A stretch of DNA of 64,000 nucleotides from Croceicoccus sp. YJ47 (lineage in GTDB: Bacteria > Pseudomonadota > Alphaproteobacteria > Sphingomonadales > Sphingomonadaceae): NCBI RefSeq assembly GCF_016745095.1, contig NZ_CP067087.1, positions 872,501-936,500 on the forward strand, in the 5' to 3' direction. The notes beneath the pieces were generated by a model. It worked only from the letters and a program-made list of their open reading frames with translations. It was not told the DNA's origin and ran no database searches. The translations under genes were made by a program, and so were the position numbers. Of the stretch, positions 1 to 64,000 are shown piece by piece. Position 1 is the stretch's first letter. Each line of letters opens with the position of its first letter.

Positions 1-1767
1 GTCAATGCTGTCGTCATGCGCATCGATACGCCCGATCAGCTCTTCCACCGCGGCAAGCTGCCGCTCGATGGTGAGTGCAAGGGCATGCACCGAGCTTTCC
101 ATCCGCTTGAGCAGGTTCACCCGCATGAGCGCAACGAGGCTTTCTTCGCGGTCGAGCTGCCGAAATACGCTCGCGCCCGAACCCGTCTGCTGGCTGTAAC
201 GGCGATCGTATGCCTCGCGGCGATCCTCCATCACGTAACGCAATGGAGCGAATGCGGCGAGTTTGAGTAAGCGGATTTCGGTGTTGACCTCGCCTATGGG
301 CGGGAAGCCGTCGGACAGGTCAACATCCGAATAGATGTTTTTTGGCGCGAGACGTTCGGGGAAGGTCCCGGTTTCTTCGGTGCCGTAGTATTTCTCGATG
401 TGCTTCCGGCTACGCGCGATAGTGAGCAGATCCAACAGTCGAAAATAGTCGAAGCCAAGCATCTCCAGCAGCCTGGCCGGTGATCGCCGATCGTCGGGCA
501 AATCCTGCCAGCGGTTAAACTGGCCCTGCGCGATACGCACCGTGCCCGCTATGCTGGGGACGCCGTGGCCAGCCAGTGCACGATCATCGCCTTCGGTTGC
601 GAAGGCGATCTGGTTCTTGAGGTCGTTCAGCCGGTTATTGACCGGGGTTGCGGACAGCATCAGCACCTTGGTGTCGACGCCAGCCTTCACGACCGCGTTC
701 AGCAGCTTGTCGTATCGGCTTTCACGCTCACCCTTGCCAGCGGGACGATTTCGAAAGTTGTGGCTCTCGTCGATCACGACGAGGTTGTAATTACCCCAGT
801 TGATGTGGCTGAGGTCTATCTCCCCGGATTGGCCCTGTTCCCGCGACAGGTCCGTGTGGTTGAGCACATCGAAAGCGAAGCGATCGCCTGCCAACATATT
901 GCGCACGTCGTTCTGGGTCCACAGCGTCCAGTTCTCGCGAAGGCGCTTGGGCGCCAGCACGAGCACACGGGCATTGCGGAGCTCGTAATACTTGATGACC
1001 GCTAAAGCCTCGAAAGTTTTTCCCAAGCCAACGCTGTCGGCAAGGATGCACCCGCCGAAACGCTGGAGTTTGTCGATGGCCCCTATGACCCCATCCTTCT
1101 GAAACCGGTAAAGTTTCGACCAGACTGTCGTATCCCGGATGCCCGTTGCGGCATCCACGATCTTACTCTCGTCAGTTGCTTCCTCCATTTCGGCAAAGAG
1201 GTGGAACAGCCCTTGGAGATAGACGCTCTGCGCCGGATGAGGCTCTGCTCCATCGCCGACTGCTTTCAATAGCGACTGTACAGCATCGCCCTCGGCATCG
1301 GCATGTATCCATTGGGCGCGAAACCATTGGCGAAGGTGCTCGAGCTCTTCCTCAGTCTCAGTTTCCTGGACGAACCCGAGGGATGCTTGCGGCGCGATCC
1401 CCAGACCAGGGGTCGTCAGCTCGCAGTTTCCAAGGAGCGCAGTCGAAGGCCCTAATACAACCGATTGTGCCGGCGGCAGCGCAGCCTGCCTAACCTGCGC
1501 TCCTTCGAGAATCGAACAGAGTTGGCGGCAAAGCGCGCGTGTTTCGAGGGCATTGCGACGCTGCCGATCGTTCTGGGCTCCCGACAGTTCCTGATGCGAT
1601 GTCCCAGCGCCAAGAAGGAGACGCTGCAGACGGTTACCTGCATCCGGGGGGAACGCCGCGGACGCTCCGAATACGGAGACGCCGCCCGTGAGGATATCGA
1701 ATTCACCCTTCGCCGTGCAAAGCCGATCAATGACCCGCTCGCCTCCTGAATTCGAAATGATCCGCAA
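1..1767 (-). CDS. SNF2-type helicase with N-terminal PLD-like domain, C-terminus beyond the window
   Basis: One reading frame stays open for 589 codons from a TTG at 1767 to base 1. The N-terminal part (about residues 1-150, with GEFDILTGGVSVFG) resembles the PLD-like domain fused to this helicase type. The ATPase core follows: a Walker A-like LADSVGLGKTFEA near residue 245, DESHNFRNR (motif II) near 330 and SATPVNNRL (motif III) near 370. The C-terminal helicase lobe lies off the left edge. The TTG start is inferred: a stop codon lies just upstream at 1785-1783, there is no ATG near the N-terminus, a G-rich stretch precedes it, and the resulting start (RIISNSGGERVID) fits the family. Proteins of this build are usually found in defence or restriction-like loci beside methyltransferases. 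No partner is visible here, so the function is inferred. Confidence 0.85.
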   Translation of the reverse strand, partial: MRIISNSGGERVIDRLCTAKGEFDILTGGVSVFGASAAFPPDAGNRLQRLLLGAGTSHQELSGAQNDRQRRNALETRALCRQLCSILEGAQVRQAALPPAQSVVLGPSTALLGNCELTTPGLGIAPQASLGFVQETETEEELEHLRQWFRAQWIHADAEGDAVQSLLKAVGDGAEPHPAQSVYLQGLFHLFAEMEEATDESKIVDAATGIRDTTVWSKLYRFQKDGVIGAIDKLQRFGGCILADSVGLGKTFEALAVIKYYELRNARVLVLAPKRLRENWTLWTQNDVRNMLAGDRFAFDVLNHTDLSREQGQSGEIDLSHINWGNYNLVVIDESHNFRNRPAGKGERESRYDKLLNAVVKAGVDTKVLMLSATPVNNRLNDLKNQIAFATEGDDRALAGHGVPSIAGTVRIAQGQFNRWQDLPDDRRSPARLLEMLGFDYFRLLDLLTIARSRKHIEKYYGTEETGTFPERLAPKNIYSDVDLSDGFPPIGEVNTEIRLLKLAAFAPLRYVMEDRREAYDRRYSQQTGSGASVFRQLDREESLVALMRVNLLKRMESSVHALALTIERQLAAVEELIGRIDAHDDSID

Positions 1768-1870
1768 CCCAACCCCCAGTTTCTATCCGCAAGCTTGCTA
1801 GCCGGACCAATCTATGAGGACAACGAATGGTTTGCGGTCAACAAAGGAGGCAAATTGCGTCAATTGAGAC

Positions 1871-2944
1871 CTAGTTAACTAAACGAAGTTGAGGTTTTGC
1901 GCGTGGCACAGGATAGAGAGCCTCTACGTCATTCGACAAAAGTCCAAATATTTCTCCAAGATCATCGACCGAGTAATCTAGTTCTGTCAGGTGAGCTTGT
2001 ATAATTGAACGAAGTGTAGCGGGCTCTTCCCGCAAGTGGGTAGCCTCCACCGGCTCCCTTTTCTTGAATCCCCGCTTCGACATTTCGATAAAATAGTATT
2101 TTTTCATTCGGTCTGACAGACAACCGACCTGCCAAGCCTTGTATATCAGGGCTTGCATAGAGGTGCCCCAATACAATTTCAGATCCATAAATTTCGAAAG
2201 CGAAACGGGTTCAAAGTCGTTTCGAATTTCCCGCGTTGGCATGAGAAACTCAGACGCGAAACGGTTGGCCTCAATCTCCTGTTCGGGGTGAGGCGTTTGG
2301 TGGCAAATCAAATGTCCGATCTCATGTGCCAGGCTGAACCTATAGCGGTCCTTCGGCTGGTTCGAGTTTATATAGATTATTGCCGGCAGCCCGTCACAGG
2401 AGTGTTGACAGAAGCCGTCAATCAGCTCGCTCCCGAAATCGAAAGCCATAACAACGATCCCAGCCCGTTCAGCGAGCTTGGTCAGATCTTCGATAGGTCC
2501 TTTCGGCAACTGCCATCTCTGCCGTAGCAGACGCGCAATTTCCTCGATGTCTCGCCCGTATTCATCAGGGTCCACCGCAGGAAGCGGCGGAAGCGTCGGA
2601 TCTAATTCCACCGAATCTAGCAGCGATTTCAAATTGAGACGGAACACCTCTGCCAGACCGTGGACAGCATCCTGATCTTTAGCTGCGAGCTTCGCGCGTT
2701 TCCTATGGTAGCTGACCATAGGCTCGCGAACATATGCGCTCCGGTAGAAAAAGCTCTCACGGAGTTGCAAGGCTTCCGCCAGCTTCGCGACAATTTCCGG
2801 CTGCGGCTGGATGCGTCCATGCTCTAGCTTGGACAGCGTCCCTTGCGTCAGGGCACCGTCAAGCAGCTTCACAAGCTCCGCCTGGCTCTTGCGACGAATT
2901 TGCCGCCCAAGAGCCAACAGGCTCCCGTTGAATGGCTTATCCAT
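1871..2944 (-). CDS. XRE helix-turn-helix / ImmA-IrrE metallopeptidase fusion protein
   Basis: This 357-residue protein starts with an XRE-type helix-turn-helix (about residues 10-65). It continues with an ImmA/IrrE (COG2856) domain carrying the zinc-peptidase motif HEIGHLICH near residue 205 and a downstream EANRFASEFLMP segment that supplies the usual third ligand. Proteins with this architecture act as repressors or antitoxin-like regulators that can be inactivated, or that cleave a partner, under stress. It overlaps the upstream gene by 8 bp, so the two are probably translated together. Its place beside a helicase and an integrase suggests it controls or protects the island. The family is certain; the target is unknown. 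Confidence 0.85.
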   Translation of the reverse strand: MDKPFNGSLLALGRQIRRKSQAELVKLLDGALTQGTLSKLEHGRIQPQPEIVAKLAEALQLRESFFYRSAYVREPMVSYHRKRAKLAAKDQDAVHGLAEVFRLNLKSLLDSVELDPTLPPLPAVDPDEYGRDIEEIARLLRQRWQLPKGPIEDLTKLAERAGIVVMAFDFGSELIDGFCQHSCDGLPAIIYINSNQPKDRYRFSLAHEIGHLICHQTPHPEQEIEANRFASEFLMPTREIRNDFEPVSLSKFMDLKLYWGTSMQALIYKAWQVGCLSDRMKKYYFIEMSKRGFKKREPVEATHLREEPATLRSIIQAHLTELDYSVDDLGEIFGLLSNDVEALYPVPRAKPQLRLVN

Positions 2945-3554
2945 GATCTCGCTTCTTGTCGCGCTTCACCCGGACGCGAATGCCAGAGTCGTCGCCGTTG
3001 TCGTTTTCGACAGGAAGCGGAGCCTGGATGCCACGGCCTTCGTCATTCTCACTGAGCGGAATGACCCAGAGCACTTCGCGGTTGGAGTCATTGCAGACCA
3101 AGTAAAGATTGATCTGGCCTGGGGCATTCTCAGGCACGCTCCACCCCAAATAGAGCAGCGTCACTTCGGGCGCGTCGGGAAAGAGGTCACTCGCATAGGC
3201 GGGCATTTCATTGCTGTCATACAGTTCAGAGGCGCGCGTGGGACTGACACCCACTGAAAAACCTGATGCAAGCTGCTTGACGCGCATCGCATACCTGCTT
3301 TCCAGACCGACTAGAACGAGCTGGTTCTTGCGGTGAAGATGCGCCCCGTTCGTCGGCAGGTCGCAATAATCGCGGAGCTTACGGATAAAGGCATCACGGT
3401 AAATGCAGGCCTTCGTCCGAGGCTCAATGAACGTGGCAATGGCACGGCAGTTCGCCCGGAACTCGTTGTGGACGTCTGCCGCGATCTGGATGAGTGTCGG
3501 GAAGTGATGCCCGATTTCCGCCTGCGCATCTTCTGCCGTTCGAACTGCCGCCAA
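2937..3554 (-). CDS. Hypothetical protein paired with the XRE-ImmA/IrrE gene
   Basis: This is a soluble protein of 205 residues with no signal peptide or membrane segment. I do not recognise its family. The N-terminal half is mixed and basic; the C-terminal tail is very charged (DNGDDSGIRVRVKRDKK). The start is a TTG at 3554 with a GGAG ribosome site about 9 bases upstream; no ATG start fits better. Its stop codon overlaps the start of the XRE-ImmA/IrrE gene (shared ATGGATAA), the arrangement of a co-regulated pair. A toxin, or a protein regulated by the metallopeptidase, is possible, but nothing in the sequence proves it. Confidence 0.65.
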   Translation of the reverse strand: MAAVRTAEDAQAEIGHHFPTLIQIAADVHNEFRANCRAIATFIEPRTKACIYRDAFIRKLRDYCDLPTNGAHLHRKNQLVLVGLESRYAMRVKQLASGFSVGVSPTRASELYDSNEMPAYASDLFPDAPEVTLLYLGWSVPENAPGQINLYLVCNDSNREVLWVIPLSENDEGRGIQAPLPVENDNGDDSGIRVRVKRDKKRDHG

Positions 3555-3650
3555 TGTCTGAGCTCCGTGGTTAGATATCGACGCCTAACACCGCACCCTG
3601 TCCAATTCAAGATATTTTATTCCGGAATCATTCCTTGAGCGGTTAGCCCG

Positions 3651-3671
3651 CTAGCCCGGTTTATTCATGAG
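3651..3671 (+). repeat. Left terminal inverted repeat of the IS
   Basis: CTAGCCCGGTTTATTCATGA matches the reverse complement of the right end at 15 of the first 18 positions. Confidence 0.7.
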
Positions 3672-3822
3672 GCCGCAGCAGCGAAGTGGATGGGCCTTGA
3701 TCTGACGTTGGCGGCGTAGTCCGGGCGAGCGTCTTCGACGGCATTTTTCACCGCGTCAGGATCAATGGGCTTTTCGAGGTTGATGGAATGGAGCTCGGAG
3801 TTCGGCGGCACAGCCGCACCGC

Positions 3823-5183
3823 CTAAGTAGGTGCAGGCCTGAGATTGGTGGCGATGGCTTTCAAAACGGAGGCATCGGGACAGGCTGACGCGAAGGCGAC
3901 ACGGATGCGAGTGGCGCTCTCAATGACGCGGGCAGCGACCTTGAGCAGCCTGAGGCGCAACGTTGCGAACTCGGCGGTCGCGAGCGAGGCTGCCTTGGGG
4001 ATTTCCTGCTGAATGCGCCACAGGAGCCAGTATGCGGCGGTGTGCAGGATGAGGCGCATCTGATTGGCGTTGGGAGAGCGGCACGAGGTGCGATCGCTGG
4101 CCAGCTGGGTCTTGTGCAGCTTGATCAGGTTTTCGGCCTGACCGCGCGCGCAGTAGAGCGTATCATAGATGTGCTCGAGCCTTCGGTCAGCGAAGTGACG
4201 ACATAGCGGATGTCCATGCCCATCGTACTGGCCTCGATCCGGGCGACGACGCGGCGCTGGCACTTCCAGCTTTTGGCCCCGTAGCGGGTCTCGGCATAGG
4301 TGCGCAGGACCGGGTACTGGCGCTGAGCGCGTTTGACCGCACAGGCATCGGCGGCAACGACGATTTCGGGATCGGCGCGTAGCACGGCGTTGGTCGGCAG
4401 GCCGAACACGTAGTCGACGCCGCAACCCTCGCAGACGGCCATGACCTCGGGCCGCCCATAGTGCCCGTCGCCGCGGATGGTGATGTGCGTTTCGGGCCAT
4501 TGCCGGATGTGGCGCACGAGGCGCCGGATGTGACCGGCAGCTTCAACACCAGACGGTGTCTTGCCGGTGCGCAGCAGCATCGCCACCGGTACCAGTGGCG
4601 GTGTCGTAGACATGGATCGGCAGGAAGCAACGCTCGCCATGATGACCATTCCAGAACGACAACTGCTGATAGCCATGGACGACATCGCAGGTATCATCGA
4701 TATCCAGCGTCACCGCCGCCGCGGGGCCGGATAGCTGGCGCAGTAGATGTCGATCATCGCGGCCAGCATCTTCGCCAACTCGCGCGTGATCGGTGCATTC
4801 TCCCACCGGCTCATCGTCGGTTGGCTGGCCAGCCCCGCGCCCGATCCCGGCAGCTTGCCCAGGGCCAGGCGGAAGCCCGGATCGTCGCGCAGGGCATCGA
4901 GATCGTCGGCATCCTCATAGCCGCAGGCGATCGCGAACACGCGGGCACGCAGGATGTCGTCGAGGCGATGGATCACCCGCGCAGGATCGCGCGGATCGGC
5001 AATGCAAGTCGCAAGCCGCTGGCAGATACCCATCGCGCGCTCGGCCTGCGACAGCAACAGAACGCCGCCGTCCGAAGTGAGCCGACCACCGTCGAACGCG
5101 GCTGTGACTTTCTTGCGGTCGACCGCTGGGAATCGGAAGGGGCTTGCGATATCGTCGTTCATGGCGGGTGTGGCCTGTGGCAT
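3823..5183 (-). pseudogene. IS1380-family transposase, frameshifted at least three times
   Basis: Pieces of one transposase of about 450 residues lie in order in different frames. The first, 5183 to about 4735, begins MPQATPAMNDD and includes FDGGRLTSDGGVLLLSQAER. The frame then changes in a G/C-rich run near 4722-4735, giving VTLDIDDTCDVVHGYQQLSF. It changes again near 4590-4597 (between VYDTATG and PVAMLLRTGKTPSG) and near 4176 (between VTSLTEGS and EHIYDTLYCARGQAENLIK). The last piece ends ATNLRPAPT at 3823. DDE-type conserved segments are all present but split, so no active transposase should be made unless the breaks are sequencing errors, which three separate sites make less likely. Confidence 0.85.
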
Positions 5184-5273
5184 TTTCTGCCCTGCAGCAG
5201 GGCCGGTGTAGACACCCAGTTCCTAATTCAGATCAGAGGCTTATGCCACTCCCGCCAACCCTTCGTAGCCAAC

Positions 5274-5294
5274 CCCGTGAATAAGACGGGCTAG
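5274..5294 (-). repeat. Right terminal inverted repeat of the IS
   Basis: Read on the minus strand from 5294 it begins CTAGCCCGTCTTATTCACGG, matching the left end. Confidence 0.7.
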
Positions 5295-5599
5295 GTGCAC
5301 GGAGGATTCTTAGCCCATCGGCGTATGCGGAATTCCAACGGAAATGGCCATGCTTCTCGATCAGCAATAAGGTGACGGTCAAACCGAGTTGTTACGGGGC
5401 AAGCGCGAAAGGTGAGGCTGCTTGGGGACAATCGATGGGCATCCACTGGACACCCACACACGAGCCCTGCACAAGAGGCAGGCAATTCCGCAAGAACCGC
5501 GGAAATCTGCGGTTGTGGCTGAGAGCTATTCTGGGTTCGAATCCTCTCTCCCAGACCAGTTTACTGATGCTGCCTAAAATCTCATCGGCTGATCTCATT
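5295..5599. other. Region between IS and integrase with an att-like segment
   Basis: No gene is supported here. The stretch holds an inverted repeat (AACCGC GGAAATCT GCGGTT, 5495-5514) and, just right of it, a tRNA 3'-end-like sequence ending in CCA at 5558. The segment 5493-5512 (AGAACCGCGGAAATCTGCGG) resembles 6878-6895 (AGAAACCGCAGATTTGCG), which sits directly before the tRNA-Val fragment. The two may be related integrase-binding or attachment regions. The short minus-strand reading frame containing WERGFEPRIALSH is the usual false translation of tRNA-like DNA. Confidence 0.4.
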
Positions 5600-6775
5600 C
5601 TAGAGCATTAAGGTCGCCAGCGCGTCTTCGGCATCGTCGCGCACAAGATGGCCATAGTGCTTCTCGATCATCGCGACACTTGTCCCGGACAATTGGGCAA
5701 CTGTCAGGATCGGCAAGCGCACGCGTACAAGGTCCGTGATTACGCTATGGCGTAATGTGTAAGCGGACACGGTATCTGGTAAGCTGGCTTCCCGTACAGC
5801 ACCCTTGATTGGGTGTTTCCAAGTATCCTTGTTCCAAGCGTCCCCCGAGTGCCGAGCAAAGACCGGCGCGGTTGGCAATTTACCCTTCGCCTGAGCGGCA
5901 AGGAAATCGGCGATCATTTGTGGTAACGAAATTTGCCGCGGGCTGCCGTTCTTGTCCTTGCCTATTGTTAGTGTCCGGGTGCGCTTGTCAAAATCACGCG
6001 CGACAAGGCCTGCAAGCGAGCCGGGACGCAATGGCAGGAGACATAGCGCCCTTAGAAACGGCCGTACTTCCGCGCAGGCGGTATCGATCAGTCTCTTGCG
6101 CTCAGCCTTGTCCAAATAAAGTTCTCGGCGCTTGTCGGCACCCTTGAAGGGCTTGAGCGCCTCCTGCCACGCTGCATCGGTATTGGGGGCACCGGGCGTG
6201 AGGACGCGACCCAGCGCCGCGCGCAATGGCACCATGTCGCGGTTCACTGTCGACTTGGCTCGTTCCTTACAGCGCTTCTCTCCTTCCTTGGTCCGGGACA
6301 ACAGGGCGGGCGCCTTTTCCAGCCGTTTGCGCCAGCTGCGCAAGTTGTGCCGTCGAAGCTTGTCGAGCTTCACCTTGGCGATGGGATCATCGTAGACATG
6401 TCTCCGGAACACACCTTCAGCGATGGAATTGGGCTTCTCCTCCAGATAGGCGAGACAAGCATCCTTCACCGTCACCATATCGCGGGCGCGTTCGCCGCCG
6501 GACTCTACAGTTGCCGCCCACGCCTCAGCGTCGGTCTTGGCCTGCTTGAAGACATCATGACCGGTAAGCGTGCCGTAATCGCCGAGCCGCTTGCGCTTGT
6601 TGCGATTGGTGTCAGCGTCGTAAAATCTGGCGAACCACGTGCCGCCGTCGGCCTTCTTCGATGGCCGATAGCCGAGATAGACCCCTTGGCGCAGACGATG
6701 CCAGTGCGGCTCGTCACCTGATTTCGGCTTCAATCTTTCACGATCCCCGATGCGGCTTAAGTCTGGCATCAGCAT
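5600..6775 (-). CDS. Tyrosine recombinase (site-specific integrase) of a genomic island
   Basis: This 391-residue phage-type integrase has an N-terminal arm/core-binding region (about residues 20-230) and a C-terminal catalytic domain. The catalytic arginine is in LLPLRPGSL (about residue 250), the H-x-x-R-type box is TLRHSVITDL (about 342), and the nucleophilic tyrosine is in KHYGHLV (about 374). Length and motifs look intact. It is read away from the tRNA-Val fragment 130 bp upstream, the normal layout for an integrase that uses a tRNA 3' end as attachment site. It probably moved the whole left part of this window. Confidence 0.92.
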   Translation of the reverse strand: MLMPDLSRIGDRERLKPKSGDEPHWHRLRQGVYLGYRPSKKADGGTWFARFYDADTNRNKRKRLGDYGTLTGHDVFKQAKTDAEAWAATVESGGERARDMVTVKDACLAYLEEKPNSIAEGVFRRHVYDDPIAKVKLDKLRRHNLRSWRKRLEKAPALLSRTKEGEKRCKERAKSTVNRDMVPLRAALGRVLTPGAPNTDAAWQEALKPFKGADKRRELYLDKAERKRLIDTACAEVRPFLRALCLLPLRPGSLAGLVARDFDKRTRTLTIGKDKNGSPRQISLPQMIADFLAAQAKGKLPTAPVFARHSGDAWNKDTWKHPIKGAVREASLPDTVSAYTLRHSVITDLVRVRLPILTVAQLSGTSVAMIEKHYGHLVRDDAEDALATLML

Positions 6776-6902
6776 GCGCTATCCTAAAATCCATGAAAAA
6801 AACATGAAAAACTTGAGTGGACAGCGGCGAACATCGACGGGCATCAAACATTGATTTTATTAGATTTTATGGACCGCAGAAACCGCAGATTTGCGTTATT
6901 CC

Positions 6903-6952
6903 CATCCTTCACACGGGTGGGGTCGCAGGTTCAATCCCTGCCGCGCCCACCA
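6903..6952 (+). tRNA. 3' half of tRNA-Val(CAC), attachment-site remnant
   Basis: The anticodon stem (CATCC/GGGTG), loop TTCACAC with anticodon CAC at 6910-6912, variable loop, T arm (GCAGG TTCAATC CCTGC) and acceptor strand CGCGCCC-A-CCA are all present. The D arm and 5' acceptor strand are missing: the DNA to the left is unrelated AT-rich sequence. This is the expected scar when an island inserts into a tRNA gene and restores it at the other end. It marks the right border of the island. Confidence 0.85.
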
Positions 6953-7404
6953 TCTTTCCAATTGCGAACAGATGCGTCGACTTCCGCGAAGACCACGCGA
7001 CCTTTGCTGTTCGGCTGACCGCGATGACCGATGGCGGTCCGCTGCGCTGTGTTCGCCGTTTGCCTTATTCTGATGCGATGCGTGCGGCACTGACTCTTCG
7101 GTCCACGGCGGCCGGAAGGCGTTTCGCAAAAAACCTGTTCACATCCGGGGCCGCCTTTGCGTGTCGCGTTGCCATGCGATTTGCGAGCGCGGATCCTTAC
7201 TTATTCCGCAGACCCTTCCCGCACGCCTTCGAGGGCGGGAATCGCGGATCGAACCGCGTTCCCATCCCGGGAAGAATAGACACAATCTTCCAATGAGACG
7301 GCTATATCGGCATCTTTCGCACGCATTCCATCCCACTTCGGCATGGAACCCCGCGCGAAAAGCAGACAGTCTATAGCTGCAATCTCGCTCACAGGAGGGT
7401 CCAG
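6953..7404. other. Intergenic region after the attachment site, no gene seen
   Basis: Only short frames without family resemblance are present. A ribosome-binding site (AGGAGGGT, about 7396) at the right end serves the next gene. Confidence 0.5.
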
Positions 7405-8157
7405 ATGTTCCCGAAGACCAACGCCATTCCCCTTGCCCTGATCGGCCTTGCCGGTGCCGCGACCTTCGCGTCCAGCATCCCGGCATCCGCGCACAGCATC
7501 TGGTTCGCCCAACGCGCCAAGCAGACCGCTCTCATTTATGGCGTCGGTGCGGACGATCTCGATGCGGCGGGGCGGATCGACAAGATCACCTCGGTCTCCG
7601 GCTTCGACGCCGAAGGGCAGCCGGTCGAAACCAGCCTGGTCGTCTCGGGCCCGATCCCCATCGTCAACAGTGACGAGCCGCTGGCCGTGGTATCCGCGGC
7701 GATGGACTACGGCATGTGGACCAAGGACAAGAACGGCAAGTGGTACAACACCGGCAAGGATGAGGTGGACGAGGAGATCGAACTCTCCGAGCGGAATTTC
7801 AAATATGCGGTGCACATGTATTCGCTCGACGCGAATGTACCGATGATCCCGGGCCACGCGTTGCAGATCGTTCCGGTCGGCGCCGTTCCCGAAGATGCCG
7901 GCGCCCCGCTCATGGTCAAGGCGCTCTACAACGGCAAGCCGGCCGAAGGCGTGGGCATCCTCACCGATTATGTCACCGACCCTGATCAGATCCCGGCGGT
8001 GACCGGCTCCGACGGGACGACGACGATCCGCGTGCGCAACCAGGGCCTCAACGTCGTGACCGGCATCCTCCTCACCGGAAGCGACAATCCGCAGAAGTAC
8101 GATCGCATGGAGCAGCGCGCGACCCTGTCGTTCGTTCTGCCTCACATTCCTGAATAA
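7405..8157 (+). CDS. DUF4198 periplasmic protein
   Basis: The 250-residue product has a clear Sec signal peptide (about residues 1-29, cleavage near ASAHS) and a DUF4198 body of beta-rich repeats, including a late segment with carboxypeptidase-regulatory-like character (GILTDYVTDPDQIPAVTGSD). Family members are often found with TonB receptors and are linked to metal uptake. The histidine right after the predicted cleavage site is typical and could bind metal. The start follows a strong AGGAGG site. It is the first gene of a same-strand group with the small secreted protein, the TonB receptor and the PepSY protein, suggesting a role in metal handling at the periplasmic side. Confidence 0.8.
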   Translation: MFPKTNAIPLALIGLAGAATFASSIPASAHSIWFAQRAKQTALIYGVGADDLDAAGRIDKITSVSGFDAEGQPVETSLVVSGPIPIVNSDEPLAVVSAAMDYGMWTKDKNGKWYNTGKDEVDEEIELSERNFKYAVHMYSLDANVPMIPGHALQIVPVGAVPEDAGAPLMVKALYNGKPAEGVGILTDYVTDPDQIPAVTGSDGTTTIRVRNQGLNVVTGILLTGSDNPQKYDRMEQRATLSFVLPHIPE

Positions 8158-8202
8158 ATCGGCCCGAACAATTCGGCATATGATTTCGTGCGAAAGGTCA
8201 AG

Positions 8203-8586
8203 ATGATGAAAAACATGTTTTTTGCCGGCACCGCCGCCGCCATGCTCGTCCTCGCCGCGCCTGTGGCAGCGCATGGCACGATGGCGGCCATGCACGGCGG
8301 GCTCGTCGAAATGGCGGGTGAAACCGGGGTCGAGGTTGTGAAGACGGACGCTGGCGTCGATGTCTATTTCAACGATGGTCACGAAGAGCTTCCGGCAGCT
8401 TCGTTCGATGCGAATCTCATCGTGACGCCCGCCGCTGGCGAGAAGTTCACGACCGATCTCGAACCTGCTTCGGGCAATCGCCTGACCGCGGCCGGCGTGA
8501 CGCCCGCCGCCGGAGCCAAGCTCGTGGTCGCGGTGGTCGACAAGAGCACCGGCGCGAAATCCTTCGCGACGTTCCACTACGAATAA
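8203..8586 (+). CDS. Small secreted hypothetical protein
   Basis: A 127-residue protein with a signal peptide (MMKNMFFAGTAAAMLVLAAP, cleavage near AAHG). The mature form begins with histidine- and methionine-containing HGTMAAMHGGLVEMAG, which could bind a metal. The start is the ATG at 8203 or the adjacent ATG at 8206, behind GAAAGG. It follows the DUF4198 gene by 45 bp and ends just before a strong terminator, so the two form an operon. I do not recognise a named family. Confidence 0.7.
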   Translation: MMKNMFFAGTAAAMLVLAAPVAAHGTMAAMHGGLVEMAGETGVEVVKTDAGVDVYFNDGHEELPAASFDANLIVTPAAGEKFTTDLEPASGNRLTAAGVTPAAGAKLVVAVVDKSTGAKSFATFHYE

Positions 8587-8623
8587 AAACGAGCGGATGA
8601 CCGCTCGAACCGTGCACCCCCCT

Positions 8624-8661
8624 GCCCGGATCGCCCAGCCCCGGCGATCCGGGCTTTCTTT
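8624..8661 (+). terminator. Rho-independent terminator after the DUF4198 operon
   Basis: A perfect 12-bp stem (GCCCGGATCGCC / GGCGATCCGGGC) with a 7-base loop, followed by TTTCTTT. Confidence 0.9.
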
Positions 8662-9094
8662 GTTCGCGACGCGTGAGAACCAACCGGCAAGGCCATCACC
8701 CCGGTATCGCGGCGCCGGATGCAAGCGAGGCGAAGGCGGTAAAATGGCGACGCCTTCCGATCCGAGCCGCCGCCTTTGCGACCCATCGGTTTTGAGGTCG
8801 CTATTACCCGCGCTTTCACCGATTCAATACCATGACAAATGTTATTGTTCGGTATCGGTAGAAAGAGCGGATTCCGTCACCGATTCGTCATATTAAACCG
8901 CGGATGGACTGTGTTTCGGCGATTTGTTCGTCCCGACCTCCATAGTCTGAGTATCACTCAGCCACTGGTAGATAATAACAACACCGGACCGGATGGCAGG
9001 CTTTCCAAGACCACGCAAAGTGGCGGAAAGAGACGGGCAAGTAGCAGGAGCGACTGAAGTTCAATTGCAACCATTCACTTGAGGGGTCTCTTGT
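8662..9094. promoter_or_regulatory. Upstream region of the siderophore-type receptor
   Basis: No gene is supported. The stretch has AT-rich islands near 8828-8860 and 8945-8985 in otherwise GC-rich DNA, as expected for promoter and repressor sites (an iron regulator would be usual for this receptor type). I cannot define a clear Fur box. A GAGGGG ribosome site lies before 9095. Confidence 0.4.
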
Positions 9095-11239
9095 ATGACG
9101 AATTGGAAATTTGCAGCCCTTGCGGCGCTTGCCACCGGGACGGCAGCCCTCGCATATCCGATCACCGCGTCGGCCCAGGACGCCGAAGCAACCAGCAGCG
9201 GCGAGATCGTCGTCACCGGCATTCGCCAGCAATATCGCGGCGACGTCCCGCTTGCGGAAGTTCCGCAGACGATTCAGACCATCGATGGCGACCTGCTGGA
9301 AAATCTCAACATCACGCGCCTCGACAATGCGCTCGACCTCGCCAGCGGCATTTCGCGCCAGAACAATTTCGGCGGTCTGTGGGACGCGTTCGCAATCCGC
9401 GGTTTTTCGGGAGACGAGAACTTTCCCTCGGGCTTCCTCGTCAACGGGTTCAACGGCGGCCGCGGCTATGGCGGTCCGCGCGATGCGTCCAACATCGAAC
9501 GCGTCGAAATCCTGAAGGGGCCCAATGGCGCGGTCTTCGGACGCGGCGAACCGGGCGGCACGGTGAACATCATCACCAAGAAAGCCGAACTTTCCGATAA
9601 TTTCGGCAGTTTCAATGTTTCGGCCTACAGTTTCGATACCTATCGCGTCGCGGGCGATTACAACCTCGTGGTCAGCGATACGCTGGCCTTGCGCGTGAAC
9701 GGCGCGGCGCAGGACGCGGGATCGTTCCGCGACAATCTGGAATCCAAGAAGATCGTGGCTTCGCCCTCGTTCCTGTTCGCGCCGACCAGCACGACCAAGA
9801 TCAGCTACGAAATGGAATATGTCGACAACCAGGTTCCGTTCGACCGCGGCGTCCTCGCGGTGGATGGCGTGCTGGGCCGCATTCCCGAATCGCGTTTTCT
9901 TGGCGAGCCGCGTGACGGCCCGATCCAGGTCGACGTGCTCGGCCACCAGGTGCAGTTCCAGCAGCAATTGTCGCGCGACTGGTTCCTGCTCGTGGGGGCA
10001 GGCTATCGCGATACCGGCTTCGAAGGCTTTTCGAGCGATCCCGAACTGTCCGGGCGGCGTCAATCGCTCGACGAGACCGGAAATATCCTCGTGCGCCAGC
10101 GCCGCTACCGCGATTACGACACGACCAATACGGTCTTCCGCGGGGAAATTTCGGGCAAGTTCTATACCGGGCCGCTAACGCACCATGTCCTGTTCGGTGC
10201 CGACTGGGACCGCTTCAAGATCAACCTGCTGCAGCAGCGCTATCGCTGGAACGGGAATTATCAGCCCGGCGACCCCATCATTCCTGAAATGTATGCGATC
10301 GACATCTTCAATCCGCAATACGGCCAGGTCGTGATCCCGAACGCCACGATCACCGACTCGCTTGAAAAGCAGACGTCGTACGGCCTCTATTTTCAGGATC
10401 AGATCGACATTACCGAGCGCCTGAAGCTGCGGATCGGCGGGCGATACGACCGCTTCAAGCAGGACATCAACTCGTTCGGCGAGAATCTGCCCGTCGTGGT
10501 CGAAAAGCAATTCAGCCCGACCGCCGGCGTGCTTTACGAAGTGACCGACAGCCTTGCGGTCTATGCCGCCTATGGCACCGGTTTCCGGCCCAATAGCGGC
10601 CTCGATGCGCAGAACGATCCGTTCCCGTCCGAAACCAGCGAATCGTACGAGGCGGGCCTGCGCTTCAACTCGTACGACGAAACGATCATGGCGACGCTGG
10701 CCGCGTTCACCATGACGAAGGACAACATCCTCACCAACGACCCGCTGAACGGAAACTTCTCCATCGCGGCGGGTTCGGCGCGCAGCCGCGGGATCGAGGC
10801 GGACATCACGGCCAATCTGGCCGAGGGGCTGCTGCTGATCGCGAACTATGCCTACACCGACGCCGAATGGCGCACGAGTTCGCTGGACAAGGATTTCGCG
10901 CTTCAGATCGACCGCGGCGATCAGCTCATCAACGTGCCCAAGCATCAGGCGAACCTGCTGCTGACCAAGGATTTCGATCTTGCGGGCGGCACGTTCACCC
11001 TCGGCGGGGGCGTGAACTATGTGGGCGAGCGCGTGGGCGAAACGGGCTTCGATTTCTACCTGCCCGACTACACGCTTGTCCGGGCGCTTGCGGCATTCCA
11101 GCCGACCGAAAGCATCCGGTTGAGCATCGACGCCACCAACCTGCTGGACGAGGATTACTACGCCGCGTCGTATCACCGTTACTGGGTCACGCCCGGCCAG
11201 CCGCGGGCGATCACGGGCCGGATCGACTTCGCCTTCTAA
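9095..11239 (+). CDS. TonB-dependent siderophore receptor
   Basis: This is a 714-residue outer-membrane receptor. It has a signal peptide (residues 1-28, cleavage after ASA), a TonB box (GEIVVTGI, about 35), a plug domain (VPQTIQTIDGDLLENL to about 175, with RVEILKGPNGAVFGRGEPGG) and a 22-strand barrel ending in the aromatic-terminal RITGRIDFAF type. The EILKGP/GEPGG plug signature is typical of siderophore (FhuA/FepA-like, TIGR01783-type) receptors. A hairpin and then a PepSY protein follow, a common pairing for iron uptake and reduction. The exact siderophore cannot be read from sequence. Confidence 0.92.
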   Translation: MTNWKFAALAALATGTAALAYPITASAQDAEATSSGEIVVTGIRQQYRGDVPLAEVPQTIQTIDGDLLENLNITRLDNALDLASGISRQNNFGGLWDAFAIRGFSGDENFPSGFLVNGFNGGRGYGGPRDASNIERVEILKGPNGAVFGRGEPGGTVNIITKKAELSDNFGSFNVSAYSFDTYRVAGDYNLVVSDTLALRVNGAAQDAGSFRDNLESKKIVASPSFLFAPTSTTKISYEMEYVDNQVPFDRGVLAVDGVLGRIPESRFLGEPRDGPIQVDVLGHQVQFQQQLSRDWFLLVGAGYRDTGFEGFSSDPELSGRRQSLDETGNILVRQRRYRDYDTTNTVFRGEISGKFYTGPLTHHVLFGADWDRFKINLLQQRYRWNGNYQPGDPIIPEMYAIDIFNPQYGQVVIPNATITDSLEKQTSYGLYFQDQIDITERLKLRIGGRYDRFKQDINSFGENLPVVVEKQFSPTAGVLYEVTDSLAVYAAYGTGFRPNSGLDAQNDPFPSETSESYEAGLRFNSYDETIMATLAAFTMTKDNILTNDPLNGNFSIAAGSARSRGIEADITANLAEGLLLIANYAYTDAEWRTSSLDKDFALQIDRGDQLINVPKHQANLLLTKDFDLAGGTFTLGGGVNYVGERVGETGFDFYLPDYTLVRALAAFQPTESIRLSIDATNLLDEDYYAASYHRYWVTPGQPRAITGRIDFAF

Positions 11240-11253
11240 GGTCGGTCCCGATC

Positions 11254-11292
11254 GAGGCCGCCGACCCCGCCGAAGGGCGGTTCGGCGGCCTC
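11254..11292 (+). terminator. Hairpin after the TonB receptor
   Basis: An 11-bp perfect stem (GAGGCCGCCGA / TCGGCGGCCTC) between the receptor and the PepSY gene. It lacks a T run, so it may weaken read-through or stabilise mRNA rather than fully terminate. Confidence 0.5.
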
Positions 11293-11321
11293 ACCCCTTG
11301 TCCACCAGGTTCACCGGCGCC

Positions 11322-12350
11322 ATGAAACCTCACAGCCTTCTTGTGCTTCATCGCCGGCTGGCCCTTGTCTTCGCACCGTTTCTCGTCCTGCAGGCACTCA
11401 CGGGGTCGATGCTGCTCTACCGGGACGATCTGGCCTCGCTGCTGCAACCGGCTACTTCGTCGGCGCAGGAGGAACCTGCGCCCGTATCCGCGCTCTATGC
11501 CGCTGCGCGCCGCGCGGCGCCGGACAGCGCGCCGCAGCGCCTCTATCTCCCGCCAGCGCCCGGAAGCGCCGTCGTCGCGCAAATGCGGCACGGCGACGGG
11601 ACGCTCGATTACGCGCTGATCGACCCGGCGAGCGGCATGGTCCTGTCGCGGGGGTCGATCTGGCGCTATCCGCTTCATGCCGCGCAGGAATTGCATCTGC
11701 GGCTGAATGCCGGGAATTTCGGGCTCCTGCTGGTCTGTATCTACGGTGCCGCGCTGGCAATGCTGGCGGTGACGGGGCTGTGGCACTGGTGGCCCGGCAA
11801 AAGGCGCGTCCTGAAGGCGCTCAAAATCCCGGACCGCACGCCGCAACGGATGAAACTGCGCATGTGGCACCGGTCGAGCGGCGCGCTGATGTCCGCGGCG
11901 CTCGTGATCCTCAGCGTGTCCGGCGTCCTCACCGCGCTTCCCAATTTCGCGGCGGCCGGCCCGGCGCCGGTGGACGGCCTCGTCCCGACCGCGGCCACGA
12001 TCGACGCCGCGGTTGCGCTCGCCGGCGCCCGCTTTTCCGATGGCCCGATGCGCGACATCCGGTTTCGTCCCGACGGCACCATCGCCGTCAATTTCCGCGC
12101 ACCGCGTGCGGGGCCGTGGGCGGTCGACACCGCCGTCGTGGATCCGTCCGCACCCGGCACGTTGCGCGCGATCCCGCACGAAGCGGATGACGCATTGTGG
12201 ACCGTCACCTATCCGATCCATACCGGCTCGATCATCGGGCCGGGGGGCCGCTGGATCATGCTCCTGCTCGCAGCCGGCCTTCTCTTTCTCTCCCTCTCCG
12301 GCCCGCTGCAATGGTGGCGCGCCCGGGCCAACAGGAAACCCCGATCATGA
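11322..12350 (+). CDS. PepSY-associated membrane protein
   Basis: A 342-residue inner-membrane protein of the PepSY-TM family. The first segment (LALVFAPFLVLQALTGSMLL) is a membrane helix, another lies near residues 135-160 (LLLVCIYGAALAMLAVTGLW), a third near 190-210 (ALMSAALVILSVSGVL), and a last one near the C-terminus. Several histidines lie at helix edges, as in PepSY proteins thought to pass electrons or reduce ferric siderophores in the periplasm. The start is the ATG at 11322. The stop overlaps the next gene's start (ATGA at 12347-12350), so the two are translationally coupled. Confidence 0.85.
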   Translation: MKPHSLLVLHRRLALVFAPFLVLQALTGSMLLYRDDLASLLQPATSSAQEEPAPVSALYAAARRAAPDSAPQRLYLPPAPGSAVVAQMRHGDGTLDYALIDPASGMVLSRGSIWRYPLHAAQELHLRLNAGNFGLLLVCIYGAALAMLAVTGLWHWWPGKRRVLKALKIPDRTPQRMKLRMWHRSSGALMSAALVILSVSGVLTALPNFAAAGPAPVDGLVPTAATIDAAVALAGARFSDGPMRDIRFRPDGTIAVNFRAPRAGPWAVDTAVVDPSAPGTLRAIPHEADDALWTVTYPIHTGSIIGPGGRWIMLLLAAGLLFLSLSGPLQWWRARANRKPRS

Positions 12351-13276
12351 CCGCGATCCTTCACACCGGCGACCCCGAGCGCGGCGCGCTGTGGCAGCAG
12401 ATCGTAACGCGCGAACTGCCCGACATCGATTTTCGCTGCTGGCCCGATGCCGGCGACCCGGCGGAGATCACCGGCCTCATCGCCTGGACGCTCGATGCCG
12501 AGCTTGTCGCAAGCCTGACGAACCTCGAAATCCTGTTCAGCATCGGCGCGGGGGTGGACCAGCTCGACCTCTCGCTCCTGCCGCCGCATGTGCGGGTGGT
12601 GCGGATGATCGAAACGGGGATCACCAATACCATGGCGGAATATGTCGCCATGGCGGCGCTGGCGCTGCACCGCGACCTGCCGTCCTATGTCGACAGCCAG
12701 CGCAGCGGCATGTGGGCGCCGCGCGATGTCCTGCTCACCGCCGAACGCACGGTCGGCGTCATGGGGCTCGGCCAGCTGGGCCGGGCGGCGATCCGCATGC
12801 TGGCGCCGCTGGGCTTTCGCGTCGCCGGGTGGAGCAGGAGCAGCACCGACGTTCCGGGGGCATTGTGCTTTGCCGACGATGCCGAACGCGACGAATTCCT
12901 GGCGCAGTGCGACATTCTCGTCTGCCTGCTTCCGCTCACCGACGACACGCGCGGCATTCTCGACCGCTCTCTGTTCGCGCGGATGAAGGCGGGCGCGTCG
13001 CTGATCAATGTCGCGCGCGGTGGCCATCTGGTTCAGGACGACCTGATCGAGGCCCTCGATTCAGGACAGCTGCGTTATGCGTTTCTCGATGTCGCGCAGC
13101 CGGAGCCGCTGCCCGAGGGGCATCCCTTCTATTCGCACCCTTCCATCATGCTGACGCCGCATATTGCCGGGGTCACGCGCAAGGAAACCGCGGTGCACGC
13201 GCTGATCGACAATCTGCGCCGGGCACGAACGGGCGAGCCGCTGGAAGGCGAGATCGATCGGGCGCGGGGCTATTGA
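12347..13276 (+). CDS. D-isomer-specific 2-hydroxyacid dehydrogenase (glyoxylate/hydroxypyruvate reductase A type)
   Basis: This 309-residue protein carries the NAD(P)-binding motif VGVMGLGQLGRAA (about residue 138) and the substrate-binding arginine in NVARGGHLVQDD. The acid and histidine of the catalytic set are in QPEPLPEGHPF and LTPHIAG. The N-terminal fold is the short type of GhrA. It would reduce glyoxylate, hydroxypyruvate or another 2-keto acid in the cytoplasm. It is coupled to the PepSY gene by an ATGA overlap, an unusual partner; its substrate fits better with the amino-acid genes that follow. An in-frame upstream start at 12197 would overlap the PepSY gene by 154 bp and is unlikely. 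Confidence 0.88.
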   Translation: MTAILHTGDPERGALWQQIVTRELPDIDFRCWPDAGDPAEITGLIAWTLDAELVASLTNLEILFSIGAGVDQLDLSLLPPHVRVVRMIETGITNTMAEYVAMAALALHRDLPSYVDSQRSGMWAPRDVLLTAERTVGVMGLGQLGRAAIRMLAPLGFRVAGWSRSSTDVPGALCFADDAERDEFLAQCDILVCLLPLTDDTRGILDRSLFARMKAGASLINVARGGHLVQDDLIEALDSGQLRYAFLDVAQPEPLPEGHPFYSHPSIMLTPHIAGVTRKETAVHALIDNLRRARTGEPLEGEIDRARGY

Positions 13277-13394
13277 GCGGACATGTCGGGACCGAACGCC
13301 GGCCATGGCTGTTCAGCGCAGGCGCGAATAACGCCATAATCTTTCGTTTGCCCGGCGAAACCGGCAGCCTCTGCCATGGAGGCGGGCCTAGCCA

Positions 13395-14303
13395 ATGAAA
13401 CGAGGCCGATCGTTCGGCAATGGCTGCAAGGATGGAGTGGTCGCAGTGGACAGAGTGATCGAAGGGCCGGTCGTTCTCAAGGACCTGATGCCTGAACATC
13501 TCGAGGCTGCGAACGCCTTGTCCGAGGAAGAATCCTGGCCGCACCGGCTCGAAGACTGGCAATTGTTCGAGGAGCTGGGCGAGGGTATCGTCGCGACCGT
13601 CGACGAGCGCGTCGTGGGCACCATCATGGCCTTCCGCTACGGCGACCGCCACGCGACGCTGGGCATGCTGCTCGAAGCGGGCGAGGTGCGCGAACGCGAC
13701 ATTGCCCGCATGCTCATGCTCGCCATGCTGGACCGGCTGGGCGAGGACATGAACGTCATGCTCAGCGCCACGCCGAAGCGTCAATCACTGTTCACGTCGC
13801 TCGGCTTCGTGCCCGCCGGCCTCGTCCATCAGCATCAGGGCATCGCGCCCAGCATGCCGCTCACCGCTCCGCGCGAGGACGAGCGCGTGCGCCCGATGGG
13901 CGAAGGCGAGCGCGACTTGCCGGGCCTTTACTGCAGCGCGACGGGCGTCGACCGTTCGGTCCTGTTCTATGCGATGGCGCGCGACAGCAGCGGCATCGTC
14001 CTGACGCGCGATCACGAACCGGTCGGCTTTGCGTTGCTGCGGCGGTTCGGTCGCGGCCGCGTCATCGCACCCATCGTCGCGCCCGATTTCGAAGGGGCCA
14101 AATTGCTGGCCACGCAAATGCTCGGTGCACAGGCCGGCCATTATTGCCGGATCGACACCGTCGGCGGCTTCGGCATGTCCGAATGGCTGGAATCGATCGG
14201 CCTGCCGCGGGCGACGACCGTGCGCACCATGGTGCGCGGAACATTGCCGGTCGTAGGCGACGGTCCGCGCGTCTACGGCATCGCCGGCCAAGCTTATGGA
14301 TAA
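13395..14303 (+). CDS. Two-domain GNAT N-acetyltransferase (YitH-like)
   Basis: The 302-residue protein has an N-terminal GNAT domain (about residues 25-160) and a C-terminal Acetyltransf_18-like domain (about 165-295). It closely parallels the gene at 31027-31893 (shared patterns such as LSEEESWPHRLEDW versus LSQDVQWPYRIEDW, and RRFGRGRVIAPIVA versus RRWGRGVVVGPVVA). The start at 13395 follows GGAGG at normal distance. It is 12 bp before an aldehyde dehydrogenase and probably heads a catabolic operon running to 18933. The acyl acceptor is unknown; an amine or amino acid from the pathway is plausible. Confidence 0.85.
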   Translation: MKRGRSFGNGCKDGVVAVDRVIEGPVVLKDLMPEHLEAANALSEEESWPHRLEDWQLFEELGEGIVATVDERVVGTIMAFRYGDRHATLGMLLEAGEVRERDIARMLMLAMLDRLGEDMNVMLSATPKRQSLFTSLGFVPAGLVHQHQGIAPSMPLTAPREDERVRPMGEGERDLPGLYCSATGVDRSVLFYAMARDSSGIVLTRDHEPVGFALLRRFGRGRVIAPIVAPDFEGAKLLATQMLGAQAGHYCRIDTVGGFGMSEWLESIGLPRATTVRTMVRGTLPVVGDGPRVYGIAGQAYG

Positions 14304-14315
14304 CGAGACAACACC

Positions 14316-15773
14316 ATGACCCTTGAACTTTCCGATTCCGCCCTTCTGCGCCAGGCTGCCCTTGTGGATGGCGAATGGCTGTCCTCTGCCGGTGACGAGA
14401 TTGCGGTGATCGACCCCGCGACCGGTTCGCCCGTGGGATCGGTGCCGGGCTGCGGCACGGCGGAGACCGAACGTGCCATCGCCGCCGCGGTCGCCGCATG
14501 GCCGGCGTGGCGCGCGATGACGGCTAGCGAACGCTGCGCCCTGCTCGATCGGTGGCATGCGCTCGTCCTCGAAAATGTCGACGACCTTGCCCGCATCATG
14601 ACCGCGGAACAGGGCAAGCCGCTTGCCGAGGCCGCGGGCGAGATCCGCTATGCCGCCAGCTTCATCAAATGGTTCGCCGAGGAAGGCCGCCGGGTCGGCG
14701 CGCGCAATGTGCCCTCCCCCGAACGCGACCGCCGTATCATCGTGATGGTCGAGCCGGTCGGCGTGTCCGCCGCGATCACGCCGTGGAATTTCCCCTCCGC
14801 GATGATCACGCGCAAATGTGCGCCTGCGCTTGCCGCCGGGTGCCCGGTCATCGTGAAGCCTTCGGAAATGACGCCGTTCTCCGCGCTGGCGCTGGCGGAG
14901 CTGGCGCTGCGTGCGGGCATCCCGGCGGGTGTGTTTCACATCCTCACGGGCATGCCGCAGGACATCGGCGCCGCCATCACCGCCAGCACCGACGTGCGCA
15001 AGCTGTCCTTCACCGGATCGACACGTGTCGGTTCCCTGCTCATGCGGCAGAGCGCGGACACCATCAAGCGACTCAGCCTCGAACTGGGCGGCAATGCGCC
15101 GCTGCTCGTGTTCGACGACGCCGATCTCGACGTGGCGGTCGCGGCCACGATGGCGAGCAAGTTCCGCAACGCAGGCCAGACCTGCGTATGTGCAAACCGC
15201 ATCTTGGTGCAGTCGGGCATCCATGACGCCTTCGTCGAACGGCTCGGCGCCGCGGTGGCCGCGCTCCATGTCGGACCCGGGATCGAGGACGGCGCAACGA
15301 CCGGCCCGCTCATCAACGACAGCGCCGTCGAAAAAGTGTCGAGCCATCTCGCCGACGCGCTGGACAAGGGCGCGCGTGTCGTCGCCAGCGGCACCGGACG
15401 GGAGGGCGACCGTTTCGTCCGCCCCGTGCTGGTGACCGGCGCCAATCCCGACATGCGGCTCGCGAGCGAGGAAACCTTCGGGCCGCTCGCGCCCGTGTTC
15501 CGTTTCGACAGCGAGGAGGAGGGCCTCCGCCTCGCCAATGACACGCAATACGGCCTCGCCAGCTATTTCTACACGCGCGACATTTCCCGCGCGTTCCGCG
15601 TTGCCGAAGGGCTCGAGGCGGGCATGATCGCGCTCAACACCGGGTCGATTGCCATGGAAATGGCGCCGTTTGGCGGCATCAAGCAATCGGGCCTCGGGCG
15701 CGAAGGCGGGCTTGAGGGGATCGACGAATATCTCGAAACCAAGGCCTTCCACATCGGCGCGATAGGCGCCTGA
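14316..15773 (+). CDS. gabD: Succinate-semialdehyde dehydrogenase-type aldehyde dehydrogenase
   Basis: This 485-residue protein fits the GabD family in length and sequence. Visible features are the NAD(P)-binding region TPWNFPSAMI (about 150), FTGSTRVG (about 230), the general base in LELGGNAPLLV (about 255) and the catalytic cysteine in NAGQTCVCANR (about 290). It oxidises succinate semialdehyde or a close relative such as glutarate semialdehyde to the acid. It lies between the GNAT gene and a tartrate/malate-type dehydrogenase and upstream of a class III transaminase, matching a route in which the transaminase makes the semialdehyde. Substrate length is not certain. Confidence 0.85.
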   Translation: MTLELSDSALLRQAALVDGEWLSSAGDEIAVIDPATGSPVGSVPGCGTAETERAIAAAVAAWPAWRAMTASERCALLDRWHALVLENVDDLARIMTAEQGKPLAEAAGEIRYAASFIKWFAEEGRRVGARNVPSPERDRRIIVMVEPVGVSAAITPWNFPSAMITRKCAPALAAGCPVIVKPSEMTPFSALALAELALRAGIPAGVFHILTGMPQDIGAAITASTDVRKLSFTGSTRVGSLLMRQSADTIKRLSLELGGNAPLLVFDDADLDVAVAATMASKFRNAGQTCVCANRILVQSGIHDAFVERLGAAVAALHVGPGIEDGATTGPLINDSAVEKVSSHLADALDKGARVVASGTGREGDRFVRPVLVTGANPDMRLASEETFGPLAPVFRFDSEEEGLRLANDTQYGLASYFYTRDISRAFRVAEGLEAGMIALNTGSIAMEMAPFGGIKQSGLGREGGLEGIDEYLETKAFHIGAIGA

Positions 15774-15818
15774 AACCGCACGACCCTTCATTTTTCAGAA
15801 CAAGAGAACCGGACCAGC

Positions 15819-16892
15819 ATGACCACGAACCGCAGCTATCGCATCGCCGTCATCCCCGGCGACGGCATCGGCAAGGAAGTCATGCCCGAGGGCATTCGCG
15901 CGCTCGAGGCGGCCTCGGCGCGCCACGGCTTCTCACTCGACCTCGAATGGCATGATTTCTCCAGCGCGGACTATTATGCCAGGCATGGACAGATGATGCC
16001 GGACGACTGGAAGGACCGGATCGGCGGCGTCGACGCCATTTTCTTCGGCGCGGTCGGCTGGCCCGAAACCGTGCCCGACCATATCTCGCTGTGGCAATCG
16101 ATCCTTCAGTTCCGCCGCGAATATGACCAGTACGTCAATCTTCGCCCGGTCCGGTTGATGCCGGGCGTGCCCTGCCCGCTGGCGGGACGCGAACCGGGCG
16201 ACATCGATTTCTGGGTCGTGCGTGAAAATACCGAGGGCGAGTACAGCTCGGTCGGCGGCACCATGTTCCCCGGCACCGATCGCGAGATCGTGATTCAGGA
16301 AACGGTGATGACGCGCCACGGGGTCGACCGCGTGCTGCGCTACGCCTTCGACCTCGCGTTGAAACGCGAACGCCGCCACGTCACCAGCGCCACGAAATCG
16401 AACGGCATCGCGATCACCATGCCCTACTGGGACAGCCGGGTGGAGGCGATCGGCGCCGAATATCCGGACGTCACCCATGACAAGTATCACATCGACATTC
16501 TCACCGCGCAATTCGTGATGAACCCGCAACGTTTCGACGTGGTCGTCGCATCGAACCTGTTCGGCGACATCCTGTCCGATCTCGGCCCGGCCTGCGCCGG
16601 GACCATTGGCGTGGCGCCTTCCGCGAACATCAATCCCGACGGCATCCACCCCTCGCTGTTCGAACCGGTCCACGGATCCGCGCCCGACATCGCAGGAAAG
16701 GGCATCGCCAATCCGGTCGGCCAGATCTGGTCGGCGGTCATGATGCTGGAACATCTGGGCGAACATGCGGCGGCGGCATCGATCATGGCCTCGATCGAGG
16801 ATGTGCTGTCGACCGAAACCGGGCGCACCGCCGATTTGAAGGGGAAGGCCGATACCGTGACCTGCGGCAAGGCCATCGCGGCGGGTATCTAG
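15819..16892 (+). CDS. Tartrate dehydrogenase / D-malate decarboxylating dehydrogenase family
   Basis: This 357-residue protein belongs to the isocitrate/isopropylmalate dehydrogenase family, TtuC/DmlA branch. It begins RIAVIPGDGIGKEV, has the substrate arginines around LRPVRLMPG, the catalytic WVVRENTEGEYSSVGG (about 140), and the metal aspartates in NLFGDILSDLG (about 247). The TtuC-type members act on tartrate, D-malate or 3-isopropylmalate and need Mn2+ or Mg2+ with NAD. There is no leucine-biosynthesis gene nearby, which argues against LeuB. It is in line with aldehyde dehydrogenase and transaminase genes. Confidence 0.88.
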   Translation: MTTNRSYRIAVIPGDGIGKEVMPEGIRALEAASARHGFSLDLEWHDFSSADYYARHGQMMPDDWKDRIGGVDAIFFGAVGWPETVPDHISLWQSILQFRREYDQYVNLRPVRLMPGVPCPLAGREPGDIDFWVVRENTEGEYSSVGGTMFPGTDREIVIQETVMTRHGVDRVLRYAFDLALKRERRHVTSATKSNGIAITMPYWDSRVEAIGAEYPDVTHDKYHIDILTAQFVMNPQRFDVVVASNLFGDILSDLGPACAGTIGVAPSANINPDGIHPSLFEPVHGSAPDIAGKGIANPVGQIWSAVMMLEHLGEHAAAASIMASIEDVLSTETGRTADLKGKADTVTCGKAIAAGI

Positions 16893-17024
16893 ACGGGACC
16901 TTTCCGCATGGACTTCACCGGTGCGGCAGATTATGCCGCGGAGATGGCTGAACCGGCGCAGGTCCTGAAATCACGGGGCGAATTTCGATATTCCGGGCCG
17001 CGGACGTCTGCCTAAGATGGCTTC

Positions 17025-18434
17025 ATGAACAGTGCATCCATGCTCTCCGCCGGTCATCGCTCCAACCGCTCGCTCGTCGAGATCGACCGTGATCACCTGA
17101 TCCACCCCGTCACCGCCCTGCGCGGCCACGAACAGAACGGCGTCCGCATGTTGACCGGCGGTCACGGCATGTGGCTGAAGGATGCAGACGGCCGCGAAAT
17201 CCTCGACGCGTTCGCGGGGCTGTGGTGCGTCAACGCGGGCTATGGCCAGGATAGCATCGTCGAGGCGGCCTCGCGGCAGATGCGCGAGCTGCCCTACGCC
17301 ACCGGCTATTTCTCGTTCGGCGCGGAGGCGCCGATCAGGCTCGCCGGAAAGCTGGCCGAGCTTGCGCCCGATGGGCTCGACCACGTGTTCTTCACGCTCG
17401 GCGGGTCCGACGCGGTCGACAGCGCGCTGCGCTATATCACGCATTATTTCAACGCCATCGGCAAGCCGGACAAGAAGCATTGCATCGCGCTGGAATGGGG
17501 GTACCACGGGTCCAGCTCGACCGGCGCGGGCATGACCGGCCTGCCGGCGTTTCACCGCGGTTTCGACCTGCCCCGGCCCTGGCAGCATCACATCGCCTCC
17601 CCCTACCCCTACCGCCACCCTAACGGCGACGACGATGCCGCGGTCATCGACAGCACGGTCAAGGCGCTCGAGGCCAAGGTCGCCGAGCTTGGTGCCGACA
17701 ATGTCGCGGCCTTTTTCTGCGAACCGATCCAGGGGTCGGGCGGGGTCATCGTGCCGCCGGTGGGCTGGCTGAAAGCGATCCGCGAAACCTGTACGCGGCT
17801 CGGCATATTGATGCTGGTGGACGAGGTGATCACCGGGTTCGGCCGCACCGGCCCGATGTTCGCGTGCGAAGCAGAGGGCGTGTCGCCGGATTTCATGACG
17901 CTCGCGAAGGGGCTGACCTCCGGCTACGTGCCGATGGGCGCGATGATGATGGCGGACCATGTCTATCAGGCGATCGCCGACAGCACGGCAAGCGACGTGA
18001 TGGTCGGCCACGGCCTCACCTATTCCGGCCACCCGGTCAGCGCGGCCGCAGCACTCGAAGTCATCCGGCTGTATGAAGACGGCCTGCTCGCCAATGGACA
18101 GCGCATGGGCGAACGGTTCATGCAGCATCTGTCCCGCATCGCCGATCACCCTCTGGTCGGCGATACGAGAGGGCGCGGCATGCTGGGCGCGATCGAGCTT
18201 GTCACCGACAAGAAGACGCGGTCTGCCTTCGATCCGGCGGCGGGGATTGCACCCACGCTTGGGCGCCTGACATGGGAGAACGGGGTCGTCGTGCGCTGTT
18301 TCCCGCAGGGCGTGATCGGTTTTGCGCCCGCGCTATGTTGTTCAGAGGATGAGATGGACAGCATTTTCGACCGCGTCGAACGATCGCTGGACCAGCTTCT
18401 TGAAATGCCGGATATTCGTGCGGCCATGAAATGA
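17025..18434 (+). CDS. Class III aminotransferase (omega-amino acid:pyruvate type)
   Basis: The 469-residue PLP enzyme has the class III signature. The cofactor lysine is in FMTLAKGLTSGYVPMG (about 290), preceded by the aspartate in LMLVDEVITGFGRTG (about 262); GLWCVNAGYG lies near residue 67. Its build is that of beta-alanine or omega-amino-acid:pyruvate transaminases, which turn terminal amines into aldehydes. The aldehyde dehydrogenase upstream could use the product. An Lrp/AsnC regulator follows after 10 bp, so the regulator is co-transcribed and may respond to the substrate. Confidence 0.9.
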   Translation: MNSASMLSAGHRSNRSLVEIDRDHLIHPVTALRGHEQNGVRMLTGGHGMWLKDADGREILDAFAGLWCVNAGYGQDSIVEAASRQMRELPYATGYFSFGAEAPIRLAGKLAELAPDGLDHVFFTLGGSDAVDSALRYITHYFNAIGKPDKKHCIALEWGYHGSSSTGAGMTGLPAFHRGFDLPRPWQHHIASPYPYRHPNGDDDAAVIDSTVKALEAKVAELGADNVAAFFCEPIQGSGGVIVPPVGWLKAIRETCTRLGILMLVDEVITGFGRTGPMFACEAEGVSPDFMTLAKGLTSGYVPMGAMMMADHVYQAIADSTASDVMVGHGLTYSGHPVSAAAALEVIRLYEDGLLANGQRMGERFMQHLSRIADHPLVGDTRGRGMLGAIELVTDKKTRSAFDPAAGIAPTLGRLTWENGVVVRCFPQGVIGFAPALCCSEDEMDSIFDRVERSLDQLLEMPDIRAAMK

Positions 18435-18444
18435 GGAGAATGCG

Positions 18445-18933
18445 ATGTCGTTCGGCCTGAAACTCGACCGGATCGACCTGAAGATCCTCGCACGGCTTCA
18501 GGAATCGGGCCGCATCACGAATGTCGAACTCTCCGATGCGGTCGGTCTTTCGCCCAGCCCGTGCCTGACGCGGGTGAAGCGGCTGGAAAAGGCGGGCTAC
18601 ATCTCCGGCTATGGCGCGCAGATCGACCTCAAGAAATTCGGCGAATTCCTGACCGTCTTTACCGAGGTCACGCTGAGCGAACATCGCCGCGGCGACTTCA
18701 ACCGGTTCGAGAACCGCATCGTCAAGCTCGACGAGATCGTGGAATGCCATCTCGTCTCGGGCGGCTACGACTATCTGCTCAAATTCGTGACGCGGGGCGT
18801 TTCGCATTACCACTCGATCATCGAGGGCATGCTCGAAAACGATTACGGCATCGGCAAATATTTCAGCTATGTCGTGATCAAGAGCCCGTTCATCAAGCAC
18901 CAGTTCCCGATCGAAAGCCTGTTCGGCGAATAG
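18445..18933 (+). CDS. Lrp/AsnC family regulator (first of four)
   Basis: A 162-residue protein with an N-terminal helix-turn-helix (LDRIDLKILARLQESGRI to about 60, including SPSPCLTRVKRLEKAG) and a C-terminal RAM ligand-binding domain (about 70-150, with VECHLVSGGYDYLLKF). Such regulators form dimers or octamers that sense amino acids. Sequence is close to the gene at 30523-31008 (shared ending YPIDSLF/FPIESLF). It ends 4 bp before the convergent M20 gene. Confidence 0.9.
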   Translation: MSFGLKLDRIDLKILARLQESGRITNVELSDAVGLSPSPCLTRVKRLEKAGYISGYGAQIDLKKFGEFLTVFTEVTLSEHRRGDFNRFENRIVKLDEIVECHLVSGGYDYLLKFVTRGVSHYHSIIEGMLENDYGIGKYFSYVVIKSPFIKHQFPIESLFGE

Positions 18934-18936
18934 CGT

Positions 18937-20118
18937 TCAGCCCGCCCCCGGCGCGAGGTTTTGCCGCACGAGATTGGTGAACCAGGCCACCCCCGTCCCC
19001 GTGACCGCATCGTTGAAATCATAGTGCGGGTTGTGCAGCGCGGGCGAACCCTCGCCCGTACCCTGGCCGAGCCAGCAATAGGCGCCCGGCACGGCCTGCA
19101 GCATGAAAGAGAAATCTTCCGAGGTAAAAGCCGGTTCGGGCGCGGCCGATGCCGTGATGCCGGGGATCTGTGCTGCGGCATTTAGCGCCTTTTCCGCGCA
19201 AGCCTCGTCATTCACCGTCGCGGGATAGTACCGGTCGTAATCGAGATCGACGGTCACGCCGTGGCTCTTCGCAATGCCCGCCGCCATGTCGGCGACCGCC
19301 TGCTCGATCCTGTCGCGGATCTCGGGCGAAAAGGTCCGGGCGGTCCCCATGAGCCGCACCTCTGCCGGCAGGATATTGTGCGAAGTCCCGCCCTGCACCA
19401 TGGTCACCGAAACGACCGCTGCGTCAAAGGCGGGAACGCGGCGCGACACGATGGTATTGAGTTGCAGCACGAGATCGGCCGCCGCCACGAGCGCATCCGG
19501 CGTCTGATGCGGGAGAGCGGCGTGCCCGCCCTTGCCCCTGACGCCAATCGCGAACTTGTCCGCCGCCGCCATGATGGGGCCGGCCCGCGTCTGAAACTGT
19601 CCAGCGGGGAGGTCGGGCCAGTTGTGCAAGGCATAGACCGCATCACAGGGGAACCGTTGGAACAGGCCGTCCTCGATCATGCGCCGGGCGCCGGCCATGC
19701 CTTCCTCCGCGGGCTGAAAGATGAAATGGACGGTTCCATCGAAATCGACGGCATCGGCGATATGCCGCGCAGCACCCAGCAGCATCGCGGTATGGCCATC
19801 GTGGCCGCAGCCGTGGAACTTGCCGGGATGGATGCTGGCATGGTCCAGGCCCGTCTCTTCGTCAAAGCCCAGCGCGTCCATGTCCGCGCGCAGCCCGATG
19901 GTGCGGCCCGACGTGCCGCGGCGCAGCGTGCCCACCACGCCCGTGCCGCCGACATGTTCGGTGACGTCGATGCCGTATTCGCGCAACGCATCCGCGACGA
20001 TCGCCGCGGTGCGATGCTCTTCATAGGCGAGTTCGGGATGCCGGTGCAGATCCCGGCGGATCGCGGTAAGCTCGGGAACGATCCGGGCGATCGCATCGAT
20101 TTCGTCGAGATCCTGCAT
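18937..20118 (-). CDS. M20 family amidohydrolase (hippurate hydrolase-like)
   Basis: This 393-residue metallo-amidohydrolase has LRADMDALGFDEETG (about 70), the metal motif GCGHDGHTAMLLG (about 97), FQPAEEGMAGARRMIEDG (about 130, containing the catalytic glutamate) and a late metal ligand in AFTSEDFSFML. The family removes acyl groups from amino acids or splits small aromatic amides. It has no signal peptide and acts in the cytoplasm. It lies 62 bp downstream of an FAD amino-acid oxidase gene on the same strand, so the pair could release and then oxidise an amino acid. Confidence 0.9.
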   Translation of the reverse strand: MQDLDEIDAIARIVPELTAIRRDLHRHPELAYEEHRTAAIVADALREYGIDVTEHVGGTGVVGTLRRGTSGRTIGLRADMDALGFDEETGLDHASIHPGKFHGCGHDGHTAMLLGAARHIADAVDFDGTVHFIFQPAEEGMAGARRMIEDGLFQRFPCDAVYALHNWPDLPAGQFQTRAGPIMAAADKFAIGVRGKGGHAALPHQTPDALVAAADLVLQLNTIVSRRVPAFDAAVVSVTMVQGGTSHNILPAEVRLMGTARTFSPEIRDRIEQAVADMAAGIAKSHGVTVDLDYDRYYPATVNDEACAEKALNAAAQIPGITASAAPEPAFTSEDFSFMLQAVPGAYCWLGQGTGEGSPALHNPHYDFNDAVTGTGVAWFTNLVRQNLAPGAG

Positions 20119-20180
20119 GGCATTTCCTTAAAGACAACGGGCCCTGACCATAGCGGCCCTTCAACGCGGCGGACAACCGC

Positions 20181-21500
20181 TCAGAGCGAGCCCACCTCGA
20201 TCTTCGATCCATCCGCAAAGCGATTGACCCTGAACGCGACAGGATCGACGCAAGGGTCGGCATCGGTCGCAAGGTCGACCGCCAGCGTCGCGATCCCCGG
20301 ACCGAGGCCGAAGCCATGGCCCGAACTGCCCGCCGCCACCACGAGCCCGCCAATATCGGTTTTCGAGATCACCGGCACGGCATCGGGCGTGGAATCGATA
20401 TAGGCGCCCCAGGCGTGATCGACGTCCACCCCGCCGATGTCGGGATAAGTCTGCTGCACGTTGCGGATCATCTCGTCGATCAGCTTTTGCTTCGGCGCCG
20501 GGTCGAGGACGCGGCATTTTTCGAAGATCGTCGGATCGTTGCTCACCATCGCCTGCAGCGAATCCGGCCCCTTGAAGAACGATCCGCTCACCGACAGGTT
20601 CACCGCTTTCAACCGTTCGATGAATTGCGGCATGAACTCGCGGGCATAGCGTATGCCCCTGGGTGTCACCTCGAGCGTGGCCTTCCCGCTGATCGCGATG
20701 GTGTAGCTCCCATCGAGGCGGCGGGTCATGGCGAAATCCGGGCAGTAAAGCACCTCGCCAAGGTTCGCCATCGGCTTCGTGCGCAGCGCGGTCTGCCGCA
20801 CGCACGCCTGCGGAAAACGCACGCCCACCGGCCGGACGAAGCGCGAGGCCCACGCTCCGCCGGCGCACACGACGGCCTGCGTCCGGATCCGGCCCTTCTC
20901 CGTGACGACCGCGGCGACGCGTCCGTTTTCCAGCTCCAGCGAACGGGCCGCGCAATCCTGGTGAATGGTTGCGCCAAACTTGCGCGCGCCTTCGCCGATC
21001 ACCGGCACGGACAGTTCGGGCGAGCCCCTGCCATCGGCGACGGAGTGCACCCCGCCTATCCATTTGCGCTTGTTTTCCGGGATCAGCGCGGCGGCCTCGG
21101 CACCGGTGAGCATGTGGGTATCGACGTTGAATTCTTCGGCGACCGGGCGCCACGCGGCCCAGCCGGCGAGCTGTTTCTCGTCATCGGTGGCATAGACGAG
21201 GCCCGTGCGGCGAAAGCCGACATCCGACCCGATCTCGCCATTGAACGCATCCCAGAGGCGGAGCGAAAGAATCGCCAGCGGCATTTCGCGCCGGTCGCGG
21301 TTCTGCTGTCGGCACCAGCCCCATGTGCGGCTCGACTGTTCGCAGCCCAGATAGCCTTTTTCGACCAGGGCAACCGAATGGCCGCGCTGCGCCAGGTAAT
21401 AGGCGGCGCAGGTGCCGATGATGCCGCCCCCGACGACGACGACGTCCACAGCCTCGGGAAGGGTTTCATCGCTGTCGATGCGCTTGATCGCAGGGTTCAT
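20181..21500 (-). CDS. FAD-dependent amino-acid oxidoreductase (DAO family), paralog 1
   Basis: A 439-residue flavoprotein with the dinucleotide motif VVVVGGGIIGTCAAYYLAQ (about 20-38) and the conserved block CEQSSRTWGWCRQQNRD (about 53-70). The C-terminal FAD site is SSGHGFGLGPGIATLAVD (about 400). It is a clear paralog of the gene at 37920-39242: the same start IDSDETLP, the same WGWCRQQNRD block and the same substrate-domain layout. DAO relatives oxidise D-amino acids, N-methyl amino acids or opines to keto acids. I chose the ATG at 21500 because the upstream in-frame extension to 21917 runs through unlike sequence and the paralog also starts there. It precedes the M20 amidohydrolase in one operon. 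Confidence 0.88.
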   Translation of the reverse strand: MNPAIKRIDSDETLPEAVDVVVVGGGIIGTCAAYYLAQRGHSVALVEKGYLGCEQSSRTWGWCRQQNRDRREMPLAILSLRLWDAFNGEIGSDVGFRRTGLVYATDDEKQLAGWAAWRPVAEEFNVDTHMLTGAEAAALIPENKRKWIGGVHSVADGRGSPELSVPVIGEGARKFGATIHQDCAARSLELENGRVAAVVTEKGRIRTQAVVCAGGAWASRFVRPVGVRFPQACVRQTALRTKPMANLGEVLYCPDFAMTRRLDGSYTIAISGKATLEVTPRGIRYAREFMPQFIERLKAVNLSVSGSFFKGPDSLQAMVSNDPTIFEKCRVLDPAPKQKLIDEMIRNVQQTYPDIGGVDVDHAWGAYIDSTPDAVPVISKTDIGGLVVAAGSSGHGFGLGPGIATLAVDLATDADPCVDPVAFRVNRFADGSKIEVGSL

Positions 21501-21636
21501 CGGATATTCTGATCCTCGCTGGTCCGGGGGGTCTGTCGATGGGGCGATGCCTGATGGGTTGGCAGGTTCGTCGCGACATATTCCACCGTTTCGAATGCGA
21601 AATCGGCATGTTTGCCAAGCTGGCCCGCGACACGGA

Positions 21637-22329
21637 TCAAAAGAAGAACCCTCCCCCGACGAGAAAGCGGGTCGCATCGGGCCGATCGCCCGCAGTCTGC
21701 GCAATGTCGCGCGACCTGCCGAGCAGGCGTTCATGGACGCCGCCGACATACACGTTGAAGACCGGCCCGACCGACTGCCGCAAACGCACGGCAACCTGCA
21801 CGTCGCTGAACCCGCCCGCCGTATCCTCGCGCGCGATGTCCTGCGCCGCCCAGCCGAGCCCCACGCGCGGCTCCAGTGTGAGCGCGGCATTGACCGACAC
21901 CGATGCCAGCACCTCACCCGCCCCGGTCACATCGCCGTCCTGCGAGATGAAGAGGAAATGCTCGCCCGCCAGAATCGCATTGAAGGTGTGGGTGACGGCA
22001 AAACTCGCATAGGAAAGGTCGCGGCCGGGCCGAAAATCATGCCGGGCCCCCGCCATCAGCGTCGTGCTGCCATTGGGCATATAGGCGAAGAGCGCCTGGC
22101 TCGTCACGGCATGCACGTTGAAATGGATCGAATCGTGCCCGCCTTCGGTCATCAGCACCCCGGCAAATTCATCCCCCGCGACGGTGATCGCGGAATCGAA
22201 CAGGAAGGGATCGTCACCCTTTCCCTCCTGTACCTCGAACAGGTCGAGTTCCGTCGTCACGGTCTGGCCCATCGCCGGAACTGCCAACATGCAACTGACG
22301 CAAAGCGCAGCGATCAGGATCCTGTTCAT
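21637..22329 (-). CDS. copB: CopB-like copper resistance outer-membrane protein
   Basis: A 230-residue protein with signal peptide (MNRILIAALCVSCMLAVPAM, cleavage before Q). The mature part is a CopB-type barrel: LDLFEVQEGKGDDPFLFDSA, then repeated beta strands (ATLMAGARHDFRPGRD-like, LEPRVGLGWAAQD, SDVQVAVRLRQSVGP, VYVGGVHERLLG), ending in GGGFFF. CopB usually follows CopA, the multicopper oxidase; none is seen here, and the methionine/histidine-rich N-terminal region of classical CopB is missing, so it is a short form. CopC, CopD and a metal-sensing sigma system lie 1 to 3 kb away. Confidence 0.75.
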   Translation of the reverse strand: MNRILIAALCVSCMLAVPAMGQTVTTELDLFEVQEGKGDDPFLFDSAITVAGDEFAGVLMTEGGHDSIHFNVHAVTSQALFAYMPNGSTTLMAGARHDFRPGRDLSYASFAVTHTFNAILAGEHFLFISQDGDVTGAGEVLASVSVNAALTLEPRVGLGWAAQDIAREDTAGGFSDVQVAVRLRQSVGPVFNVYVGGVHERLLGRSRDIAQTAGDRPDATRFLVGGGFFF

Positions 22330-23061
22330 CGCCCAAAGATGGCGGGTTTTTCAGGCAGATAATCCTGTTCTTAATGGTGCACCGACCCGGATTGTGCCGT
22401 CAAACCGCCGATCCGTGGCGCATTTTTTCAAGACCTGGAATCTGCCTCCGACCAAAGCCGCCGTCCGGTCATCTTGCCCCCATGCGCATGCACGGTTCGG
22501 ACATGATGTATGAGGCGCACCCCGCCTCTCGCTTCGAATGCGGGAACGCGCTTCATGCGTCAGGCCCATGTCATGTGCGGCGGCGGCGCGGCGGCGCCCG
22601 TCACGCACAGCGCAAGGGACGCGCACGCGATCGCTGCAAAAATCGCGCGTCATTGGCGGGACCGTGCCGGACGGCTTCGACTGGCATTCGCATGAATGTG
22701 CCGACGCGTAGCAATGGGTTGCTACAGATGTGCCCGGACCCGCCGTCTCCACGGCAAGGACCCTTGCCGCCCGTCTCTGAGCATCGCGGACAGCCTCTTC
22801 AGCGTATTGAGCGCGGCGGGCCGGATACCCCGCCCTTCGCTCGGGAGGATGAGTGACGCAGGCCGCCGCGCCGCAGACACCGCCAGCGCGAAGGGCAGCC
22901 CACATGTCGCCGCCGCGGTCACGCGATGGGCGCGCCTTTGCACCCCGACCGGACGGGGCGACCGCGCTAGTGCGGAAGGGAACTTGCCGCACCCGCCGAT
23001 CAAAACGGGAAGCAAGCAGCACGGCACATCGGGGCGATAACACCCCGCACCCGCTGCGCCG
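22330..23061. other. 732-bp intergenic region, no gene supported
   Basis: Only frames without family resemblance are present on both strands. The side near 22330 should carry the copB promoter. Confidence 0.45.
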
Positions 23062-23628
23062 TCATCCCTCGTGCAGCTGTTCGGAAAGCTTCGCGCGGGC
23101 ACGATAGATCCAGGTTTCGACCGCCTTGCGATTGATGCCCAGCACGTCGGCCGCATCGGCCTGGCTCATCCCCTCCAGCGTGCAGAGAAGCAGCGGCTCG
23201 CGCAGCTTTGCAGGGAGGGCCGCCAAGGCCGTGCGGATCCTCTCGACCTGCTGTGCCGAGGAGGTGGCGGCCTCCGGATCGGGCGCATCGTCGGCGAGCG
23301 GCAATGCATCGTCCAGCGGCGCGGCAAAGGTGAAGAAGCGGCGCACCGCCCGCTTGCGCGCCCAGTCACGGCACTTGTTGACCGCGATGGCGAGCAGCCA
23401 TGTGCGGAAATTGCGCGCCGGGTCGAAGCGGTGCAGCGCGGCAAAGGCCGACACGAAGCATTCCTGCGTGATGTCGAGCGCCTCGCCCTCGTCACGCACA
23501 TGACCCCGGACATAGCGGAATACCGCGTCGCGGTGCTCCTGCATCAACCAGCCGAAGCCTGCCTGCCGTCCGCGCAGCGCCGCCGCCACGGCCTCTGTGT
23601 CGTCTGCGAATGGGGGCGTCGCGGGCAC
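23062..23628 (-). CDS. ECF RNA polymerase sigma factor (CnrH-like)
   Basis: This 188-residue protein has sigma region 2 (VFRYVRGHVRDEGEALDITQ, about 38-60) and region 4 (LPAKLREPLLLCTLEGMSQA, then ADVLGINRKAVETWIYRARA, about 140-182). It lies 6 bp after a periplasmic metal-sensor gene, itself coupled to a short membrane anti-sigma gene, so the three form a Y-X-H set as in cnr/ncc systems. The sigma would direct transcription when metal binds the periplasmic sensor. Copper genes copC and copD lie divergently next to it, suggesting copper rather than cobalt or nickel as signal, but this is inferred from context. Confidence 0.88.
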   Translation of the reverse strand: MPATPPFADDTEAVAAALRGRQAGFGWLMQEHRDAVFRYVRGHVRDEGEALDITQECFVSAFAALHRFDPARNFRTWLLAIAVNKCRDWARKRAVRRFFTFAAPLDDALPLADDAPDPEAATSSAQQVERIRTALAALPAKLREPLLLCTLEGMSQADAADVLGINRKAVETWIYRARAKLSEQLHEG

Positions 23629-23634
23629 GACCGG

Positions 23635-24078
23635 CTAGTCTTGTGCCGGTTCGATCAGCACCTCGGCGACCGCCTTGTCGAAGACCGTCGCCTGCTCGGG
23701 CCGGAGGACTGCCCGCATGGCGAAGACATGGCTCAGCGTCGCCTTTTGCAGGTCGCCCATCGCCATGTGCGAACGATCCACCGCCCGCTCTACCGCGGGA
23801 CCATACTGATGTTCGCGCACCATCGCCTGTGCAAGCTCGCGATTGGCGGCGGAAAGCTCGGCCTCCAGCGCTTCGCGCTCCGCCGCGAATTTCGTCTCCA
23901 GACGGTCGATCGCGCGGTCCTGTTCGGGATCGAGGCGCAGTTCCTCGTGCATGATCGCGTGGAGCCGCCCGCCCCCGCCGCCGTCGCGCGTCGGCAAACC
24001 CTGCGCGATCCACAGCGCGGCCAGTGCGGCGACCACCGCGACCACGGCCACCAGCGCATAGCGCATCGCCGCGCGCAT
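23635..24078 (-). CDS. Periplasmic heavy-metal sensor (CnrX-like)
   Basis: A 147-residue protein anchored by one N-terminal membrane helix (YALVAVVAVVAALAALWIAQ, about 6-25), with a helical periplasmic part. In it, HAIMHEELRLDPEQDRAID and the following LETKFAAERE form the metal-sensor helices, and RSHMAMGDLQ carries another His and Met pair. The family includes CnrX and Spy/CpxP-like proteins. It binds metal and signals to the anti-sigma factor. Its start overlaps the anti-sigma stop (TGATG), and it ends 6 bp before the sigma gene. Confidence 0.82.
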   Translation of the reverse strand: MRAAMRYALVAVVAVVAALAALWIAQGLPTRDGGGGGRLHAIMHEELRLDPEQDRAIDRLETKFAAEREALEAELSAANRELAQAMVREHQYGPAVERAVDRSHMAMGDLQKATLSHVFAMRAVLRPEQATVFDKAVAEVLIEPAQD

Positions 24079-24335
24079 CAGCCGTACAGAAGGTGCGACG
24101 GCGCCGTCATCGGCACGCCGAGAAGCGGCTCGTCGGAAACCGGCGCCCCCCTGTCGAGCCCCAGCGCCAGCCCCGCCGACGCCGCGATGCACGCGGCCAG
24201 CATCATCCCGCGGCGCGTGAAGTCGCGTTCCCGCCGTGCGGACAGCCCGTCCATGACCGCGGCGTCGATGCCGGCCAGCCCGGCGGGGACATCGTCATCC
24301 CGCAGCGATTCCAGCATGATGTCGATCCGGTCCAT
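24078..24335 (-). CDS. Short membrane anti-sigma factor (CnrY-like)
   Basis: An 85-residue protein with a cytoplasmic N-terminal part (MDRIDIMLESLRDDDVP, helical, proposed to hold the sigma factor), one membrane helix (GMMLAACIAASAGLALGL, about 43-60) and a short periplasmic tail. Size and layout fit CnrY. It is first in the set and its stop codon overlaps the sensor's ATG. The family call rests mostly on size, layout and neighbours, since such anti-sigma factors vary a lot. Confidence 0.7.
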   Translation of the reverse strand: MDRIDIMLESLRDDDVPAGLAGIDAAVMDGLSARRERDFTRRGMMLAACIAASAGLALGLDRGAPVSDEPLLGVPMTAPSHLLYG

Positions 24336-24545
24336 ATCTCGTGCCCTTCAATTTTCGCTCACTGTCCATACGCGAAGCGCGCAAGATTCCCTCACCCCCG
24401 ATGCCGAAAAATTATTGCGCCGCATGTTTTTCGCCGCATTTTTTTCGAGGGATCGGCCGCCCGCCCGCGTATCATATCATGTGCCCGGCCACGAAAGCCG
24501 CTGTCGGCACGGCCTGCAACCCGTGTTTTTCAAGAAGGACGTCCC

Positions 24546-24920
24546 ATGAAATTCCTCATCGCCCCCCTCGCGCTTGTCGCCGCTCTTGCCGCGCCGATGA
24601 CCGCCATGGCCCATCCCCGTCTGGTTTCGGCCACCCCGGCTGCCGAGGCGACGGTGTCCAAGCCCACGACGCTGAGCCTGACATTCTCCGAAGATCTCGT
24701 CGCGCCGCTGTCGGGGGTCGAACTGACCATGACCGGAATGCCGCGCATGGCCAATCACAAGCCGATGCCGGTGAAGGGCTTCGAAACGAAGATCTCGGGC
24801 AAGACCATGATGGTTTCGCTTCCGCGCGCTTTGCCCGCGGGCACCTATCTGTTGAGCTGGCACGTCGTGGCGGCGGATCAGCACCGCATCGAAGGCAAGC
24901 ATAGCTTCACCGTCAAGTAA
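24546..24920 (+). CDS. copC: Copper resistance protein CopC
   Basis: A 124-residue periplasmic copper carrier. The signal peptide (about residues 1-22) is followed by the typical mature start AHPRLVSATPAAEATV, whose first histidine is the Cu(II) ligand. LSLTFSEDLVAPLSGVEL and the C-terminal SWHVVAADQHRIEGKHSFTV supply further His ligands. CopC passes copper to or from CopD, encoded 20 bp downstream. The start is the ATG at 24546. Divergent from the sigma/sensor operon; the 210-bp region between likely carries promoters for both. Confidence 0.93.
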   Translation: MKFLIAPLALVAALAAPMTAMAHPRLVSATPAAEATVSKPTTLSLTFSEDLVAPLSGVELTMTGMPRMANHKPMPVKGFETKISGKTMMVSLPRALPAGTYLLSWHVVAADQHRIEGKHSFTVK

Positions 24921-24940
24921 GCCGCAGGGGAGCGCGCCAC

Positions 24941-25813
24941 ATGGACGATACGAACGTGATCCTGGCGCGCTCCGCGCTCTATATCATCGGGCTTTGCCTT
25001 GCCGGCGTGCCCCTTTACCTGCGCATTTCGGGCCGGACACGGGTCGGCGGTACGGCGCGTCTGGGCCTTGGCCTTGGCGCCGTTGCCGCCGCCGCCGCCG
25101 CGGCGTGGTGGGCCGCGTCCAGCATCGCGGCCATGGCCGCAACGCCGCTTGGCGATCTCGATTATGCGACCTTTTCCGTCGTCGCCGATGCGACGCCCAT
25201 CGGCCCGGTGCTCAAGGCGCGGCTCGCGGCCTGTTTGGGCGTGTTGCTGCTCGCCGCGCTCTATCCGCGGACATTGTGGCTGGGGCTGATGGCCAGCGTC
25301 ATCTCGATCGCGGGGGCGTGGACCGGGCATGCCGGCGCCGCCGAAGGCACGGCCGGCGACATTCAGCGCGCGTTTGACGCCGTCCATCTGGTCGCCGCGT
25401 CGGTCTGGGTCGGGGCGCTTCTCGTGTTTCTAGGCTCGGTGGCGCGGCCCGGCATCGGATCGGCGCCGCGCACGAAGGCCGTCGCGCGGCTCGAGGCATT
25501 TGCGACGACCGGCACGATCGTCGTTGCGGCCCTGGCCATCACCGGCGCGATCAATGGCTGGCTGATCGCGCGGCACGGTTTCGCCCTCGACAGCCGGTGG
25601 TCGCTTTTGCTGATCGCGAAGCTGGTGCTTTTTGGTGCAATGCTCGGTCTCGCCAGTCTCAACCGCTGGAAGCTGACGCCCGCCTACCGATCGGGCGAAG
25701 CGGGTGCGGAGCGCAGGCTGGCGGTGTCGCTGAGTTTCGAGACGGCGTGCGCCTTTGCGATCTTCATCCTCGTTGCGATCATCGGGCTGAGCGATCCCGG
25801 CATCGTTTCCTGA
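24941..25813 (+). CDS. copD: Copper resistance / import membrane protein CopD
   Basis: A 290-residue inner-membrane protein with about eight hydrophobic helices. The CopD domain lies in the second half (from VHLVAASVWVGALLVFLG, about 145, to the C-terminus), and a conserved histidine in VHLVAASVWVG is typical. It works with CopC to move copper across the inner membrane. The start follows AGGGGAG. A strong hairpin lies 15 bp after the stop. Confidence 0.9.
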   Translation: MDDTNVILARSALYIIGLCLAGVPLYLRISGRTRVGGTARLGLGLGAVAAAAAAAWWAASSIAAMAATPLGDLDYATFSVVADATPIGPVLKARLAACLGVLLLAALYPRTLWLGLMASVISIAGAWTGHAGAAEGTAGDIQRAFDAVHLVAASVWVGALLVFLGSVARPGIGSAPRTKAVARLEAFATTGTIVVAALAITGAINGWLIARHGFALDSRWSLLLIAKLVLFGAMLGLASLNRWKLTPAYRSGEAGAERRLAVSLSFETACAFAIFILVAIIGLSDPGIVS

Positions 25814-25828
25814 GCGTCGGCCAAGAAA

Positions 25829-25859
25829 ACGGGGCCGGATCATCGCGATCCGGCCCCGT
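25829..25859. terminator. Bidirectional terminator between copD and the phospho-lyase gene
   Basis: A 13-bp perfect stem (ACGGGGCCGGATC / GATCCGGCCCCGT) with a 5-base loop. On the minus strand it is followed by GTTTTCTT, so it terminates the aminotransferase operon well; on the plus strand the T run is weak. Confidence 0.85.
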
Positions 25860-25903
25860 CCTTCATGCACAGCGGCGGTTTGCTCTAGAGCGGCGGGCCG
25901 ACG

Positions 25904-27238
25904 CTAGCCGTTCGAACTTTCCAGCGCCTGATCCAGCACGTCGACGAACAGGTCCACGTTCTCCCGCGTGAAGACGAGCGGCGGGCGGATCTTCAGGATA
26001 TTGTGGTACATGCCCGCGATGCTGATCAGCACGCCGTTTTCGCGCATCGCGTTCACCACCTGCGTCGCGCGCTTCGGATCGTAGCCGCCCGTCTCCCGGT
26101 CGGTGACGATGTCGGCACCGACGAACAGGCCCGCGCCGCGCACGTTGCCCAGGTTCTCGTGCTTGTCGCGCAGGGCTTCCACCTTGCTCAGCAGGTAGGC
26201 CCCGGTGTCGCGCGCATTGTCCATGATGGCATCGCGCTTAATGACTTTCAGCACCGCCGCCGCCGCCGCACACGACACCGCGTTACCGGCGAAGGTGTTG
26301 AAATAGCGTGAGCTTTTGCCGAATTGTTCGACAACGTCGTGACGCGTCAGCAGCCCGGCGATGGGCTGGCCGTTGCCCATGGGCTTGCCCACGGTGACGA
26401 TGTCGGGATCGACGCCGTGGCGCTGAAAACCCCACATCGTGTCGCCGGTGCGGCCGAAACCGGGCTGCACCTCGTCGGCCACGAATAGGCCGCCGGCCTT
26501 GCGGATCGCCTCTGCCGCACCCTTCAGGAAACCGGCCTCTTCGGGCAGGATCCCGTCGCTCGTGAACAGCGTGTCGACGATCAGCATGCAGGGCTTGATC
26601 CCGTGGCGCTGCAGATCGGCGATCGCCGCCTCGACATCGGCCTGGAACCGTTCGGCGGTGTTGGGGCCATAGCGATAGCCAGCCGGGGCCCGCACGCAGC
26701 GGACATGCGCACCCAGCGGCACGCCCTGGCCCAGCGTGGCCGAGAACTTCGACACCGCGTCGGTGATGCCGTGATAGGCCATTTCGGTGATGATGACGCC
26801 GGTGCCGCCGGTGCGGACCTGCGCGATGCGATAGGCAAGATCGTTCGCCTCGCTGCCCGAACCGGTCAGCATCATGTGCGAAAGGTCGCTGCCCGGAACC
26901 GTCGCCAGCATGCTTTCGGCCAGTTCCAGGATCGTCTCGTGGATGTAGCGGGTGTTGGTGCACAGCGTCGCCACCTGCTGCTGGATCGCCTCCACCACGT
27001 CGGGCTGGCAATGGCCGAGCGAGACGACATTGTTGTAGGTGTCGAGATAGGCGCGCCCGTCGGGATCGTAGAGCCACACACCCTCGCCCCGCACGAAATG
27101 CAGCGGTTTTTGATACATCAGGCGATAGGCCGGGCCGAGCAGGCGGTTGCGCTCCTCGATCAGACGCAGCTTGTCGTCTTCAAGCTCGACCTCGCCCGGA
27201 ACGAAAGCGTTGTGGGAAGATACGTCGATCACGTTCAT
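25904..27238 (-). CDS. Class III PLP enzyme, phospho-lyase-like (ethanolamine-phosphate / phosphohydroxylysine lyase type)
   Basis: A 444-residue class III fold PLP protein. The cofactor lysine is in VTVGKPMGNGQPIAG (about 282). This GKPxGNG form is typical of the AGXT2L / phospho-lyase branch rather than of true transaminases; FVADEVQPGFGRTGD (about 255) precedes it. The start is the ATG at 27238, whose A is shared with the stop of the kinase gene upstream (TGATG), so the two are made together. Kinase plus phospho-lyase is the pair used for hydroxylysine breakdown in animals: the kinase phosphorylates a hydroxyl group next to an amine and the lyase eliminates phosphate and ammonia to give an aldehyde. 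The exact substrate here is inferred. Confidence 0.85.
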   Translation of the reverse strand: MNVIDVSSHNAFVPGEVELEDDKLRLIEERNRLLGPAYRLMYQKPLHFVRGEGVWLYDPDGRAYLDTYNNVVSLGHCQPDVVEAIQQQVATLCTNTRYIHETILELAESMLATVPGSDLSHMMLTGSGSEANDLAYRIAQVRTGGTGVIITEMAYHGITDAVSKFSATLGQGVPLGAHVRCVRAPAGYRYGPNTAERFQADVEAAIADLQRHGIKPCMLIVDTLFTSDGILPEEAGFLKGAAEAIRKAGGLFVADEVQPGFGRTGDTMWGFQRHGVDPDIVTVGKPMGNGQPIAGLLTRHDVVEQFGKSSRYFNTFAGNAVSCAAAAAVLKVIKRDAIMDNARDTGAYLLSKVEALRDKHENLGNVRGAGLFVGADIVTDRETGGYDPKRATQVVNAMRENGVLISIAGMYHNILKIRPPLVFTRENVDLFVDVLDQALESSNG

Positions 27239-28284
27239 CAGAACTCTCCAGTCGAACAGAATTGCAGCAGCCGGCCCCGCGCATCGTCGCGCGACATGCC
27301 GTCGAAAAGGTCCAGCCCGGCCCATGCCGGCCCGTTGTTGCGCAGGATATAGGTGCGATTTTCGGGATAGCGTTCGGCCCGCCAGCCGGTGATCAGCACC
27401 GTCACGAAAAGGCGTGCGATCACCAGGTCGGCCAGTACGTCCCGCTCTTCGCCGAGCAAGGGCAGCGTCGCATCGTAACCGCCGATCATCTCGGCGGCGT
27501 TGAGGAGCGGATCGTACGCATCGGTCAGCTGATAGGCCGCGGCGGTGGCGATATCGCCGACCAGCGGGCCGTGGACGACATCGCCAAAATCGATGATCGC
27601 GGCGACGCTGTCGGTATCGTCGGGTTCGACCAGGACGTTGCCGAGGTTGAAGTCATTGTGGATGACCTGCGCGCGAAGCCCGCCCAGACGCGGCAGGGTC
27701 TCCGCCTCGTAATGCGCCATGAAGCGGCGGACCATCGCCTGACGGCCGGGGTCGGCGATACTGTCGATCATGCCTTTGAGGCGATGCGCGGTCGATACGT
27801 TCCACAGCAGTTCATGGCTGGCGGCCGGATGCTCGAATCCCTGCAGCGCGATGTCGAGTTCGGCGAGGCACTGCCCCAGCGCGCGACGCTGCGCCGGGCT
27901 GCGCGGCGCCTTGCTGAGCGGCAGGCCGGGCAGGTAGGTCAGCATCCGGGCCAGCGTGGCCCGCCCGTCGGCCAGCGTGATCGAGGCGTGATAGGCGCCG
28001 TCGCCCGCCGCAACCGGGTGCGGCACGGGCAGAGCGGGGGCAAAATCGCGGATATGGTTCAGCGCGCCGTTCTGCAGGTGGACGATATCGGCCGGTTCGG
28101 CGGGGTTGACGACCTTGAACAGGAACTGCTCGCCGTTGTCGCCAACCATGTGAAAATTGCGGTCGCGCTCGCCCGTAAGCTCGTGCGCCGTCAACACCTT
28201 CCCGTAATGCTCGAGCGCAAGGGCCTCGGCATCCGGGGCCGCGGTCGTCGGCGGCTGCGTCGTGAGGGTTGGGTCCAGTAGCAT
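27238..28284 (-). CDS. APH-family kinase, hydroxylysine kinase-like
   Basis: A 348-residue phosphotransferase of the APH/homoserine kinase II group. Visible are the ATP-binding lysine in EQFLFKVVNP (about 55), the catalytic loop VIHNDFNLGNVLVEP (about 210) and the metal aspartate in AAIIDFGDVVHGPLVGDIAT (about 232). The IDFGDxVHxPLVxD form matches hydroxylysine kinase (HYKK) relatives, which are often fused or adjacent to AGXT2L-type phospho-lyases, as here. It would phosphorylate an amino-alcohol or hydroxy amino acid in the cytoplasm. Confidence 0.82.
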   Translation of the reverse strand: MLLDPTLTTQPPTTAAPDAEALALEHYGKVLTAHELTGERDRNFHMVGDNGEQFLFKVVNPAEPADIVHLQNGALNHIRDFAPALPVPHPVAAGDGAYHASITLADGRATLARMLTYLPGLPLSKAPRSPAQRRALGQCLAELDIALQGFEHPAASHELLWNVSTAHRLKGMIDSIADPGRQAMVRRFMAHYEAETLPRLGGLRAQVIHNDFNLGNVLVEPDDTDSVAAIIDFGDVVHGPLVGDIATAAAYQLTDAYDPLLNAAEMIGGYDATLPLLGEERDVLADLVIARLFVTVLITGWRAERYPENRTYILRNNGPAWAGLDLFDGMSRDDARGRLLQFCSTGEF

Positions 28285-28495
28285 GTCGTTGCCCGCTGTT
28301 TGTCGATTATCGGGACGCTGGCGCCGATGCCTCTTCCGGTCCCCGGATCGTTACCGGCTGAAGCGTGGCGGCAGGTTTACACCCATCGTCTGGACGCGCG
28401 GCGACCGAACAATATGCCGAACTTGCCGTTGTGGCAGATCGCTTTCACTTACCGCCGGGATATGGGGCAAAGACACGGGGCGGCCGGCACCGCGG

Positions 28496-28987
28496 TTATT
28501 CGCCGATCTGCGCACTGTTCAGAAAGCTGCGCTGTTCGAGTTCGAATTCGCGCACCACGAAATAGCTGAAGTACCGATCGACGAGCCCGCTTTCCTCGAC
28601 CAGCTTCATCACCGTTTCGCGATAATGCGTCACCGATCGCGCCACGATCTTGAGGATATAGTCGCAATGGCCCGAAACCATCGCGCATTCGGCAATTTCC
28701 TCCATCGACTTCAGCTTCTGCTCGAACCGGGACACGGTGCCCATGCGCCGATCGTGGAGCGTGACCTCGACGAAGACGGTCACGAGCTCGCCAATCGCGT
28801 CCTTGTCGATGCGCGCGGCATAGCCCGTGATGATCCCGGCCTTTTCCAGCCGGTCCACACGGGTCAGGCACGGGCTGGGGGACAGGCCCACCGCCTCCGC
28901 AAGCGCGGAATTGGTGATCCTGCCCTGGGTTTCCAGCACGGTCATGATCCGAAGATCGGTGGCGTCCAGCTTCACGGGCCTCACCAT
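28496..28987 (-). CDS. Lrp/AsnC family regulator (second)
   Basis: A 163-residue protein with N-terminal HTH (LDATDLRIMTVLETQGRIT, with SPSPCLTRVDRLEKAGI) and RAM domain (about 70-150, CAMVSGHCDYILKIV). It sits 59 bp downstream of the HAD gene and 211 bp upstream of the kinase/phospho-lyase operon on the same strand, so it is the likely regulator of that pair. Confidence 0.88.
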   Translation of the reverse strand: MVRPVKLDATDLRIMTVLETQGRITNSALAEAVGLSPSPCLTRVDRLEKAGIITGYAARIDKDAIGELVTVFVEVTLHDRRMGTVSRFEQKLKSMEEIAECAMVSGHCDYILKIVARSVTHYRETVMKLVEESGLVDRYFSYFVVREFELEQRSFLNSAQIGE

Positions 28988-29046
28988 GCGAAACCCCCGT
29001 TGCCTGCCATGGGCGACCCGGTCATGACATTCGGCTCCACCGCAAT

Positions 29047-29709
29047 CTAGAGGCCCAGCAATCCGGGCAGTTCGCTGAAATCGCGAATCCGCTTGATGCC
29101 GAAATGATCGGTCGGCGGTTCGTGCCCGCGATCCACCATGATCTTCGCCCCGAACCCGAGGTCGCTCGCCGTCATCAGGTCGTAGCGCGGGCTGGACGAG
29201 ACATGCATCATGTCCTCCGGCCCGCAGCCGAGCGTATCGAACATGTATTCAAAAGGACGCATCAGCGGCTTGTAGGCGCCCGCCTCCTCGGCCGTAAGCA
29301 CCGAGTGGAAGGGAACGCCGATGTTCTGCGCGCTATAGGGGATGAGATCCTTCATCGAGTTCGAGAGGATCACCAGCGGATATTCGCCCGCGATCCTGCC
29401 CAGCGGCTCGGGAACGTCGGGGTGCGGCTGCCACGAGGGGATCGCGTCGTAGATCGCGTCCACGTCCGCCTTGGTGAAGGGGATCGAATGCTTCTTGCAC
29501 GTCCGCTCGACCGAATTGGCGACGACATCGTAAAATGGCTTCCACGCACCGAGCACTTCGTCCAGCCGGTAGCCGCGGAAGGAATCGACGAAATCGTCCA
29601 TCCTGTCCGCAGGGACACGATCCGCGAACCTGTCACGAGCGGTGGGGCCCATGATGAAGTTGATCATCGTGCCATAGCAATCGAAGCTGATGAATTTGGG
29701 CCTGAACAT
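29047..29709 (-). CDS. HAD-family hydrolase, 2-haloacid dehalogenase type
   Basis: A 220-residue HAD protein. The nucleophile aspartate is in FISFDCYGTMINF (about 8), motif II is LVILSNSMKD (about 108), the lysine is in GAYKPLMRPF (about 143), and SSSPRYDLMTASDLGFG (about 168) is the acidic loop region. The FDxYGT opening and length are those of (S)-2-haloacid dehalogenases, which displace halide from short acids; many relatives act as phosphatases or have other substrates. The ATG at 29709 gives a family-typical start. It is read into an Lrp gene. Confidence 0.82.
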   Translation of the reverse strand: MFRPKFISFDCYGTMINFIMGPTARDRFADRVPADRMDDFVDSFRGYRLDEVLGAWKPFYDVVANSVERTCKKHSIPFTKADVDAIYDAIPSWQPHPDVPEPLGRIAGEYPLVILSNSMKDLIPYSAQNIGVPFHSVLTAEEAGAYKPLMRPFEYMFDTLGCGPEDMMHVSSSPRYDLMTASDLGFGAKIMVDRGHEPPTDHFGIKRIRDFSELPGLLGL

Positions 29710-29831
29710 CGCCGTTTTTACCTTTGTTGATTGGAACCTTGGCAAGGCTAATCCCGCGAATGCGGCGATTTCACCCGTCTATGCCATGATCCAAGGAAGA
29801 TTCTTGCTATTGATGTCGATTTTGCAGAACA

Positions 29832-30296
29832 TCAGTCGCCCAGCGGCAAAGGCCGGTGGCTGATCGGCGTGGCCGAGACCACGAACACGGAATAGCTCTC
29901 GATATCCAGATCCGCCTGCCACAGCTCCTGGATCACGCGGGCAGGGCCATCATATCCCTCCGCCACGACCTTGATCAGATAATCGAACTTGCCATTGACC
30001 ATGTAGAATTCGACCACCTCATCGACACGCGTGATATAGCGCTCGAAACGCATGGCGGTCTCCCGCCTGTGGTTCTTCATCGAGATCTGCACATAGGCCG
30101 CGACGAAATCGCCCAGCCGGGCAAGATCGAACTGCGCCTCGTAACGCACGATGACCCCGGCCGCCTCGAGCCGCTTCACCCGCGAAAGGCAGGGGCTCGC
30201 CGACAGGCCCACCACATCCGCGAGCTGCACATTGCTGATGCGGCCCTCGTTCTGCAGCGTGCGGATGATCTTCAAATCGATCCGGTCGAGATTCAT
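29832..30296 (-). CDS. Lrp/AsnC family regulator (third)
   Basis: A 154-residue protein with HTH (LDRIDLKIIRTLQNEGRISN, SASPCLSRVKRLEAAGV) and RAM domain (VEFYMVNGKFDYLIKVV). Divergent from the fourth Lrp gene at 30523; the 226 bp between them hold an inverted repeat. Less like the other three in the ligand domain, so it may sense a different amino acid. Confidence 0.88.
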   Translation of the reverse strand: MNLDRIDLKIIRTLQNEGRISNVQLADVVGLSASPCLSRVKRLEAAGVIVRYEAQFDLARLGDFVAAYVQISMKNHRRETAMRFERYITRVDEVVEFYMVNGKFDYLIKVVAEGYDGPARVIQELWQADLDIESYSVFVVSATPISHRPLPLGD

Positions 30297-30358
30297 TGCG
30301 TTTCAAACACTCCCGCTGCCAGGGTTCGCATGTATGGCGATATGCGCCCGCACGCCCT

Positions 30359-30377
30359 TGCCGTACAGCCTACGGCA
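30359..30377. promoter_or_regulatory. Inverted repeat in the divergent Lrp-Lrp promoter region
   Basis: TGCCGTA CAGCC TACGGCA is a perfect 7-bp repeat with 5-base spacer, midway between two divergent Lrp/AsnC genes. It is a reasonable operator for either; no binding evidence exists. Confidence 0.5.
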
Positions 30378-30522
30378 GGTCGTGCGGCAGGATGTGCCGT
30401 TGGAGGGGCACAGGCACGGCGAATGCATGCATGTGCGCCGCATGTCACGGCATAATTGCGCGGCACAAGCGCCCTATGATGCACGACGCTCGGGGACGAT
30501 CCCGAACGATTGGCCGCGAGGG

Positions 30523-31008
30523 ATGCATTTGGAACGGTTGGACAGCCTCGATCTCAAGATCCTGACCTATCTTCAGGAGAACGGGCGCGCGACCAATGTC
30601 GCCCTCGCCGATGCGATCGGGCTCTCCGCCAGCCCGTGCCTCAACAGGCTCAAGAAGCTGGAGGGGCGCGGCTATATCAAGTCCTATGGCGCGCGGATTT
30701 CGCTCGAAAAGCTGGGCGATTTCCTGATGGTCTTTACCGAGGTCACGCTTTCCGATCACCGCAACGCCGATCTCGAGCGCTTCCTCGCGCAGGCGCGGAC
30801 GGTGCCGGAAATCGTGGAATGCCATCACGTCAGCGGCGGCTACGACTATTTCCTGAAAGTGGTCGCGCGCAGCGTCAGCCATTATCAGCGCATCATCGAA
30901 GACCTGCTCGAAAGCGATGCAGGAATATCGAAATATTTCAGTTACATCATCCTCGATTCGCCGATCGTGCGCGAAACCTACCCGATTGACAGCCTGTTCA
31001 GCGGCTAG
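30523..31008 (+). CDS. Lrp/AsnC family regulator (fourth)
   Basis: A 161-residue protein with HTH (LDSLDLKILTYLQENGRATN, SASPCLNRLKKLEGRG) and RAM domain (VECHHVSGGYDYFLKVV). The ATG at 30523 gives a start in line with the other three; longer upstream reading is not supported. Very similar to the one at 18445-18933, pointing to duplication within this region. Convergent with the GNAT gene. Confidence 0.88.
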   Translation: MHLERLDSLDLKILTYLQENGRATNVALADAIGLSASPCLNRLKKLEGRGYIKSYGARISLEKLGDFLMVFTEVTLSDHRNADLERFLAQARTVPEIVECHHVSGGYDYFLKVVARSVSHYQRIIEDLLESDAGISKYFSYIILDSPIVRETYPIDSLFSG

Positions 31009-31026
31009 GCACCTGTCCCCGCGCGT

Positions 31027-31893
31027 TCAGCCGAGCGACTGATTGGCGAGCGCGAAGAGCGTGGCGGACGAATCCGGTTCGGGCGGCTTTCCGAGTGCCA
31101 TGGTTACGACCCGCCCCGCGCGCGGCAGGCCCAGCGTTTCCAGCCACGGGGCAAGCCCGCAGCTTTCGGTGACGTCGATCCGTACGAAAGTCCCGACATG
31201 CCGCCCCGCCAGCGCCGCGATCAGCGCCCGGGCATCGTCCGCGTCCTGCGCAACGACCGGCCCGACCACCACGCCGCGCCCCCAGCGGCGCACCACGCCA
31301 TAGCCGGTGGCGCCCTCGCCCCTGTCGACGACGAGCGTTTCGGCCCCCTCGCGCATCGCTTTGATCAGCGCCTCGCGGCCCATCCCGGCGCCGGCGCGGT
31401 CGATCGCCAGGATCGCATCGTCATCCTCCGCCTCCGCCTTGCGCAGCGGTACCGACGGATCGACCTCCGGCGCCCGGCTGAGCACGGCCTGATGCTGCAG
31501 CACGATGGAATAGGGTTCGAACCCCGTGCCGAGGTAGAGCTTCTGCCCCTCGACCGTCGAGTTGAGGACCACCCGGCGCTCACCCGCATCGGACAGAAGC
31601 GCCTCCATCAGCCGCGCGCCAATGCCGCGCCGCTGCACCTTTTCGGAGACGATGATCATCCCCGCCGTGGCGAAATCGGGCGCATACGGCCACCACAGCG
31701 CCGTACCGACCAGTTCGCCATCCATCTCCGCCGCAAAGCCGTGGCCGAGGCCGAATGCGACCTCCCAATCCTCGATCCGGTAGGGCCATTGCACATCCTG
31801 CGACAGGGACAGGGCCTGCGGCAGATGTTCGGACGTCATCGGCACGATCTCGATCATTCCGGCAGAGGACGATGCGGAAGAGGTCTTGGTCAT
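31027..31893 (-). CDS. Two-domain GNAT N-acetyltransferase (YitH-like), paralog 2
   Basis: The 288-residue protein has an N-terminal GNAT domain (about 14-150, with the acetyl-CoA loop VSEKVQRRGIGARLMEALL) and a C-terminal Acetyltransf_18-like domain (about 160-285). It is the paralog of the gene at 13395. Its N-terminal acetyl-CoA motif (RRGIGARL) is better preserved than in the other copy (REIARMLM-like), so this one is more likely active. It follows the ABC permease by 58 bp and is probably the last gene of the peptide transporter operon. Confidence 0.85.
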   Translation of the reverse strand: MTKTSSASSSAGMIEIVPMTSEHLPQALSLSQDVQWPYRIEDWEVAFGLGHGFAAEMDGELVGTALWWPYAPDFATAGMIIVSEKVQRRGIGARLMEALLSDAGERRVVLNSTVEGQKLYLGTGFEPYSIVLQHQAVLSRAPEVDPSVPLRKAEAEDDDAILAIDRAGAGMGREALIKAMREGAETLVVDRGEGATGYGVVRRWGRGVVVGPVVAQDADDARALIAALAGRHVGTFVRIDVTESCGLAPWLETLGLPRAGRVVTMALGKPPEPDSSATLFALANQSLG

Positions 31894-31951
31894 GGATTGC
31901 CTGTTCTTCTGGTCTTAGTGCGGCGCACGGGTCTGCGCCCTTGAATGGGGA

Positions 31952-32830
31952 TCAGCTCCGGTCGTCGCGCACGTCGAGCGCGTCGCGCAGGCCATCGCCG
32001 ACGAAGTTGAAGCTGGTGACCGCGATGGTGATCGCGACGCCCGGAATGATCGCCAGCCAGGGCGCGGTCGCCAGATATTGCTGCGCCCCGCCCAGCATGT
32101 TGCCCCAGCTCGGCAACGGCGGCTGAATGCCGTAGCCCAGAAAGCTGATATAGGCCTCCAGCAGGATCGCGCGCGCGACCGTCAGCGTCGCGGCGACGAT
32201 GATCGGCCCCATCGCGTTGGGCAGAATCTCGCGCAGCATGATATGCGTGCCGCCCAGCCCCAGCATGCGCCCGGCCTGCACGAATTCACGTTCGCGGAGC
32301 GACCGGACCTCGGCCTCGACGATGCGGGCAACCTCCATCCACCCGGTCACGGCGATGATGATCGTGACCATCGTGGGCGTCGGTTTGAGAGCGGCGGCGA
32401 GCGCGAGCAGCAGGAAGATGGAAGGAAAGGCGAGGAACCCGTCGACCGTCCGCATCAGCACCGCGCCGACCCAGCCGCCGCGATAGCCCGCGACCAGCCC
32501 CACCAGCGTCCCCAGCAAGGTCGACATCACCATGGCCGAAAACGCCACGATGAGCGAAACGCTGCCCGCCATCATCAACCGCGCCGCAATGTCCCGGCCC
32601 AGCGGATCGGTCCCGAAATAATAGTCGCCCGTCAGCGGCGGGGTGAACCGCACGCCGAGGTCGATGTAAAGCGGATCGTGCGGGAGAAAGAACGGCCCGA
32701 TAAAGCATGCAAGCGTCAGGACCGTAATCATGGTGAAACCCAGCAGCGCCAGGCGATGGTTCGCGAAGCGGCGCACGGTGCGGTTCTTCCACCAGCTGGT
32801 CCGTCCCGGATTGGCTGAAACGGCGGTCAT
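31952..32830 (-). CDS. Oligo/dipeptide ABC transporter permease (DppC/OppC type)
   Basis: A 292-residue membrane protein with the OppC N-terminal domain (NHRLALLGFTMITVLTLACF) and five further helices. The ATPase-contact EAA loop is in RSLREREFVQAGRMLGLGGT. The start is the ATG at 32830, chosen because AAAGGAGG lies 8 bases upstream; the in-frame start at 32869 has no such site. It pairs with the permease upstream. Confidence 0.9.
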   Translation of the reverse strand: MTAVSANPGRTSWWKNRTVRRFANHRLALLGFTMITVLTLACFIGPFFLPHDPLYIDLGVRFTPPLTGDYYFGTDPLGRDIAARLMMAGSVSLIVAFSAMVMSTLLGTLVGLVAGYRGGWVGAVLMRTVDGFLAFPSIFLLLALAAALKPTPTMVTIIIAVTGWMEVARIVEAEVRSLREREFVQAGRMLGLGGTHIMLREILPNAMGPIIVAATLTVARAILLEAYISFLGYGIQPPLPSWGNMLGGAQQYLATAPWLAIIPGVAITIAVTSFNFVGDGLRDALDVRDDRS

Positions 32831-32936
32831 TCGGGATGCCTCCTTTGGGACATGGGGCGGGCTTTGCACAAGAGTTGCTCCGCGCGTTTCGGCGGTGGTT
32901 TCCGGTAGCGCATCGGTTCGGTTCGGACAGGCGCGC

Positions 32937-33887
32937 TCAACTCAGGCGTATCCTGGGATCGACGATGGCGACCGCGATATCGGCGAGCAGATTGCCGAAG
33001 ATGACGAGGATGGCCGAGAACATCAGCAGCCCCATCACCACCGGATAATCGCCATAGCTGATGCTATCGAGGAAGAGGCGGCCCATGCCGGGCCATGTGA
33101 ACACGGTCTCGGTGACCAGCGCACCGGTGAGCAGCGCGGGTAACTGCATCCCGGCGAGCGTGATCATCGGCAGCAACGCATTGCCGACCACATGCTTCAT
33201 CAGGATGCGGCGCTCGCTCACCCCCTTGGCGCGGGCGGTTTTCACGAAATCCTGGTTGATCACGTCCAGCGTCGCGGTGCGCATGTAACGGCTCCAGATC
33301 GCGATATGTACCAGCGCCAGCACGACACTCGGCATTATGAGATGGAGCAGGTAGTCGCCCACCGATTCGTCGCCGACCGTGTACATGTTGCCCGCCGGCA
33401 GCCAGCCCAGTTGCAGCGAGAAAATGTAGATGCCGACCAGGCCGAACCAGAAGGTCGGGATCGACAGCGCAACCATCGCAGCGATCGTCGCCACGTGATC
33501 GAAGGTGGAATAGCGGTGGGTGGCACCGCGAATGCCGACCCAGGTGCCCACCGCGACCGCGATCACCGTGGAGGAGCCCATCAGCAGGAGCGTGGCGAAC
33601 AGATGCCGGCCGATCACGCTGAGCACCGAGGTGCCGTCGCGGAAGGATTGTCCCCAATCCCCTTGCACCAGCCGCCACGCCCAGTCGAAATATTGCACGT
33701 AAAGCGGCCGGTTGAGGCCGAGCTGTTCCTTCAACCGCTCGATATCGGCCTGCGTCATGCCGGGGTCGAGCGCATATTGCGCTAGCGGCCCGCCGGGAAT
33801 GAGGTTGAGGATAAAGAATCCGATCACGGACACGATCACCAGGAGGACGATGATCTGCGTGATGCGATTGAGCAGGAAACGCAGCAT
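32937..33887 (-). CDS. Oligo/dipeptide ABC transporter permease (DppB/OppB type)
   Basis: A 316-residue permease with the OppB opening (LLNRITQIIVLLVIVSVIGF, then LIPGGPLAQYAL), six predicted helices and the EAA loop around VNQDFVKTARAKGVSERRIL. The ATG at 33887 lies directly after the binding-protein stop at 33888, so translation is coupled. Confidence 0.92.
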   Translation of the reverse strand: MLRFLLNRITQIIVLLVIVSVIGFFILNLIPGGPLAQYALDPGMTQADIERLKEQLGLNRPLYVQYFDWAWRLVQGDWGQSFRDGTSVLSVIGRHLFATLLLMGSSTVIAVAVGTWVGIRGATHRYSTFDHVATIAAMVALSIPTFWFGLVGIYIFSLQLGWLPAGNMYTVGDESVGDYLLHLIMPSVVLALVHIAIWSRYMRTATLDVINQDFVKTARAKGVSERRILMKHVVGNALLPMITLAGMQLPALLTGALVTETVFTWPGMGRLFLDSISYGDYPVVMGLLMFSAILVIFGNLLADIAVAIVDPRIRLS

Positions 33888-35669
33888 TCAGCCCTCCTTC
33901 TTTTGCGATGGCAGGCGCGAAACCGGCCCCGCACGTGACGAGGTCCGGACCGGATCACGCTCCCCGCCGGGCTGTTTGTCGCCATTGGCCAGATACCAGC
34001 TCGCCGCATTCCACGATTCGGTGCGCGTGTTGCTGTTCGGCTCGAACCCCTTGATGTCCGCGCTGCGGCCAAAGACGTTCTTGTACTGGAATATCGGAAG
34101 CAGCGGCAGATCGTGGCGCACGATCTCCTGCACCCGGAAATAGAGTTTCCGGCGTTCTTCCACGTCGAAGGTCCGCGCGGCCTTGTCGAGCAAGACATCG
34201 ACTTCGCTGTTCTTGTACTGCGCGTTGTTCGATCCGCTGCCGCCCTGCGCGGTGATCGACTTGCTGTGCAGGCGGTTGGTCACGTCCGGGTCCGCGCCGA
34301 TGAGATAGGTGCTGCCCACGATCACGCTGTCGAAGCGCGACTGCGTCCAGAAATCGCCCCACATCACGGCAGGCGGCAGGTTGGCGATGGTCATCTCGGC
34401 GCCGATCTCGCGGAAGGTCTGCTGCAGATATTGCTGCACCATTTCGCGCAGATGATCGCCCGATGTCGTCGAATTCTCGAACGCCAGGCGCACGCCGTTC
34501 TTTTCCCGGATGCCGTCGGCCCCCGGCCGCCAGCCCGCCGCATCGAGGATGGCTCTTGCTTTTTCCGGATTGTACTCCTGCGCCGGCAGGTCGGGATTAT
34601 GGTAGAACGACTGCTGCGGCATGAAGGTTTCGGTGATCTGCGGCACGCCGTGATAGAGCGAACCGATGATCGCCTCCCGGTCGAGCGCCGCATAGAGCGC
34701 CTCCCGCACGGCCAGTTCGCGAAACTGCGGCCGGGCAAGATTGAGGTAGAAGGACTCCACCGAGGAGGCGAGCACCGGCTCGACCACCATGCCGGGCAGC
34801 TTGCGCGCCTCGTCGTAATTGTCGGGACTGATATAGACCTGCCCGACCAGATCGATGCCCCCGCTCTTGAACTGCGTGTAAAGCACGGTGATGTCGGGGA
34901 TATATTTGAAGATCAGCAGGTCGAGATAGGGCCCCTCGCCGAAATAATCCGGGTTGGCGACCAGTTCGAGATGGTCGCCCGCCATCCGTGCGCCCCATTT
35001 GAACGGCCCGGTCCCGATCGGCGCCTGATTGAAGGCGGCATTATTGGGATCGGCCTCGTTCTCGAACATGTGGCGGGGCACGATGAACGTTTCAGTAAGG
35101 AAGGACAGATAGGGCGCAAACGGCTCCTCCATCCGCCAGGTCAGCTCGGTCGGCGAGACCACTTCGATGTCCCGCACCAGCGTATGGCCGGACGTGCGCC
35201 AGGCACGAAAATCGGGATCGGTGATCAGCTCGAGCGTGAACTTCACGTCCTCAGCGGTGAACGGCCTGCCATCGTGCCAGCGCACATCGTCGCGCAGGCG
35301 AACGCGCCAGCGCAGCCCGTCTTCGGAAATGCCACCGTTTTCGAGGCTGGGAACCTCGGCCGCCAGATGCGGCTGCACCAGCCCGTCGGGATCCATCCGG
35401 ACCAAGGGATCGAACAGCGAGAACAACACGCCGTCGTCCACTTCGCCATGCACCATCAGCGGGTTGAAAACGGTCGGCTCCTGCGACAGCCCGACCACGA
35501 CGCTGTCGACGCCGTCCGCGGTGGACATTGCCGTCGTCGACGACGCCGCCTGCGAACCGCTGTCGGGCCGGCTGACAAGGTTCCAGGCGATTACGCCGCC
35601 GCCCCCGACCGCCAGTGCCGCGAGGATCTTGCGCCGGTCGAAACCGCGCCGCGTGGTGCTGTCGCTCAT
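33888..35669 (-). CDS. Peptide ABC transporter substrate-binding protein (SBP family 5)
   Basis: The 593-residue protein has a twin-arginine-like N-terminus (RRGFDRRKILAALAVGGGG), suggesting export in folded form, then the family 5 solute-binding fold. Signature parts are VVGLSQEPTVFNPLMV (about 52), GRPFTAEDVKFTLELI (about 133) and a long C-terminal lobe. It binds peptides or related compounds in the periplasm. Its ATG overlaps the stop of the ATPase gene (ATGA). Confidence 0.9.
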   Translation of the reverse strand: MSDSTTRRGFDRRKILAALAVGGGGVIAWNLVSRPDSGSQAASSTTAMSTADGVDSVVVGLSQEPTVFNPLMVHGEVDDGVLFSLFDPLVRMDPDGLVQPHLAAEVPSLENGGISEDGLRWRVRLRDDVRWHDGRPFTAEDVKFTLELITDPDFRAWRTSGHTLVRDIEVVSPTELTWRMEEPFAPYLSFLTETFIVPRHMFENEADPNNAAFNQAPIGTGPFKWGARMAGDHLELVANPDYFGEGPYLDLLIFKYIPDITVLYTQFKSGGIDLVGQVYISPDNYDEARKLPGMVVEPVLASSVESFYLNLARPQFRELAVREALYAALDREAIIGSLYHGVPQITETFMPQQSFYHNPDLPAQEYNPEKARAILDAAGWRPGADGIREKNGVRLAFENSTTSGDHLREMVQQYLQQTFREIGAEMTIANLPPAVMWGDFWTQSRFDSVIVGSTYLIGADPDVTNRLHSKSITAQGGSGSNNAQYKNSEVDVLLDKAARTFDVEERRKLYFRVQEIVRHDLPLLPIFQYKNVFGRSADIKGFEPNSNTRTESWNAASWYLANGDKQPGGERDPVRTSSRAGPVSRLPSQKKEG

Positions 35670-37360
35670 CGGTTCATTCCTGTCTGCGGTGCCGCCGTCG
35701 TCCCGGCTGGCGGGCTTGCATCCCGGCCCGGAATGGCCGCGACCAGTTCGCGCGTGTAGTCCGACCGGGGCGACATGAAGATTTGCGAGGGTGCCCCATA
35801 TTCCACGACGCGCCCCTTCTGCATCACCGCGATTTCGTCGCAGATCTGGCTCGCCACCCGAAGATCGTGGGTGATGAAGATCATCGCCACCCCGGTTTCG
35901 CGCTGGATCTCTTCCAGAAGTTGCAGGATCTGGGCCTGGATCGACACGTCGAGCGCCGACACCGCCTCGTCCGCGATCAGCAGCTTGGGCTTGAACATCA
36001 ACGCGCGCGCGATGCCCACGCGCTGCCTCTGCCCGCCGGAAAATTCGTGCGGATAACGGTCATACGCGCCGGGATCGAGGCCGACATGCTCGAGCAGCGC
36101 CATCGCCTGCCGGCGCGCCTCGTCCTGCTCCATGCCATGCGCGACGGGGCCGACCGTCAGGCTGTACCCGATCGTCGCGCGCGGATTGAGCGAGGCGAAC
36201 GGATCCTGGAAAATCATCTGGATCTTCGTGCGCAGCGGCTTGAATTCACGCTCCGAAAGGCCTGCGATGTCGCGCCCCTCGAACAGGATCCTGCCCCCGT
36301 CATTGTCGAGCAGCTTGATCAGCACCCGGCCGAGCGACGACTTGCCCGAACCGCTTTCCCCGACCACGCCCAGCGTGCGCCCCGGCGCCAGTTCGAACGA
36401 GATGTCGTTGACCGCGGTCACGATGCGCGGCGGCTGAAACAGGCCGCGCGCGCTGCGGTAGGTCTTCATCAAGCCTTCGACCTGCAGGAGCTGCGTTCCG
36501 CCTGTCGCCGCCGCATGGCTGTCGCGGTCGCCGCTGCGCAGCCTCGGCACGGCGGCGATCAGCTGCTTCGTATAAGGATGGCCCGGCGCATTCAGCACCT
36601 TGTCCGCCAGGCCGCGCTCCACGATGCGGCCTTTTTCCATCACCACCACCTCGTCGGCGATTTCGGCCACGACGCCGAAATCGTGCGTGATGAACATGAC
36701 GCTCATGCCCTTGCGCTGCTGAATCTCGCGAATGAGCGCGAGAATCTGCGCCTGTGTCGTCACGTCGAGCGCGGTCGTCGGCTCGTCCGCGATCAAAATC
36801 GCGGGTTCGAGCGCCAGCGCCATCGCGATCATCACGCGCTGACGCTGGCCGCCCGACAGACGGAAGGGATATTGGTGAAACATGACCTCGGGATCGGGCA
36901 GCCCCACCTCGTCGAGGAGGGACAGGGCCTTCTCCGCGCGCGATCGGGGCGATCCGACGTCATGCGCGGCCATGACCTCCTCGATCTGTTCGCCCACCGT
37001 CATCAGCGGGTTGAGCGCGGAAAGCGGATCCTGAAAGATCATCGACACGACCCGGCCGCGCAAAGCGCGCAGGCGGTCCGGGCCGAGATCGGTGATGTCC
37101 TCGCCATTGAGGATAATGCGGCCCGACATGATGCGCAGCGCCCGCGGCAGCAGGCCCATGATCGCATTGGCCGACACCGACTTGCCGGAGCCCGATTCCC
37201 CGATGATGCACAGGATCTTGCCGCGCGGAAGATCGAAGGAGACGTCGTCGACCGCGTGCAGCCGGTCCATGCCCGCGGGCAGGGCCACCTGCAGATCGCG
37301 CACGGACAGCGCGACCGGACCGGGCGTTTCTGGCTCCACACTTCCAACCATTCGGTCCAT
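35666..37360 (-). CDS. Fused dual ATPase of the peptide ABC transporter (DppD-DppF type)
   Basis: One chain carries two ABC ATPase domains. The first has Walker A GESGSGKSVSANAIMGL (about 55), signature LSGGQRQRVMIAMAL and Walker B LIADEPTTALDVTTQ. The second has GESGSGKSSLGRVLIKLL (about 350), FSGGQRQRVGIARAL and LIADEAVSALDVSIQ. Each domain ends with the oligopeptide-transporter region (GHPYTKQLIAAVP and RSDYTRELVAAIPG). The start is the ATG at 37360 or at 37351; AAGGGGA upstream fits 37351 slightly better. It is the first gene of a five-gene operon (ATPase, binding protein, two permeases, GNAT). Confidence 0.9.
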   Translation of the reverse strand: MDRMVGSVEPETPGPVALSVRDLQVALPAGMDRLHAVDDVSFDLPRGKILCIIGESGSGKSVSANAIMGLLPRALRIMSGRIILNGEDITDLGPDRLRALRGRVVSMIFQDPLSALNPLMTVGEQIEEVMAAHDVGSPRSRAEKALSLLDEVGLPDPEVMFHQYPFRLSGGQRQRVMIAMALALEPAILIADEPTTALDVTTQAQILALIREIQQRKGMSVMFITHDFGVVAEIADEVVVMEKGRIVERGLADKVLNAPGHPYTKQLIAAVPRLRSGDRDSHAAATGGTQLLQVEGLMKTYRSARGLFQPPRIVTAVNDISFELAPGRTLGVVGESGSGKSSLGRVLIKLLDNDGGRILFEGRDIAGLSEREFKPLRTKIQMIFQDPFASLNPRATIGYSLTVGPVAHGMEQDEARRQAMALLEHVGLDPGAYDRYPHEFSGGQRQRVGIARALMFKPKLLIADEAVSALDVSIQAQILQLLEEIQRETGVAMIFITHDLRVASQICDEIAVMQKGRVVEYGAPSQIFMSPRSDYTRELVAAIPGRDASPPAGTTAAPQTGMNR

Positions 37361-37919
37361 TCCCCTTAGCGTAGCGGCGCGGGCGCCGGCGGTTGACGTT
37401 GGATTCCCGCAGCAGCCGGACAAATCCGGTTTCCGGTCATCACCGCCGCGTAAACGACCGGACGGTGCCGGTGCGTTTCTCCGGAAAAAGGGCAATTGCG
37501 TGCCCGTGTCCCCGGCGGCGTCGATCGACCTTTTGCCTTTTTCACCCCGTTCGCGGCGAATCCCGCCGTCCCGTCAGGCCGCCTTGACCCTGAGCATGAG
37601 TTTGAAGCGTCTGCCGCGCCATTTTGATCAAATGTTCGCGGCGTGGCAGCAGGAAATATTGTAATCCGATTGCAACTTGGCATTTCCTCGGCCCGCGGCC
37701 CCGTCAAGCACCCCGGCGAGCGAAAGAAACCCGGCTGCGCGCCGCATTCGAAACGGGTGCGGGTTCCGCGCCCGTGGGCCGGTCGCTGTCACCAAACGCC
37801 AAATCGGAGCCGGGATTCGCGCGAATCGGATGAAATTCGCGCGATATTCGACATCACCTGCCGCCCGCCGCAGGGGAATGTTCCGTCAGCATGTCATTAT
37901 TCACGGGGGTCAAGATCCG
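37361..37919. promoter_or_regulatory. Divergent promoter region with tandem ATTCGCGCGA repeats
   Basis: No gene is supported in these 559 bp between the ABC operon and the FAD oxidase. The palindrome GATTCGCGCGAATC (37814-37827) is followed by a second copy of ATTCGCGCGA at 37835, exactly 20 bp (two helical turns) from the first at 37815. This is about 85 bp upstream of the oxidase ATG. Such same-face repeats suit a dimeric or Lrp-type regulator. An AT-rich stretch near 37625-37690 could hold a promoter. Confidence 0.5.
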
Positions 37920-39242
37920 ATGTCACCGTTTGTCGAACGCATAGACAGCGACGAGACGCTGCCCGCATCCGCCGATGTCGTCATCGTGGGGGGCGGAATC
38001 GTCGGTGTTACCGCGGCCTATTTCCTCGCGCGGCGGGGCATTTCGGTCGCGCTCATCGAAAAGGGCCATGTCGCCTGCGAACAGTCGAGCCGCAACTGGG
38101 GCTGGTGCCGGCAGCAGAACCGCGACGCGCGCGAACTGCCGCTGTCGTCGGTGGCGATGCGGCTGTGGGACGAATTCAGCAACGATCTCGAACACGATGT
38201 CGGCTTTCGCCGCTGCGGCCTCGTCTATGCGACCGATAACGAGGCGCAGCTCGCGGGCTGGTCGGACTGGCAGCCCTATGGCCTCGATCATGGGGTCGAT
38301 ACCCGCCTGCTGAGTGCCGAGGAGGTGCGCAAGCTGATTCCCGAAGCGGGGCGCAAGTGGATCGGCGGCGTCGCCTCCCCCGACGATGGGAAGGCCGAAC
38401 CCGCCATCGCCGGGCCCGCGATCGCCATGGGCGCGCGGGCACACGGTGCAACCATTCATCAGAACTGCGCCGCCCGTGCGCTCGACGTCGAGAATGGCCG
38501 GGTCGTCGGCGTGCATACGGAAAAAGGGCTGATCCGGGCGAACGCCGTGCTGTGTGCCGCGGGCGCGTGGGCCTCGCGTTTCCTGCGCCCCCACGGCATC
38601 AATTTCCCGCAGGCCGGCGTCCGGCAGACGGCGGTGCGCACCAAGCCGACCGCCGATGTCGGCGCGTGCCTCTATGCGCCCGATTTCGCGATGACGCGCC
38701 GCCTCGACGGCAGCTACACCCTCGCGATCAGCGGCAAGGCCACGATCGACCTGACGCCGCAGGGCATACGCTATGCCCGCGAGTTCGTGCCGCAGTTCAT
38801 GCGCCGGCTGAAGAATGTCAGGCTGGCGGTCGGTCCGTCCTTCGTGACGGGGCCGGAATCGCTGCTCTCGGTGCTGAGGAACGACGAGACGATCTTCGAA
38901 CGCACCCGTGTGCTCGACCCCGCGCCGCAGCAATGGCTGGTGCGCAAGATCATGGCCAATGTCGGCGCCGCCTTCCCGCAATTCGCGAACATGGAACTCG
39001 TCGGATCGTGGGGCGCGCTGGTCGATTGTTCGCCCGATGCGGTCCCGGTGATCTCGAAAACGGATGGACTGGACGGGCTCGTGCTGGCGGCGGGGTGTTC
39101 GGGCCATGGCTTCGGCATGGGGCCGGGGATCGGTCTGCTGGCATCGGAGCTGCTGACCGATGCCGACACCTGCGTCGATCCGCGGCCGTTCCGCCTCTCC
39201 CGCCTGGTGGACGGGTCGCCGCTCGACATCGGCGGGCTGTGA
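37920..39242 (+). CDS. FAD-dependent amino-acid oxidoreductase (DAO family), paralog 2
   Basis: A 440-residue flavoprotein with VVIVGGGIVGVTAAYFLARR (about 20-39), the block CEQSSRNWGWCRQQNRD and the C-terminal FAD site CSGHGFGMGPGIGLLASE. It is a paralog of the gene at 20181-21500 over its full length. I placed the start at the ATG at 37920, matching the paralog; longer in-frame starts run through the repeat-bearing promoter region. It is transcribed away from the peptide transporter operon, hinting that transported peptides or amino acids are its source of substrate. Confidence 0.88.
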   Translation: MSPFVERIDSDETLPASADVVIVGGGIVGVTAAYFLARRGISVALIEKGHVACEQSSRNWGWCRQQNRDARELPLSSVAMRLWDEFSNDLEHDVGFRRCGLVYATDNEAQLAGWSDWQPYGLDHGVDTRLLSAEEVRKLIPEAGRKWIGGVASPDDGKAEPAIAGPAIAMGARAHGATIHQNCAARALDVENGRVVGVHTEKGLIRANAVLCAAGAWASRFLRPHGINFPQAGVRQTAVRTKPTADVGACLYAPDFAMTRRLDGSYTLAISGKATIDLTPQGIRYAREFVPQFMRRLKNVRLAVGPSFVTGPESLLSVLRNDETIFERTRVLDPAPQQWLVRKIMANVGAAFPQFANMELVGSWGALVDCSPDAVPVISKTDGLDGLVLAAGCSGHGFGMGPGIGLLASELLTDADTCVDPRPFRLSRLVDGSPLDIGGL

Positions 39243-39296
39243 TCGGCGCGCGGGCGGGGATGTTTCCCGGCCCGCGATGCATGCGCCCTGTGTGTA

Positions 39297-39328
39297 GGCC
39301 CGGCCAGCCCCTCGGGGTCAGCCGGGCC
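39297..39328. terminator. Hairpin between convergent oxidase and cupin genes
   Basis: GGCCCGGC / GCCGGGCC with a 16-base interior that can itself pair (CCCC/GGGG). No long T run on either side, so strength is uncertain. Confidence 0.55.
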
Positions 39329-39336
39329 GGATCATA

Positions 39337-40050
39337 TCAGGCCGCGGGACGGAACAGCGAATAGATCTTTGCCACATCGACCTGGCTGTCCCAGGTGCAT
39401 TCGGCGCCCTTCTCGATGATGAAAATGTCACCTTTGGAGAAAGTCGCGCTGGTGCCCACCGCATCGGTGAAGGTCACCTCGCCTGCGAGCAGGTGCATCA
39501 GCTCGGTATGGTGGAAGAAGATCGCCCTTCGCGTATAGGGCGTGGAGTCCCACACGCCGCAGCTGTATTGCCCGTCCTCGGACAGGAAATGATTGTTGGA
39601 CCGGCACGACGGCCTGTCGGAGAGCAGCACATCGTCCGCAGGCGGGTTGGACGCCGTCAGCGCAGCGCCATTGTCGATCTTCACGATCCGCGGCGGGCCG
39701 CCTTCCCCGCCGGGATAGGACATGCCGATGAGGGTCGCGTCGGCATCCGCGGTCCAGGCAAACGGCGTGCCGCGGGCGATCACCGCGCCTTCGCCTGTTG
39801 CAAGCGCGACCTCTCCGTCCGGCCCGGTCAGCGTCACCGCGCCCTCCGCGACCAGCACGAACAGGTCGCCGCCGGGCGCATCGGCATCGGCTCCGCCTGC
39901 GGAGAGCGCGATCCCCTTGACCGTGCAGGGACCGGCGTCGAGAGCGAACTCGGTCGCGCCCGTGCCGAACGGGTCGTCACGGTCGCGCGGTGCCGCCTTC
40001 GCCAGCGCCTTGAGGTCGATGAAGCTGGGGCAGGTGGTCATTGTCGTCAT
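39337..40050 (-). CDS. Cupin protein with DUF861-type C-terminal domain
   Basis: A 237-residue double cupin. The first half (LFVLVAEGAVTLTGPDGE, then GEGAVIARGTPFAW) is one barrel; the second (HHTELMHLLAGEVTFTDAVG, FSKGDIFIIEKGAECTWDSQ) is a DUF861 cupin with a histidine and glutamate set for metal. DUF861 proteins are related to ureidoglycine aminohydrolase and often accompany FAD amino-acid oxidases. The start is the ATG at 40050; longer frames are artefacts. Function is not certain. Confidence 0.8.
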   Translation of the reverse strand: MTTMTTCPSFIDLKALAKAAPRDRDDPFGTGATEFALDAGPCTVKGIALSAGGADADAPGGDLFVLVAEGAVTLTGPDGEVALATGEGAVIARGTPFAWTADADATLIGMSYPGGEGGPPRIVKIDNGAALTASNPPADDVLLSDRPSCRSNNHFLSEDGQYSCGVWDSTPYTRRAIFFHHTELMHLLAGEVTFTDAVGTSATFSKGDIFIIEKGAECTWDSQVDVAKIYSLFRPAA

Positions 40051-40190
40051 GCTTTGCTGTCCTTTCGAAGGGAATCGATACGTGCGCGAGGCACACGCCC
40101 ACCCGCCCCGCTTTGACGCACGGGCACGGGCACGGGTGCGGCGCGATCGAAAAAAGATGCGCGCCCCCGTCGGGACGCGCGCATCGGTTG

Positions 40191-41399
40191 TCAGAAATAT
40201 TTGAGCCAGGTGATGTCCCGCCGGCGACGCTTCAGCCGCGCGTACCAGACGGTCGGGAAATACAGCACCACGAGCATGATCGGATACCAGGCAAGCACCC
40301 AGTGGTAATTGTCGAACATGTAGGCGCCGCCGTTGTTCGGCCCCCAGATCCCGAGCGCGCTGTGATACAGGATGCGCAGCACGGTCAGGTGCAGAAGATA
40401 GAAGAACATCGGCGCCGCACCAAAGATCGCGATGGCACCCACCAGTCCGGTATCCTCGATCTTCTCGAACAGGACCAGCAGCAGGGCCCCGCCGCCCAGC
40501 GTGGGCAGGAGGAACAGCAGCGAGGGCGGATATTTCGTCATCGAGATGAAGCTGATCACGCTGCGCACCGAATTGCCTTCGGTCATGAACCACGGCTTGT
40601 CGCCGTAGATGTTGAGCGTGCGGAGCAGGATGAACGCTGCGATCATGCCGAAACCCAGGATCAGCAGATTGCGATTGCGCTGCTCGGCCGGGTATTCGGG
40701 CCGGAACCACGCCCCCGCGACATAGCCCAGCGAAATGACGCCCAGCCATGGCAGGATCGGATAGGTCGTCTTGGCGACGAAACCGAACGGCAGGTCGATC
40801 ACGTCACGCTGATAAAGGATGGCCCACAGCGGGAATGCCGGGTTCTCGGCCGTCAGGCGCACGGGGTCGAGCAGGTTGTGGAAGCACAGCATGCCGATGC
40901 CGAACGCGATGAGCGCCGGCCGCGGGAGCCGCATCAGCCCGGCGAGCGCGATCATGGAAATGCCGATCGCCCAGATCACCTGCAGCCAGAACGTCGGCTG
41001 CGGCACGATGCCCCAGTAGAGCGGCGAGAGATAGACAAGCTCGATCACGATCAGCAGCGCGCCGCGCTTGAGGAGATAGGAGGTCGTTTCCTCGACCGTG
41101 TGGTTCAGGCTGTAGAGATAGACGCCAAGCCCGGTGAGAGCGACGAAGATGGGCGCGCAGAAGCTTACCGCAAAACGCGCGAAACCCAGCGCCGGGATAA
41201 CCGTCGATGCATCGATCGGATCGGCCACGATGTAATTGACGAACCAGGTTTCTCGAAGATGGTCGAGCAACATGAGGATCATGACGAAACCGCGTAGCGC
41301 GTCGATATTGGCCAGACGCGCCTTCGCCTTGACGTTGGTTTGCCCTGCGGCCGGTGGCGCGCTTGCCGGCATTGATATGCTAGTTGCCATCATTCGCAT
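40191..41399 (-). CDS. DUF1624 (HGSNAT-like) membrane acyltransferase
   Basis: A 402-residue protein with about ten membrane helices. The N-terminal segment IDALRGFVMILMLLDHLRET carries the arginine and histidine conserved in the DUF1624/heparan-alpha-glucosaminide N-acetyltransferase catalytic domain. Such proteins move acyl groups onto sugars or amines across the membrane. It stands alone on the minus strand between the cupin and RidA genes, with gaps of about 140 bp on each side. Substrate unknown. Confidence 0.82.
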   Translation of the reverse strand: MRMMATSISMPASAPPAAGQTNVKAKARLANIDALRGFVMILMLLDHLRETWFVNYIVADPIDASTVIPALGFARFAVSFCAPIFVALTGLGVYLYSLNHTVEETTSYLLKRGALLIVIELVYLSPLYWGIVPQPTFWLQVIWAIGISMIALAGLMRLPRPALIAFGIGMLCFHNLLDPVRLTAENPAFPLWAILYQRDVIDLPFGFVAKTTYPILPWLGVISLGYVAGAWFRPEYPAEQRNRNLLILGFGMIAAFILLRTLNIYGDKPWFMTEGNSVRSVISFISMTKYPPSLLFLLPTLGGGALLLVLFEKIEDTGLVGAIAIFGAAPMFFYLLHLTVLRILYHSALGIWGPNNGGAYMFDNYHWVLAWYPIMLVVLYFPTVWYARLKRRRRDITWLKYF

Positions 41400-41542
41400 C
41401 CGTTACAGTGATCGCTGATCCGATGCATGGTGACCGATGCCGGGCCAACAGGATATGTTAGTTTGCAAGGAATCTGGTCGATTGTTCCAAAATTCACCAT
41501 GCCAATGGCAGTAAGTTCCGCGGACGGGAATGACCGCCGCGT

Positions 41543-41932
41543 TCAGCCGCCTTGCCCGAGCATCGCGACCGCGTCGACTTCCACGAGATAGCCGTAATGC
41601 AGCTCCGCCACCGGCACCACGGTGCGGGCCGGGCGCGCATCGCCCAGCATCGCGCCATACACATCGTTGAACGCGGGCCAGTTTTCGACCCCGCAGATAT
41701 AGGCAGAGACCCGCACCAGATCCGCCGGCGAACCGCCTGCCGCGTCGAGCACGCCGAGCATGTTGGCGATGGCCTGCCGGGCCTGCGCGGCGAAACCCAT
41801 GTCGTCGAGCGGCGCCCGGTCCGGCCGGATCGGAAGCTGTCCGGAGATATAGAGCGTCTGCCCCGCCCGAACGCCTTGCGAATAGGCGCCGGCGGGGGCG
41901 GGGGCCTTGTCGGTTTCGATGATTTTGCGCAT
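41543..41932 (-). CDS. RidA family enamine/imine deaminase
   Basis: A 129-residue Rid protein: APAGAYSQGVRAGQTLYISG (about 10-30), then the conserved VSAYICGVENWPAFNDVYG and the arginine in ARPARTVVPVAEL. RidA members hydrolyse reactive enamines and imines released by PLP dehydratases. It is 8 bp downstream of a DSD1-family dehydratase-like gene, a logical match. The ATG at 41932 has AAGGAAAG upstream and is preferred over the longer frame from 41965. Confidence 0.9.
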   Translation of the reverse strand: MRKIIETDKAPAPAGAYSQGVRAGQTLYISGQLPIRPDRAPLDDMGFAAQARQAIANMLGVLDAAGGSPADLVRVSAYICGVENWPAFNDVYGAMLGDARPARTVVPVAELHYGYLVEVDAVAMLGQGG

Positions 41933-41940
41933 GTCTTTCC

Positions 41941-43119
41941 TTACCATCCCGCGAACCGTTGCCATTCCGCCTCGACCGCGTGGCTTTCGCCGCGCACCAC
42001 GTGATACGATCCATGCTGCGCGCCGGTTGCGCAGGCGTGGTTGGGAAGGATGCGCACCCTGTCGCCGATCTGCAGATCGGGCAGGACGGCATCCGATCCC
42101 TCGCGCACCGCGATGATCCCGTGTTCCTGGTTCGCGTCGACGAGGATCAGGTCGTCATAGGGAACGCCGTCGATGTCGCAGACCACGCCATAACCCTGAT
42201 CGACCGCTTGCTTCGCGGTTCCCCGGTCGCGCGACATCGCCATCCACCCCGCATCCACCAGGATCCATCCCTTGCGCGGCTGATGGCCGATCACGGTTCC
42301 CAGCACCGAGAGCGCGATGTCCTCCATGCGGCAGATACCGATGCCCGCCATGACGAGATCGAAGAAGACGAAGACCCCGGCGCGAACCTCGGTCACGCCA
42401 TCGAGATTGGCGGCATGATGCGCGGTCGGCGTGGAGCCGATGCTGACGACCGGGCAGGCATGGCCGAACTCGCGCAGGATCGTGGCGGCATCGACGACGG
42501 CCCGGCGCTCCTCTTCTGCACATTGCCTGAGCGCATCGTCTCCGCGCGCGGCATAGCTTCCGCCCGCATGGGTCAATACGCCGCGCAACTCTCCCCCGTC
42601 GGTCAACGCCGCGGCGATCGCGCCAAGGGTCTCCCGGTCACGCGGCAGCACGCCAGAGCGGTGGCCGTCGCAGTCTATCTCTATGAAGACCGGGATCGGC
42701 ATCTCCGCCTCGCGCGATGCGGCGGCCACCGCTTCGGCCTGCTCCACCGAATCCACCACGAGGGAAAGGTCGCAGCCCCCGCGGCGCACCGCCACGATCC
42801 TGTCGAGTTTGGATGGCGCGATGCCGACCGCATAGATGAGATCGGTAACGCCGGCCCCGGCAAAAAATTCCGCTTCGCGCAGGGTGGACACGGTCGCCGG
42901 CCCCTGCGGCGAGGACATCACCGCGTGCGCGACCGCGATCGACTTCGCCGTCTTGAGATGCGGGCGCAGCGTCACGCCGAACGGGTCGAGCCGCTCGCGC
43001 AGGCGGGCAACATTGCGCTCCATCCTGTCCGCGTCGAGGACGAGGCACGGCGTCTCGATCTGTGTCAGCGTCGTCTGGCCGGGCAGGTCCGTGTCGGCTG
43101 TGCGTACGGCTTCGCTCAT
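41941..43119 (-). CDS. DSD1-family PLP enzyme (D-serine / D-threo-hydroxyaspartate dehydratase or D-threonine aldolase type)
   Basis: A 392-residue fold-III PLP protein. The cofactor lysine is in LRPHLKTAKSIAVAHAV (about 52). The C-terminal domain carries the metal pair His and Cys in ILPNHACATGAQHGSY (about 355), typical of DSD1/D-threonine aldolase. The ATG at 43119 follows AGGAGAG. Members split or dehydrate D-hydroxy amino acids and need Zn2+ or Mn2+. Placement between an aldehyde dehydrogenase and RidA suits either chemistry: an aldolase would feed the dehydrogenase, a dehydratase would feed RidA. Confidence 0.85.
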   Translation of the reverse strand: MSEAVRTADTDLPGQTTLTQIETPCLVLDADRMERNVARLRERLDPFGVTLRPHLKTAKSIAVAHAVMSSPQGPATVSTLREAEFFAGAGVTDLIYAVGIAPSKLDRIVAVRRGGCDLSLVVDSVEQAEAVAAASREAEMPIPVFIEIDCDGHRSGVLPRDRETLGAIAAALTDGGELRGVLTHAGGSYAARGDDALRQCAEEERRAVVDAATILREFGHACPVVSIGSTPTAHHAANLDGVTEVRAGVFVFFDLVMAGIGICRMEDIALSVLGTVIGHQPRKGWILVDAGWMAMSRDRGTAKQAVDQGYGVVCDIDGVPYDDLILVDANQEHGIIAVREGSDAVLPDLQIGDRVRILPNHACATGAQHGSYHVVRGESHAVEAEWQRFAGW

Positions 43120-43162
43120 TCGTGCTCTCCTGCTGCGTCCGGGCGCGCGGAGATGGCGCGGC

Positions 43163-44602
43163 TCATGACGGGAAATACCCCAGCATGGCCTTCGTCTCGA
43201 GATATTCCTCGAACCCGAACACGCCATATTCGCGCCCGTTGCCGGACTGCTTGTAGCCACCGAAGGCCGCATGCGCGTCCCACGCGGGCAGGTTGATATG
43301 AACCTGCCCCGCCCGGATTTGCCGCGCGACGCGCCGCGCACGGTCGAGATCGGCCGATTGCACATGCGCGCCGAGGCCGTAGCAGGTGTCGTTGGCGATG
43401 CGGATGGCATCCTCCTCGTCCCGGTAGGGCACGAGGCACAGGACAGGCCCGAAGATTTCCTCGCTCGCGATGCGCATGTCCATCGACACGCCGGAGAAAA
43501 TCGTGGCCCTGGCATAAAACCCGCGGGTCAGCCCGTCGGGCCGCCCGGTCCCGCCGCACACGACCCTGGCGCCTTCGGCAATGCCCATTTCGATCATCGC
43601 CTGCACCTTGTCGAATTGCGGGCGATTGGCGAGCGGACCCATCAGCGTATTCTCGTCCGCAGGATCGCCGACGGTCATCGCCTCCGCCGCGGCGACGGCG
43701 AGCGCCTCGACCTCGGCGAGCCGGTCGCGGGGGACGAGCATGCGGGTCGGCGCGCTGCACGATTGGCCGGCATTGCGCATCGCGGACGCCACGCCGGGCG
43801 CGACGACATTCGCGAAATCGGCATCGTCGAGCAGGATATTCGGCGATTTGCCGCCCAGCTCCTGCGTGACGCGCTTGACCGTGGGCGCGGCGGCCATCGC
43901 GACCTCGACCCCCGCGCGGGTCGATCCGGTGATCGAGACCATGTCCACGTCCGCGTGGCGGGAGAGCGCCGCGCCCACATCGGGCCCAGCCCCCATGACC
44001 ATGTTAAACACCCCAGCGGGCACGCCGGCATCGTCGAGCACCTGCGCGAAGATCTGCGCGCTGAGCGGGGAGAGTTCGCTGGGCTTGAGCACCATGGTGC
44101 ACCCGGTCGCCAGCGCCGGGGCGACCTTTGCGGTCATCTGGTACAGCGGCCAGTTCCATGGCGTGATGAGGGTGCACACGCCGATGGGTTCGCGCGCGAT
44201 CGCGGTGGTGCCTTGCCGGCGCAGGAAATCGAAACGGTCGAGCACCTCGATCGCGGCGCGGACATGCGCGATGCCGAACGGCACCTGCGCCGCGCGGGAA
44301 AACCCGATGGCGCAGCCCATCTCGCGCGTGATCGCCTGCGCGATGTCCTCCGCGCGCTCGTCCAGCAGTTCGGCAATCCTGCGCAGCAGCGCCGCCCGCT
44401 CACCGGGATCGGTGGCCGAAAACGCGGGAAAGGCCGCGCGCGCCGCCGCGACGGCCCGGTCGACATCGGCAATGCTGCCCAATGTGACCGTGCCGATCTG
44501 CGCTTCGCTGGCGGGGTCGATAATGGGAACGGCGCTGGATGCCCCGGCGGGCGCGACCCATTCGCCGCCGATATAGAACCTGTCGCAATCTGGCGTTTTC
44601 AT
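43163..44602 (-). CDS. NAD-dependent aldehyde dehydrogenase
   Basis: A 479-residue ALDH: TPWNWPLYQMTAKVAPAL (about 152), SITGSTRAG (about 230), the general base in QELGGKSPNILLDD (about 255) and the catalytic cysteine in NAGQSCSAPTRMLV (about 290). The C-terminal FGGYKQSGNGREYG is also typical. It is first in the operon ALDH, DSD1-type enzyme, RidA. The ATG at 44602 removes a spurious extension to 44665. The aldehyde substrate is not readable; glycolaldehyde or acetaldehyde from a D-threonine-type aldolase would fit. Confidence 0.88.
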   Translation of the reverse strand: MKTPDCDRFYIGGEWVAPAGASSAVPIIDPASEAQIGTVTLGSIADVDRAVAAARAAFPAFSATDPGERAALLRRIAELLDERAEDIAQAITREMGCAIGFSRAAQVPFGIAHVRAAIEVLDRFDFLRRQGTTAIAREPIGVCTLITPWNWPLYQMTAKVAPALATGCTMVLKPSELSPLSAQIFAQVLDDAGVPAGVFNMVMGAGPDVGAALSRHADVDMVSITGSTRAGVEVAMAAAPTVKRVTQELGGKSPNILLDDADFANVVAPGVASAMRNAGQSCSAPTRMLVPRDRLAEVEALAVAAAEAMTVGDPADENTLMGPLANRPQFDKVQAMIEMGIAEGARVVCGGTGRPDGLTRGFYARATIFSGVSMDMRIASEEIFGPVLCLVPYRDEEDAIRIANDTCYGLGAHVQSADLDRARRVARQIRAGQVHINLPAWDAHAAFGGYKQSGNGREYGVFGFEEYLETKAMLGYFPS

Positions 44603-44716
44603 CGGAATTCTGCCCTGTTCGGACGAGGGCGCCGGGTTCGGATACCCGATCATGGCCCGCGACATGGGTGGGAATGCCGATGAAAACTACGAAGCGTCGC
44701 GACACGCCTCAAGCCC

Positions 44717-44736
44717 GGTGTGGATGGCCCCACACC
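44717..44736. promoter_or_regulatory. Inverted repeat upstream of the ALDH-DSD1-RidA operon
   Basis: GGTGTGG ATGGCC CCACACC, perfect 7-bp arms with 6-base spacer, about 115 bp upstream of the ALDH start on the minus strand. A candidate operator. Confidence 0.45.
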
Positions 44737-44811
44737 ACGATCTGCTCTTTTTTGCGGGGCTGACGTCATATTGTTCGGCGGCGGCGTCCGCCGGAACGCT
44801 GCGCCGAACCG

Positions 44812-44844
44812 CCGCGGCCTGCCCTGTACCGGGGCAGGCCGCGG
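44812..44844 (-). terminator. Hairpin after the C-deglycosidase-like pair
   Basis: CCGCGGCCTGCCC / GGGCAGGCCGCGG, perfect 13-bp stem with a 7-base loop, 8 bp past the beta-subunit stop. No T run, so it may need Rho or act mainly in mRNA stability. Confidence 0.6.
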
Positions 44845-44852
44845 CGCGGTCT

Positions 44853-45242
44853 TTATCCCTTCACGATGGTCTTTTCGGTAAAGCGCATCGCGGGGAACGG
44901 CATGTAGCTGATCCGCAGCCGCTGCCGCAGGGACAGCTTATGCTCGCCCTTGGGAAAGCCGCCGGGATAGGTCACCGACAAAGTGGCTAGCGCGCCGAAA
45001 TTCCAGCGCCGGTCATAGGTGGTTTCCATCTCCTCCAGCGTGATCGGCCCGTTGCCGTCGTCGAAGCTGACCGCCTCGCGGGGGAGTTCCTCGCCGTCGA
45101 CCGCCACGGTCATTTCTTCCAGCATCGAAAGCGTCAGCCCGCGATAATATCCCAGCTTGGTGGTGAAGCTGAAACCGGTCGGGCTGTCCTGGGGGCCGAT
45201 GTCGGTGACGCTGTCGGGATCGATAAGATATTTGTCGAACAT
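44853..45242 (-). CDS. C-glycoside deglycosidase beta subunit-like protein (DUF6379/CGDB)
   Basis: A 129-residue small beta protein with the CGDB/DUF6379 pattern: MFDKYLIDPDSV, GFSFTTKLGYYRGLTLSMLE, VDGEELP, ETTYDRRWNFGALATLSVTY, ending RLRISYMPFPAMRFTEKTIV. In known C-deglycosylating enzymes (CarB/CarC, DfgA/DfgB) this subunit binds a TIM-barrel alpha subunit and shapes its active site. Its ATG overlaps the alpha subunit's stop (TGATG), so both are made in equal amounts. A 13-bp hairpin follows. The frame starting at 45389 is only an upstream extension through the alpha gene. Confidence 0.85.
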   Translation of the reverse strand: MFDKYLIDPDSVTDIGPQDSPTGFSFTTKLGYYRGLTLSMLEEMTVAVDGEELPREAVSFDDGNGPITLEEMETTYDRRWNFGALATLSVTYPGGFPKGEHKLSLRQRLRISYMPFPAMRFTEKTIVKG

Positions 45243-46249
45243 CAGGCGTCCTCCTGCCCATTTGCGGTTTCGCCCAAGAGGCGCTTGAACATCTCGTGCT
45301 GACGCCGGACCTGCTCGCGGCTGTCGACTTCCATGACGTCCTGCACCCAGCGGTTGCCTTCGTATTCGCTCGACAAGGTTCCTTCCCAACCGGCCTTCAA
45401 AAGCTCGGGAATGACCTCGTCATAGGCGTGCGCCGGATCGCGGCAATCCTCGGTCATGCCATAGAACTTGGCCTGGATATGGCGGAAATAAGGGGCAAAA
45501 TCGCCGATCCGCTTGGGATTGGCATAGGGCGCGTGGCGCAGCGTTTCGGCCATGCGGATTTCGGACGGATTGCCCTTCATCTTCACCGCCACCTCGTAGA
45601 TGGTGTATTCGCACATCACCTTTTCCTCGTGCTGGTCCACGATGAACTGGGTGATTTCGGGCCGCGCACCTTCGCGCTCGAACCGCCCGCGCAGTTCGGG
45701 CGGGTAATGCTTCATGAAAATGCCCATGTCGGGCAGGATGCCGAGATGTTTCGTGCCGAGCCGGTCCGCCACCTCGATCGTGCGCAGGATCCACGGATGG
45801 TCGAGATACCACGGCGCGTGGACTTCCACGCCCATGTGCACGTCCAGTTCCTCGGCATAGGGCACGCAACGTTCCAGAATGTCGGGCCGCACGAAGATCA
45901 GCACGCGCATGTTCTTGATGCCCATGCGATTGCACAGGACGAGGTCACGCCGGATGCTCTCGATCTGCTCCTCGTCGGTCAGCAGACGGTCATTGCGCAG
46001 CTTCGTGTCGAGAAACATGTCGTAGCAGGTGAAATGGCAACCATGCCGTTCGAGCATCTCGTGCCAGCCTGCGATCTCCGCATCGGTGACGTTGGGAAAG
46101 CTGGGCATGTTCTGTTCGGGCAGGACCTCGATACCCTTCGCGCCGATGGACGCGGCAAAGGACACGCAGTCCTCCACGTTCATCTGGCCGAGGAACATCT
46201 CCTCCTGAAAACTATAGAGGCTGACGCCCCTGCGGATCTTGGATGCCAT
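45242..46249 (-). CDS. Sugar phosphate isomerase/epimerase-type TIM barrel, C-glycoside deglycosidase alpha subunit-like
   Basis: A 335-residue xylose-isomerase-like TIM barrel. The probable metal ligands appear in order: Glu in MGVEVHAPWYL (about 148), Asp in LGILPDMGIFMKH (about 177), His in FRHIQAKFYGM (about 252) and Glu in LSSEYEGNRW (about 290). Family members with a DUF6379 partner break the C-C bond between a 3-keto sugar and an aromatic ring, after a GMC-type oxidase makes the 3-keto form. The DUF6379 gene is coupled directly downstream. No GMC oxidase is in the window, so either it lies elsewhere or the substrate differs. Other isomerase roles remain possible. Confidence 0.85.
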   Translation of the reverse strand: MASKIRRGVSLYSFQEEMFLGQMNVEDCVSFAASIGAKGIEVLPEQNMPSFPNVTDAEIAGWHEMLERHGCHFTCYDMFLDTKLRNDRLLTDEEQIESIRRDLVLCNRMGIKNMRVLIFVRPDILERCVPYAEELDVHMGVEVHAPWYLDHPWILRTIEVADRLGTKHLGILPDMGIFMKHYPPELRGRFEREGARPEITQFIVDQHEEKVMCEYTIYEVAVKMKGNPSEIRMAETLRHAPYANPKRIGDFAPYFRHIQAKFYGMTEDCRDPAHAYDEVIPELLKAGWEGTLSSEYEGNRWVQDVMEVDSREQVRRQHEMFKRLLGETANGQEDA

Positions 46250-46615
46250 GCAATGGGCTCCTTTATTATGCCGGAAGATCGGCGGGATTGGGAAAAACGA
46301 ATGGGGTTGCAGGTGGCGGATCCGGGCCGGTCATGCCGGCATGAACGACCCGTGCCGCGCCCTCAAAAATGATTTCATCGGCGCCGATTTCGGACACGCA
46401 GAAAGGCCCGGTTACTGCATCATTGCCGCGAGAAAGGAAACCCGACCCCATGATCGCACCGATGGGCATGGTGGGCGCGGCCATATGTGACGCAGCCTCG
46501 CCCCCATGCAGGGCACGCGCGCCGCGGCGGGACAGCATGCCCCGCCCGGCGTCACCCCGGCAAAGCCTGCCGCCGACCGCAACGGAACGGCACCTGCATG
46601 ACCGGCGCATGGGCG
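46250..46615. other. 366-bp intergenic region, no gene supported
   Basis: It lies between the cupin and the alpha-subunit gene on the same strand. It may hold a separate promoter for the deglycosidase-like pair. No operator like those at 49413 or 56436 was seen in it. Confidence 0.4.
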
Positions 46616-47185
46616 TCAGCCTTCCAGCTCCGCATTGAATTTGCCGTCGATGAGGACGAAGCAGATGCGGCAATTCTGGTTGGTGCGATTGGCCCATCCG
46701 TGATTGGTGCCGCGCTGCACGATGATGTCGCCGGCGCGCACGGTGGTCTCGCCCTCGTCCATGATGAGCACGAGTTCGCCTTCGATCACTATGCCGTAAT
46801 CGATCGTCTCGGTGCGGTGCATGAGCGCGTGCTTCGCGCCGGCCTTTGCCGCATTGGACGCAGCGCCCGCGCCGATCTCGGCAAAATGGGCGGCGGCTTC
46901 CTCGGGCGTCATGTTGCGGATGCCGTCCCCCTCGGGCGGAATGTCGAGCACGCGGATGCGCGTGCCGTTCGCCGGCGGGGCGAGCACGATGCCCTCCTCG
47001 GCCGGTTCGCCGCTTGCCGCATCGATCGGTGCGGGCGTCGCGCGCGTGTTCCACACCTCGTGGAACATCGGGCCGATCGCGCCGCCGACCTGCTGCACCC
47101 GCGGCACCGCGCCGTCCTCCTGGATGATTGCGTTTCCGTCCTTGTCATGGCCGGTGACGACGCGCCTGACTGCCTTGCTTTCCAT
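46616..47185 (-). CDS. Cupin-domain protein of the aromatic cluster
   Basis: A 189-residue single cupin. The barrel is in the C-terminal half: MHRTETIDYGIVIEGELVLI, GETTVRAGDIIVQRGTNHGW (His, Glu and His metal set). The N-terminal part (about 1-100) is a non-barrel arm seen in cupins of aromatic-degradation loci. It lies 79 bp after the alpha/beta hydrolase gene. It may act on a ring-cleavage product or have a binding role; no reaction can be assigned. Confidence 0.75.
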   Translation of the reverse strand: MESKAVRRVVTGHDKDGNAIIQEDGAVPRVQQVGGAIGPMFHEVWNTRATPAPIDAASGEPAEEGIVLAPPANGTRIRVLDIPPEGDGIRNMTPEEAAAHFAEIGAGAASNAAKAGAKHALMHRTETIDYGIVIEGELVLIMDEGETTVRAGDIIVQRGTNHGWANRTNQNCRICFVLIDGKFNAELEG

Positions 47186-47264
47186 GAATCCTGTCCCTCG
47201 TTACGATGTTCCGGCCTCGATGCGGCGATGCGGCGTCCTTATCGCCGGGTCGCCGCGCCGCGCA

Positions 47265-48419
47265 TCACCCCGCCTGTCCGCCCAGCGTCTCTGCAAACCA
47301 GTCGGAGAGGAGGTCGCGGCCATAGGCCATGTTGTCGGCGCCGACATGTTCGACCCCGCCTTCGCGTTCGGTGAAGATCACCTTTTCCCGCCGCGGCGAA
47401 TTGACGAGCTGCTCGTACAGATCGTCGGCATAGGTCGGGCTGATCTGCCGGTCGTTCGCGCCGTGGGTCACGAGGAAGGGCACCGTGATCCGGTCCATGT
47501 GGCCGTTGAGGTTCATCCCGGACGATTTCTCGAGGAAATCCTCCTGGTCCTCGGCGCCGAAGGCCCAGTGCACATGCGCCCAGTAATGCGGCACGGGGTT
47601 CTCGCCCTCGCGCTGCATGCGCTTGTCCTGCACCTCGCGCCAGTTGTGGTTCGCGCCCCACACCGCGCCGCTGGCAAAGCGCGGTTCGTAGGCAACCGCG
47701 CGTGGCGCGAAATGACCGCCCAGCGAAATGCCGGTCATGCCGATGCGGTTGGCGTCGACCTCGTCGCGGCCCTCCAGCCAGTCCACCGCCTTCGAGGCCC
47801 AGCTTTCGCTATGCGGATCGACCGGCAGACCCTGCAACCGCAGCGCCTCGCCGCTGCCCGGCTGATCGACGCAGAGGGTCGAAATGCCGCGCCGCGCCAG
47901 CTCCTCGGGCAGGCGGGTCCAGTAGAGCAGCTCCTTGCAGCTATCGAGCCCGTTGCAGAACACGACCGCCGGCATGGCCCCATCGCCCGGCGCGCGGGTC
48001 CACAATGCGGGCATCGTGCCGGTGTCGAGCGGGATCTCCACCCGCTCGCGATTGATGCGGAGCCTGGTCGAACGGTCGAACGCCTCGCGCGCCTTCGCAA
48101 AGGTCTCCGTGCGGCCCGGGTGGCCGTGGCCCTGCATCCGCTCCGCCGTGAAGAGGTAGAGCGAGGCACGCTCCAGCTTGTTCGAGGCGGAAAAGGCGCG
48201 GCCCTTCGCCGCATCCTCGTCCGCGAGGGCGAGCAGCTTCTCGCCCATCTTCGCCCATTCGCGCATGAACGCGGGCGTGCCGGCATCCGCGCCCTCGTTC
48301 GCCGCGTCGAGGATCGGCTGACACATGTCGACGATCTCGCCGACCTGCCCGCCGCTTTCCATCGCGATGGCGACGCTGAGGTTCCAGATATAGTTCTTGA
48401 ACGGGGAGTAGAGGGCCAC
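47265..48419 (-). CDS. Alpha/beta hydrolase related to 2,6-dihydroxypseudooxynicotine-type C-C hydrolases
   Basis: A 384-residue protein with an N-terminal helical cap (about 1-120) and an alpha/beta hydrolase core. The nucleophile serine is in IGMTGISLGGHFAPRA (about 230), the oxyanion region is PAVVFCNGLDSCKEL (about 148), and the acid and histidine are in VTHGANDRQISPTYA and GGVEHVGADNM near the end. The long N-terminal cap is the mark of the FrsA/DHPON hydrolase group, some of which cut C-C bonds in keto compounds. It starts 3 bp after the dioxygenase stop; together they would open a ring and split the product. Confidence 0.8.
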   Translation of the reverse strand: MALYSPFKNYIWNLSVAIAMESGGQVGEIVDMCQPILDAANEGADAGTPAFMREWAKMGEKLLALADEDAAKGRAFSASNKLERASLYLFTAERMQGHGHPGRTETFAKAREAFDRSTRLRINRERVEIPLDTGTMPALWTRAPGDGAMPAVVFCNGLDSCKELLYWTRLPEELARRGISTLCVDQPGSGEALRLQGLPVDPHSESWASKAVDWLEGRDEVDANRIGMTGISLGGHFAPRAVAYEPRFASGAVWGANHNWREVQDKRMQREGENPVPHYWAHVHWAFGAEDQEDFLEKSSGMNLNGHMDRITVPFLVTHGANDRQISPTYADDLYEQLVNSPRREKVIFTEREGGVEHVGADNMAYGRDLLSDWFAETLGGQAG

Positions 48420-48422
48420 GGC

Positions 48423-49328
48423 TCAGATCTCCGCCGGGGTGAACAGGCAGGGGTCCGCTTCGGGCTTGGGCATGGTCTGCGGACCGCCGACGCCGGTGCC
48501 CCACTGGTCCATGACCTGCGGGCCGGGTTCGTGGACCTTGTCCTCGTGGTTCTCGAAATCGACCTCGTCCAGTTCGGAGGTGTATTCCACCGCAAAGCCA
48601 CCGGGCGTCGTGAAATAGCTGAACGTGTTGTTGCCCGCCGTATGCCGCCCCGGGCCCCAGCGGATGTCGGTCCCGCGCTTCTTCAGCCGCGAGGCGCCCC
48701 GCATCATGTCATCGACCGTCAGCATGTCATAGGCGACATGGTTGAGGCACGGCGGCCCCGGCAGCAGCGCGATGCGGTGATGCGCCGAATTGCAGCGCAG
48801 GAAGCACATGAAATCGCCGAGCCAGTCGCTCACCCTGAAGCCGAGCACATCGGTAAAGAACGCCACCATCGCCTGGTGATCGGGCGAGTGGAGCACGATA
48901 TGGCTGATCTTGACCGGCGTGCCTTCCCAGCGTTCCATCGCGCGCTTGTCCGCCCGGGCGACATCGGCGCTGATCTCGAACGGCAGGCCGTCGGGCGAGA
49001 AGAAGCGAAAGCCATAGCCGCCGCCCGGCGCATCGAGATCGCGCGGTTCGTGCACGATCCTGCACCCGGCATCCACGACCCTGGCGTGGAGCGTGTCGAC
49101 ATCGGCGCGGCTGTCGGCCGCCAGCGCGATCACCTCGACGCAATTGCTCTCCCGCTTGTGCAGGCGCACCACGTGATGTTCGTCATGGCCATGCGTCTTG
49201 AACCAGGCGGTATCCTCGCTCGCCCCCACCTCGACCAGACCCCAGTCGTCGGTGTAAAACGCGCGCTCCGCGTCAAAATCGCTGGTGCCGTATCCGACAT
49301 AGCGGATCTCGGTAACACGGGCGGTCAT
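48423..49328 (-). CDS. Extradiol-type (VOC fold) ring-cleavage dioxygenase
   Basis: A 301-residue two-domain VOC protein like 2,3-dihydroxybiphenyl dioxygenase. The active C-terminal domain has the Fe(II) ligands His in VKISHIVLHSP (about 143), His in CLNHVAYDMLT (about 208) and Glu in GFAVEYTSELD (about 260). A second-sphere histidine is in WGPGRHTAGNNTF. It would cleave a catechol ring next to its hydroxyls. The ATG at 49328 follows AGAGGA and is preferred over a TTG two codons upstream. It is the first gene of the operon and has an inverted-repeat operator 85 bp upstream. Confidence 0.85.
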   Translation of the reverse strand: MTARVTEIRYVGYGTSDFDAERAFYTDDWGLVEVGASEDTAWFKTHGHDEHHVVRLHKRESNCVEVIALAADSRADVDTLHARVVDAGCRIVHEPRDLDAPGGGYGFRFFSPDGLPFEISADVARADKRAMERWEGTPVKISHIVLHSPDHQAMVAFFTDVLGFRVSDWLGDFMCFLRCNSAHHRIALLPGPPCLNHVAYDMLTVDDMMRGASRLKKRGTDIRWGPGRHTAGNNTFSYFTTPGGFAVEYTSELDEVDFENHEDKVHEPGPQVMDQWGTGVGGPQTMPKPEADPCLFTPAEI

Positions 49329-49412
49329 GGGCAATTCCTCTCTGCGGGGGGGATGGAAAGACAGGTTCGGCCTGAACCGAAACGGTGTCTCTTCCGAGTT
49401 TCGTTCGCTATT

Positions 49413-49430
49413 TTAGAATTACGCTTCTAA
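49413..49430. promoter_or_regulatory. Candidate TetR operator at the dioxygenase operon promoter
   Basis: TTAGAATTACGCTTCTAA: perfect 6-bp arms around a 6-base spacer, placed upstream of the dioxygenase gene. Same architecture as 56436-56459. Confidence 0.7.
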
Positions 49431-49448
49431 TTTGGTCGAGGAGGCAGG

Positions 49449-50909
49449 TCAATCCCGCGCATTCCGGCGCTGCCCGAAAATGTCCCGAGGCAGACGCAGC
49501 ACGCACAGAATCGCCAGACCGAGCGCAAGCGCCATCACCGCATTGGCCGGATCCAGCCCCGCCAGCCGCGCCGCCGCGTCCTCGCCCGAAACCGAAAAAT
49601 AGGCGCCGCCTACAAGCGCAATGCCCAAAGCCCCGCCGATCTGCTGCGCCGTGCGCAGTGTCGCGCTGGCGGTGCCGGCGTTGTGCCGCTCGACCTCTGC
49701 GACCACGATCGGGCCGAGGGGACCGGACAAGGTGCCCATCCCGATTCCGGCCAGCAACAGCACCACATAGAGAATGGGGTCGCCACTGTTGCCGCCCTCG
49801 ATCGCCTGAAGCGTAAGCGTCGTGCCGGCGATCATCGCGAGACCGCCCGCAACCGGCAGTGCCTTGCCCAGTCGCGGCAGCAAGCGCGGCACGAGGAACC
49901 CGACGCCGATCATAACGCCTGCGCCGAACGGGATATGCACCAGCGCGGTTTGCAGCGGGCTCAATCCCAGCCCCTGCTGCAACGAGACGGCAAGCACCAG
50001 CAGGAAACCGATGGCCGCGCTGGAAAAGCAGAACGCGGACAACACGCCCCATTTAAAAGTCCCGATGCCGAACAGGCCCGGCTCGATAATGGCGGGCGAT
50101 CCGGCACGCCGGCGACGGCGCGCGCGGAACCAGCCATACAGGACAAGGCCAAAGGACACCGCGAACAGCGCGACCAGAGCCGGGCTCGCGCCCACCTCGG
50201 CGCCCTGGATCAAGGCATAGAGCAGCCCGCCGAAACCTGCGGCGAAGATCAAGGCGCCGACCGGATCGATGCGCAGGTCCTTTTCCGCCTGCCGCGGCGG
50301 CAGCGCGGCCCAGCCCACCAGGACGGCGAGCGCGCCGATCGGCAAATTGATGAGAAACACGAGCCGCCAGCCGAGGCCCAGCAGGTCGAGTTCGATCAGC
50401 ACGCCGCCCACGATCGGCCCGATGATCGCGGCAAGGCCCACGATCACACCGAAATAGGCGAGCTTCGACACACGTTCGAGCGGGGTGTAAAGCAATTGCA
50501 CGATCGCCATCGTCTGCGGCGCCATCACCGCGCCGGTCGCGCCTTGCAGCATGCGCGCCCAGACGAGTTGCTCCGGGCTCTGTGCCAGACCGCACAGCAC
50601 GGATGCGAGGACGAACGCGCTGACCCCGATCAGGAACACCCGCGAATGGCCGAACGCATCGCCCAGCCTCCCGCCCAGCAGCAGCAGCGACCCCAGCGTC
50701 AGCAGATAGCCCGCGACGATCCATTGCATCGCGGCGGGCGACGCGGACAGCGCGTCGCGAATCGCCGGAAGCGCGGTGTTGACGATCGTCGAATCCGCCA
50801 CCTCGAGCACGACCGCGGTAAGAACCGTGAAAAACGCGACGGTCTTGCGCCTTTCCGAAACCGCGGAATGGTCACCCGCCCGTGCCGCGGCACTGTTCAA
50901 ATCCGACAT
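49449..50909 (-). CDS. DHA2-family MFS transporter (EmrB/QacA type, 14 helices)
   Basis: A 486-residue transporter with DHA2 features: motif A GGRLGDAFGHSRVFLIGV (about 80), LQGATGAVMAPQTMAI (about 120) and the motif C region (about 165, VGGVLIELDLLGLGWRLVFL). Drug/proton antiporters of this type pump out toxic compounds; here it may export aromatic intermediates. The stop lies 19 bp from the operator of the dioxygenase operon, and its own promoter region, shared with the MFS gene at 51070, has another related site. Confidence 0.88.
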   Translation of the reverse strand: MSDLNSAAARAGDHSAVSERRKTVAFFTVLTAVVLEVADSTIVNTALPAIRDALSASPAAMQWIVAGYLLTLGSLLLLGGRLGDAFGHSRVFLIGVSAFVLASVLCGLAQSPEQLVWARMLQGATGAVMAPQTMAIVQLLYTPLERVSKLAYFGVIVGLAAIIGPIVGGVLIELDLLGLGWRLVFLINLPIGALAVLVGWAALPPRQAEKDLRIDPVGALIFAAGFGGLLYALIQGAEVGASPALVALFAVSFGLVLYGWFRARRRRRAGSPAIIEPGLFGIGTFKWGVLSAFCFSSAAIGFLLVLAVSLQQGLGLSPLQTALVHIPFGAGVMIGVGFLVPRLLPRLGKALPVAGGLAMIAGTTLTLQAIEGGNSGDPILYVVLLLAGIGMGTLSGPLGPIVVAEVERHNAGTASATLRTAQQIGGALGIALVGGAYFSVSGEDAAARLAGLDPANAVMALALGLAILCVLRLPRDIFGQRRNARD

Positions 50910-50953
50910 CGCCCCTCCCCGCCGGCAGCCGTTTCATAGCTGCTTTCGACAAA

Positions 50954-50971
50954 TTAAAATCATCCTTCTAT
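50954..50971. promoter_or_regulatory. Candidate TetR operator between divergent MFS genes (imperfect)
   Basis: TTAAAATCATCCTTCTAT: the right arm TTCTAT equals that of the site at 56436; the left arm differs at two positions from a perfect repeat. Located in the divergent promoter region of two MFS transporters. Confidence 0.5.
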
Positions 50972-51069
50972 TATCGCCTGAAATTGGTAAGGGGTCAATC
51001 GTTCCCGATGACGATGTCCGCGATTGCGGGCGTGGCCGGGAAACCGGAAAAACGGATGGGAGGGACCGA

Positions 51070-52329
51070 ATGACCAACAACGGCGAAGCCGGACGCAAGG
51101 CGGGAATACCGCAGGGGATAACGGTAATTCTTGCCGGTTTCCTGCCGATATTGGCGATCGTTTCGATGTTTCCCGCGGTCGGGGCCATGATCGGCCATTT
51201 CGCGCCGACCGACCCGAACGCGGCAACCAAGGTCCCCTCGATGGTGACCGCGCCGGGCCTCGCGATCGCCGTCACGGCGCTGTTCATGGGCTTGCTCGTC
51301 GACCGTTTTGGTAAGCGCAAGCTGCTGCTGATCTCGACCTTCTCCTACGGTTTTATCGGGGTCATTCCCTTTTTCCTCGAAGATCTCGACTGGATCTACG
51401 CCTCGCGGCTGCTGCTGGGCTTCAGCGAGGCGGCGATCCTGACGACGGTCAACACGCTCCTCGCGGATTACTGGGCCGAGGACGGTCGCCGCCGCTGGCT
51501 CACGCTACAGGGGATGGTCGGTCCGGCGCTATCGTCGGTCATGATCTTCTTTGCCGGCACGCTCACCGCGTGGCGCTGGAACGGGATCTTCCTGCTTTAC
51601 CTGTTCGCCATTTTCATCGCGATCGCGATGTGGCGCTACATGTTCGAACCCGAAAGCGATGCCACCGTGCGCCGCAACCTCGGCATGGACGAGGACCGCA
51701 CGGCGGGCGATGCGTTCCCGTGGGGCACGATGCTGGGCATTGCGGTGCTGACCTTGTTCAGCTCGGCAATCTATTACGTGTTCATCGTGAACGGTTCGGT
51801 CGTGTGGGAAGAGCTGGGCATCGCCGATCCCGAAAGCATCGGCCGCATCACCGCATTGCCGAGCCTCTTCATCCTCGCCGGCGCGGGCCTGTTCTGGCTC
51901 CTAGGACGGCAAGGCTGCAGCTTCCGCATCCAGGTCGCGGTGTTCCTGCTGCTCTTGGCGAGCGGGCTGGCACTCATGGGGCTGACCTCCAACTGGCAAG
52001 GGATGGTCGCGGGCATGGCATTGCAGCAGACGGGCGCTGGCATGACCATCCCCACGCTCATCGTCTGGGCACAGAGCCGCCTGCCATTCGCGCATCGCGG
52101 ACGCGGCATGGGCGTGTGGACGGCGACCTTCTTCTTCGGTCAGTTCTCCTCGCCGCTGATGGTCAGCCTCCTGCGCGAGCAACTGGGCTCAATGCAGCAG
52201 GCGTTCCTTGCGATGGGCATCCTGTCGGCGGTCGGCGCGCTGGTGTTCTTCCTGATCCTGGGGCGAACCCGCACCGCGCCGAAGGAGGCGCTGATCGCTG
52301 CGGCGGCAAAACAGGGCAACGTTCCCTGA
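51070..52329 (+). CDS. MFS transporter, 12 helices
   Basis: A 419-residue MFS protein with helices starting at ITVILAGFLPILAIVSMFPA, motif A MGLLVDRFGKRKLLLIST (about 74) and a periplasmic acid-containing loop (GHFAPTDPNAATKVPSM). The ATG at 51070 has GGGAGGGA upstream; earlier starts overlap the divergent promoter. A likely uptake system for a sugar or aromatic acid, since it faces away from the exporter-like gene but shares its promoter region. Confidence 0.88.
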   Translation: MTNNGEAGRKAGIPQGITVILAGFLPILAIVSMFPAVGAMIGHFAPTDPNAATKVPSMVTAPGLAIAVTALFMGLLVDRFGKRKLLLISTFSYGFIGVIPFFLEDLDWIYASRLLLGFSEAAILTTVNTLLADYWAEDGRRRWLTLQGMVGPALSSVMIFFAGTLTAWRWNGIFLLYLFAIFIAIAMWRYMFEPESDATVRRNLGMDEDRTAGDAFPWGTMLGIAVLTLFSSAIYYVFIVNGSVVWEELGIADPESIGRITALPSLFILAGAGLFWLLGRQGCSFRIQVAVFLLLLASGLALMGLTSNWQGMVAGMALQQTGAGMTIPTLIVWAQSRLPFAHRGRGMGVWTATFFFGQFSSPLMVSLLREQLGSMQQAFLAMGILSAVGALVFFLILGRTRTAPKEALIAAAAKQGNVP

Positions 52330-52690
52330 TCGCGGCCCCGGCCCGGCCGGTGGGTCCATACGACATGCCGCCTTCGGGCTCGCGCTGGGGTCGCCTGTCC
52401 CTCTGGGGAGGGGACCATCGATGAGAAGGGCCGGTCACATGGCACGCGGCAAGACCATCGCCTCGCCGCTCGCGATATGGGCGGGGCGTCCGGTCATGGC
52501 GGGATGCGCGACCGGCCTGTTCGCGCCCATCAGCGCGACGACGCGTGTCGCCACGCTCTTCGCGGTGCGATTGGTAGAGGCCGGACGGGATGGAGCGATC
52601 CGGGTCATGCCGGGCGCCATCGTCATCGCCAATTCCACATCATCTTCGCGGAGCGGACACGCTTCCGCAAGGCGCCGTCGTGGTCACGCT
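52330..52690. other. Intergenic region before the NTF2-like gene
   Basis: No gene is supported, though an open frame continues upstream from the next gene as far as 52421 without family resemblance. Confidence 0.4.
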
Positions 52691-53596
52691 ATGCCTGATC
52701 ATGGTCCTGCTGCCCGCCTGCCCGGCGCGCGGCATTGCAACTCAGGGGAGAGAGAAACGAAGAAATACCTGTCTGGACGCATCATTCCCGCCGCCGTGCT
52801 GGCCGCAACGTCGCTTGTCGTGCCCGCCCATGCGCAGACCGACACCAGCCTGGCGCAGCTTGCGCAGAAGGTCGCGCAACTCGAAGACGATGCCGCGGCG
52901 GCGCGCGACCATCAGGCGGTCGAGAACCTGTTTTCCCGGTACATGTATCTGCACAATGCGTTCGAGGACGAACAGATCATTCCGCTCTGGGCGAAGGAAG
53001 GCACGCCCGGGATGAGCGCGCAATATTCCAATCTCGGCAAATACACGAAATATGAAAAGATCATGGAATATCACAGTGGCCGTCCCTCGCCGATCGGCAA
53101 GCTGCTGTTCCATTATATCACCACGCCGGTGATCGAGGTGGCCGGCGACGGCAAGACCGCAAAGGGCCTGTGGATCGTCAACGGCCTGGAAAGCGGTCTG
53201 ACCGCGCCGGAATACGCCAAGAACATGCCCGAATGGATGTTCGAGCCGGATGTCGAGGTCGACGGCAAGAAAGTGTGGATGCACAATGTCTATCTGAAAT
53301 ACGGCATCGACTTCATCAAGCAGGACGGCGAGTGGAAAATCTGGCACTTCCATTGCTTCGAGGTGGCGCGTGCGCCCTATTCGATGGGCTGGATCCCGTT
53401 TGCGGACGCCGCGCAGGATGACGCCTTTAATTTGGACCTCATGTATATTGGCGAAAACGGGGCCCCGATCTTCATGCCCGAGCCGGACGAGCCCGCCACG
53501 GTGATGAACAACACCTATCGCACCGACAGCGCGCAAAAGCTGGAAGCGCGCATTCCGGTGCCTTACGAGACATTCTCGGAAACCTTTTCCTACTGA
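52691..53596 (+). CDS. Secreted NTF2/SnoaL-like protein with unclear start codon
   Basis: The protein has a signal peptide (KKYLSGRIIPAAVLAATSLV, cleavage after AHA), a short helix (LAQLAQKVAQLEDDAAAARD) and then an NTF2/SnoaL fold (AVENLFSRYMYLHNAFEDEQ to KIWHFHCFEVARAPYS). Some SnoaL-like proteins are cyclases, isomerases or dehydratases in aromatic pathways. The nearest ATG in frame is at 52691 but has no ribosome site and adds 22 unusual residues. The natural start appears to be ACG at 52757, right after AGGGGAGAG and before AAG AAA TAC, as if ATG had mutated to ACG. A strong terminator follows. Confidence 0.8.
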   Translation: MPDHGPAARLPGARHCNSGERETKKYLSGRIIPAAVLAATSLVVPAHAQTDTSLAQLAQKVAQLEDDAAAARDHQAVENLFSRYMYLHNAFEDEQIIPLWAKEGTPGMSAQYSNLGKYTKYEKIMEYHSGRPSPIGKLLFHYITTPVIEVAGDGKTAKGLWIVNGLESGLTAPEYAKNMPEWMFEPDVEVDGKKVWMHNVYLKYGIDFIKQDGEWKIWHFHCFEVARAPYSMGWIPFADAAQDDAFNLDLMYIGENGAPIFMPEPDEPATVMNNTYRTDSAQKLEARIPVPYETFSETFSY

Positions 53597-53607
53597 AGCG
53601 CGACACG

Positions 53608-53636
53608 AAAAGGGGGGCCAGGCGGCCCCTTTTTTC
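53608..53636 (+). terminator. Rho-independent terminator after the NTF2-like gene
   Basis: GGGGGGCC AGGC GGCCCC with flanking A and T runs (AAAA before, TTTTTT after). Confidence 0.92.
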
Positions 53637-54067
53637 TATCCCGACGGGATCGGATGCGAGTTCCTCGTCGCCGTGCCGTCCCACGCCGGGCCGCGCAGCC
53701 AGACGTCGCGCGGATTCAGCCGCCGACATGCGCGCGACAATGCTTAGCGTGGCCGCCCGGATCGAGCGGCAGGCAAGTCGCCGACGAAGTGCTTCTGACG
53801 AACCCTGTCGCGCCGCGTGGCGGAACAGGCCGGAAAATTGGCATGGGAATGGGTAGACCTCACCCCGATGCCGCCAACGCATCGCAGTGCGGCGCCCGGT
53901 AATCGCGCGCGCCGAAGCAGAACAGATCGGCAGAGCCGGGATCGTCCGCCATGATGAAGGCGATGCTGGACCGCCTTGCCTTTCGTCCGATCACGCGCAC
54001 GCCGTCGGAGGCGCGGGCCACGCCGCCCATGGGATGAGCCGGCGCCTTTTGACCTTCATGATCCGGT
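53637..54067. other. Intergenic region before the TonB receptor 3' end, no gene supported
   Basis: About 430 bp with only short frames. It separates convergent genes (NTF2-like and TonB receptor). Confidence 0.4.
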
Positions 54068-54095
54068 GGCTGCCTGCCCCTGCGGACAGGCAGCC
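54068..54095 (-). terminator. Hairpin after the TonB receptor
   Basis: GGCTGCCTG / CAGGCAGCC, 9-bp stem with a 10-base loop, 7 bp past the receptor stop. No T run on the minus strand. Confidence 0.6.
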
Positions 54096-54102
54096 TTTCG
54101 AA

Positions 54103-56397
54103 TCAGAATTCCACGCCCACGCGCACGCCGTAGGTCCGCGGCGCCTGGAACGTGAAGTCGAAATTATCGTCCGGACCGGCCGACACGAAGTTCGCATAGG
54201 ACAGCGGTTGCTCATCCTCGAGATTGCGGACGAACGCCTGGATGCTCCACACCTCGCTGAGCGGCTGATACTTCAGGCTCAGGTCGGTCTGGGTATAGGC
54301 TTCCTGCTCGCCCGACCGATAGTTGAAGATGGTCGTGAAATATTCGCTCTTGAACCGCGAATAGGCGCTGGCCGTGAGCGTGCCCGCATTGCCCAGTTCG
54401 AACACGTGGTCATAGCCCAGCGTGATGGTGAACTTGGGCGATTGGGGAAGCGTGTTGCCAGCGAGGTTCGGCTGCACCAGATCTGGCCCGGGATCCAGGT
54501 CGGGAAGCCCGTTGTTGTTCGGGTTGACGGTGTCGAAGATCGCATAGGACGCGAACAGCTCGTCATATTCCGCGTTCAGATAGTTGAACGAGGCGGTGAA
54601 TGTGTCGAGCGGGCTAAGCTTGAAATTGCCCTCGACCTCGAAACCCCAGATGGTGGCGGCACCGGCGTTGAACACCTGCTGGCCAATACCCGGATTAAGC
54701 AGAACCGCGGTCTGCAGATCCGTGTAATCGTAATAGAACCCGGCAGCGTTCAGGACATGCTCTCCGGTCGGTCCAAGATTCAGCTTCACGCCGCCTTCAT
54801 ATGCCGTGTTCGTTTCGGGATCGTACGGACCGACGCTGTCGAAACCGCCCGACTTGTACCCGGTCGATACCTTGGCATAGATCAGCGTGTCGATGTTGGG
54901 CTGATAGTTGACGCCCGCAAGCCAGGTCAGCTGCTCGTTGTCCTGCTTCTGGGGAATGATCGACGGCGGCGGTCCCTCGGGAGCGACGGGAGGCGTGTTG
55001 AAGCGGAAGCCGTAGTTCCCGAACACGCCGTCGCGGCGATCGATCGTATAGCGCAGACCGCCGACCACGGTGAACGTATCGCTGAGCGCCAGTTCCACCT
55101 GCCCGAAACCGGCATAGCTCTTGGAATCGGTGTCGCGCGTGAAGGTGTTGAGGAAGCTGCCGTTGGGCCCGATGAACGGGCTGTAGAGACCGCGCAGATT
55201 GCTCAGCTGCTCACGATAATAGAATACGCCGCCCTGATAGGTCAGCGCGCCGGCGGTGCCGTTCACGCGAAGCTCGTGGCTCTGCGTCTCGACCGTGTTG
55301 GCGAATTCGTAGAACGTGTAGCGCGGCAGGGCGAGATCGGTGTCCTGATCCGTGCGGCGATATCCGCCGAGGTAGGTCAGCGTTGCACCCCCAAGGTCGT
55401 ACTGGACCTTGCCGCGCACCGCGTAGCTGTCCTGCTTGTTAGGGTTGAGCGGGATCTGCGGCACCGGGCCGTCATATGTCGAACGATCGGGGAAAGCGTC
55501 CGCGATATCGGTGTTGACCGGAATGCACTGCCCACCCGGAATCAACGGGGCGGCGTCGACAAAGCCGTTCTGCGAGCAGTCGGGACCAGGCCCCTGGCCC
55601 GGCGCATTGAAATTGTACGATGCGAAGGCACCGACGATACTCTCGTTATGCACATATTCGCCCGACAGATCGACGGTCAGCGCATCGCTTGGCATCAGGC
55701 TGATCGTGGCGCGTGCACCCACATTGTCGGCGGTGCCGCTGCGAACCTTGTCGCTGCCCGCAGCCGCGCGGTTGGGGTGGAAGAAATAGCCGTCGCGCTT
55801 GTTGTACACGCCCGCGAGGCGAAGGCCGCCGATCGGGCCGATCGGAATGTCGACGCCCCCTTCCAGCTTCCGATGGTCGTAATTGCCATAGGTTGCATTG
55901 ATGTCAGCGCCGAACGTCGTGCCGGGTTTGCGCGTGATGAAGTTGATCGCGCCGCCGGTCGCGTTGCGGCCGTAAAGCGTGCCCTGCGGCCCGCGCAGCA
56001 CCTCGATCCGGTCGATGTCGAACAGCGCGAGGTTCAGCACGTTGGGGCGGTTGATATATTCGCCGTCGATATTGACCGCGACGGACTGGTCCTGCCCCTC
56101 GTCGTTTGAATTGGTACCCACGCCGCGCACGGCGACACGGGTATAGTTACCGTCCTGCGTGATGTTGAGCGCCGGCGCGATGCGGCTCAGATCCTGGAAG
56201 TCGGTGACGCCCGCATCCTCGATTGCTTCGTCGCCGATGACGTCGATCGCGATCGGAACGTCCTGCACGTTCTGAGACCGGTTCTGCGCCGTGACGATGA
56301 TCTCGTTTTCGTTGTATTGCGCCAGCGCAGGCGATGCCGTCACGCCGAGGGCGCAGCTCGCGAACAGGACATGCCTGTAGCGGTGTATTCTCATCAA
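54103..56397 (-). CDS. TonB-dependent receptor of the TetR-linked aromatic cluster
   Basis: A 764-residue outer-membrane receptor with signal peptide (to ALA, about 26), TonB box ENEIIVTAQNRSQ (about 30), plug (VPIAIDVIGDEAIEDAGV to about 165, with IEVLRGPQGTLYGRNATGG) and a barrel ending VRVGVEF. It belongs to the large sphingomonad group of receptors with the GRNATGG plug, which take up varied organic substrates, not only iron. Its promoter carries the best inverted repeat (56436-56459) and faces the TetR gene. It likely imports the substrate of the dioxygenase/deglycosidase cluster. Confidence 0.92.
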   Translation of the reverse strand: MMRIHRYRHVLFASCALGVTASPALAQYNENEIIVTAQNRSQNVQDVPIAIDVIGDEAIEDAGVTDFQDLSRIAPALNITQDGNYTRVAVRGVGTNSNDEGQDQSVAVNIDGEYINRPNVLNLALFDIDRIEVLRGPQGTLYGRNATGGAINFITRKPGTTFGADINATYGNYDHRKLEGGVDIPIGPIGGLRLAGVYNKRDGYFFHPNRAAAGSDKVRSGTADNVGARATISLMPSDALTVDLSGEYVHNESIVGAFASYNFNAPGQGPGPDCSQNGFVDAAPLIPGGQCIPVNTDIADAFPDRSTYDGPVPQIPLNPNKQDSYAVRGKVQYDLGGATLTYLGGYRRTDQDTDLALPRYTFYEFANTVETQSHELRVNGTAGALTYQGGVFYYREQLSNLRGLYSPFIGPNGSFLNTFTRDTDSKSYAGFGQVELALSDTFTVVGGLRYTIDRRDGVFGNYGFRFNTPPVAPEGPPPSIIPQKQDNEQLTWLAGVNYQPNIDTLIYAKVSTGYKSGGFDSVGPYDPETNTAYEGGVKLNLGPTGEHVLNAAGFYYDYTDLQTAVLLNPGIGQQVFNAGAATIWGFEVEGNFKLSPLDTFTASFNYLNAEYDELFASYAIFDTVNPNNNGLPDLDPGPDLVQPNLAGNTLPQSPKFTITLGYDHVFELGNAGTLTASAYSRFKSEYFTTIFNYRSGEQEAYTQTDLSLKYQPLSEVWSIQAFVRNLEDEQPLSYANFVSAGPDDNFDFTFQAPRTYGVRVGVEF

Positions 56398-56435
56398 ACC
56401 TCTCCCTTTTCCGCCGGATTTTTAATCCAGATCTT

Positions 56436-56459
56436 TAAATAGAATTCATGTTCTATTTA
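56436..56459. promoter_or_regulatory. Candidate TetR operator at the TonB receptor promoter
   Basis: TAAATAGAA TTCATG TTCTATTTA: perfect 9-bp arms with a 6-base spacer, 39 bp upstream of the receptor ATG and between it and the TetR gene. Confidence 0.75.
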
Positions 56460-56668
56460 TAAGAGCCAGTCCTTGTCAATGGGGATTGACGCGCCGCCAT
56501 CTCTCTCTTGCAATTCGAGGGGGATTGGCATGGTCCGCCTTAACCATATCCAACCCCTGCTGCGCTGCGAACGCGGCACCGGCCAGGCGGCATTCCGGAT
56601 TGGAAACAAATGAAAATCGCATCGGGTTTTCGTTCCATCCGAAATTAAAATCGCGCGCACGATCAGAA

Positions 56669-56686
56669 TTAGAATTGACGTCATTA
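56669..56686. promoter_or_regulatory. Degenerate operator-like site near the TetR gene start
   Basis: TTAGAATTGACGTCATTA shares the left arm and spacing with the sites at 49413 and 56436, but the right arm is poor. It lies 24 bp before the TetR ATG and could allow autoregulation. Confidence 0.35.
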
Positions 56687-56709
56687 ATCTCTTGATGATT
56701 CTGTGAGAG

Positions 56710-57390
56710 ATGCGAACTGAACCATCCGGCTCCACACCGAGTCTCGAAAAACTGTCGCAGGCGGCGATCAGCCGCCGGCCACGACAGGGGCGCAGCCTTG
56801 CCTCGTTCGAACGGATGCTGATCGCGACGCGTGCGCTGATGCTCGAACGCGGAAGCGAGGAATTCACGCTGCAGGATGTGAGCGAGCGTGGAAGCGTCTC
56901 GATCGGCTCGATCTATCTCCGGTTCGAGAGCAAGGATCGCCTCCTCTATGCCGTCATCTCGCGGGAACTGGAAACGGTGATCGAGGAAGAGGCCGCGATG
57001 GTCCGCTCTGTTGCCAGAAAATGCAGCAATCTCAAAGATTTTCTGGCCATATACATCGGCGAATATACCGCCTTCATGGGCAAGCACGCGGGCATGTTGC
57101 GGGTCATCATGCAGCGCGCCGCGATCGATCCGCTGGTGTCCGCGCCCGGCAAGGAAACGGCCTACACGGCGTTGGCACAAACGACCGAGGTGATGATGTC
57201 CTACCGGGATGAAATCCGGTCGAAGAACGCGAGGTTAAAGGCGGAAATGACGCTCCACCTCATCTATGCCGCCGTCGCCCGGCAGCTCGGTCTGGGCGCC
57301 TCGCCGGAGGCCGAGGATCCGGACGTGTGGGCCACCTTGCGTCCCGAACTGGCCGAAATGGCCTATGCCTATCTGAAGCATTCGGGCTGA
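56710..57390 (+). CDS. TetR family regulator
   Basis: A 226-residue protein. The HTH lies at about 35-80 (FERMLIATRALMLERGSEEF, LQDVSERGSVSIGSIYLRFE), followed by a helical ligand-binding domain. Divergent from the TonB receptor. Because the same inverted repeat occurs at the receptor promoter, the dioxygenase operon promoter and, weaker, the divergent MFS region, it is likely the repressor of the whole cluster. The ligand may be the aromatic substrate or a CoA or ring-cleavage product. Confidence 0.88.
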   Translation: MRTEPSGSTPSLEKLSQAAISRRPRQGRSLASFERMLIATRALMLERGSEEFTLQDVSERGSVSIGSIYLRFESKDRLLYAVISRELETVIEEEAAMVRSVARKCSNLKDFLAIYIGEYTAFMGKHAGMLRVIMQRAAIDPLVSAPGKETAYTALAQTTEVMMSYRDEIRSKNARLKAEMTLHLIYAAVARQLGLGASPEAEDPDVWATLRPELAEMAYAYLKHSG

Positions 57391-57772
57391 TTCTGCGCCG
57401 GGCATCCGGGCGAATCGCCAATAACCCGGGTTATAGCAGGCCATTACCGGGATAATTTCCGGAACGTGCGCGGCGATCCTTTGGCGAGAATTCCGGCGCT
57501 CGCGACGCGAGGTCGATGGCGCGAACGCGTCCGAACCATGCCGTTCCTCGGCCAGACGAGGAGACTACACAGCGCCCCGCCCCAAAGAACGCACCCGCTT
57601 TGCGAACTGCCGTGGACACCCATGCGAGCGCCCACAGCCGGCGTCGCCCCGGTGCGGCAGACGCGGCAGCGTGCCAGTCAAACCCCCTCGCGCCAACTCC
57701 GAGAACGACCCGGCGCGATGTCACCACGCGAGCTGCCATAGTCCTCGGCACCGGTCCGACCACGTCCGGTTT
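57391..57772. repeat. Intergenic region with two palindromes
   Basis: No gene is supported. ATAACCCGGGTTAT (57421-57434) is a perfect 14-bp palindrome; ATTACCGGGATAAT (57443-57456) is a similar imperfect copy 22 bp on. They lie just past the TetR stop, between convergent genes. Confidence 0.45.
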
Positions 57773-58666
57773 TCAGCGGCTGTTTTCGGATCCCGTCACG
57801 CGCACCCAATCGACATACATGGCCACTTCATCGCGCCGAATCCGGTCCACCGTCGCTTGCGGCATGCCCTCATACGGCGTTTGGATGCCATTGGTTTTGT
57901 ACGGATAGGCGCCGCCCAGCGCAAAGTTCAGGATCATGTATTGCGGCCTGTCGTAGACCCATTCGCCGTAATGCTCGACCATCGCGCGCGTCACGCGGTA
58001 GATCGCGCGCCCGTCGACGCGAAAGACCAGCGCGGTCGGGGACCAGTCCACCGAATAGACATGCCAGTCGGTGACATCGGTGCCATCGTCGAAGAAATAT
58101 TTGTTCACGAGCGGCGTTTCGCCCGAATAGCCCGGGCCATGCATGGCGACCCCGGTCCAGTCCTTTTCGCCGACATATTCCATGATGTCGGTTTCGCCCG
58201 CACCCGGCCATTCGCCATAGCCCAGCATCCAGAAGGCCGGCCACACCCCGGTCGCATCGGGCATCTTGATCCGCGCGGCGGCGGTTCCGTAGGTGAAATC
58301 GAACTTGCCCTGCGTGTTGATTCGGCCAGAAACGAAGTCCGCCACCCGCCCCGACGGGGTCACGAAACCTTCGCGAAACACAGGGCGCAGGGCGAGCACG
58401 CCATCATCGGCACCGGGCACCGATCCGGCGGGCAGGATCGCGATCGTCTCGGGCGAATCGATATAGGCCTGCTGCTCGTTATTGACCCAGAAATCCGGCC
58501 CTTCGACATTCCATCGGGTTCGGTCGAGCGTGGCATCGTTGAATTCGTCGGCGAATATCGCGTCCGCCGGCGGCGCCGCCCCGGCGACCGGCTCCATGCG
58601 CTGGCACGCGGTCGTCGTCCATAGGGCGAGCGAGATCGCGGCAATGCTGGTCAGCTTCGACATCAT
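57773..58666 (-). CDS. GH16 glycoside hydrolase (laminarinase-type beta-1,3-glucanase), probable lipoprotein
   Basis: A 297-residue secreted protein with an N-terminal hydrophobic segment ending in a cysteine (LALWTTTACQRM, lipobox-like). The GH16 catalytic motif GETDIMEYVGEKDW (about 150) contains the nucleophile and acid glutamates, and the carbohydrate-binding tryptophans (WPAFWMLGYGEWPG) sit just before it. The segment HVYSVDWSPTALVFRVDG is typical. It would cut beta-1,3- or mixed beta-glucans. The ATG at 58666 removes a spurious extension into the upstream gene. It is 11 bp downstream of the GH3 gene, in one operon. Confidence 0.9.
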   Translation of the reverse strand: MMSKLTSIAAISLALWTTTACQRMEPVAGAAPPADAIFADEFNDATLDRTRWNVEGPDFWVNNEQQAYIDSPETIAILPAGSVPGADDGVLALRPVFREGFVTPSGRVADFVSGRINTQGKFDFTYGTAAARIKMPDATGVWPAFWMLGYGEWPGAGETDIMEYVGEKDWTGVAMHGPGYSGETPLVNKYFFDDGTDVTDWHVYSVDWSPTALVFRVDGRAIYRVTRAMVEHYGEWVYDRPQYMILNFALGGAYPYKTNGIQTPYEGMPQATVDRIRRDEVAMYVDWVRVTGSENSR

Positions 58667-58677
58667 GAATTTCCCCC

Positions 58678-61185
58678 TCACATTCCGTCTCCTCGCGCGG
58701 GACAGCCCAGATCCTCGCCCACCGCCTCGGCGCGCGCCGCGCCCAGCGTCATGGCGAAACCGCGGTCTGCCGTGATGCGCAGCGCATTGCCGACATTGGC
58801 GAGATCCGCGCCCGCATCGGCAAAGCACCGCAGCGGTATTTTCATCGTGAATGGCTGACCGGGGGTAAAGCCGCGCACACGATCGGTGATGTCGAACGTC
58901 CGGTCGCCGAGCGCGAGCAGAACCGGCCCGATGCCGAGGCTGTCGATCCGCCCGTCGAGGCGCAGCGCAAACGCGTTGTTGAGCTGCCGGGACAGGTCGG
59001 CGGCGGGGCCGTCGATGCTGAAACTGCCCGGCCCGGTCCATGCGATCGCCTTGGCGTCCTCCTGCGCGTTGAGATCCACCGGGCGCACCTCGATCATGCG
59101 GCTCGCGCTCGTCGTGAGGCCCGGCCCGACCGCGCGTTTGCCGCCGTCATCGGTCACGCTCATGGTCCAGGGAGCCTGCGCCCGCCCCGCCTCGTAGAAA
59201 TTCGCGACGTTGAGCGCAGCCTTCACATCGATGCCGGGATCCTCGGAAAGCTGTGCGACCGTCCGGCCATCCGTATAATCGAGCCCGTAACCGAGCGCGA
59301 ACAGCGGATTCTCGACCGGCGCGCGGGCGTCGGCGGGCCAGGCGAACGGCAGCCGTCCGGTGAAATCGCGCGCCGGTGCGCCATTGGCCCGCGCGACCAG
59401 CACATCGGCAACCCCCGCCCCTTGCGAGCCGGGAAGCCATGCCGCGACGAAGGCGTCCGATGCGTTGATTTCGGGGCTGACAAACATCGGCCGACCCGAA
59501 AGGAACACGGAGACAACGGGAATGCCGCGGGCCTTCAGCTGCTTGAGTAGGGCAAGATCGGTCCTGTCGCCCGGCTGATAGGCGAGCGTGGGCACGTCGC
59601 CCTGAAACTCCGCATAGGGCTTTTCACCGAAGACGACGATCGCCACGTCGGGCGTATCGGCAAAGCTGCCGTCGGCGGACAGGTGCGCGGTGCCGCCGGC
59701 CTCGCGCACGGCGGCGTCGATACCCTCCCAGATGGTCTGCCCATTGGTGAAATCGGAGCGGGTCACGTCGGTGCCCTGCCAGCTGATGGTCCAGCCGCCC
59801 GATTGCATCGCCATGCTATCGGCGCCATCGCCCGTGACCAGCACGTTCGCACCGGAGCGGATGGGCAGGAGAGAGCCATTGTTCTTCAGCAGAACCAGCG
59901 ATTTGGCGACCGCCTCACGCGCGAGCGCAAGATGCTCCGGCGCGCCGATCGCGGCATAATCGCGGCGCACGGTGGGCGCCTTGTCGAGCAGGCCGACCTT
60001 CGCCTTCACGCGCAGGATGCGGCGGACCGCGTCGTCGATCCGGTCCATCGGGATCTGCCCGGCCTCGACCTGCCGCAAGGTGGTGTCGAACAGCCCTCTC
60101 CAGCTGTCGGGCGCCATGAACAGGTCCAGTCCCGTCTCGATCGCGATGGGGCAGTCGGTTACGGTGCAACCCTCGATCTGCCCATGCGCGTTCCAGTCGC
60201 CGACGACCAAACCGTCGAAGCCCATGCGTTCTTTCAGCACATCGGTCAGCAGGCTGCGGTTGCCGTGGTTCTTCACGCCGTTCCAGCTTGAAAAGCTGAC
60301 CATGACGGTGAGCGCGCCGGCGTCGATCGCCGCGGGATAGCCCTGCGCATGGAGCGCGACGAGTTCCGCCTCCGACATGCGGGCGTCGCCCTGATCCTGC
60401 CCGCCCTCGGTGCCCCCGTCGGCGAGGAAATGCTTCGCTGTCGCAGCCACGCGGTCGGCGTTCAGCACCGCCTGCGGACGCAATGCCCCCTGAAGCCCGA
60501 GGACCATTTCCTTCGCATAGGATGCAACAAGCGCCGGGTTCGAGGAATAGCCTTCGTAGCTACGGCCCCATCGCAGATCCTGCGGCACGGCGAGCGTGGG
60601 TGCGAAAGTCCACTCGATGCCGCTGCCGGCGATTTCGGCGGCGGTAACTTCGCCGATGCGCCGGATCATCTGCGGATCATGCGCGGCGCCGAGCCCGATA
60701 TTATGCGGGAAAAGCGTCGCATTCGGGATGTTGTTATGGCCGTGAACCGCGTCGACACCGAAGATGATCGGCACGGCGACGCCCTGCTCCCGCGGCGCGA
60801 GCGATGCGTCCCGAAACGCCTGCACCAGCCGGTCCCAATCCGCCGCGCCCGACCGCTCGTTCTCATAAGGGCCGCTATTCCCGCCCGCCAGGATCGAGCC
60901 GAGCGGATACGCCGCCAGATCGGCCGGCGTGATCGTGCTGATGTCCGCCTGGATGAGCTGGCCGACTTTCTGACGCACGGTCATGGCCGCGATCAACCGG
61001 TCGATCTTCGCCTCGGTCGCCGTGTCGGTGATGGCCGCCGGGCTATGCGCCTCGGGCCAGAGAGCGGGATTTGCCTGCGCCGCCGCAGGAATGCCCGCCA
61101 TCGGCGCGGTGCCCGAAACCGGGGGAAGCTGCGTGCACGCGGTCGTGGCCAGCGCGAGCAACGCCGTGCTCAAATATCGTTTCAT
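58678..61185 (-). CDS. GH3 beta-glucosidase / exo-beta-glucanase, probable lipoprotein
   Basis: An 835-residue enzyme with a lipobox-like N-terminus (LLALATTACTQLPP). The GH3 barrel includes FGVDAVHGHNNI (about 155), the substrate lysine-histidine pair in ATAKHFLADGGTEGGQDQGD (about 255) and the nucleophile aspartate in FDGLVVGDWNAHGQ (about 325). The second domain has the NPLFALGYGLDY block. A C-terminal extension (about 650-835) is as in ExoP-type GH3 enzymes. It releases glucose from beta-glucan oligomers made by the GH16 enzyme. The ATG at 61185 follows AGAGGAAG. Confidence 0.92.
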   Translation of the reverse strand: MKRYLSTALLALATTACTQLPPVSGTAPMAGIPAAAQANPALWPEAHSPAAITDTATEAKIDRLIAAMTVRQKVGQLIQADISTITPADLAAYPLGSILAGGNSGPYENERSGAADWDRLVQAFRDASLAPREQGVAVPIIFGVDAVHGHNNIPNATLFPHNIGLGAAHDPQMIRRIGEVTAAEIAGSGIEWTFAPTLAVPQDLRWGRSYEGYSSNPALVASYAKEMVLGLQGALRPQAVLNADRVAATAKHFLADGGTEGGQDQGDARMSEAELVALHAQGYPAAIDAGALTVMVSFSSWNGVKNHGNRSLLTDVLKERMGFDGLVVGDWNAHGQIEGCTVTDCPIAIETGLDLFMAPDSWRGLFDTTLRQVEAGQIPMDRIDDAVRRILRVKAKVGLLDKAPTVRRDYAAIGAPEHLALAREAVAKSLVLLKNNGSLLPIRSGANVLVTGDGADSMAMQSGGWTISWQGTDVTRSDFTNGQTIWEGIDAAVREAGGTAHLSADGSFADTPDVAIVVFGEKPYAEFQGDVPTLAYQPGDRTDLALLKQLKARGIPVVSVFLSGRPMFVSPEINASDAFVAAWLPGSQGAGVADVLVARANGAPARDFTGRLPFAWPADARAPVENPLFALGYGLDYTDGRTVAQLSEDPGIDVKAALNVANFYEAGRAQAPWTMSVTDDGGKRAVGPGLTTSASRMIEVRPVDLNAQEDAKAIAWTGPGSFSIDGPAADLSRQLNNAFALRLDGRIDSLGIGPVLLALGDRTFDITDRVRGFTPGQPFTMKIPLRCFADAGADLANVGNALRITADRGFAMTLGAARAEAVGEDLGCPARGDGM

Positions 61186-61277
61186 GGTCTTCCTCTCCCC
61201 CCGCGCGTTTTCAGGCACGGATTTGCGGCGCGCGGATATTTGCGTCCGTCGCGAATGCCAAACCCTCGCCCGGCACC

Positions 61278-61289
61278 GTGAACGTTATC
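61278..61289. promoter_or_regulatory. Possible LacI-family operator before the GH3-GH16 operon
   Basis: GTGAACGTTATC has the central AACGTT typical of LacI/PurR-type sites, about 95 bp upstream of the GH3 ATG and between it and the LacI gene. The arms are only partly symmetrical. Confidence 0.3.
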
Positions 61290-61368
61290 AAAACGGGATT
61301 TCGCACGGCTCGCCCCAAACTTCAAGCGGGTTTGCGATGGCCGCCCCGCCCGGCGACGGGAGCTCGCC

Positions 61369-62430
61369 TCAGCGTCGGTCCGGGGCCGGAGCGCCTGTCG
61401 AATCGCGCTCCACCAGCGAACCGGAGATCACCACCGGCATCGCGGGCAGCGGCTCGCCCGATTGCGCCGCGATGATGAGTTCGACGGCATGCGCCACCGT
61501 CTGCGCGATCGGCTGATCGATCGCGGTGAGTGGCGGATGCACGAAGCGCGCCACGGGCGTATTGTCGAAGCTGATGAGCGAAAGATCGCCCGGTATGTCG
61601 AGACCCAGCGCGCGCGCCGTTTCCATCGCGGCCAGCGTCATCTTGTCGCTGCTGGCGATGATGGCACTGGGCCGGGGATCGCTGCGCAACAATTTGCGCG
61701 CCGCGACCGCCCCTGTCTCGAACCCGAAATCGCCTGCCTCCAGAAGACCGCTCAACGGCAGGCCCGCATCGTTCATCGCGTCGCGCCACCCCTGCACGCG
61801 CCTTTCGCTCAGCCCGTATTCGGGCGAGCCGGCGATGAAGCCGATGCGCCGATGGCCCAGCGCGATGAGATGTTCGGTCGCGAGCCGGGCCGAGCCTGTG
61901 TCGTCCATTGTCATGGCAAAGCCGCCGTCGCTGCCGAGCGAACCGATCCGCGCGAACGGAATTTTCGCATGGGTCAGCAATTTCACGATCAGCGGATTGT
62001 CGGAATGCGGCGGCGTCAAGATCACGCCATCGGGCTGCAGCGCGGCGAGCGCGGCGTCGATCTCGCGCTCGACATGATCGCTATGCGTGTCGACCAGCTC
62101 GAAGATCAGCCGGTAACCGTGCTCTGCGCATTTGAGCATCCCGCCCAGCAGCATCTGATCGACCCAGTCGGCGCCCTCCCGGTCCTGCCAGTCGGAAATG
62201 GTGCGGTCCCGATCGTTGAGCGCGAGGATGATGTAGGAACGGTGCCCGCGCATGCGCTGCGCCGCGATGGAGGGGACGTAGCCCAGCCGGTCGATCGATT
62301 CCTGCACCCGGCGCGAGGTCGCGGGGCGCACGTTCGGTTCCTTGTTGATGACGCGGCTGACGGTTTGCAGGGAAACACCCGCATCCGCCGCGACATGCCT
62401 GATGGTGACCGCCTGCCGACGACGCGCCAT
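61369..62430 (-). CDS. LacI family regulator of the beta-glucan locus
   Basis: A 353-residue repressor. The N-terminal HTH (TIRHVAADAGVSLQTVSRVI, about 8-28) has the minor-groove hinge helix SRRVQESIDRLGYVPSIAAQ, and a periplasmic-binding-like sugar domain follows (about 65-345, with YIILALNDRD, IGFIAGSPEYG, ALGLDIPGDLSLISFDNTP). Located directly upstream of the GH3-GH16 operon and on the same strand, it is the likely regulator of these genes and perhaps of the halogenase-family gene. Confidence 0.92.
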   Translation of the reverse strand: MARRRQAVTIRHVAADAGVSLQTVSRVINKEPNVRPATSRRVQESIDRLGYVPSIAAQRMRGHRSYIILALNDRDRTISDWQDREGADWVDQMLLGGMLKCAEHGYRLIFELVDTHSDHVEREIDAALAALQPDGVILTPPHSDNPLIVKLLTHAKIPFARIGSLGSDGGFAMTMDDTGSARLATEHLIALGHRRIGFIAGSPEYGLSERRVQGWRDAMNDAGLPLSGLLEAGDFGFETGAVAARKLLRSDPRPSAIIASSDKMTLAAMETARALGLDIPGDLSLISFDNTPVARFVHPPLTAIDQPIAQTVAHAVELIIAAQSGEPLPAMPVVISGSLVERDSTGAPAPDRR

Positions 62431-62502
62431 GATGCCTGATCCTTCGTTAACTGCCCCGTGCCCCTAGCGGCTTAGCCCTGCAAATGCCAAACCTGCATGG
62501 GA

Positions 62503-64000
62503 TCACTCGGCCTCGGCTTCACGCGCGCCGCAGTAGCGCGCGACATACGCCTCGTGGCTGGGGAGCGAGCCCACCGTCTTCGCCACGTTTTCGCGCAGCG
62601 TGCGCAGCAGCTTGTCGATTTCCTCGTCGGTCAGCTTTGCCGCGATGGGGTGGTGGCTTTTCGGGACGATGCCTTGCCCCATCATCACCTGGACCCAGCT
62701 GTTTTCGCCGAACAGCTCCTCGTTCTTGCGGAACACGCGGCCCGTTTCGCGGAACAGCGCGATCCGGTGCGCAAGGCTGTCGGGCACCTCCATCGCCGCG
62801 CAATAGCGCCAGAACGGGCTGTCCTGCCTTTCGGTGGCCTTGTAATGCAGGATCAGGAAATCACGGATCTGCACCATGTCGGTCAATTGCTGCTCGTTGA
62901 ATTCGTCGATGTCGCGCGCGCTGATCGCACCGGCCGGAAGCATCCGGATGAGCCGCAGCACGGCCCGCTGAATGAGGTGGATGCTCGTCGATTCGAGCGG
63001 CTCCATGAAGCCTGCGGAAAGTCCGACCGCGATACAATTGCGATACCATTGCCGCCGCCGCGCACCCGTGACGAAGCGCAGCATGTTCGGCGCGCTGATC
63101 GTCTCGCCCTCCACCGTGGTGAGGAGGCGGTCGAGCGCGGCATCCTGTTTCAGATAGCGGCTGCAGTAAACGATGCCGTTTCCGCGCCGGTGCTGTAGCG
63201 GGATGCGCCATTGCCAGCCGGAATCATGCGCGATCGCGCGGGTGAACGGCGGCGGGGATCCGACCGAGCGGGTCTGCACCGCGATCGCCGCATCGCACGG
63301 CAGGTAATGCGACCAGTCGTCGTAGCCGGCATGGAGCGCCCCCTCGATCAGCAGCGCGCGGAAGCCGGTGCAGTCGAGGAAAAGATCACCCTCGATCCGC
63401 TCGCCAGACTCGAGCCGGAGCGCCGCGATCTCGCCGCTTTGCGCGTGGAGCTCGACCTCGGCGATCCGGCCCTCGCGGCGGATCGCGCCGTCGGCCTCTG
63501 CCATCGTGCGCAGGAACCGGGCATAGCGCGCGCTGTCGAGCTGATAGGCGTAGTTCATCCGGTCGTCGGGCAGATGCGCGAATTTGCCGGCGTAGGCGGC
63601 CTTCAGCTCGAGGCAGTAATCGTCGTAGGAGACATTGTGCCCGCGGGCCTGCCCCTCCATCCAGTAATGCTGAAACCCTGCGGCCCAATGGTCGCGCCCG
63701 GTGAGGCCAAAGGAGTGGAAATAGCCTGCGCCCACCTCGCGCCAATTGTCGAACTGAATGCCCAGCTTGAACGTGGCGCGGGTCTCGCGCATGAAATCGG
63801 CCTCGTTAATGCCGAGCAACCGGTTGAAGGTGACGAGCGGCGGGATGGTGCTCTCCCCGACCCCGACCGTGCCGATCGCGTCGGATTCGACAAGCGTGAC
63901 CGCCACCGATCGGCCCAGCGTGCGCGCGATCGCGGCCGCCGCCATCCAGCCCGCCGTGCCGCCACCCGCGACGACGATTCGCCGCGGCGCATGATCCGGC
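62503..64000 (-). CDS. Tryptophan halogenase-family flavoprotein, N-terminus beyond the window
   Basis: The frame is open to base 64000, so the first residues are missing. The dinucleotide motif IVVAGGGTAGWMAAAAIA is at the right edge. Next come the region TVGVGESTIPPLVTF, the family WxWxIP motif in SGWQWRIPLQHR and the late VGLSAGFMEPLESTSIHLIQ. The family includes tryptophan halogenases (PrnA/RebH), but close relatives are common beside TonB receptors and glycoside hydrolases in sphingomonads and xanthomonads, where the substrate is unknown. The lysine of true halogenases cannot be confirmed from the visible part. Start not in the window. Confidence 0.88.
   Translation of the reverse strand, partial: PDHAPRRIVVAGGGTAGWMAAAAIARTLGRSVAVTLVESDAIGTVGVGESTIPPLVTFNRLLGINEADFMRETRATFKLGIQFDNWREVGAGYFHSFGLTGRDHWAAGFQHYWMEGQARGHNVSYDDYCLELKAAYAGKFAHLPDDRMNYAYQLDSARYARFLRTMAEADGAIRREGRIAEVELHAQSGEIAALRLESGERIEGDLFLDCTGFRALLIEGALHAGYDDWSHYLPCDAAIAVQTRSVGSPPPFTRAIAHDSGWQWRIPLQHRRGNGIVYCSRYLKQDAALDRLLTTVEGETISAPNMLRFVTGARRRQWYRNCIAVGLSAGFMEPLESTSIHLIQRAVLRLIRMLPAGAISARDIDEFNEQQLTDMVQIRDFLILHYKATERQDSPFWRYCAAMEVPDSLAHRIALFRETGRVFRKNEELFGENSWVQVMMGQGIVPKSHHPIAAKLTDEEIDKLLRTLRENVAKTVGSLPSHEAYVARYCGAREAEAE

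Follow-up and report, generated by a model that had tools for sequence, protein, structure and literature searches.

A C-glycoside deglycosidase pair beside ring-cleavage genes in Croceicoccus sp. YJ47, probably half of a split pathway for flavonoid C-glucosides

A 64,000-nucleotide stretch of the Croceicoccus sp. YJ47 genome (the window) probably carries half of a pathway, split over several loci under joint regulation, that would break down C-glucosides of flavonoids (of the vitexin, orientin or mangiferin kind) and perhaps O-glucosides. On the best reading of its genes, the route would be an A-ring meta-cleavage like those of the fde and ifc clusters, following C-deglycosylation. A first-pass annotation of this DNA had proposed that in a sphingomonad a C-glycoside deglycosidase (CGD) pair goes together with ring-cleavage genes and is served by a TonB receptor and TetR regulator of its own. 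This core idea held in our computational tests, with Pfam or PDB matches for the extradiol dioxygenase, the DHPON-type hydrolase and the cupin upstream on the same strand and Pfam matches for the receptor and regulator (Table 1).

Table 1. Features of the minus-strand run and its flanks in the window
Feature	Position	Strand	Remarks
CGD beta subunit, PF19906/DUF6379	44853..45242	-	129 aa; Pfam 5.1e-36
CGD alpha subunit, TIM barrel	45242..46249	-	335 aa; PF01261 2.2e-13
Cupin	46616..47185	-	PF07883 4.1e-10; PDB 3es1 6.8e-27
Alpha/beta hydrolase (DHPON-hydrolase/Ayg1 type; C-C hydrolase by prediction)	47265..48419	-	PDB 2jbw 3.8e-16
Extradiol dioxygenase, VOC/glyoxalase fold	48423..49328	-	PF00903 1.4e-21; PDB 3b59 5.6e-156
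Putative operator TAGAATTACGCTTCTA	49414..49429	.	85 bp from dioxygenase ATG; among the genome's 6 distinct exact sites
MFS transporter, DHA2-like	49449..50909	-	PF07690 6e-42; 90% to C. marinus cluster MFS
Weaker operator-like site, one mismatch	50955..50970	.	between two divergent MFS genes
Second MFS transporter	51070..52329	+	PF07690 1.7e-30; 91% to C. marinus cluster MFS1; start approximate, within ORF 50776-52329
SnoaL_4-domain protein	52421..53596	+	PF13577 2.8e-15
TonB-dependent receptor	54103..56397	-	PF00593 2e-36
Putative operator TAGAATTCATGTTCTA	56440..56455	.	TonB/TetR intergenic stretch; 42 bp from TonB gene
TetR-family regulator, proposed regulon repressor	56710..57390	+	PF00440 2.2e-8

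The alpha and beta genes meet at GCCTGATGTTC, where TGATG is shared by the alpha stop and the beta start, which therefore overlap as first proposed. Known CGDs are likewise encoded by adjacent genes for an alpha subunit and a PF19906 beta subunit, and the CGD/CGE systems DgpBC (PuCGD), DfgAB (EuCGD), AgCGD2, CarBC and PurBC all place an alpha TIM barrel and a beta subunit side by side, the likeness to CarBC and PurBC being one of description rather than sequence. The closest solved chain to the window alpha was 8qvc (5.6e-107; 51% identity), followed in order by 9m3a, 9m3b (DgpC1), 7bvr, 7xrf, 8qrz, 7dnm and 7bvs, and the beta subunit matched 8umc/8qvc best (8umc_B, 1.1e-21), then DgpB1, DfgB and DgpB. 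The window pair differs from the known CGDs in being tied to ring-cleavage genes.

Mapped to PuCGD, the metal positions of the window alpha are E142, D174, Q259, K261 and E295, not the Glu, Asp, His and Glu set read at first pass. The catalytic residues of known CGDs are present, the His and its partner Glu (H149/E307 in AgCGD2; H143/E301 in PuCGD) being kept as H144 and E297. Compared with the metal ligands of AgCGD2 (E147, D179, H269, K271 and E305), four are retained and the His is replaced by Q259. At this position the window's clade had Gln throughout (17 of 17 rows) in a 41-row alpha alignment built without the divergent matches G186:C36 and G065:C1:888684 and most plasmid matches (including those of PP1Y and TomTYG65), and all 5 PDB chains aligned had His; in the same alignment the EuCGD row was joined from two pieces and the PDB rows were partial stretches rather than whole chains. 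Replacement of this His by Ala at the metal site sharply lowered the activity of PuCGD and MiCGD (PMC8563793). The ratio dN/dS against C. marinus was 0.048 for CGD alpha, which is under strong purifying selection, and 0.098 for CGD beta. The YYRG motif is retained in the window beta, and its second Tyr, Y33, stands at the place of Tyr39-beta of PuCGE; Tyr39 of 7bvr_B was identified as the second Tyr of SYYRG through an ungapped match to the beta subunit of a second CGD locus (locus A), in whose alignment column the window YYRG falls.

These residues bear on the strongest alternative, in which beta-elimination from flavonoid 3-keto O-glucosides, as by Agrobacterium AtOGE, is the main activity of the pair, the A-ring route is real and the Gln variant has lost C-C cleavage. 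We consider it unlikely. The altered metal His of the window clade would suit it, and one report states that plant glycosides are mostly O-linked and that PuCGE cleaves 3-keto O- as well as 3-keto C-glucosides (PMC10628242); by analogy with PuCGE, the window pair may cleave 3-keto O-glucosides too. However, AtOGE is reported to have no beta subunit (PMC10628242), whereas the window beta is retained at the low dN/dS given above and keeps the Tyr whose loss in PuCGE abolished C-glucoside cleavage and only modestly lowered O-glucoside cleavage (PMC10628242), and oxidised O-glycosides shed their sugar without an enzyme (PMC12724307).

For the ring-cleavage genes, residues H143, H197 and E248 of the dioxygenase, counted from its ATG, aligned to the facial-triad positions of BphC (1han), which we take to be the iron ligands of type I extradiol dioxygenases. 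With its two-domain VOC fold and this H/H/E alignment the protein fits a type I extradiol dioxygenase, and it matched TIGR03211 at 7.7e-28, under that model's cut-off. The start was taken as ATG; an alternative TTG lies at 49334. In the hydrolase, S232, D323 and H358 form the presumed triad, and the closest PDB entry, 2jbw, is a 2,6-dihydroxypseudooxynicotine hydrolase. The hydrolase was 52-56% identical to members of Burkholderia, Massilia and Deinococcus clusters, and the cupin 46% to its counterpart in a Burkholderia fde/ifc-like cluster. The dioxygenase reached only 29-33% against those of the fde/ifc-like plasmid clusters of Burkholderia and Massilia, and 23% against its Deinococcus counterpart. 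The cupin is predicted to act on the ring-cleavage product and is IfcD-like by gene content only.

According to the available part of the published account, the fde (Herbaspirillum, naringenin) and ifc (Variovorax, isoflavone) clusters combine an FAD monooxygenase, a glyoxalase-fold dioxygenase, a DHPON-like hydrolase and a cupin, with no CGD or GMC named, unlike the system described here (PMC11069340). The genome shares this set by families, the tested fde and ifc proteins being known to us by description only; the window holds all but the monooxygenase, which lies elsewhere (C1:1374607-1375721) and is split by a frameshift. All four families occur together in Sphingomonas sp. R1 without a CGD, and the clusters of P6W, PP1Y and TomTYG65 carry a cyclase with no cupin labelled. 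Among the best 80 of 580 named-genome matches to the hydrolase alignment there were none from Herbaspirillum or Variovorax; most came from other groups, and the family is therefore widespread and not flavonoid-specific. The Rhizobium K84 and B. elkanii regions that we inspected were not clear ifc clusters, and in Variovorax daidzein was reported to disappear even after deletion of the hydrolase locus (PMC11069340).

Queried with the C. marinus GMC and the US6-1 monooxygenase, the window gave zero matches and showed neither a GMC gene nor a hydroxylase, and the expectation that both would lie elsewhere was borne out. The genome contains a second dioxygenase-hydrolase-cupin copy, 99.7% identical over 2737 bp, beside which lie a GMC dehydrogenase, its small subunit (subunit 3, with a twin-arginine-like motif), a Gfo/Idh/MocA enzyme, a TIM isomerase and an FAH protein. 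Identities to the C. marinus cluster were 86% (GMC), 80% (small subunit), 81-82% (Gfo/Idh), 90% (TIM isomerase), 73% (FAH) and 79% (GH3). At the GMC locus, GH3, Gfo/Idh, isomerase, small subunit and GMC run on the same strand and presumably form one operon. The predicted sugar oxidase has a counterpart, and this GMC was closest to FAD sugar dehydrogenases (fructose dehydrogenase 4e-43 against only 3e-9 for pyranose oxidase), and a CarA/PurA type was rejected on these matches. Like known CGD systems, the genome has a likely sugar-oxidising partner; the known types are an FAD oxidase (CarA, PurA) or an NAD enzyme (DgpA), and here it would be FAD-dehydrogenase-like with a small subunit. The candidates for C3 oxidation are the GMC with subunit 3 and the Gfo/Idh/MocA enzyme. 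As for the ring hydroxylase, an FAD monooxygenase is present, albeit frameshifted and with no exact operator near, and from its context we infer that it is the hydroxylase. Direct ring cleavage of the released aglycone, as first suggested, is probably not the route, as an FAD monooxygenase accompanies the dioxygenase in many clusters of our order-wide survey.

Three CGD pairs are present in the genome, in the window and at loci A and B. Stop-containing GMC fragments, initially read as relics, occur close to loci A and B and at contig positions 3-665; the one at 3-665 was rejected as a separate locus, being part of a noisy repetition of the end of the contig. Relatives of the window TonB receptor (74-78%) occur in both other catabolic loci of the genome, and the DHA2-like MFS transporter matched TIGR00711 at 1.2e-56, under that model's cut-off. 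The SnoaL_4 protein has 58-72% relatives adjoining some other CGD pairs (loci L078, L080, L081, L082, L173 and L175).

The palindrome TAGAA-N6-TTCTA occurs at 8 exact sites, 6 of them distinct, in the 3.35-Mb genome, and every one lies in one of three loci: the window, locus A or the GMC locus. One precedes GH3, the first gene of the GMC-containing run, which agrees with the check proposed at first pass, a search for a GMC oxidase with the same operator. The exact operator is absent from the 34-kb monooxygenase stretch and from the stretch around locus B, the third CGD pair. The motif was recognised in the very loci that carry it here, which leaves the remainder of this genome, together with further genomes, as its independent tests. 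Among the other CGD genomes, 22 of 28 operator sites lay within 15 kb of a CGD or dioxygenase gene, a zone covering 1.44% of bases (p 1e-35; the 15-kb limit was picked after the sites were seen). Exact sites were absent in 5 of the 22 other CGD genomes and from the P6W, PP1Y, RAC03, R1 and US6-1 stretches. The window TetR has a 63% paralog at locus A, and we infer that most of the loci are under TetR repression exerted through TAGAA-N6-TTCTA. Given the frameshifted monooxygenase and the operator-free stretches, the route may be incomplete in this strain, and co-regulation may not extend to all parts.

Across 396 genomes of the order, with CGD presence defined as an alpha match at E<=1e-50, the dioxygenase was found in 23/23 CGD genomes versus 23/373 without CGD (p 7e-25), and at the genus level in 7/7 CGD genera versus 7/78 others (p 7e-7). 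The two kinds of gene lay within 10 kb of each other in 12 of the 23 genomes. There were 31 alpha matches, of which 25 neighbourhoods were covered (left out: G203, G186 (two), G382, G355, G213 second copies). Near-complete versions in one locus occur in Croceicoccus (C. marinus, whose monooxygenase is elsewhere on the plasmid carrying the cluster), Novosphingobium (N. sp. P6W and N. sp. PP1Y), Sphingobium (S. sp. TomTYG65) and, with partly different enzymes, Deinococcus (D. aetherius). Chance adjacency of CGD and ring-cleavage genes was rejected by the co-occurrence, linkage and operator tests. A further alternative is that these are separate pathways in a plant-compound island, the dioxygenase module acting on another aromatic; 23 of 46 dioxygenase genomes lack a CGD, and CGDs also exist with no dioxygenase nearby, within 25 kb in RAC03 and, outside the order, in the 34 kb read around the pair of G925, where GMC and Gfo/Idh genes are present. 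We hold this to be quite improbable, as no CGD alpha at that threshold occurred without a dioxygenase among the 396 genomes, the same operator precedes both kinds of gene in this genome, and in Deinococcus the CGD genes form a single run with comparable genes for ring cleavage. That the TIM barrel and DUF6379 proteins are a sugar isomerase or epimerase with no tie to deglycosylation is scarcely credible and was set aside: Pfam puts the alpha only in a broad xylose-isomerase-like family, several matched PDB entries are titled isomerases, and a separate sugar-isomerase-like gene in the clusters indicates other roles for the fold too, but of the 9 PDB sequences that the alpha matched, 8 come from entries that also match the beta subunit (for 8qrz as part of a single chain) and the remaining one, Art22, is a weak hit (1.3e-4), and the alpha/beta pairing, catalytic His/Glu and GMC/Gfo partners fit CGDs.

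The D. aetherius cluster was informative for the joint pathway that we favour. The 8qvc/8umc chain pair, the closest solved alpha and beta to those of the window, is nearly the D. aetherius protein and may be the CGD from Deinococcus aerius that Furlanetto et al. 2024 treat. Next to the D. aetherius CGD genes lie those for GMC, VOC, cyclase, FAH, hydrolase and FAD monooxygenase, a ring-cleavage set similar to that of the window, but the metal His is kept, VOC and GMC identities are 23% and 24%, and ABC transporter genes replace TonB. Some 9 kb away from its CGD genes, D. aetherius also has a TetR with 33% identity to that of the window (2.8e-31), next to an exact operator. The fuller claim, of a dedicated sphingomonad TetR regulon that couples C-deglycosylation to A-ring meta-cleavage through the Gln variant, with a related regulator, the same operator and partly different enzymes in Deinococcus, stands in our judgement at about even chances; as part of it, and with the same evenly balanced confidence, the Gln-for-His deglycosidase may be a natural metal-site variant with a changed metal or bond preference.

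In the proposed route, glycosides would be taken up by the TonB receptors and their outer sugars trimmed by GH3 and other enzymes, and the sugar C3-OH would be oxidised by the GMC dehydrogenase with its small subunit, as family and context suggest. The 3-keto sugar would then be bound by the CGD at a divalent metal held by the five metal positions, the C2 proton would pass to H144, and the A-ring phenol would be ionised with the aid of beta Y33, so that beta-elimination would yield the aglycone and 2-hydroxy-3-keto-glucal. This mechanism is that published for other CGDs, and its residues are present here except for the change from His to Gln. The sugar would enter central metabolism via the TIM isomerase and Gfo/Idh/MocA enzyme. 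Context and the fde/ifc precedent point to hydroxylation of the freed A-ring carbon by the FAD monooxygenase, a carbon that for 8-C-glucosides would be accessible only once the sugar is removed. By the same precedent, the extradiol dioxygenase would open the A ring, and cleavage of the product would fall to the hydrolase of DHPON type together with the cupin and the FAH protein, with most loci putatively under the TetR repressor.

C-glucosides resist ordinary glycosidases, and their natural fate is poorly known. In the literature surveyed, soil work on C-deglycosylation ends at the aglycone, where work on A-ring cleavage begins, and among the titles and abstract openings listed (up to 25 rows of as many as 469) we found none joining the two, although Furlanetto et al. 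2024 may treat the neighbouring genes of the D. aerius cluster. The enzymes are of known kinds and the combination is apparently new; the layout suggested at first pass is not unique to the strain and has a Deinococcus counterpart. Roles are also suggested for the generically named solved proteins 3b59 and 3es1, and the Gln variant would be a natural probe of the role of the metal His in C-C bond-cleaving beta-eliminases. The gene set would link both halves in a single route open to testing in cultured strains, account for its order of steps, in which the sugar has to leave C8 ahead of C8 hydroxylation, and supply a regulator/operator pair.

The five genes at the core of the cluster (table below) confirmed most of the first-pass annotation, which had described a C-glycoside deglycosidase (CGD)-like alpha and beta pair overlapping by TGATG, preceded on the same strand by an extradiol dioxygenase, a hydrolase, and a cupin, and served by its own TonB receptor and TetR regulator. 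The overlap was borne out in the sequence, and the gene order by coordinates and family matches. The dioxygenase and hydrolase genes are 3 bp apart, and on the upstream side of the ring-cleavage genes lie two MFS genes, a SnoaL-domain gene, the TonB receptor, and the TetR gene. The CGD alpha subunit matched the solved chain 8qvc (5.6e-107) and the solved CGDs DgpC1 (9m3b), PuCGD (7bvr), AgCGD2 (7dnm), and EuCGD (7bvs) (1.5e-38 to 7e-31), and the best solved match of the hydrolase was the C-C hydrolase 2,6-dihydroxypseudooxynicotine hydrolase. The dioxygenase was close to 3b59 (5.6e-156) and, when aligned with BphC, matched at positions that we take to be the iron ligands; the cupin matched PDB 3es1 (6.8e-27). 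Downstream of the CGD pair are an aldehyde dehydrogenase gene (43163-44665) and a D-serine-dehydratase-like gene (41941-43515), and open frames at 37923-39107 and 41403-42092 (394 and 229 AA) matched no Pfam family. Adjoining the TetR gene, 57773-63945 carries genes for GH16 and GH3 enzymes, a LacI-type regulator, and a tryptophan-halogenase-like protein, and may be a distinct locus for glucan use.

Features of the cluster and related loci (plain coordinates, window; C1, contig of the strain's own 3.35-Mb genome)
Feature	Position	Strand	Remarks
VOC-fold extradiol dioxygenase	48423-49328	-	first of five in transcription order
Alpha/beta hydrolase	47265-48419	-	second
Cupin	46616-47185	-	third
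CGD alpha subunit	45242-46249	-	fourth
CGD beta subunit	44853-45242	-	fifth; Pfam 'C-glycoside deglycosidase beta subunit', 5.1e-36
TetR gene	56710-57390		
GMC locus	C1:3,329,986-3,344,612	all one strand	beside second dioxygenase-hydrolase-cupin copy
FAD monooxygenase	C1:1374607-1375721		
Locus A	C1:31407-40408		CGD pair of the His type; neighbouring genes encode DoxX, ThuA, a GPH symporter, a sulfatase, and TonB
Locus B	C1:136105-143342		third CGD pair; alpha 32% to window alpha, also Gln
Operator site	80 bp before CGD alpha of locus A		
Operator sites	85 and 196 bp before the two dioxygenase copies		
Operator sites	42 and 18 bp before two TonB genes		
Operator site	395 bp before GH3		

In AgCGD2, the metal ligands are E147, D179, H269, K271, and E305 and the catalytic residues H149 and E307, and Ala at the matching positions of PuCGD and MiCGD is reported to lower activity, sharply in most cases (PMC8563793). 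All 41 aligned alpha rows retained both catalytic residues, together with four of the five metal ligands. The His of the proposed TIM-barrel ligand set did not hold: the metal-His position is Gln in 17 window-clade rows and locus B, and His in 17 sister-clade rows, Deinococcus aetherius, and five PDB chains (support 100/100 for each clade, with long branches among the outgroup rows of the tree). Because of this replacement, the window pair is best described, from its sequence, as CGD-like with one defining ligand changed. The dN/dS of the window alpha against Croceicoccus marinus was 0.048, the strongest purifying selection of seven genes compared, and the gene is therefore not decaying. PuCGE reportedly needs a beta-subunit Tyr for C-glucosides, and the window beta retains the matching Tyr. 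Based on the remaining active site and the gene context, we propose that the pair would work as a beta-eliminase.

Of the 396 genomes surveyed in the order, 23 had CGD alpha (E <= 1e-50, a cut-off outside which more divergent CGDs such as that of locus B fall) and 46 had the dioxygenase (E <= 1e-60), and all 23 CGD genomes also had the dioxygenase (p 7e-25; 8e-27 without six genomes having weak dioxygenase matches alone). Since genomes are related, the genus-level figure is safer, with the dioxygenase in 7/7 CGD genera versus 7/78 others (p 7e-7). The CGD-dioxygenase pairing is general in the order, and start-to-start distances were 10 kb or less in 12 of the 23 genomes. Monooxygenase, dioxygenase, and hydrolase genes lie near the CGD pair in eight genomes (G144, G156, G186, G213, G222, G331, G355, and G383), some of these neighbourhoods also containing GMC, small subunit, TIM isomerase, and Gfo/Idh genes; one-locus examples are Novosphingobium sp. 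P6W, Novosphingobium sp. PP1Y, and Sphingobium sp. TomTYG65. D. aetherius has a single run of monooxygenase, hydrolase, FAH, cyclase, VOC, GMC, beta, and alpha genes, with the monooxygenase (46%) and hydrolase (56%) clearly related but the VOC and GMC only distantly so. Outside the order, CGD alpha (E <= 1e-25) was rare (0/398 in a phylum sample, 1/385 in a class sample); the sole class-sample CGD (G925) had GMC and Gfo/Idh and no dioxygenase in the 34-kb stretch covered, and the RAC03 CGD none in a 25-kb stretch.

A sugar oxidase had been predicted elsewhere in the genome, and searching the strain's own 3.35 Mb with C. marinus plasmid-cluster proteins located, all in the GMC locus, a GMC oxidoreductase (86% to the C. 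marinus protein) and FAH (73%) and Gfo/Idh/MocA (82%) proteins. Also encoded there are GH3, a TonB receptor, a TIM isomerase, and a small subunit of the gluconate-dehydrogenase type. The 2.7-kb dioxygenase, hydrolase, and cupin block at 46613-49349 is 99.7% identical to C1:3330930-3333662; the blocks are ~0.92 Mb apart on the circle, each with its own operator, and the second cupin copy is split in two frames. Such near-identity suggests that, within a split cluster, the block was recently duplicated or underwent gene conversion. Unlike the window strain, C. marinus has both halves in one cluster (GH3, Gfo/Idh, TIM isomerase, small subunit, GMC, two MFS genes, dioxygenase, hydrolase, two small genes, cupin, FAH, CGD alpha, CGD beta), and for this reason the window strain appears to carry a split version of a C. 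marinus-type cluster with its middle part duplicated. A candidate for the predicted ring hydroxylase, an FAD-monooxygenase gene, is present (70-72% to the Novosphingobium US6-1 enzyme adjoining dioxygenase-hydrolase; a divergent LysR gene adjoins), but its frame shifts near 1374905, through either real loss or assembly error. One cyclase query from other clusters, run without a positive control, had no match in the genome.

The locus A sulfatase hints at sulfated glycosides. GMC gene fragments lie beside locus A (C1:30081-30923) and locus B (C1:148184-148578), as though both loci had formerly possessed a GMC of their own, and locus B neighbours include 3-keto-disaccharide-hydrolase-like, PhyH dioxygenase, TonB, and TetR genes. 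The contig start (C1:1-17758) repeats the end (3335558-3353207) at 84-98% identity with many gaps, which looks like a noisy terminus of a circular assembly that was left untrimmed; if it is, no more than tens of kb separate locus A from the GMC locus.

Promoter comparison revealed a palindrome, TAGAA-N6-TTCTA, common to promoter stretches of three loci. Genome-wide there were eight exact sites, of which six are distinct and two are repeats from the noisy beginning of the contig. The backward-read control pattern occurred four times. A search for a GMC oxidase under the same operator had been suggested as a check, and one site precedes GH3, the first gene of a same-strand run ending with GMC, which we infer to be one operon. 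The second-dioxygenase site is outside the duplicated block and has other spacer letters, and was therefore not simply copied. Among 22 other CGD genomes, 17 had sites (28 in total) and five had no exact site genome-wide; 22 of the 28 fell no farther than 15 kb from CGD or dioxygenase genes, in a zone that makes up 1.44% of bases (binomial 1e-35), and the backward control gave 40 sites, a count without positions. Across 20 CGD neighbourhoods (394,619 bases), the operator occurred 10 times, the backward control never, and each of the 19 other arm-letter orders at most once. No exact operator occurred in the P6W, PP1Y, RAC03, R1, and US6-1 stretches or, in the strain's own genome, in the monooxygenase stretch and locus B. 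Because a site lies between the TetR and TonB genes, and a related D. aetherius TetR (33%, 2.8e-31) adjoins an exact site ~9 kb from the CGD genes, the window TetR protein is the likely binder.

An FAD monooxygenase together with a glyoxalase-fold dioxygenase, a DHPON-like hydrolase, and a cupin is the combination seen in the ifc isoflavone cluster of Variovorax; the window has all of these but the monooxygenase. As described in PMC11069340, IfcA 8-hydroxylates daidzein, IfcB is a glyoxalase-type protein 65.8% to FdeC, IfcD cupins have the pyranone product as substrate, and deletion of the hydrolase locus had no effect on daidzein degradation. FdeE, of the Herbaspirillum naringenin cluster, is reported to accept many flavonoids and hydroxylate C8 (PMC11303751). 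Isoflavone glycosides were not acted on by IfcA, and the authors suggest hindrance by the C7 or C8 sugar (PMC11069340), a chemical reason for CGD genomes being a subset of dioxygenase genomes. Burkholderia and Massilia clusters, termed fde/ifc-like and providing, with published descriptions of fde/ifc proteins, the basis of the likeness, resembled ours in hydrolase (52-54%), FAH (46-54%), and monooxygenase (42%), and that of Burkholderia also in cyclase (73%) and cupin (46%). Dioxygenase identity was lower, at 29-33%, and the matches spanned part of the protein length. Given this dioxygenase divergence and a comparison limited to fde/ifc-like clusters, we grade flavonoids as the likely substrate class.

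PurABC homologs in Pseudomonadota are noted in PMC12724307, where puerarin is followed only as far as the aglycone, and no report joining C-deglycosylation to ring cleavage was found among the titles and abstract openings searched. All of the enzymes are of known kinds; what is apparently new is their combination, the regulon and its operator, and the Gln variant. For the generically named solved proteins 3b59 and 3es1, the cluster suggests a function for each.
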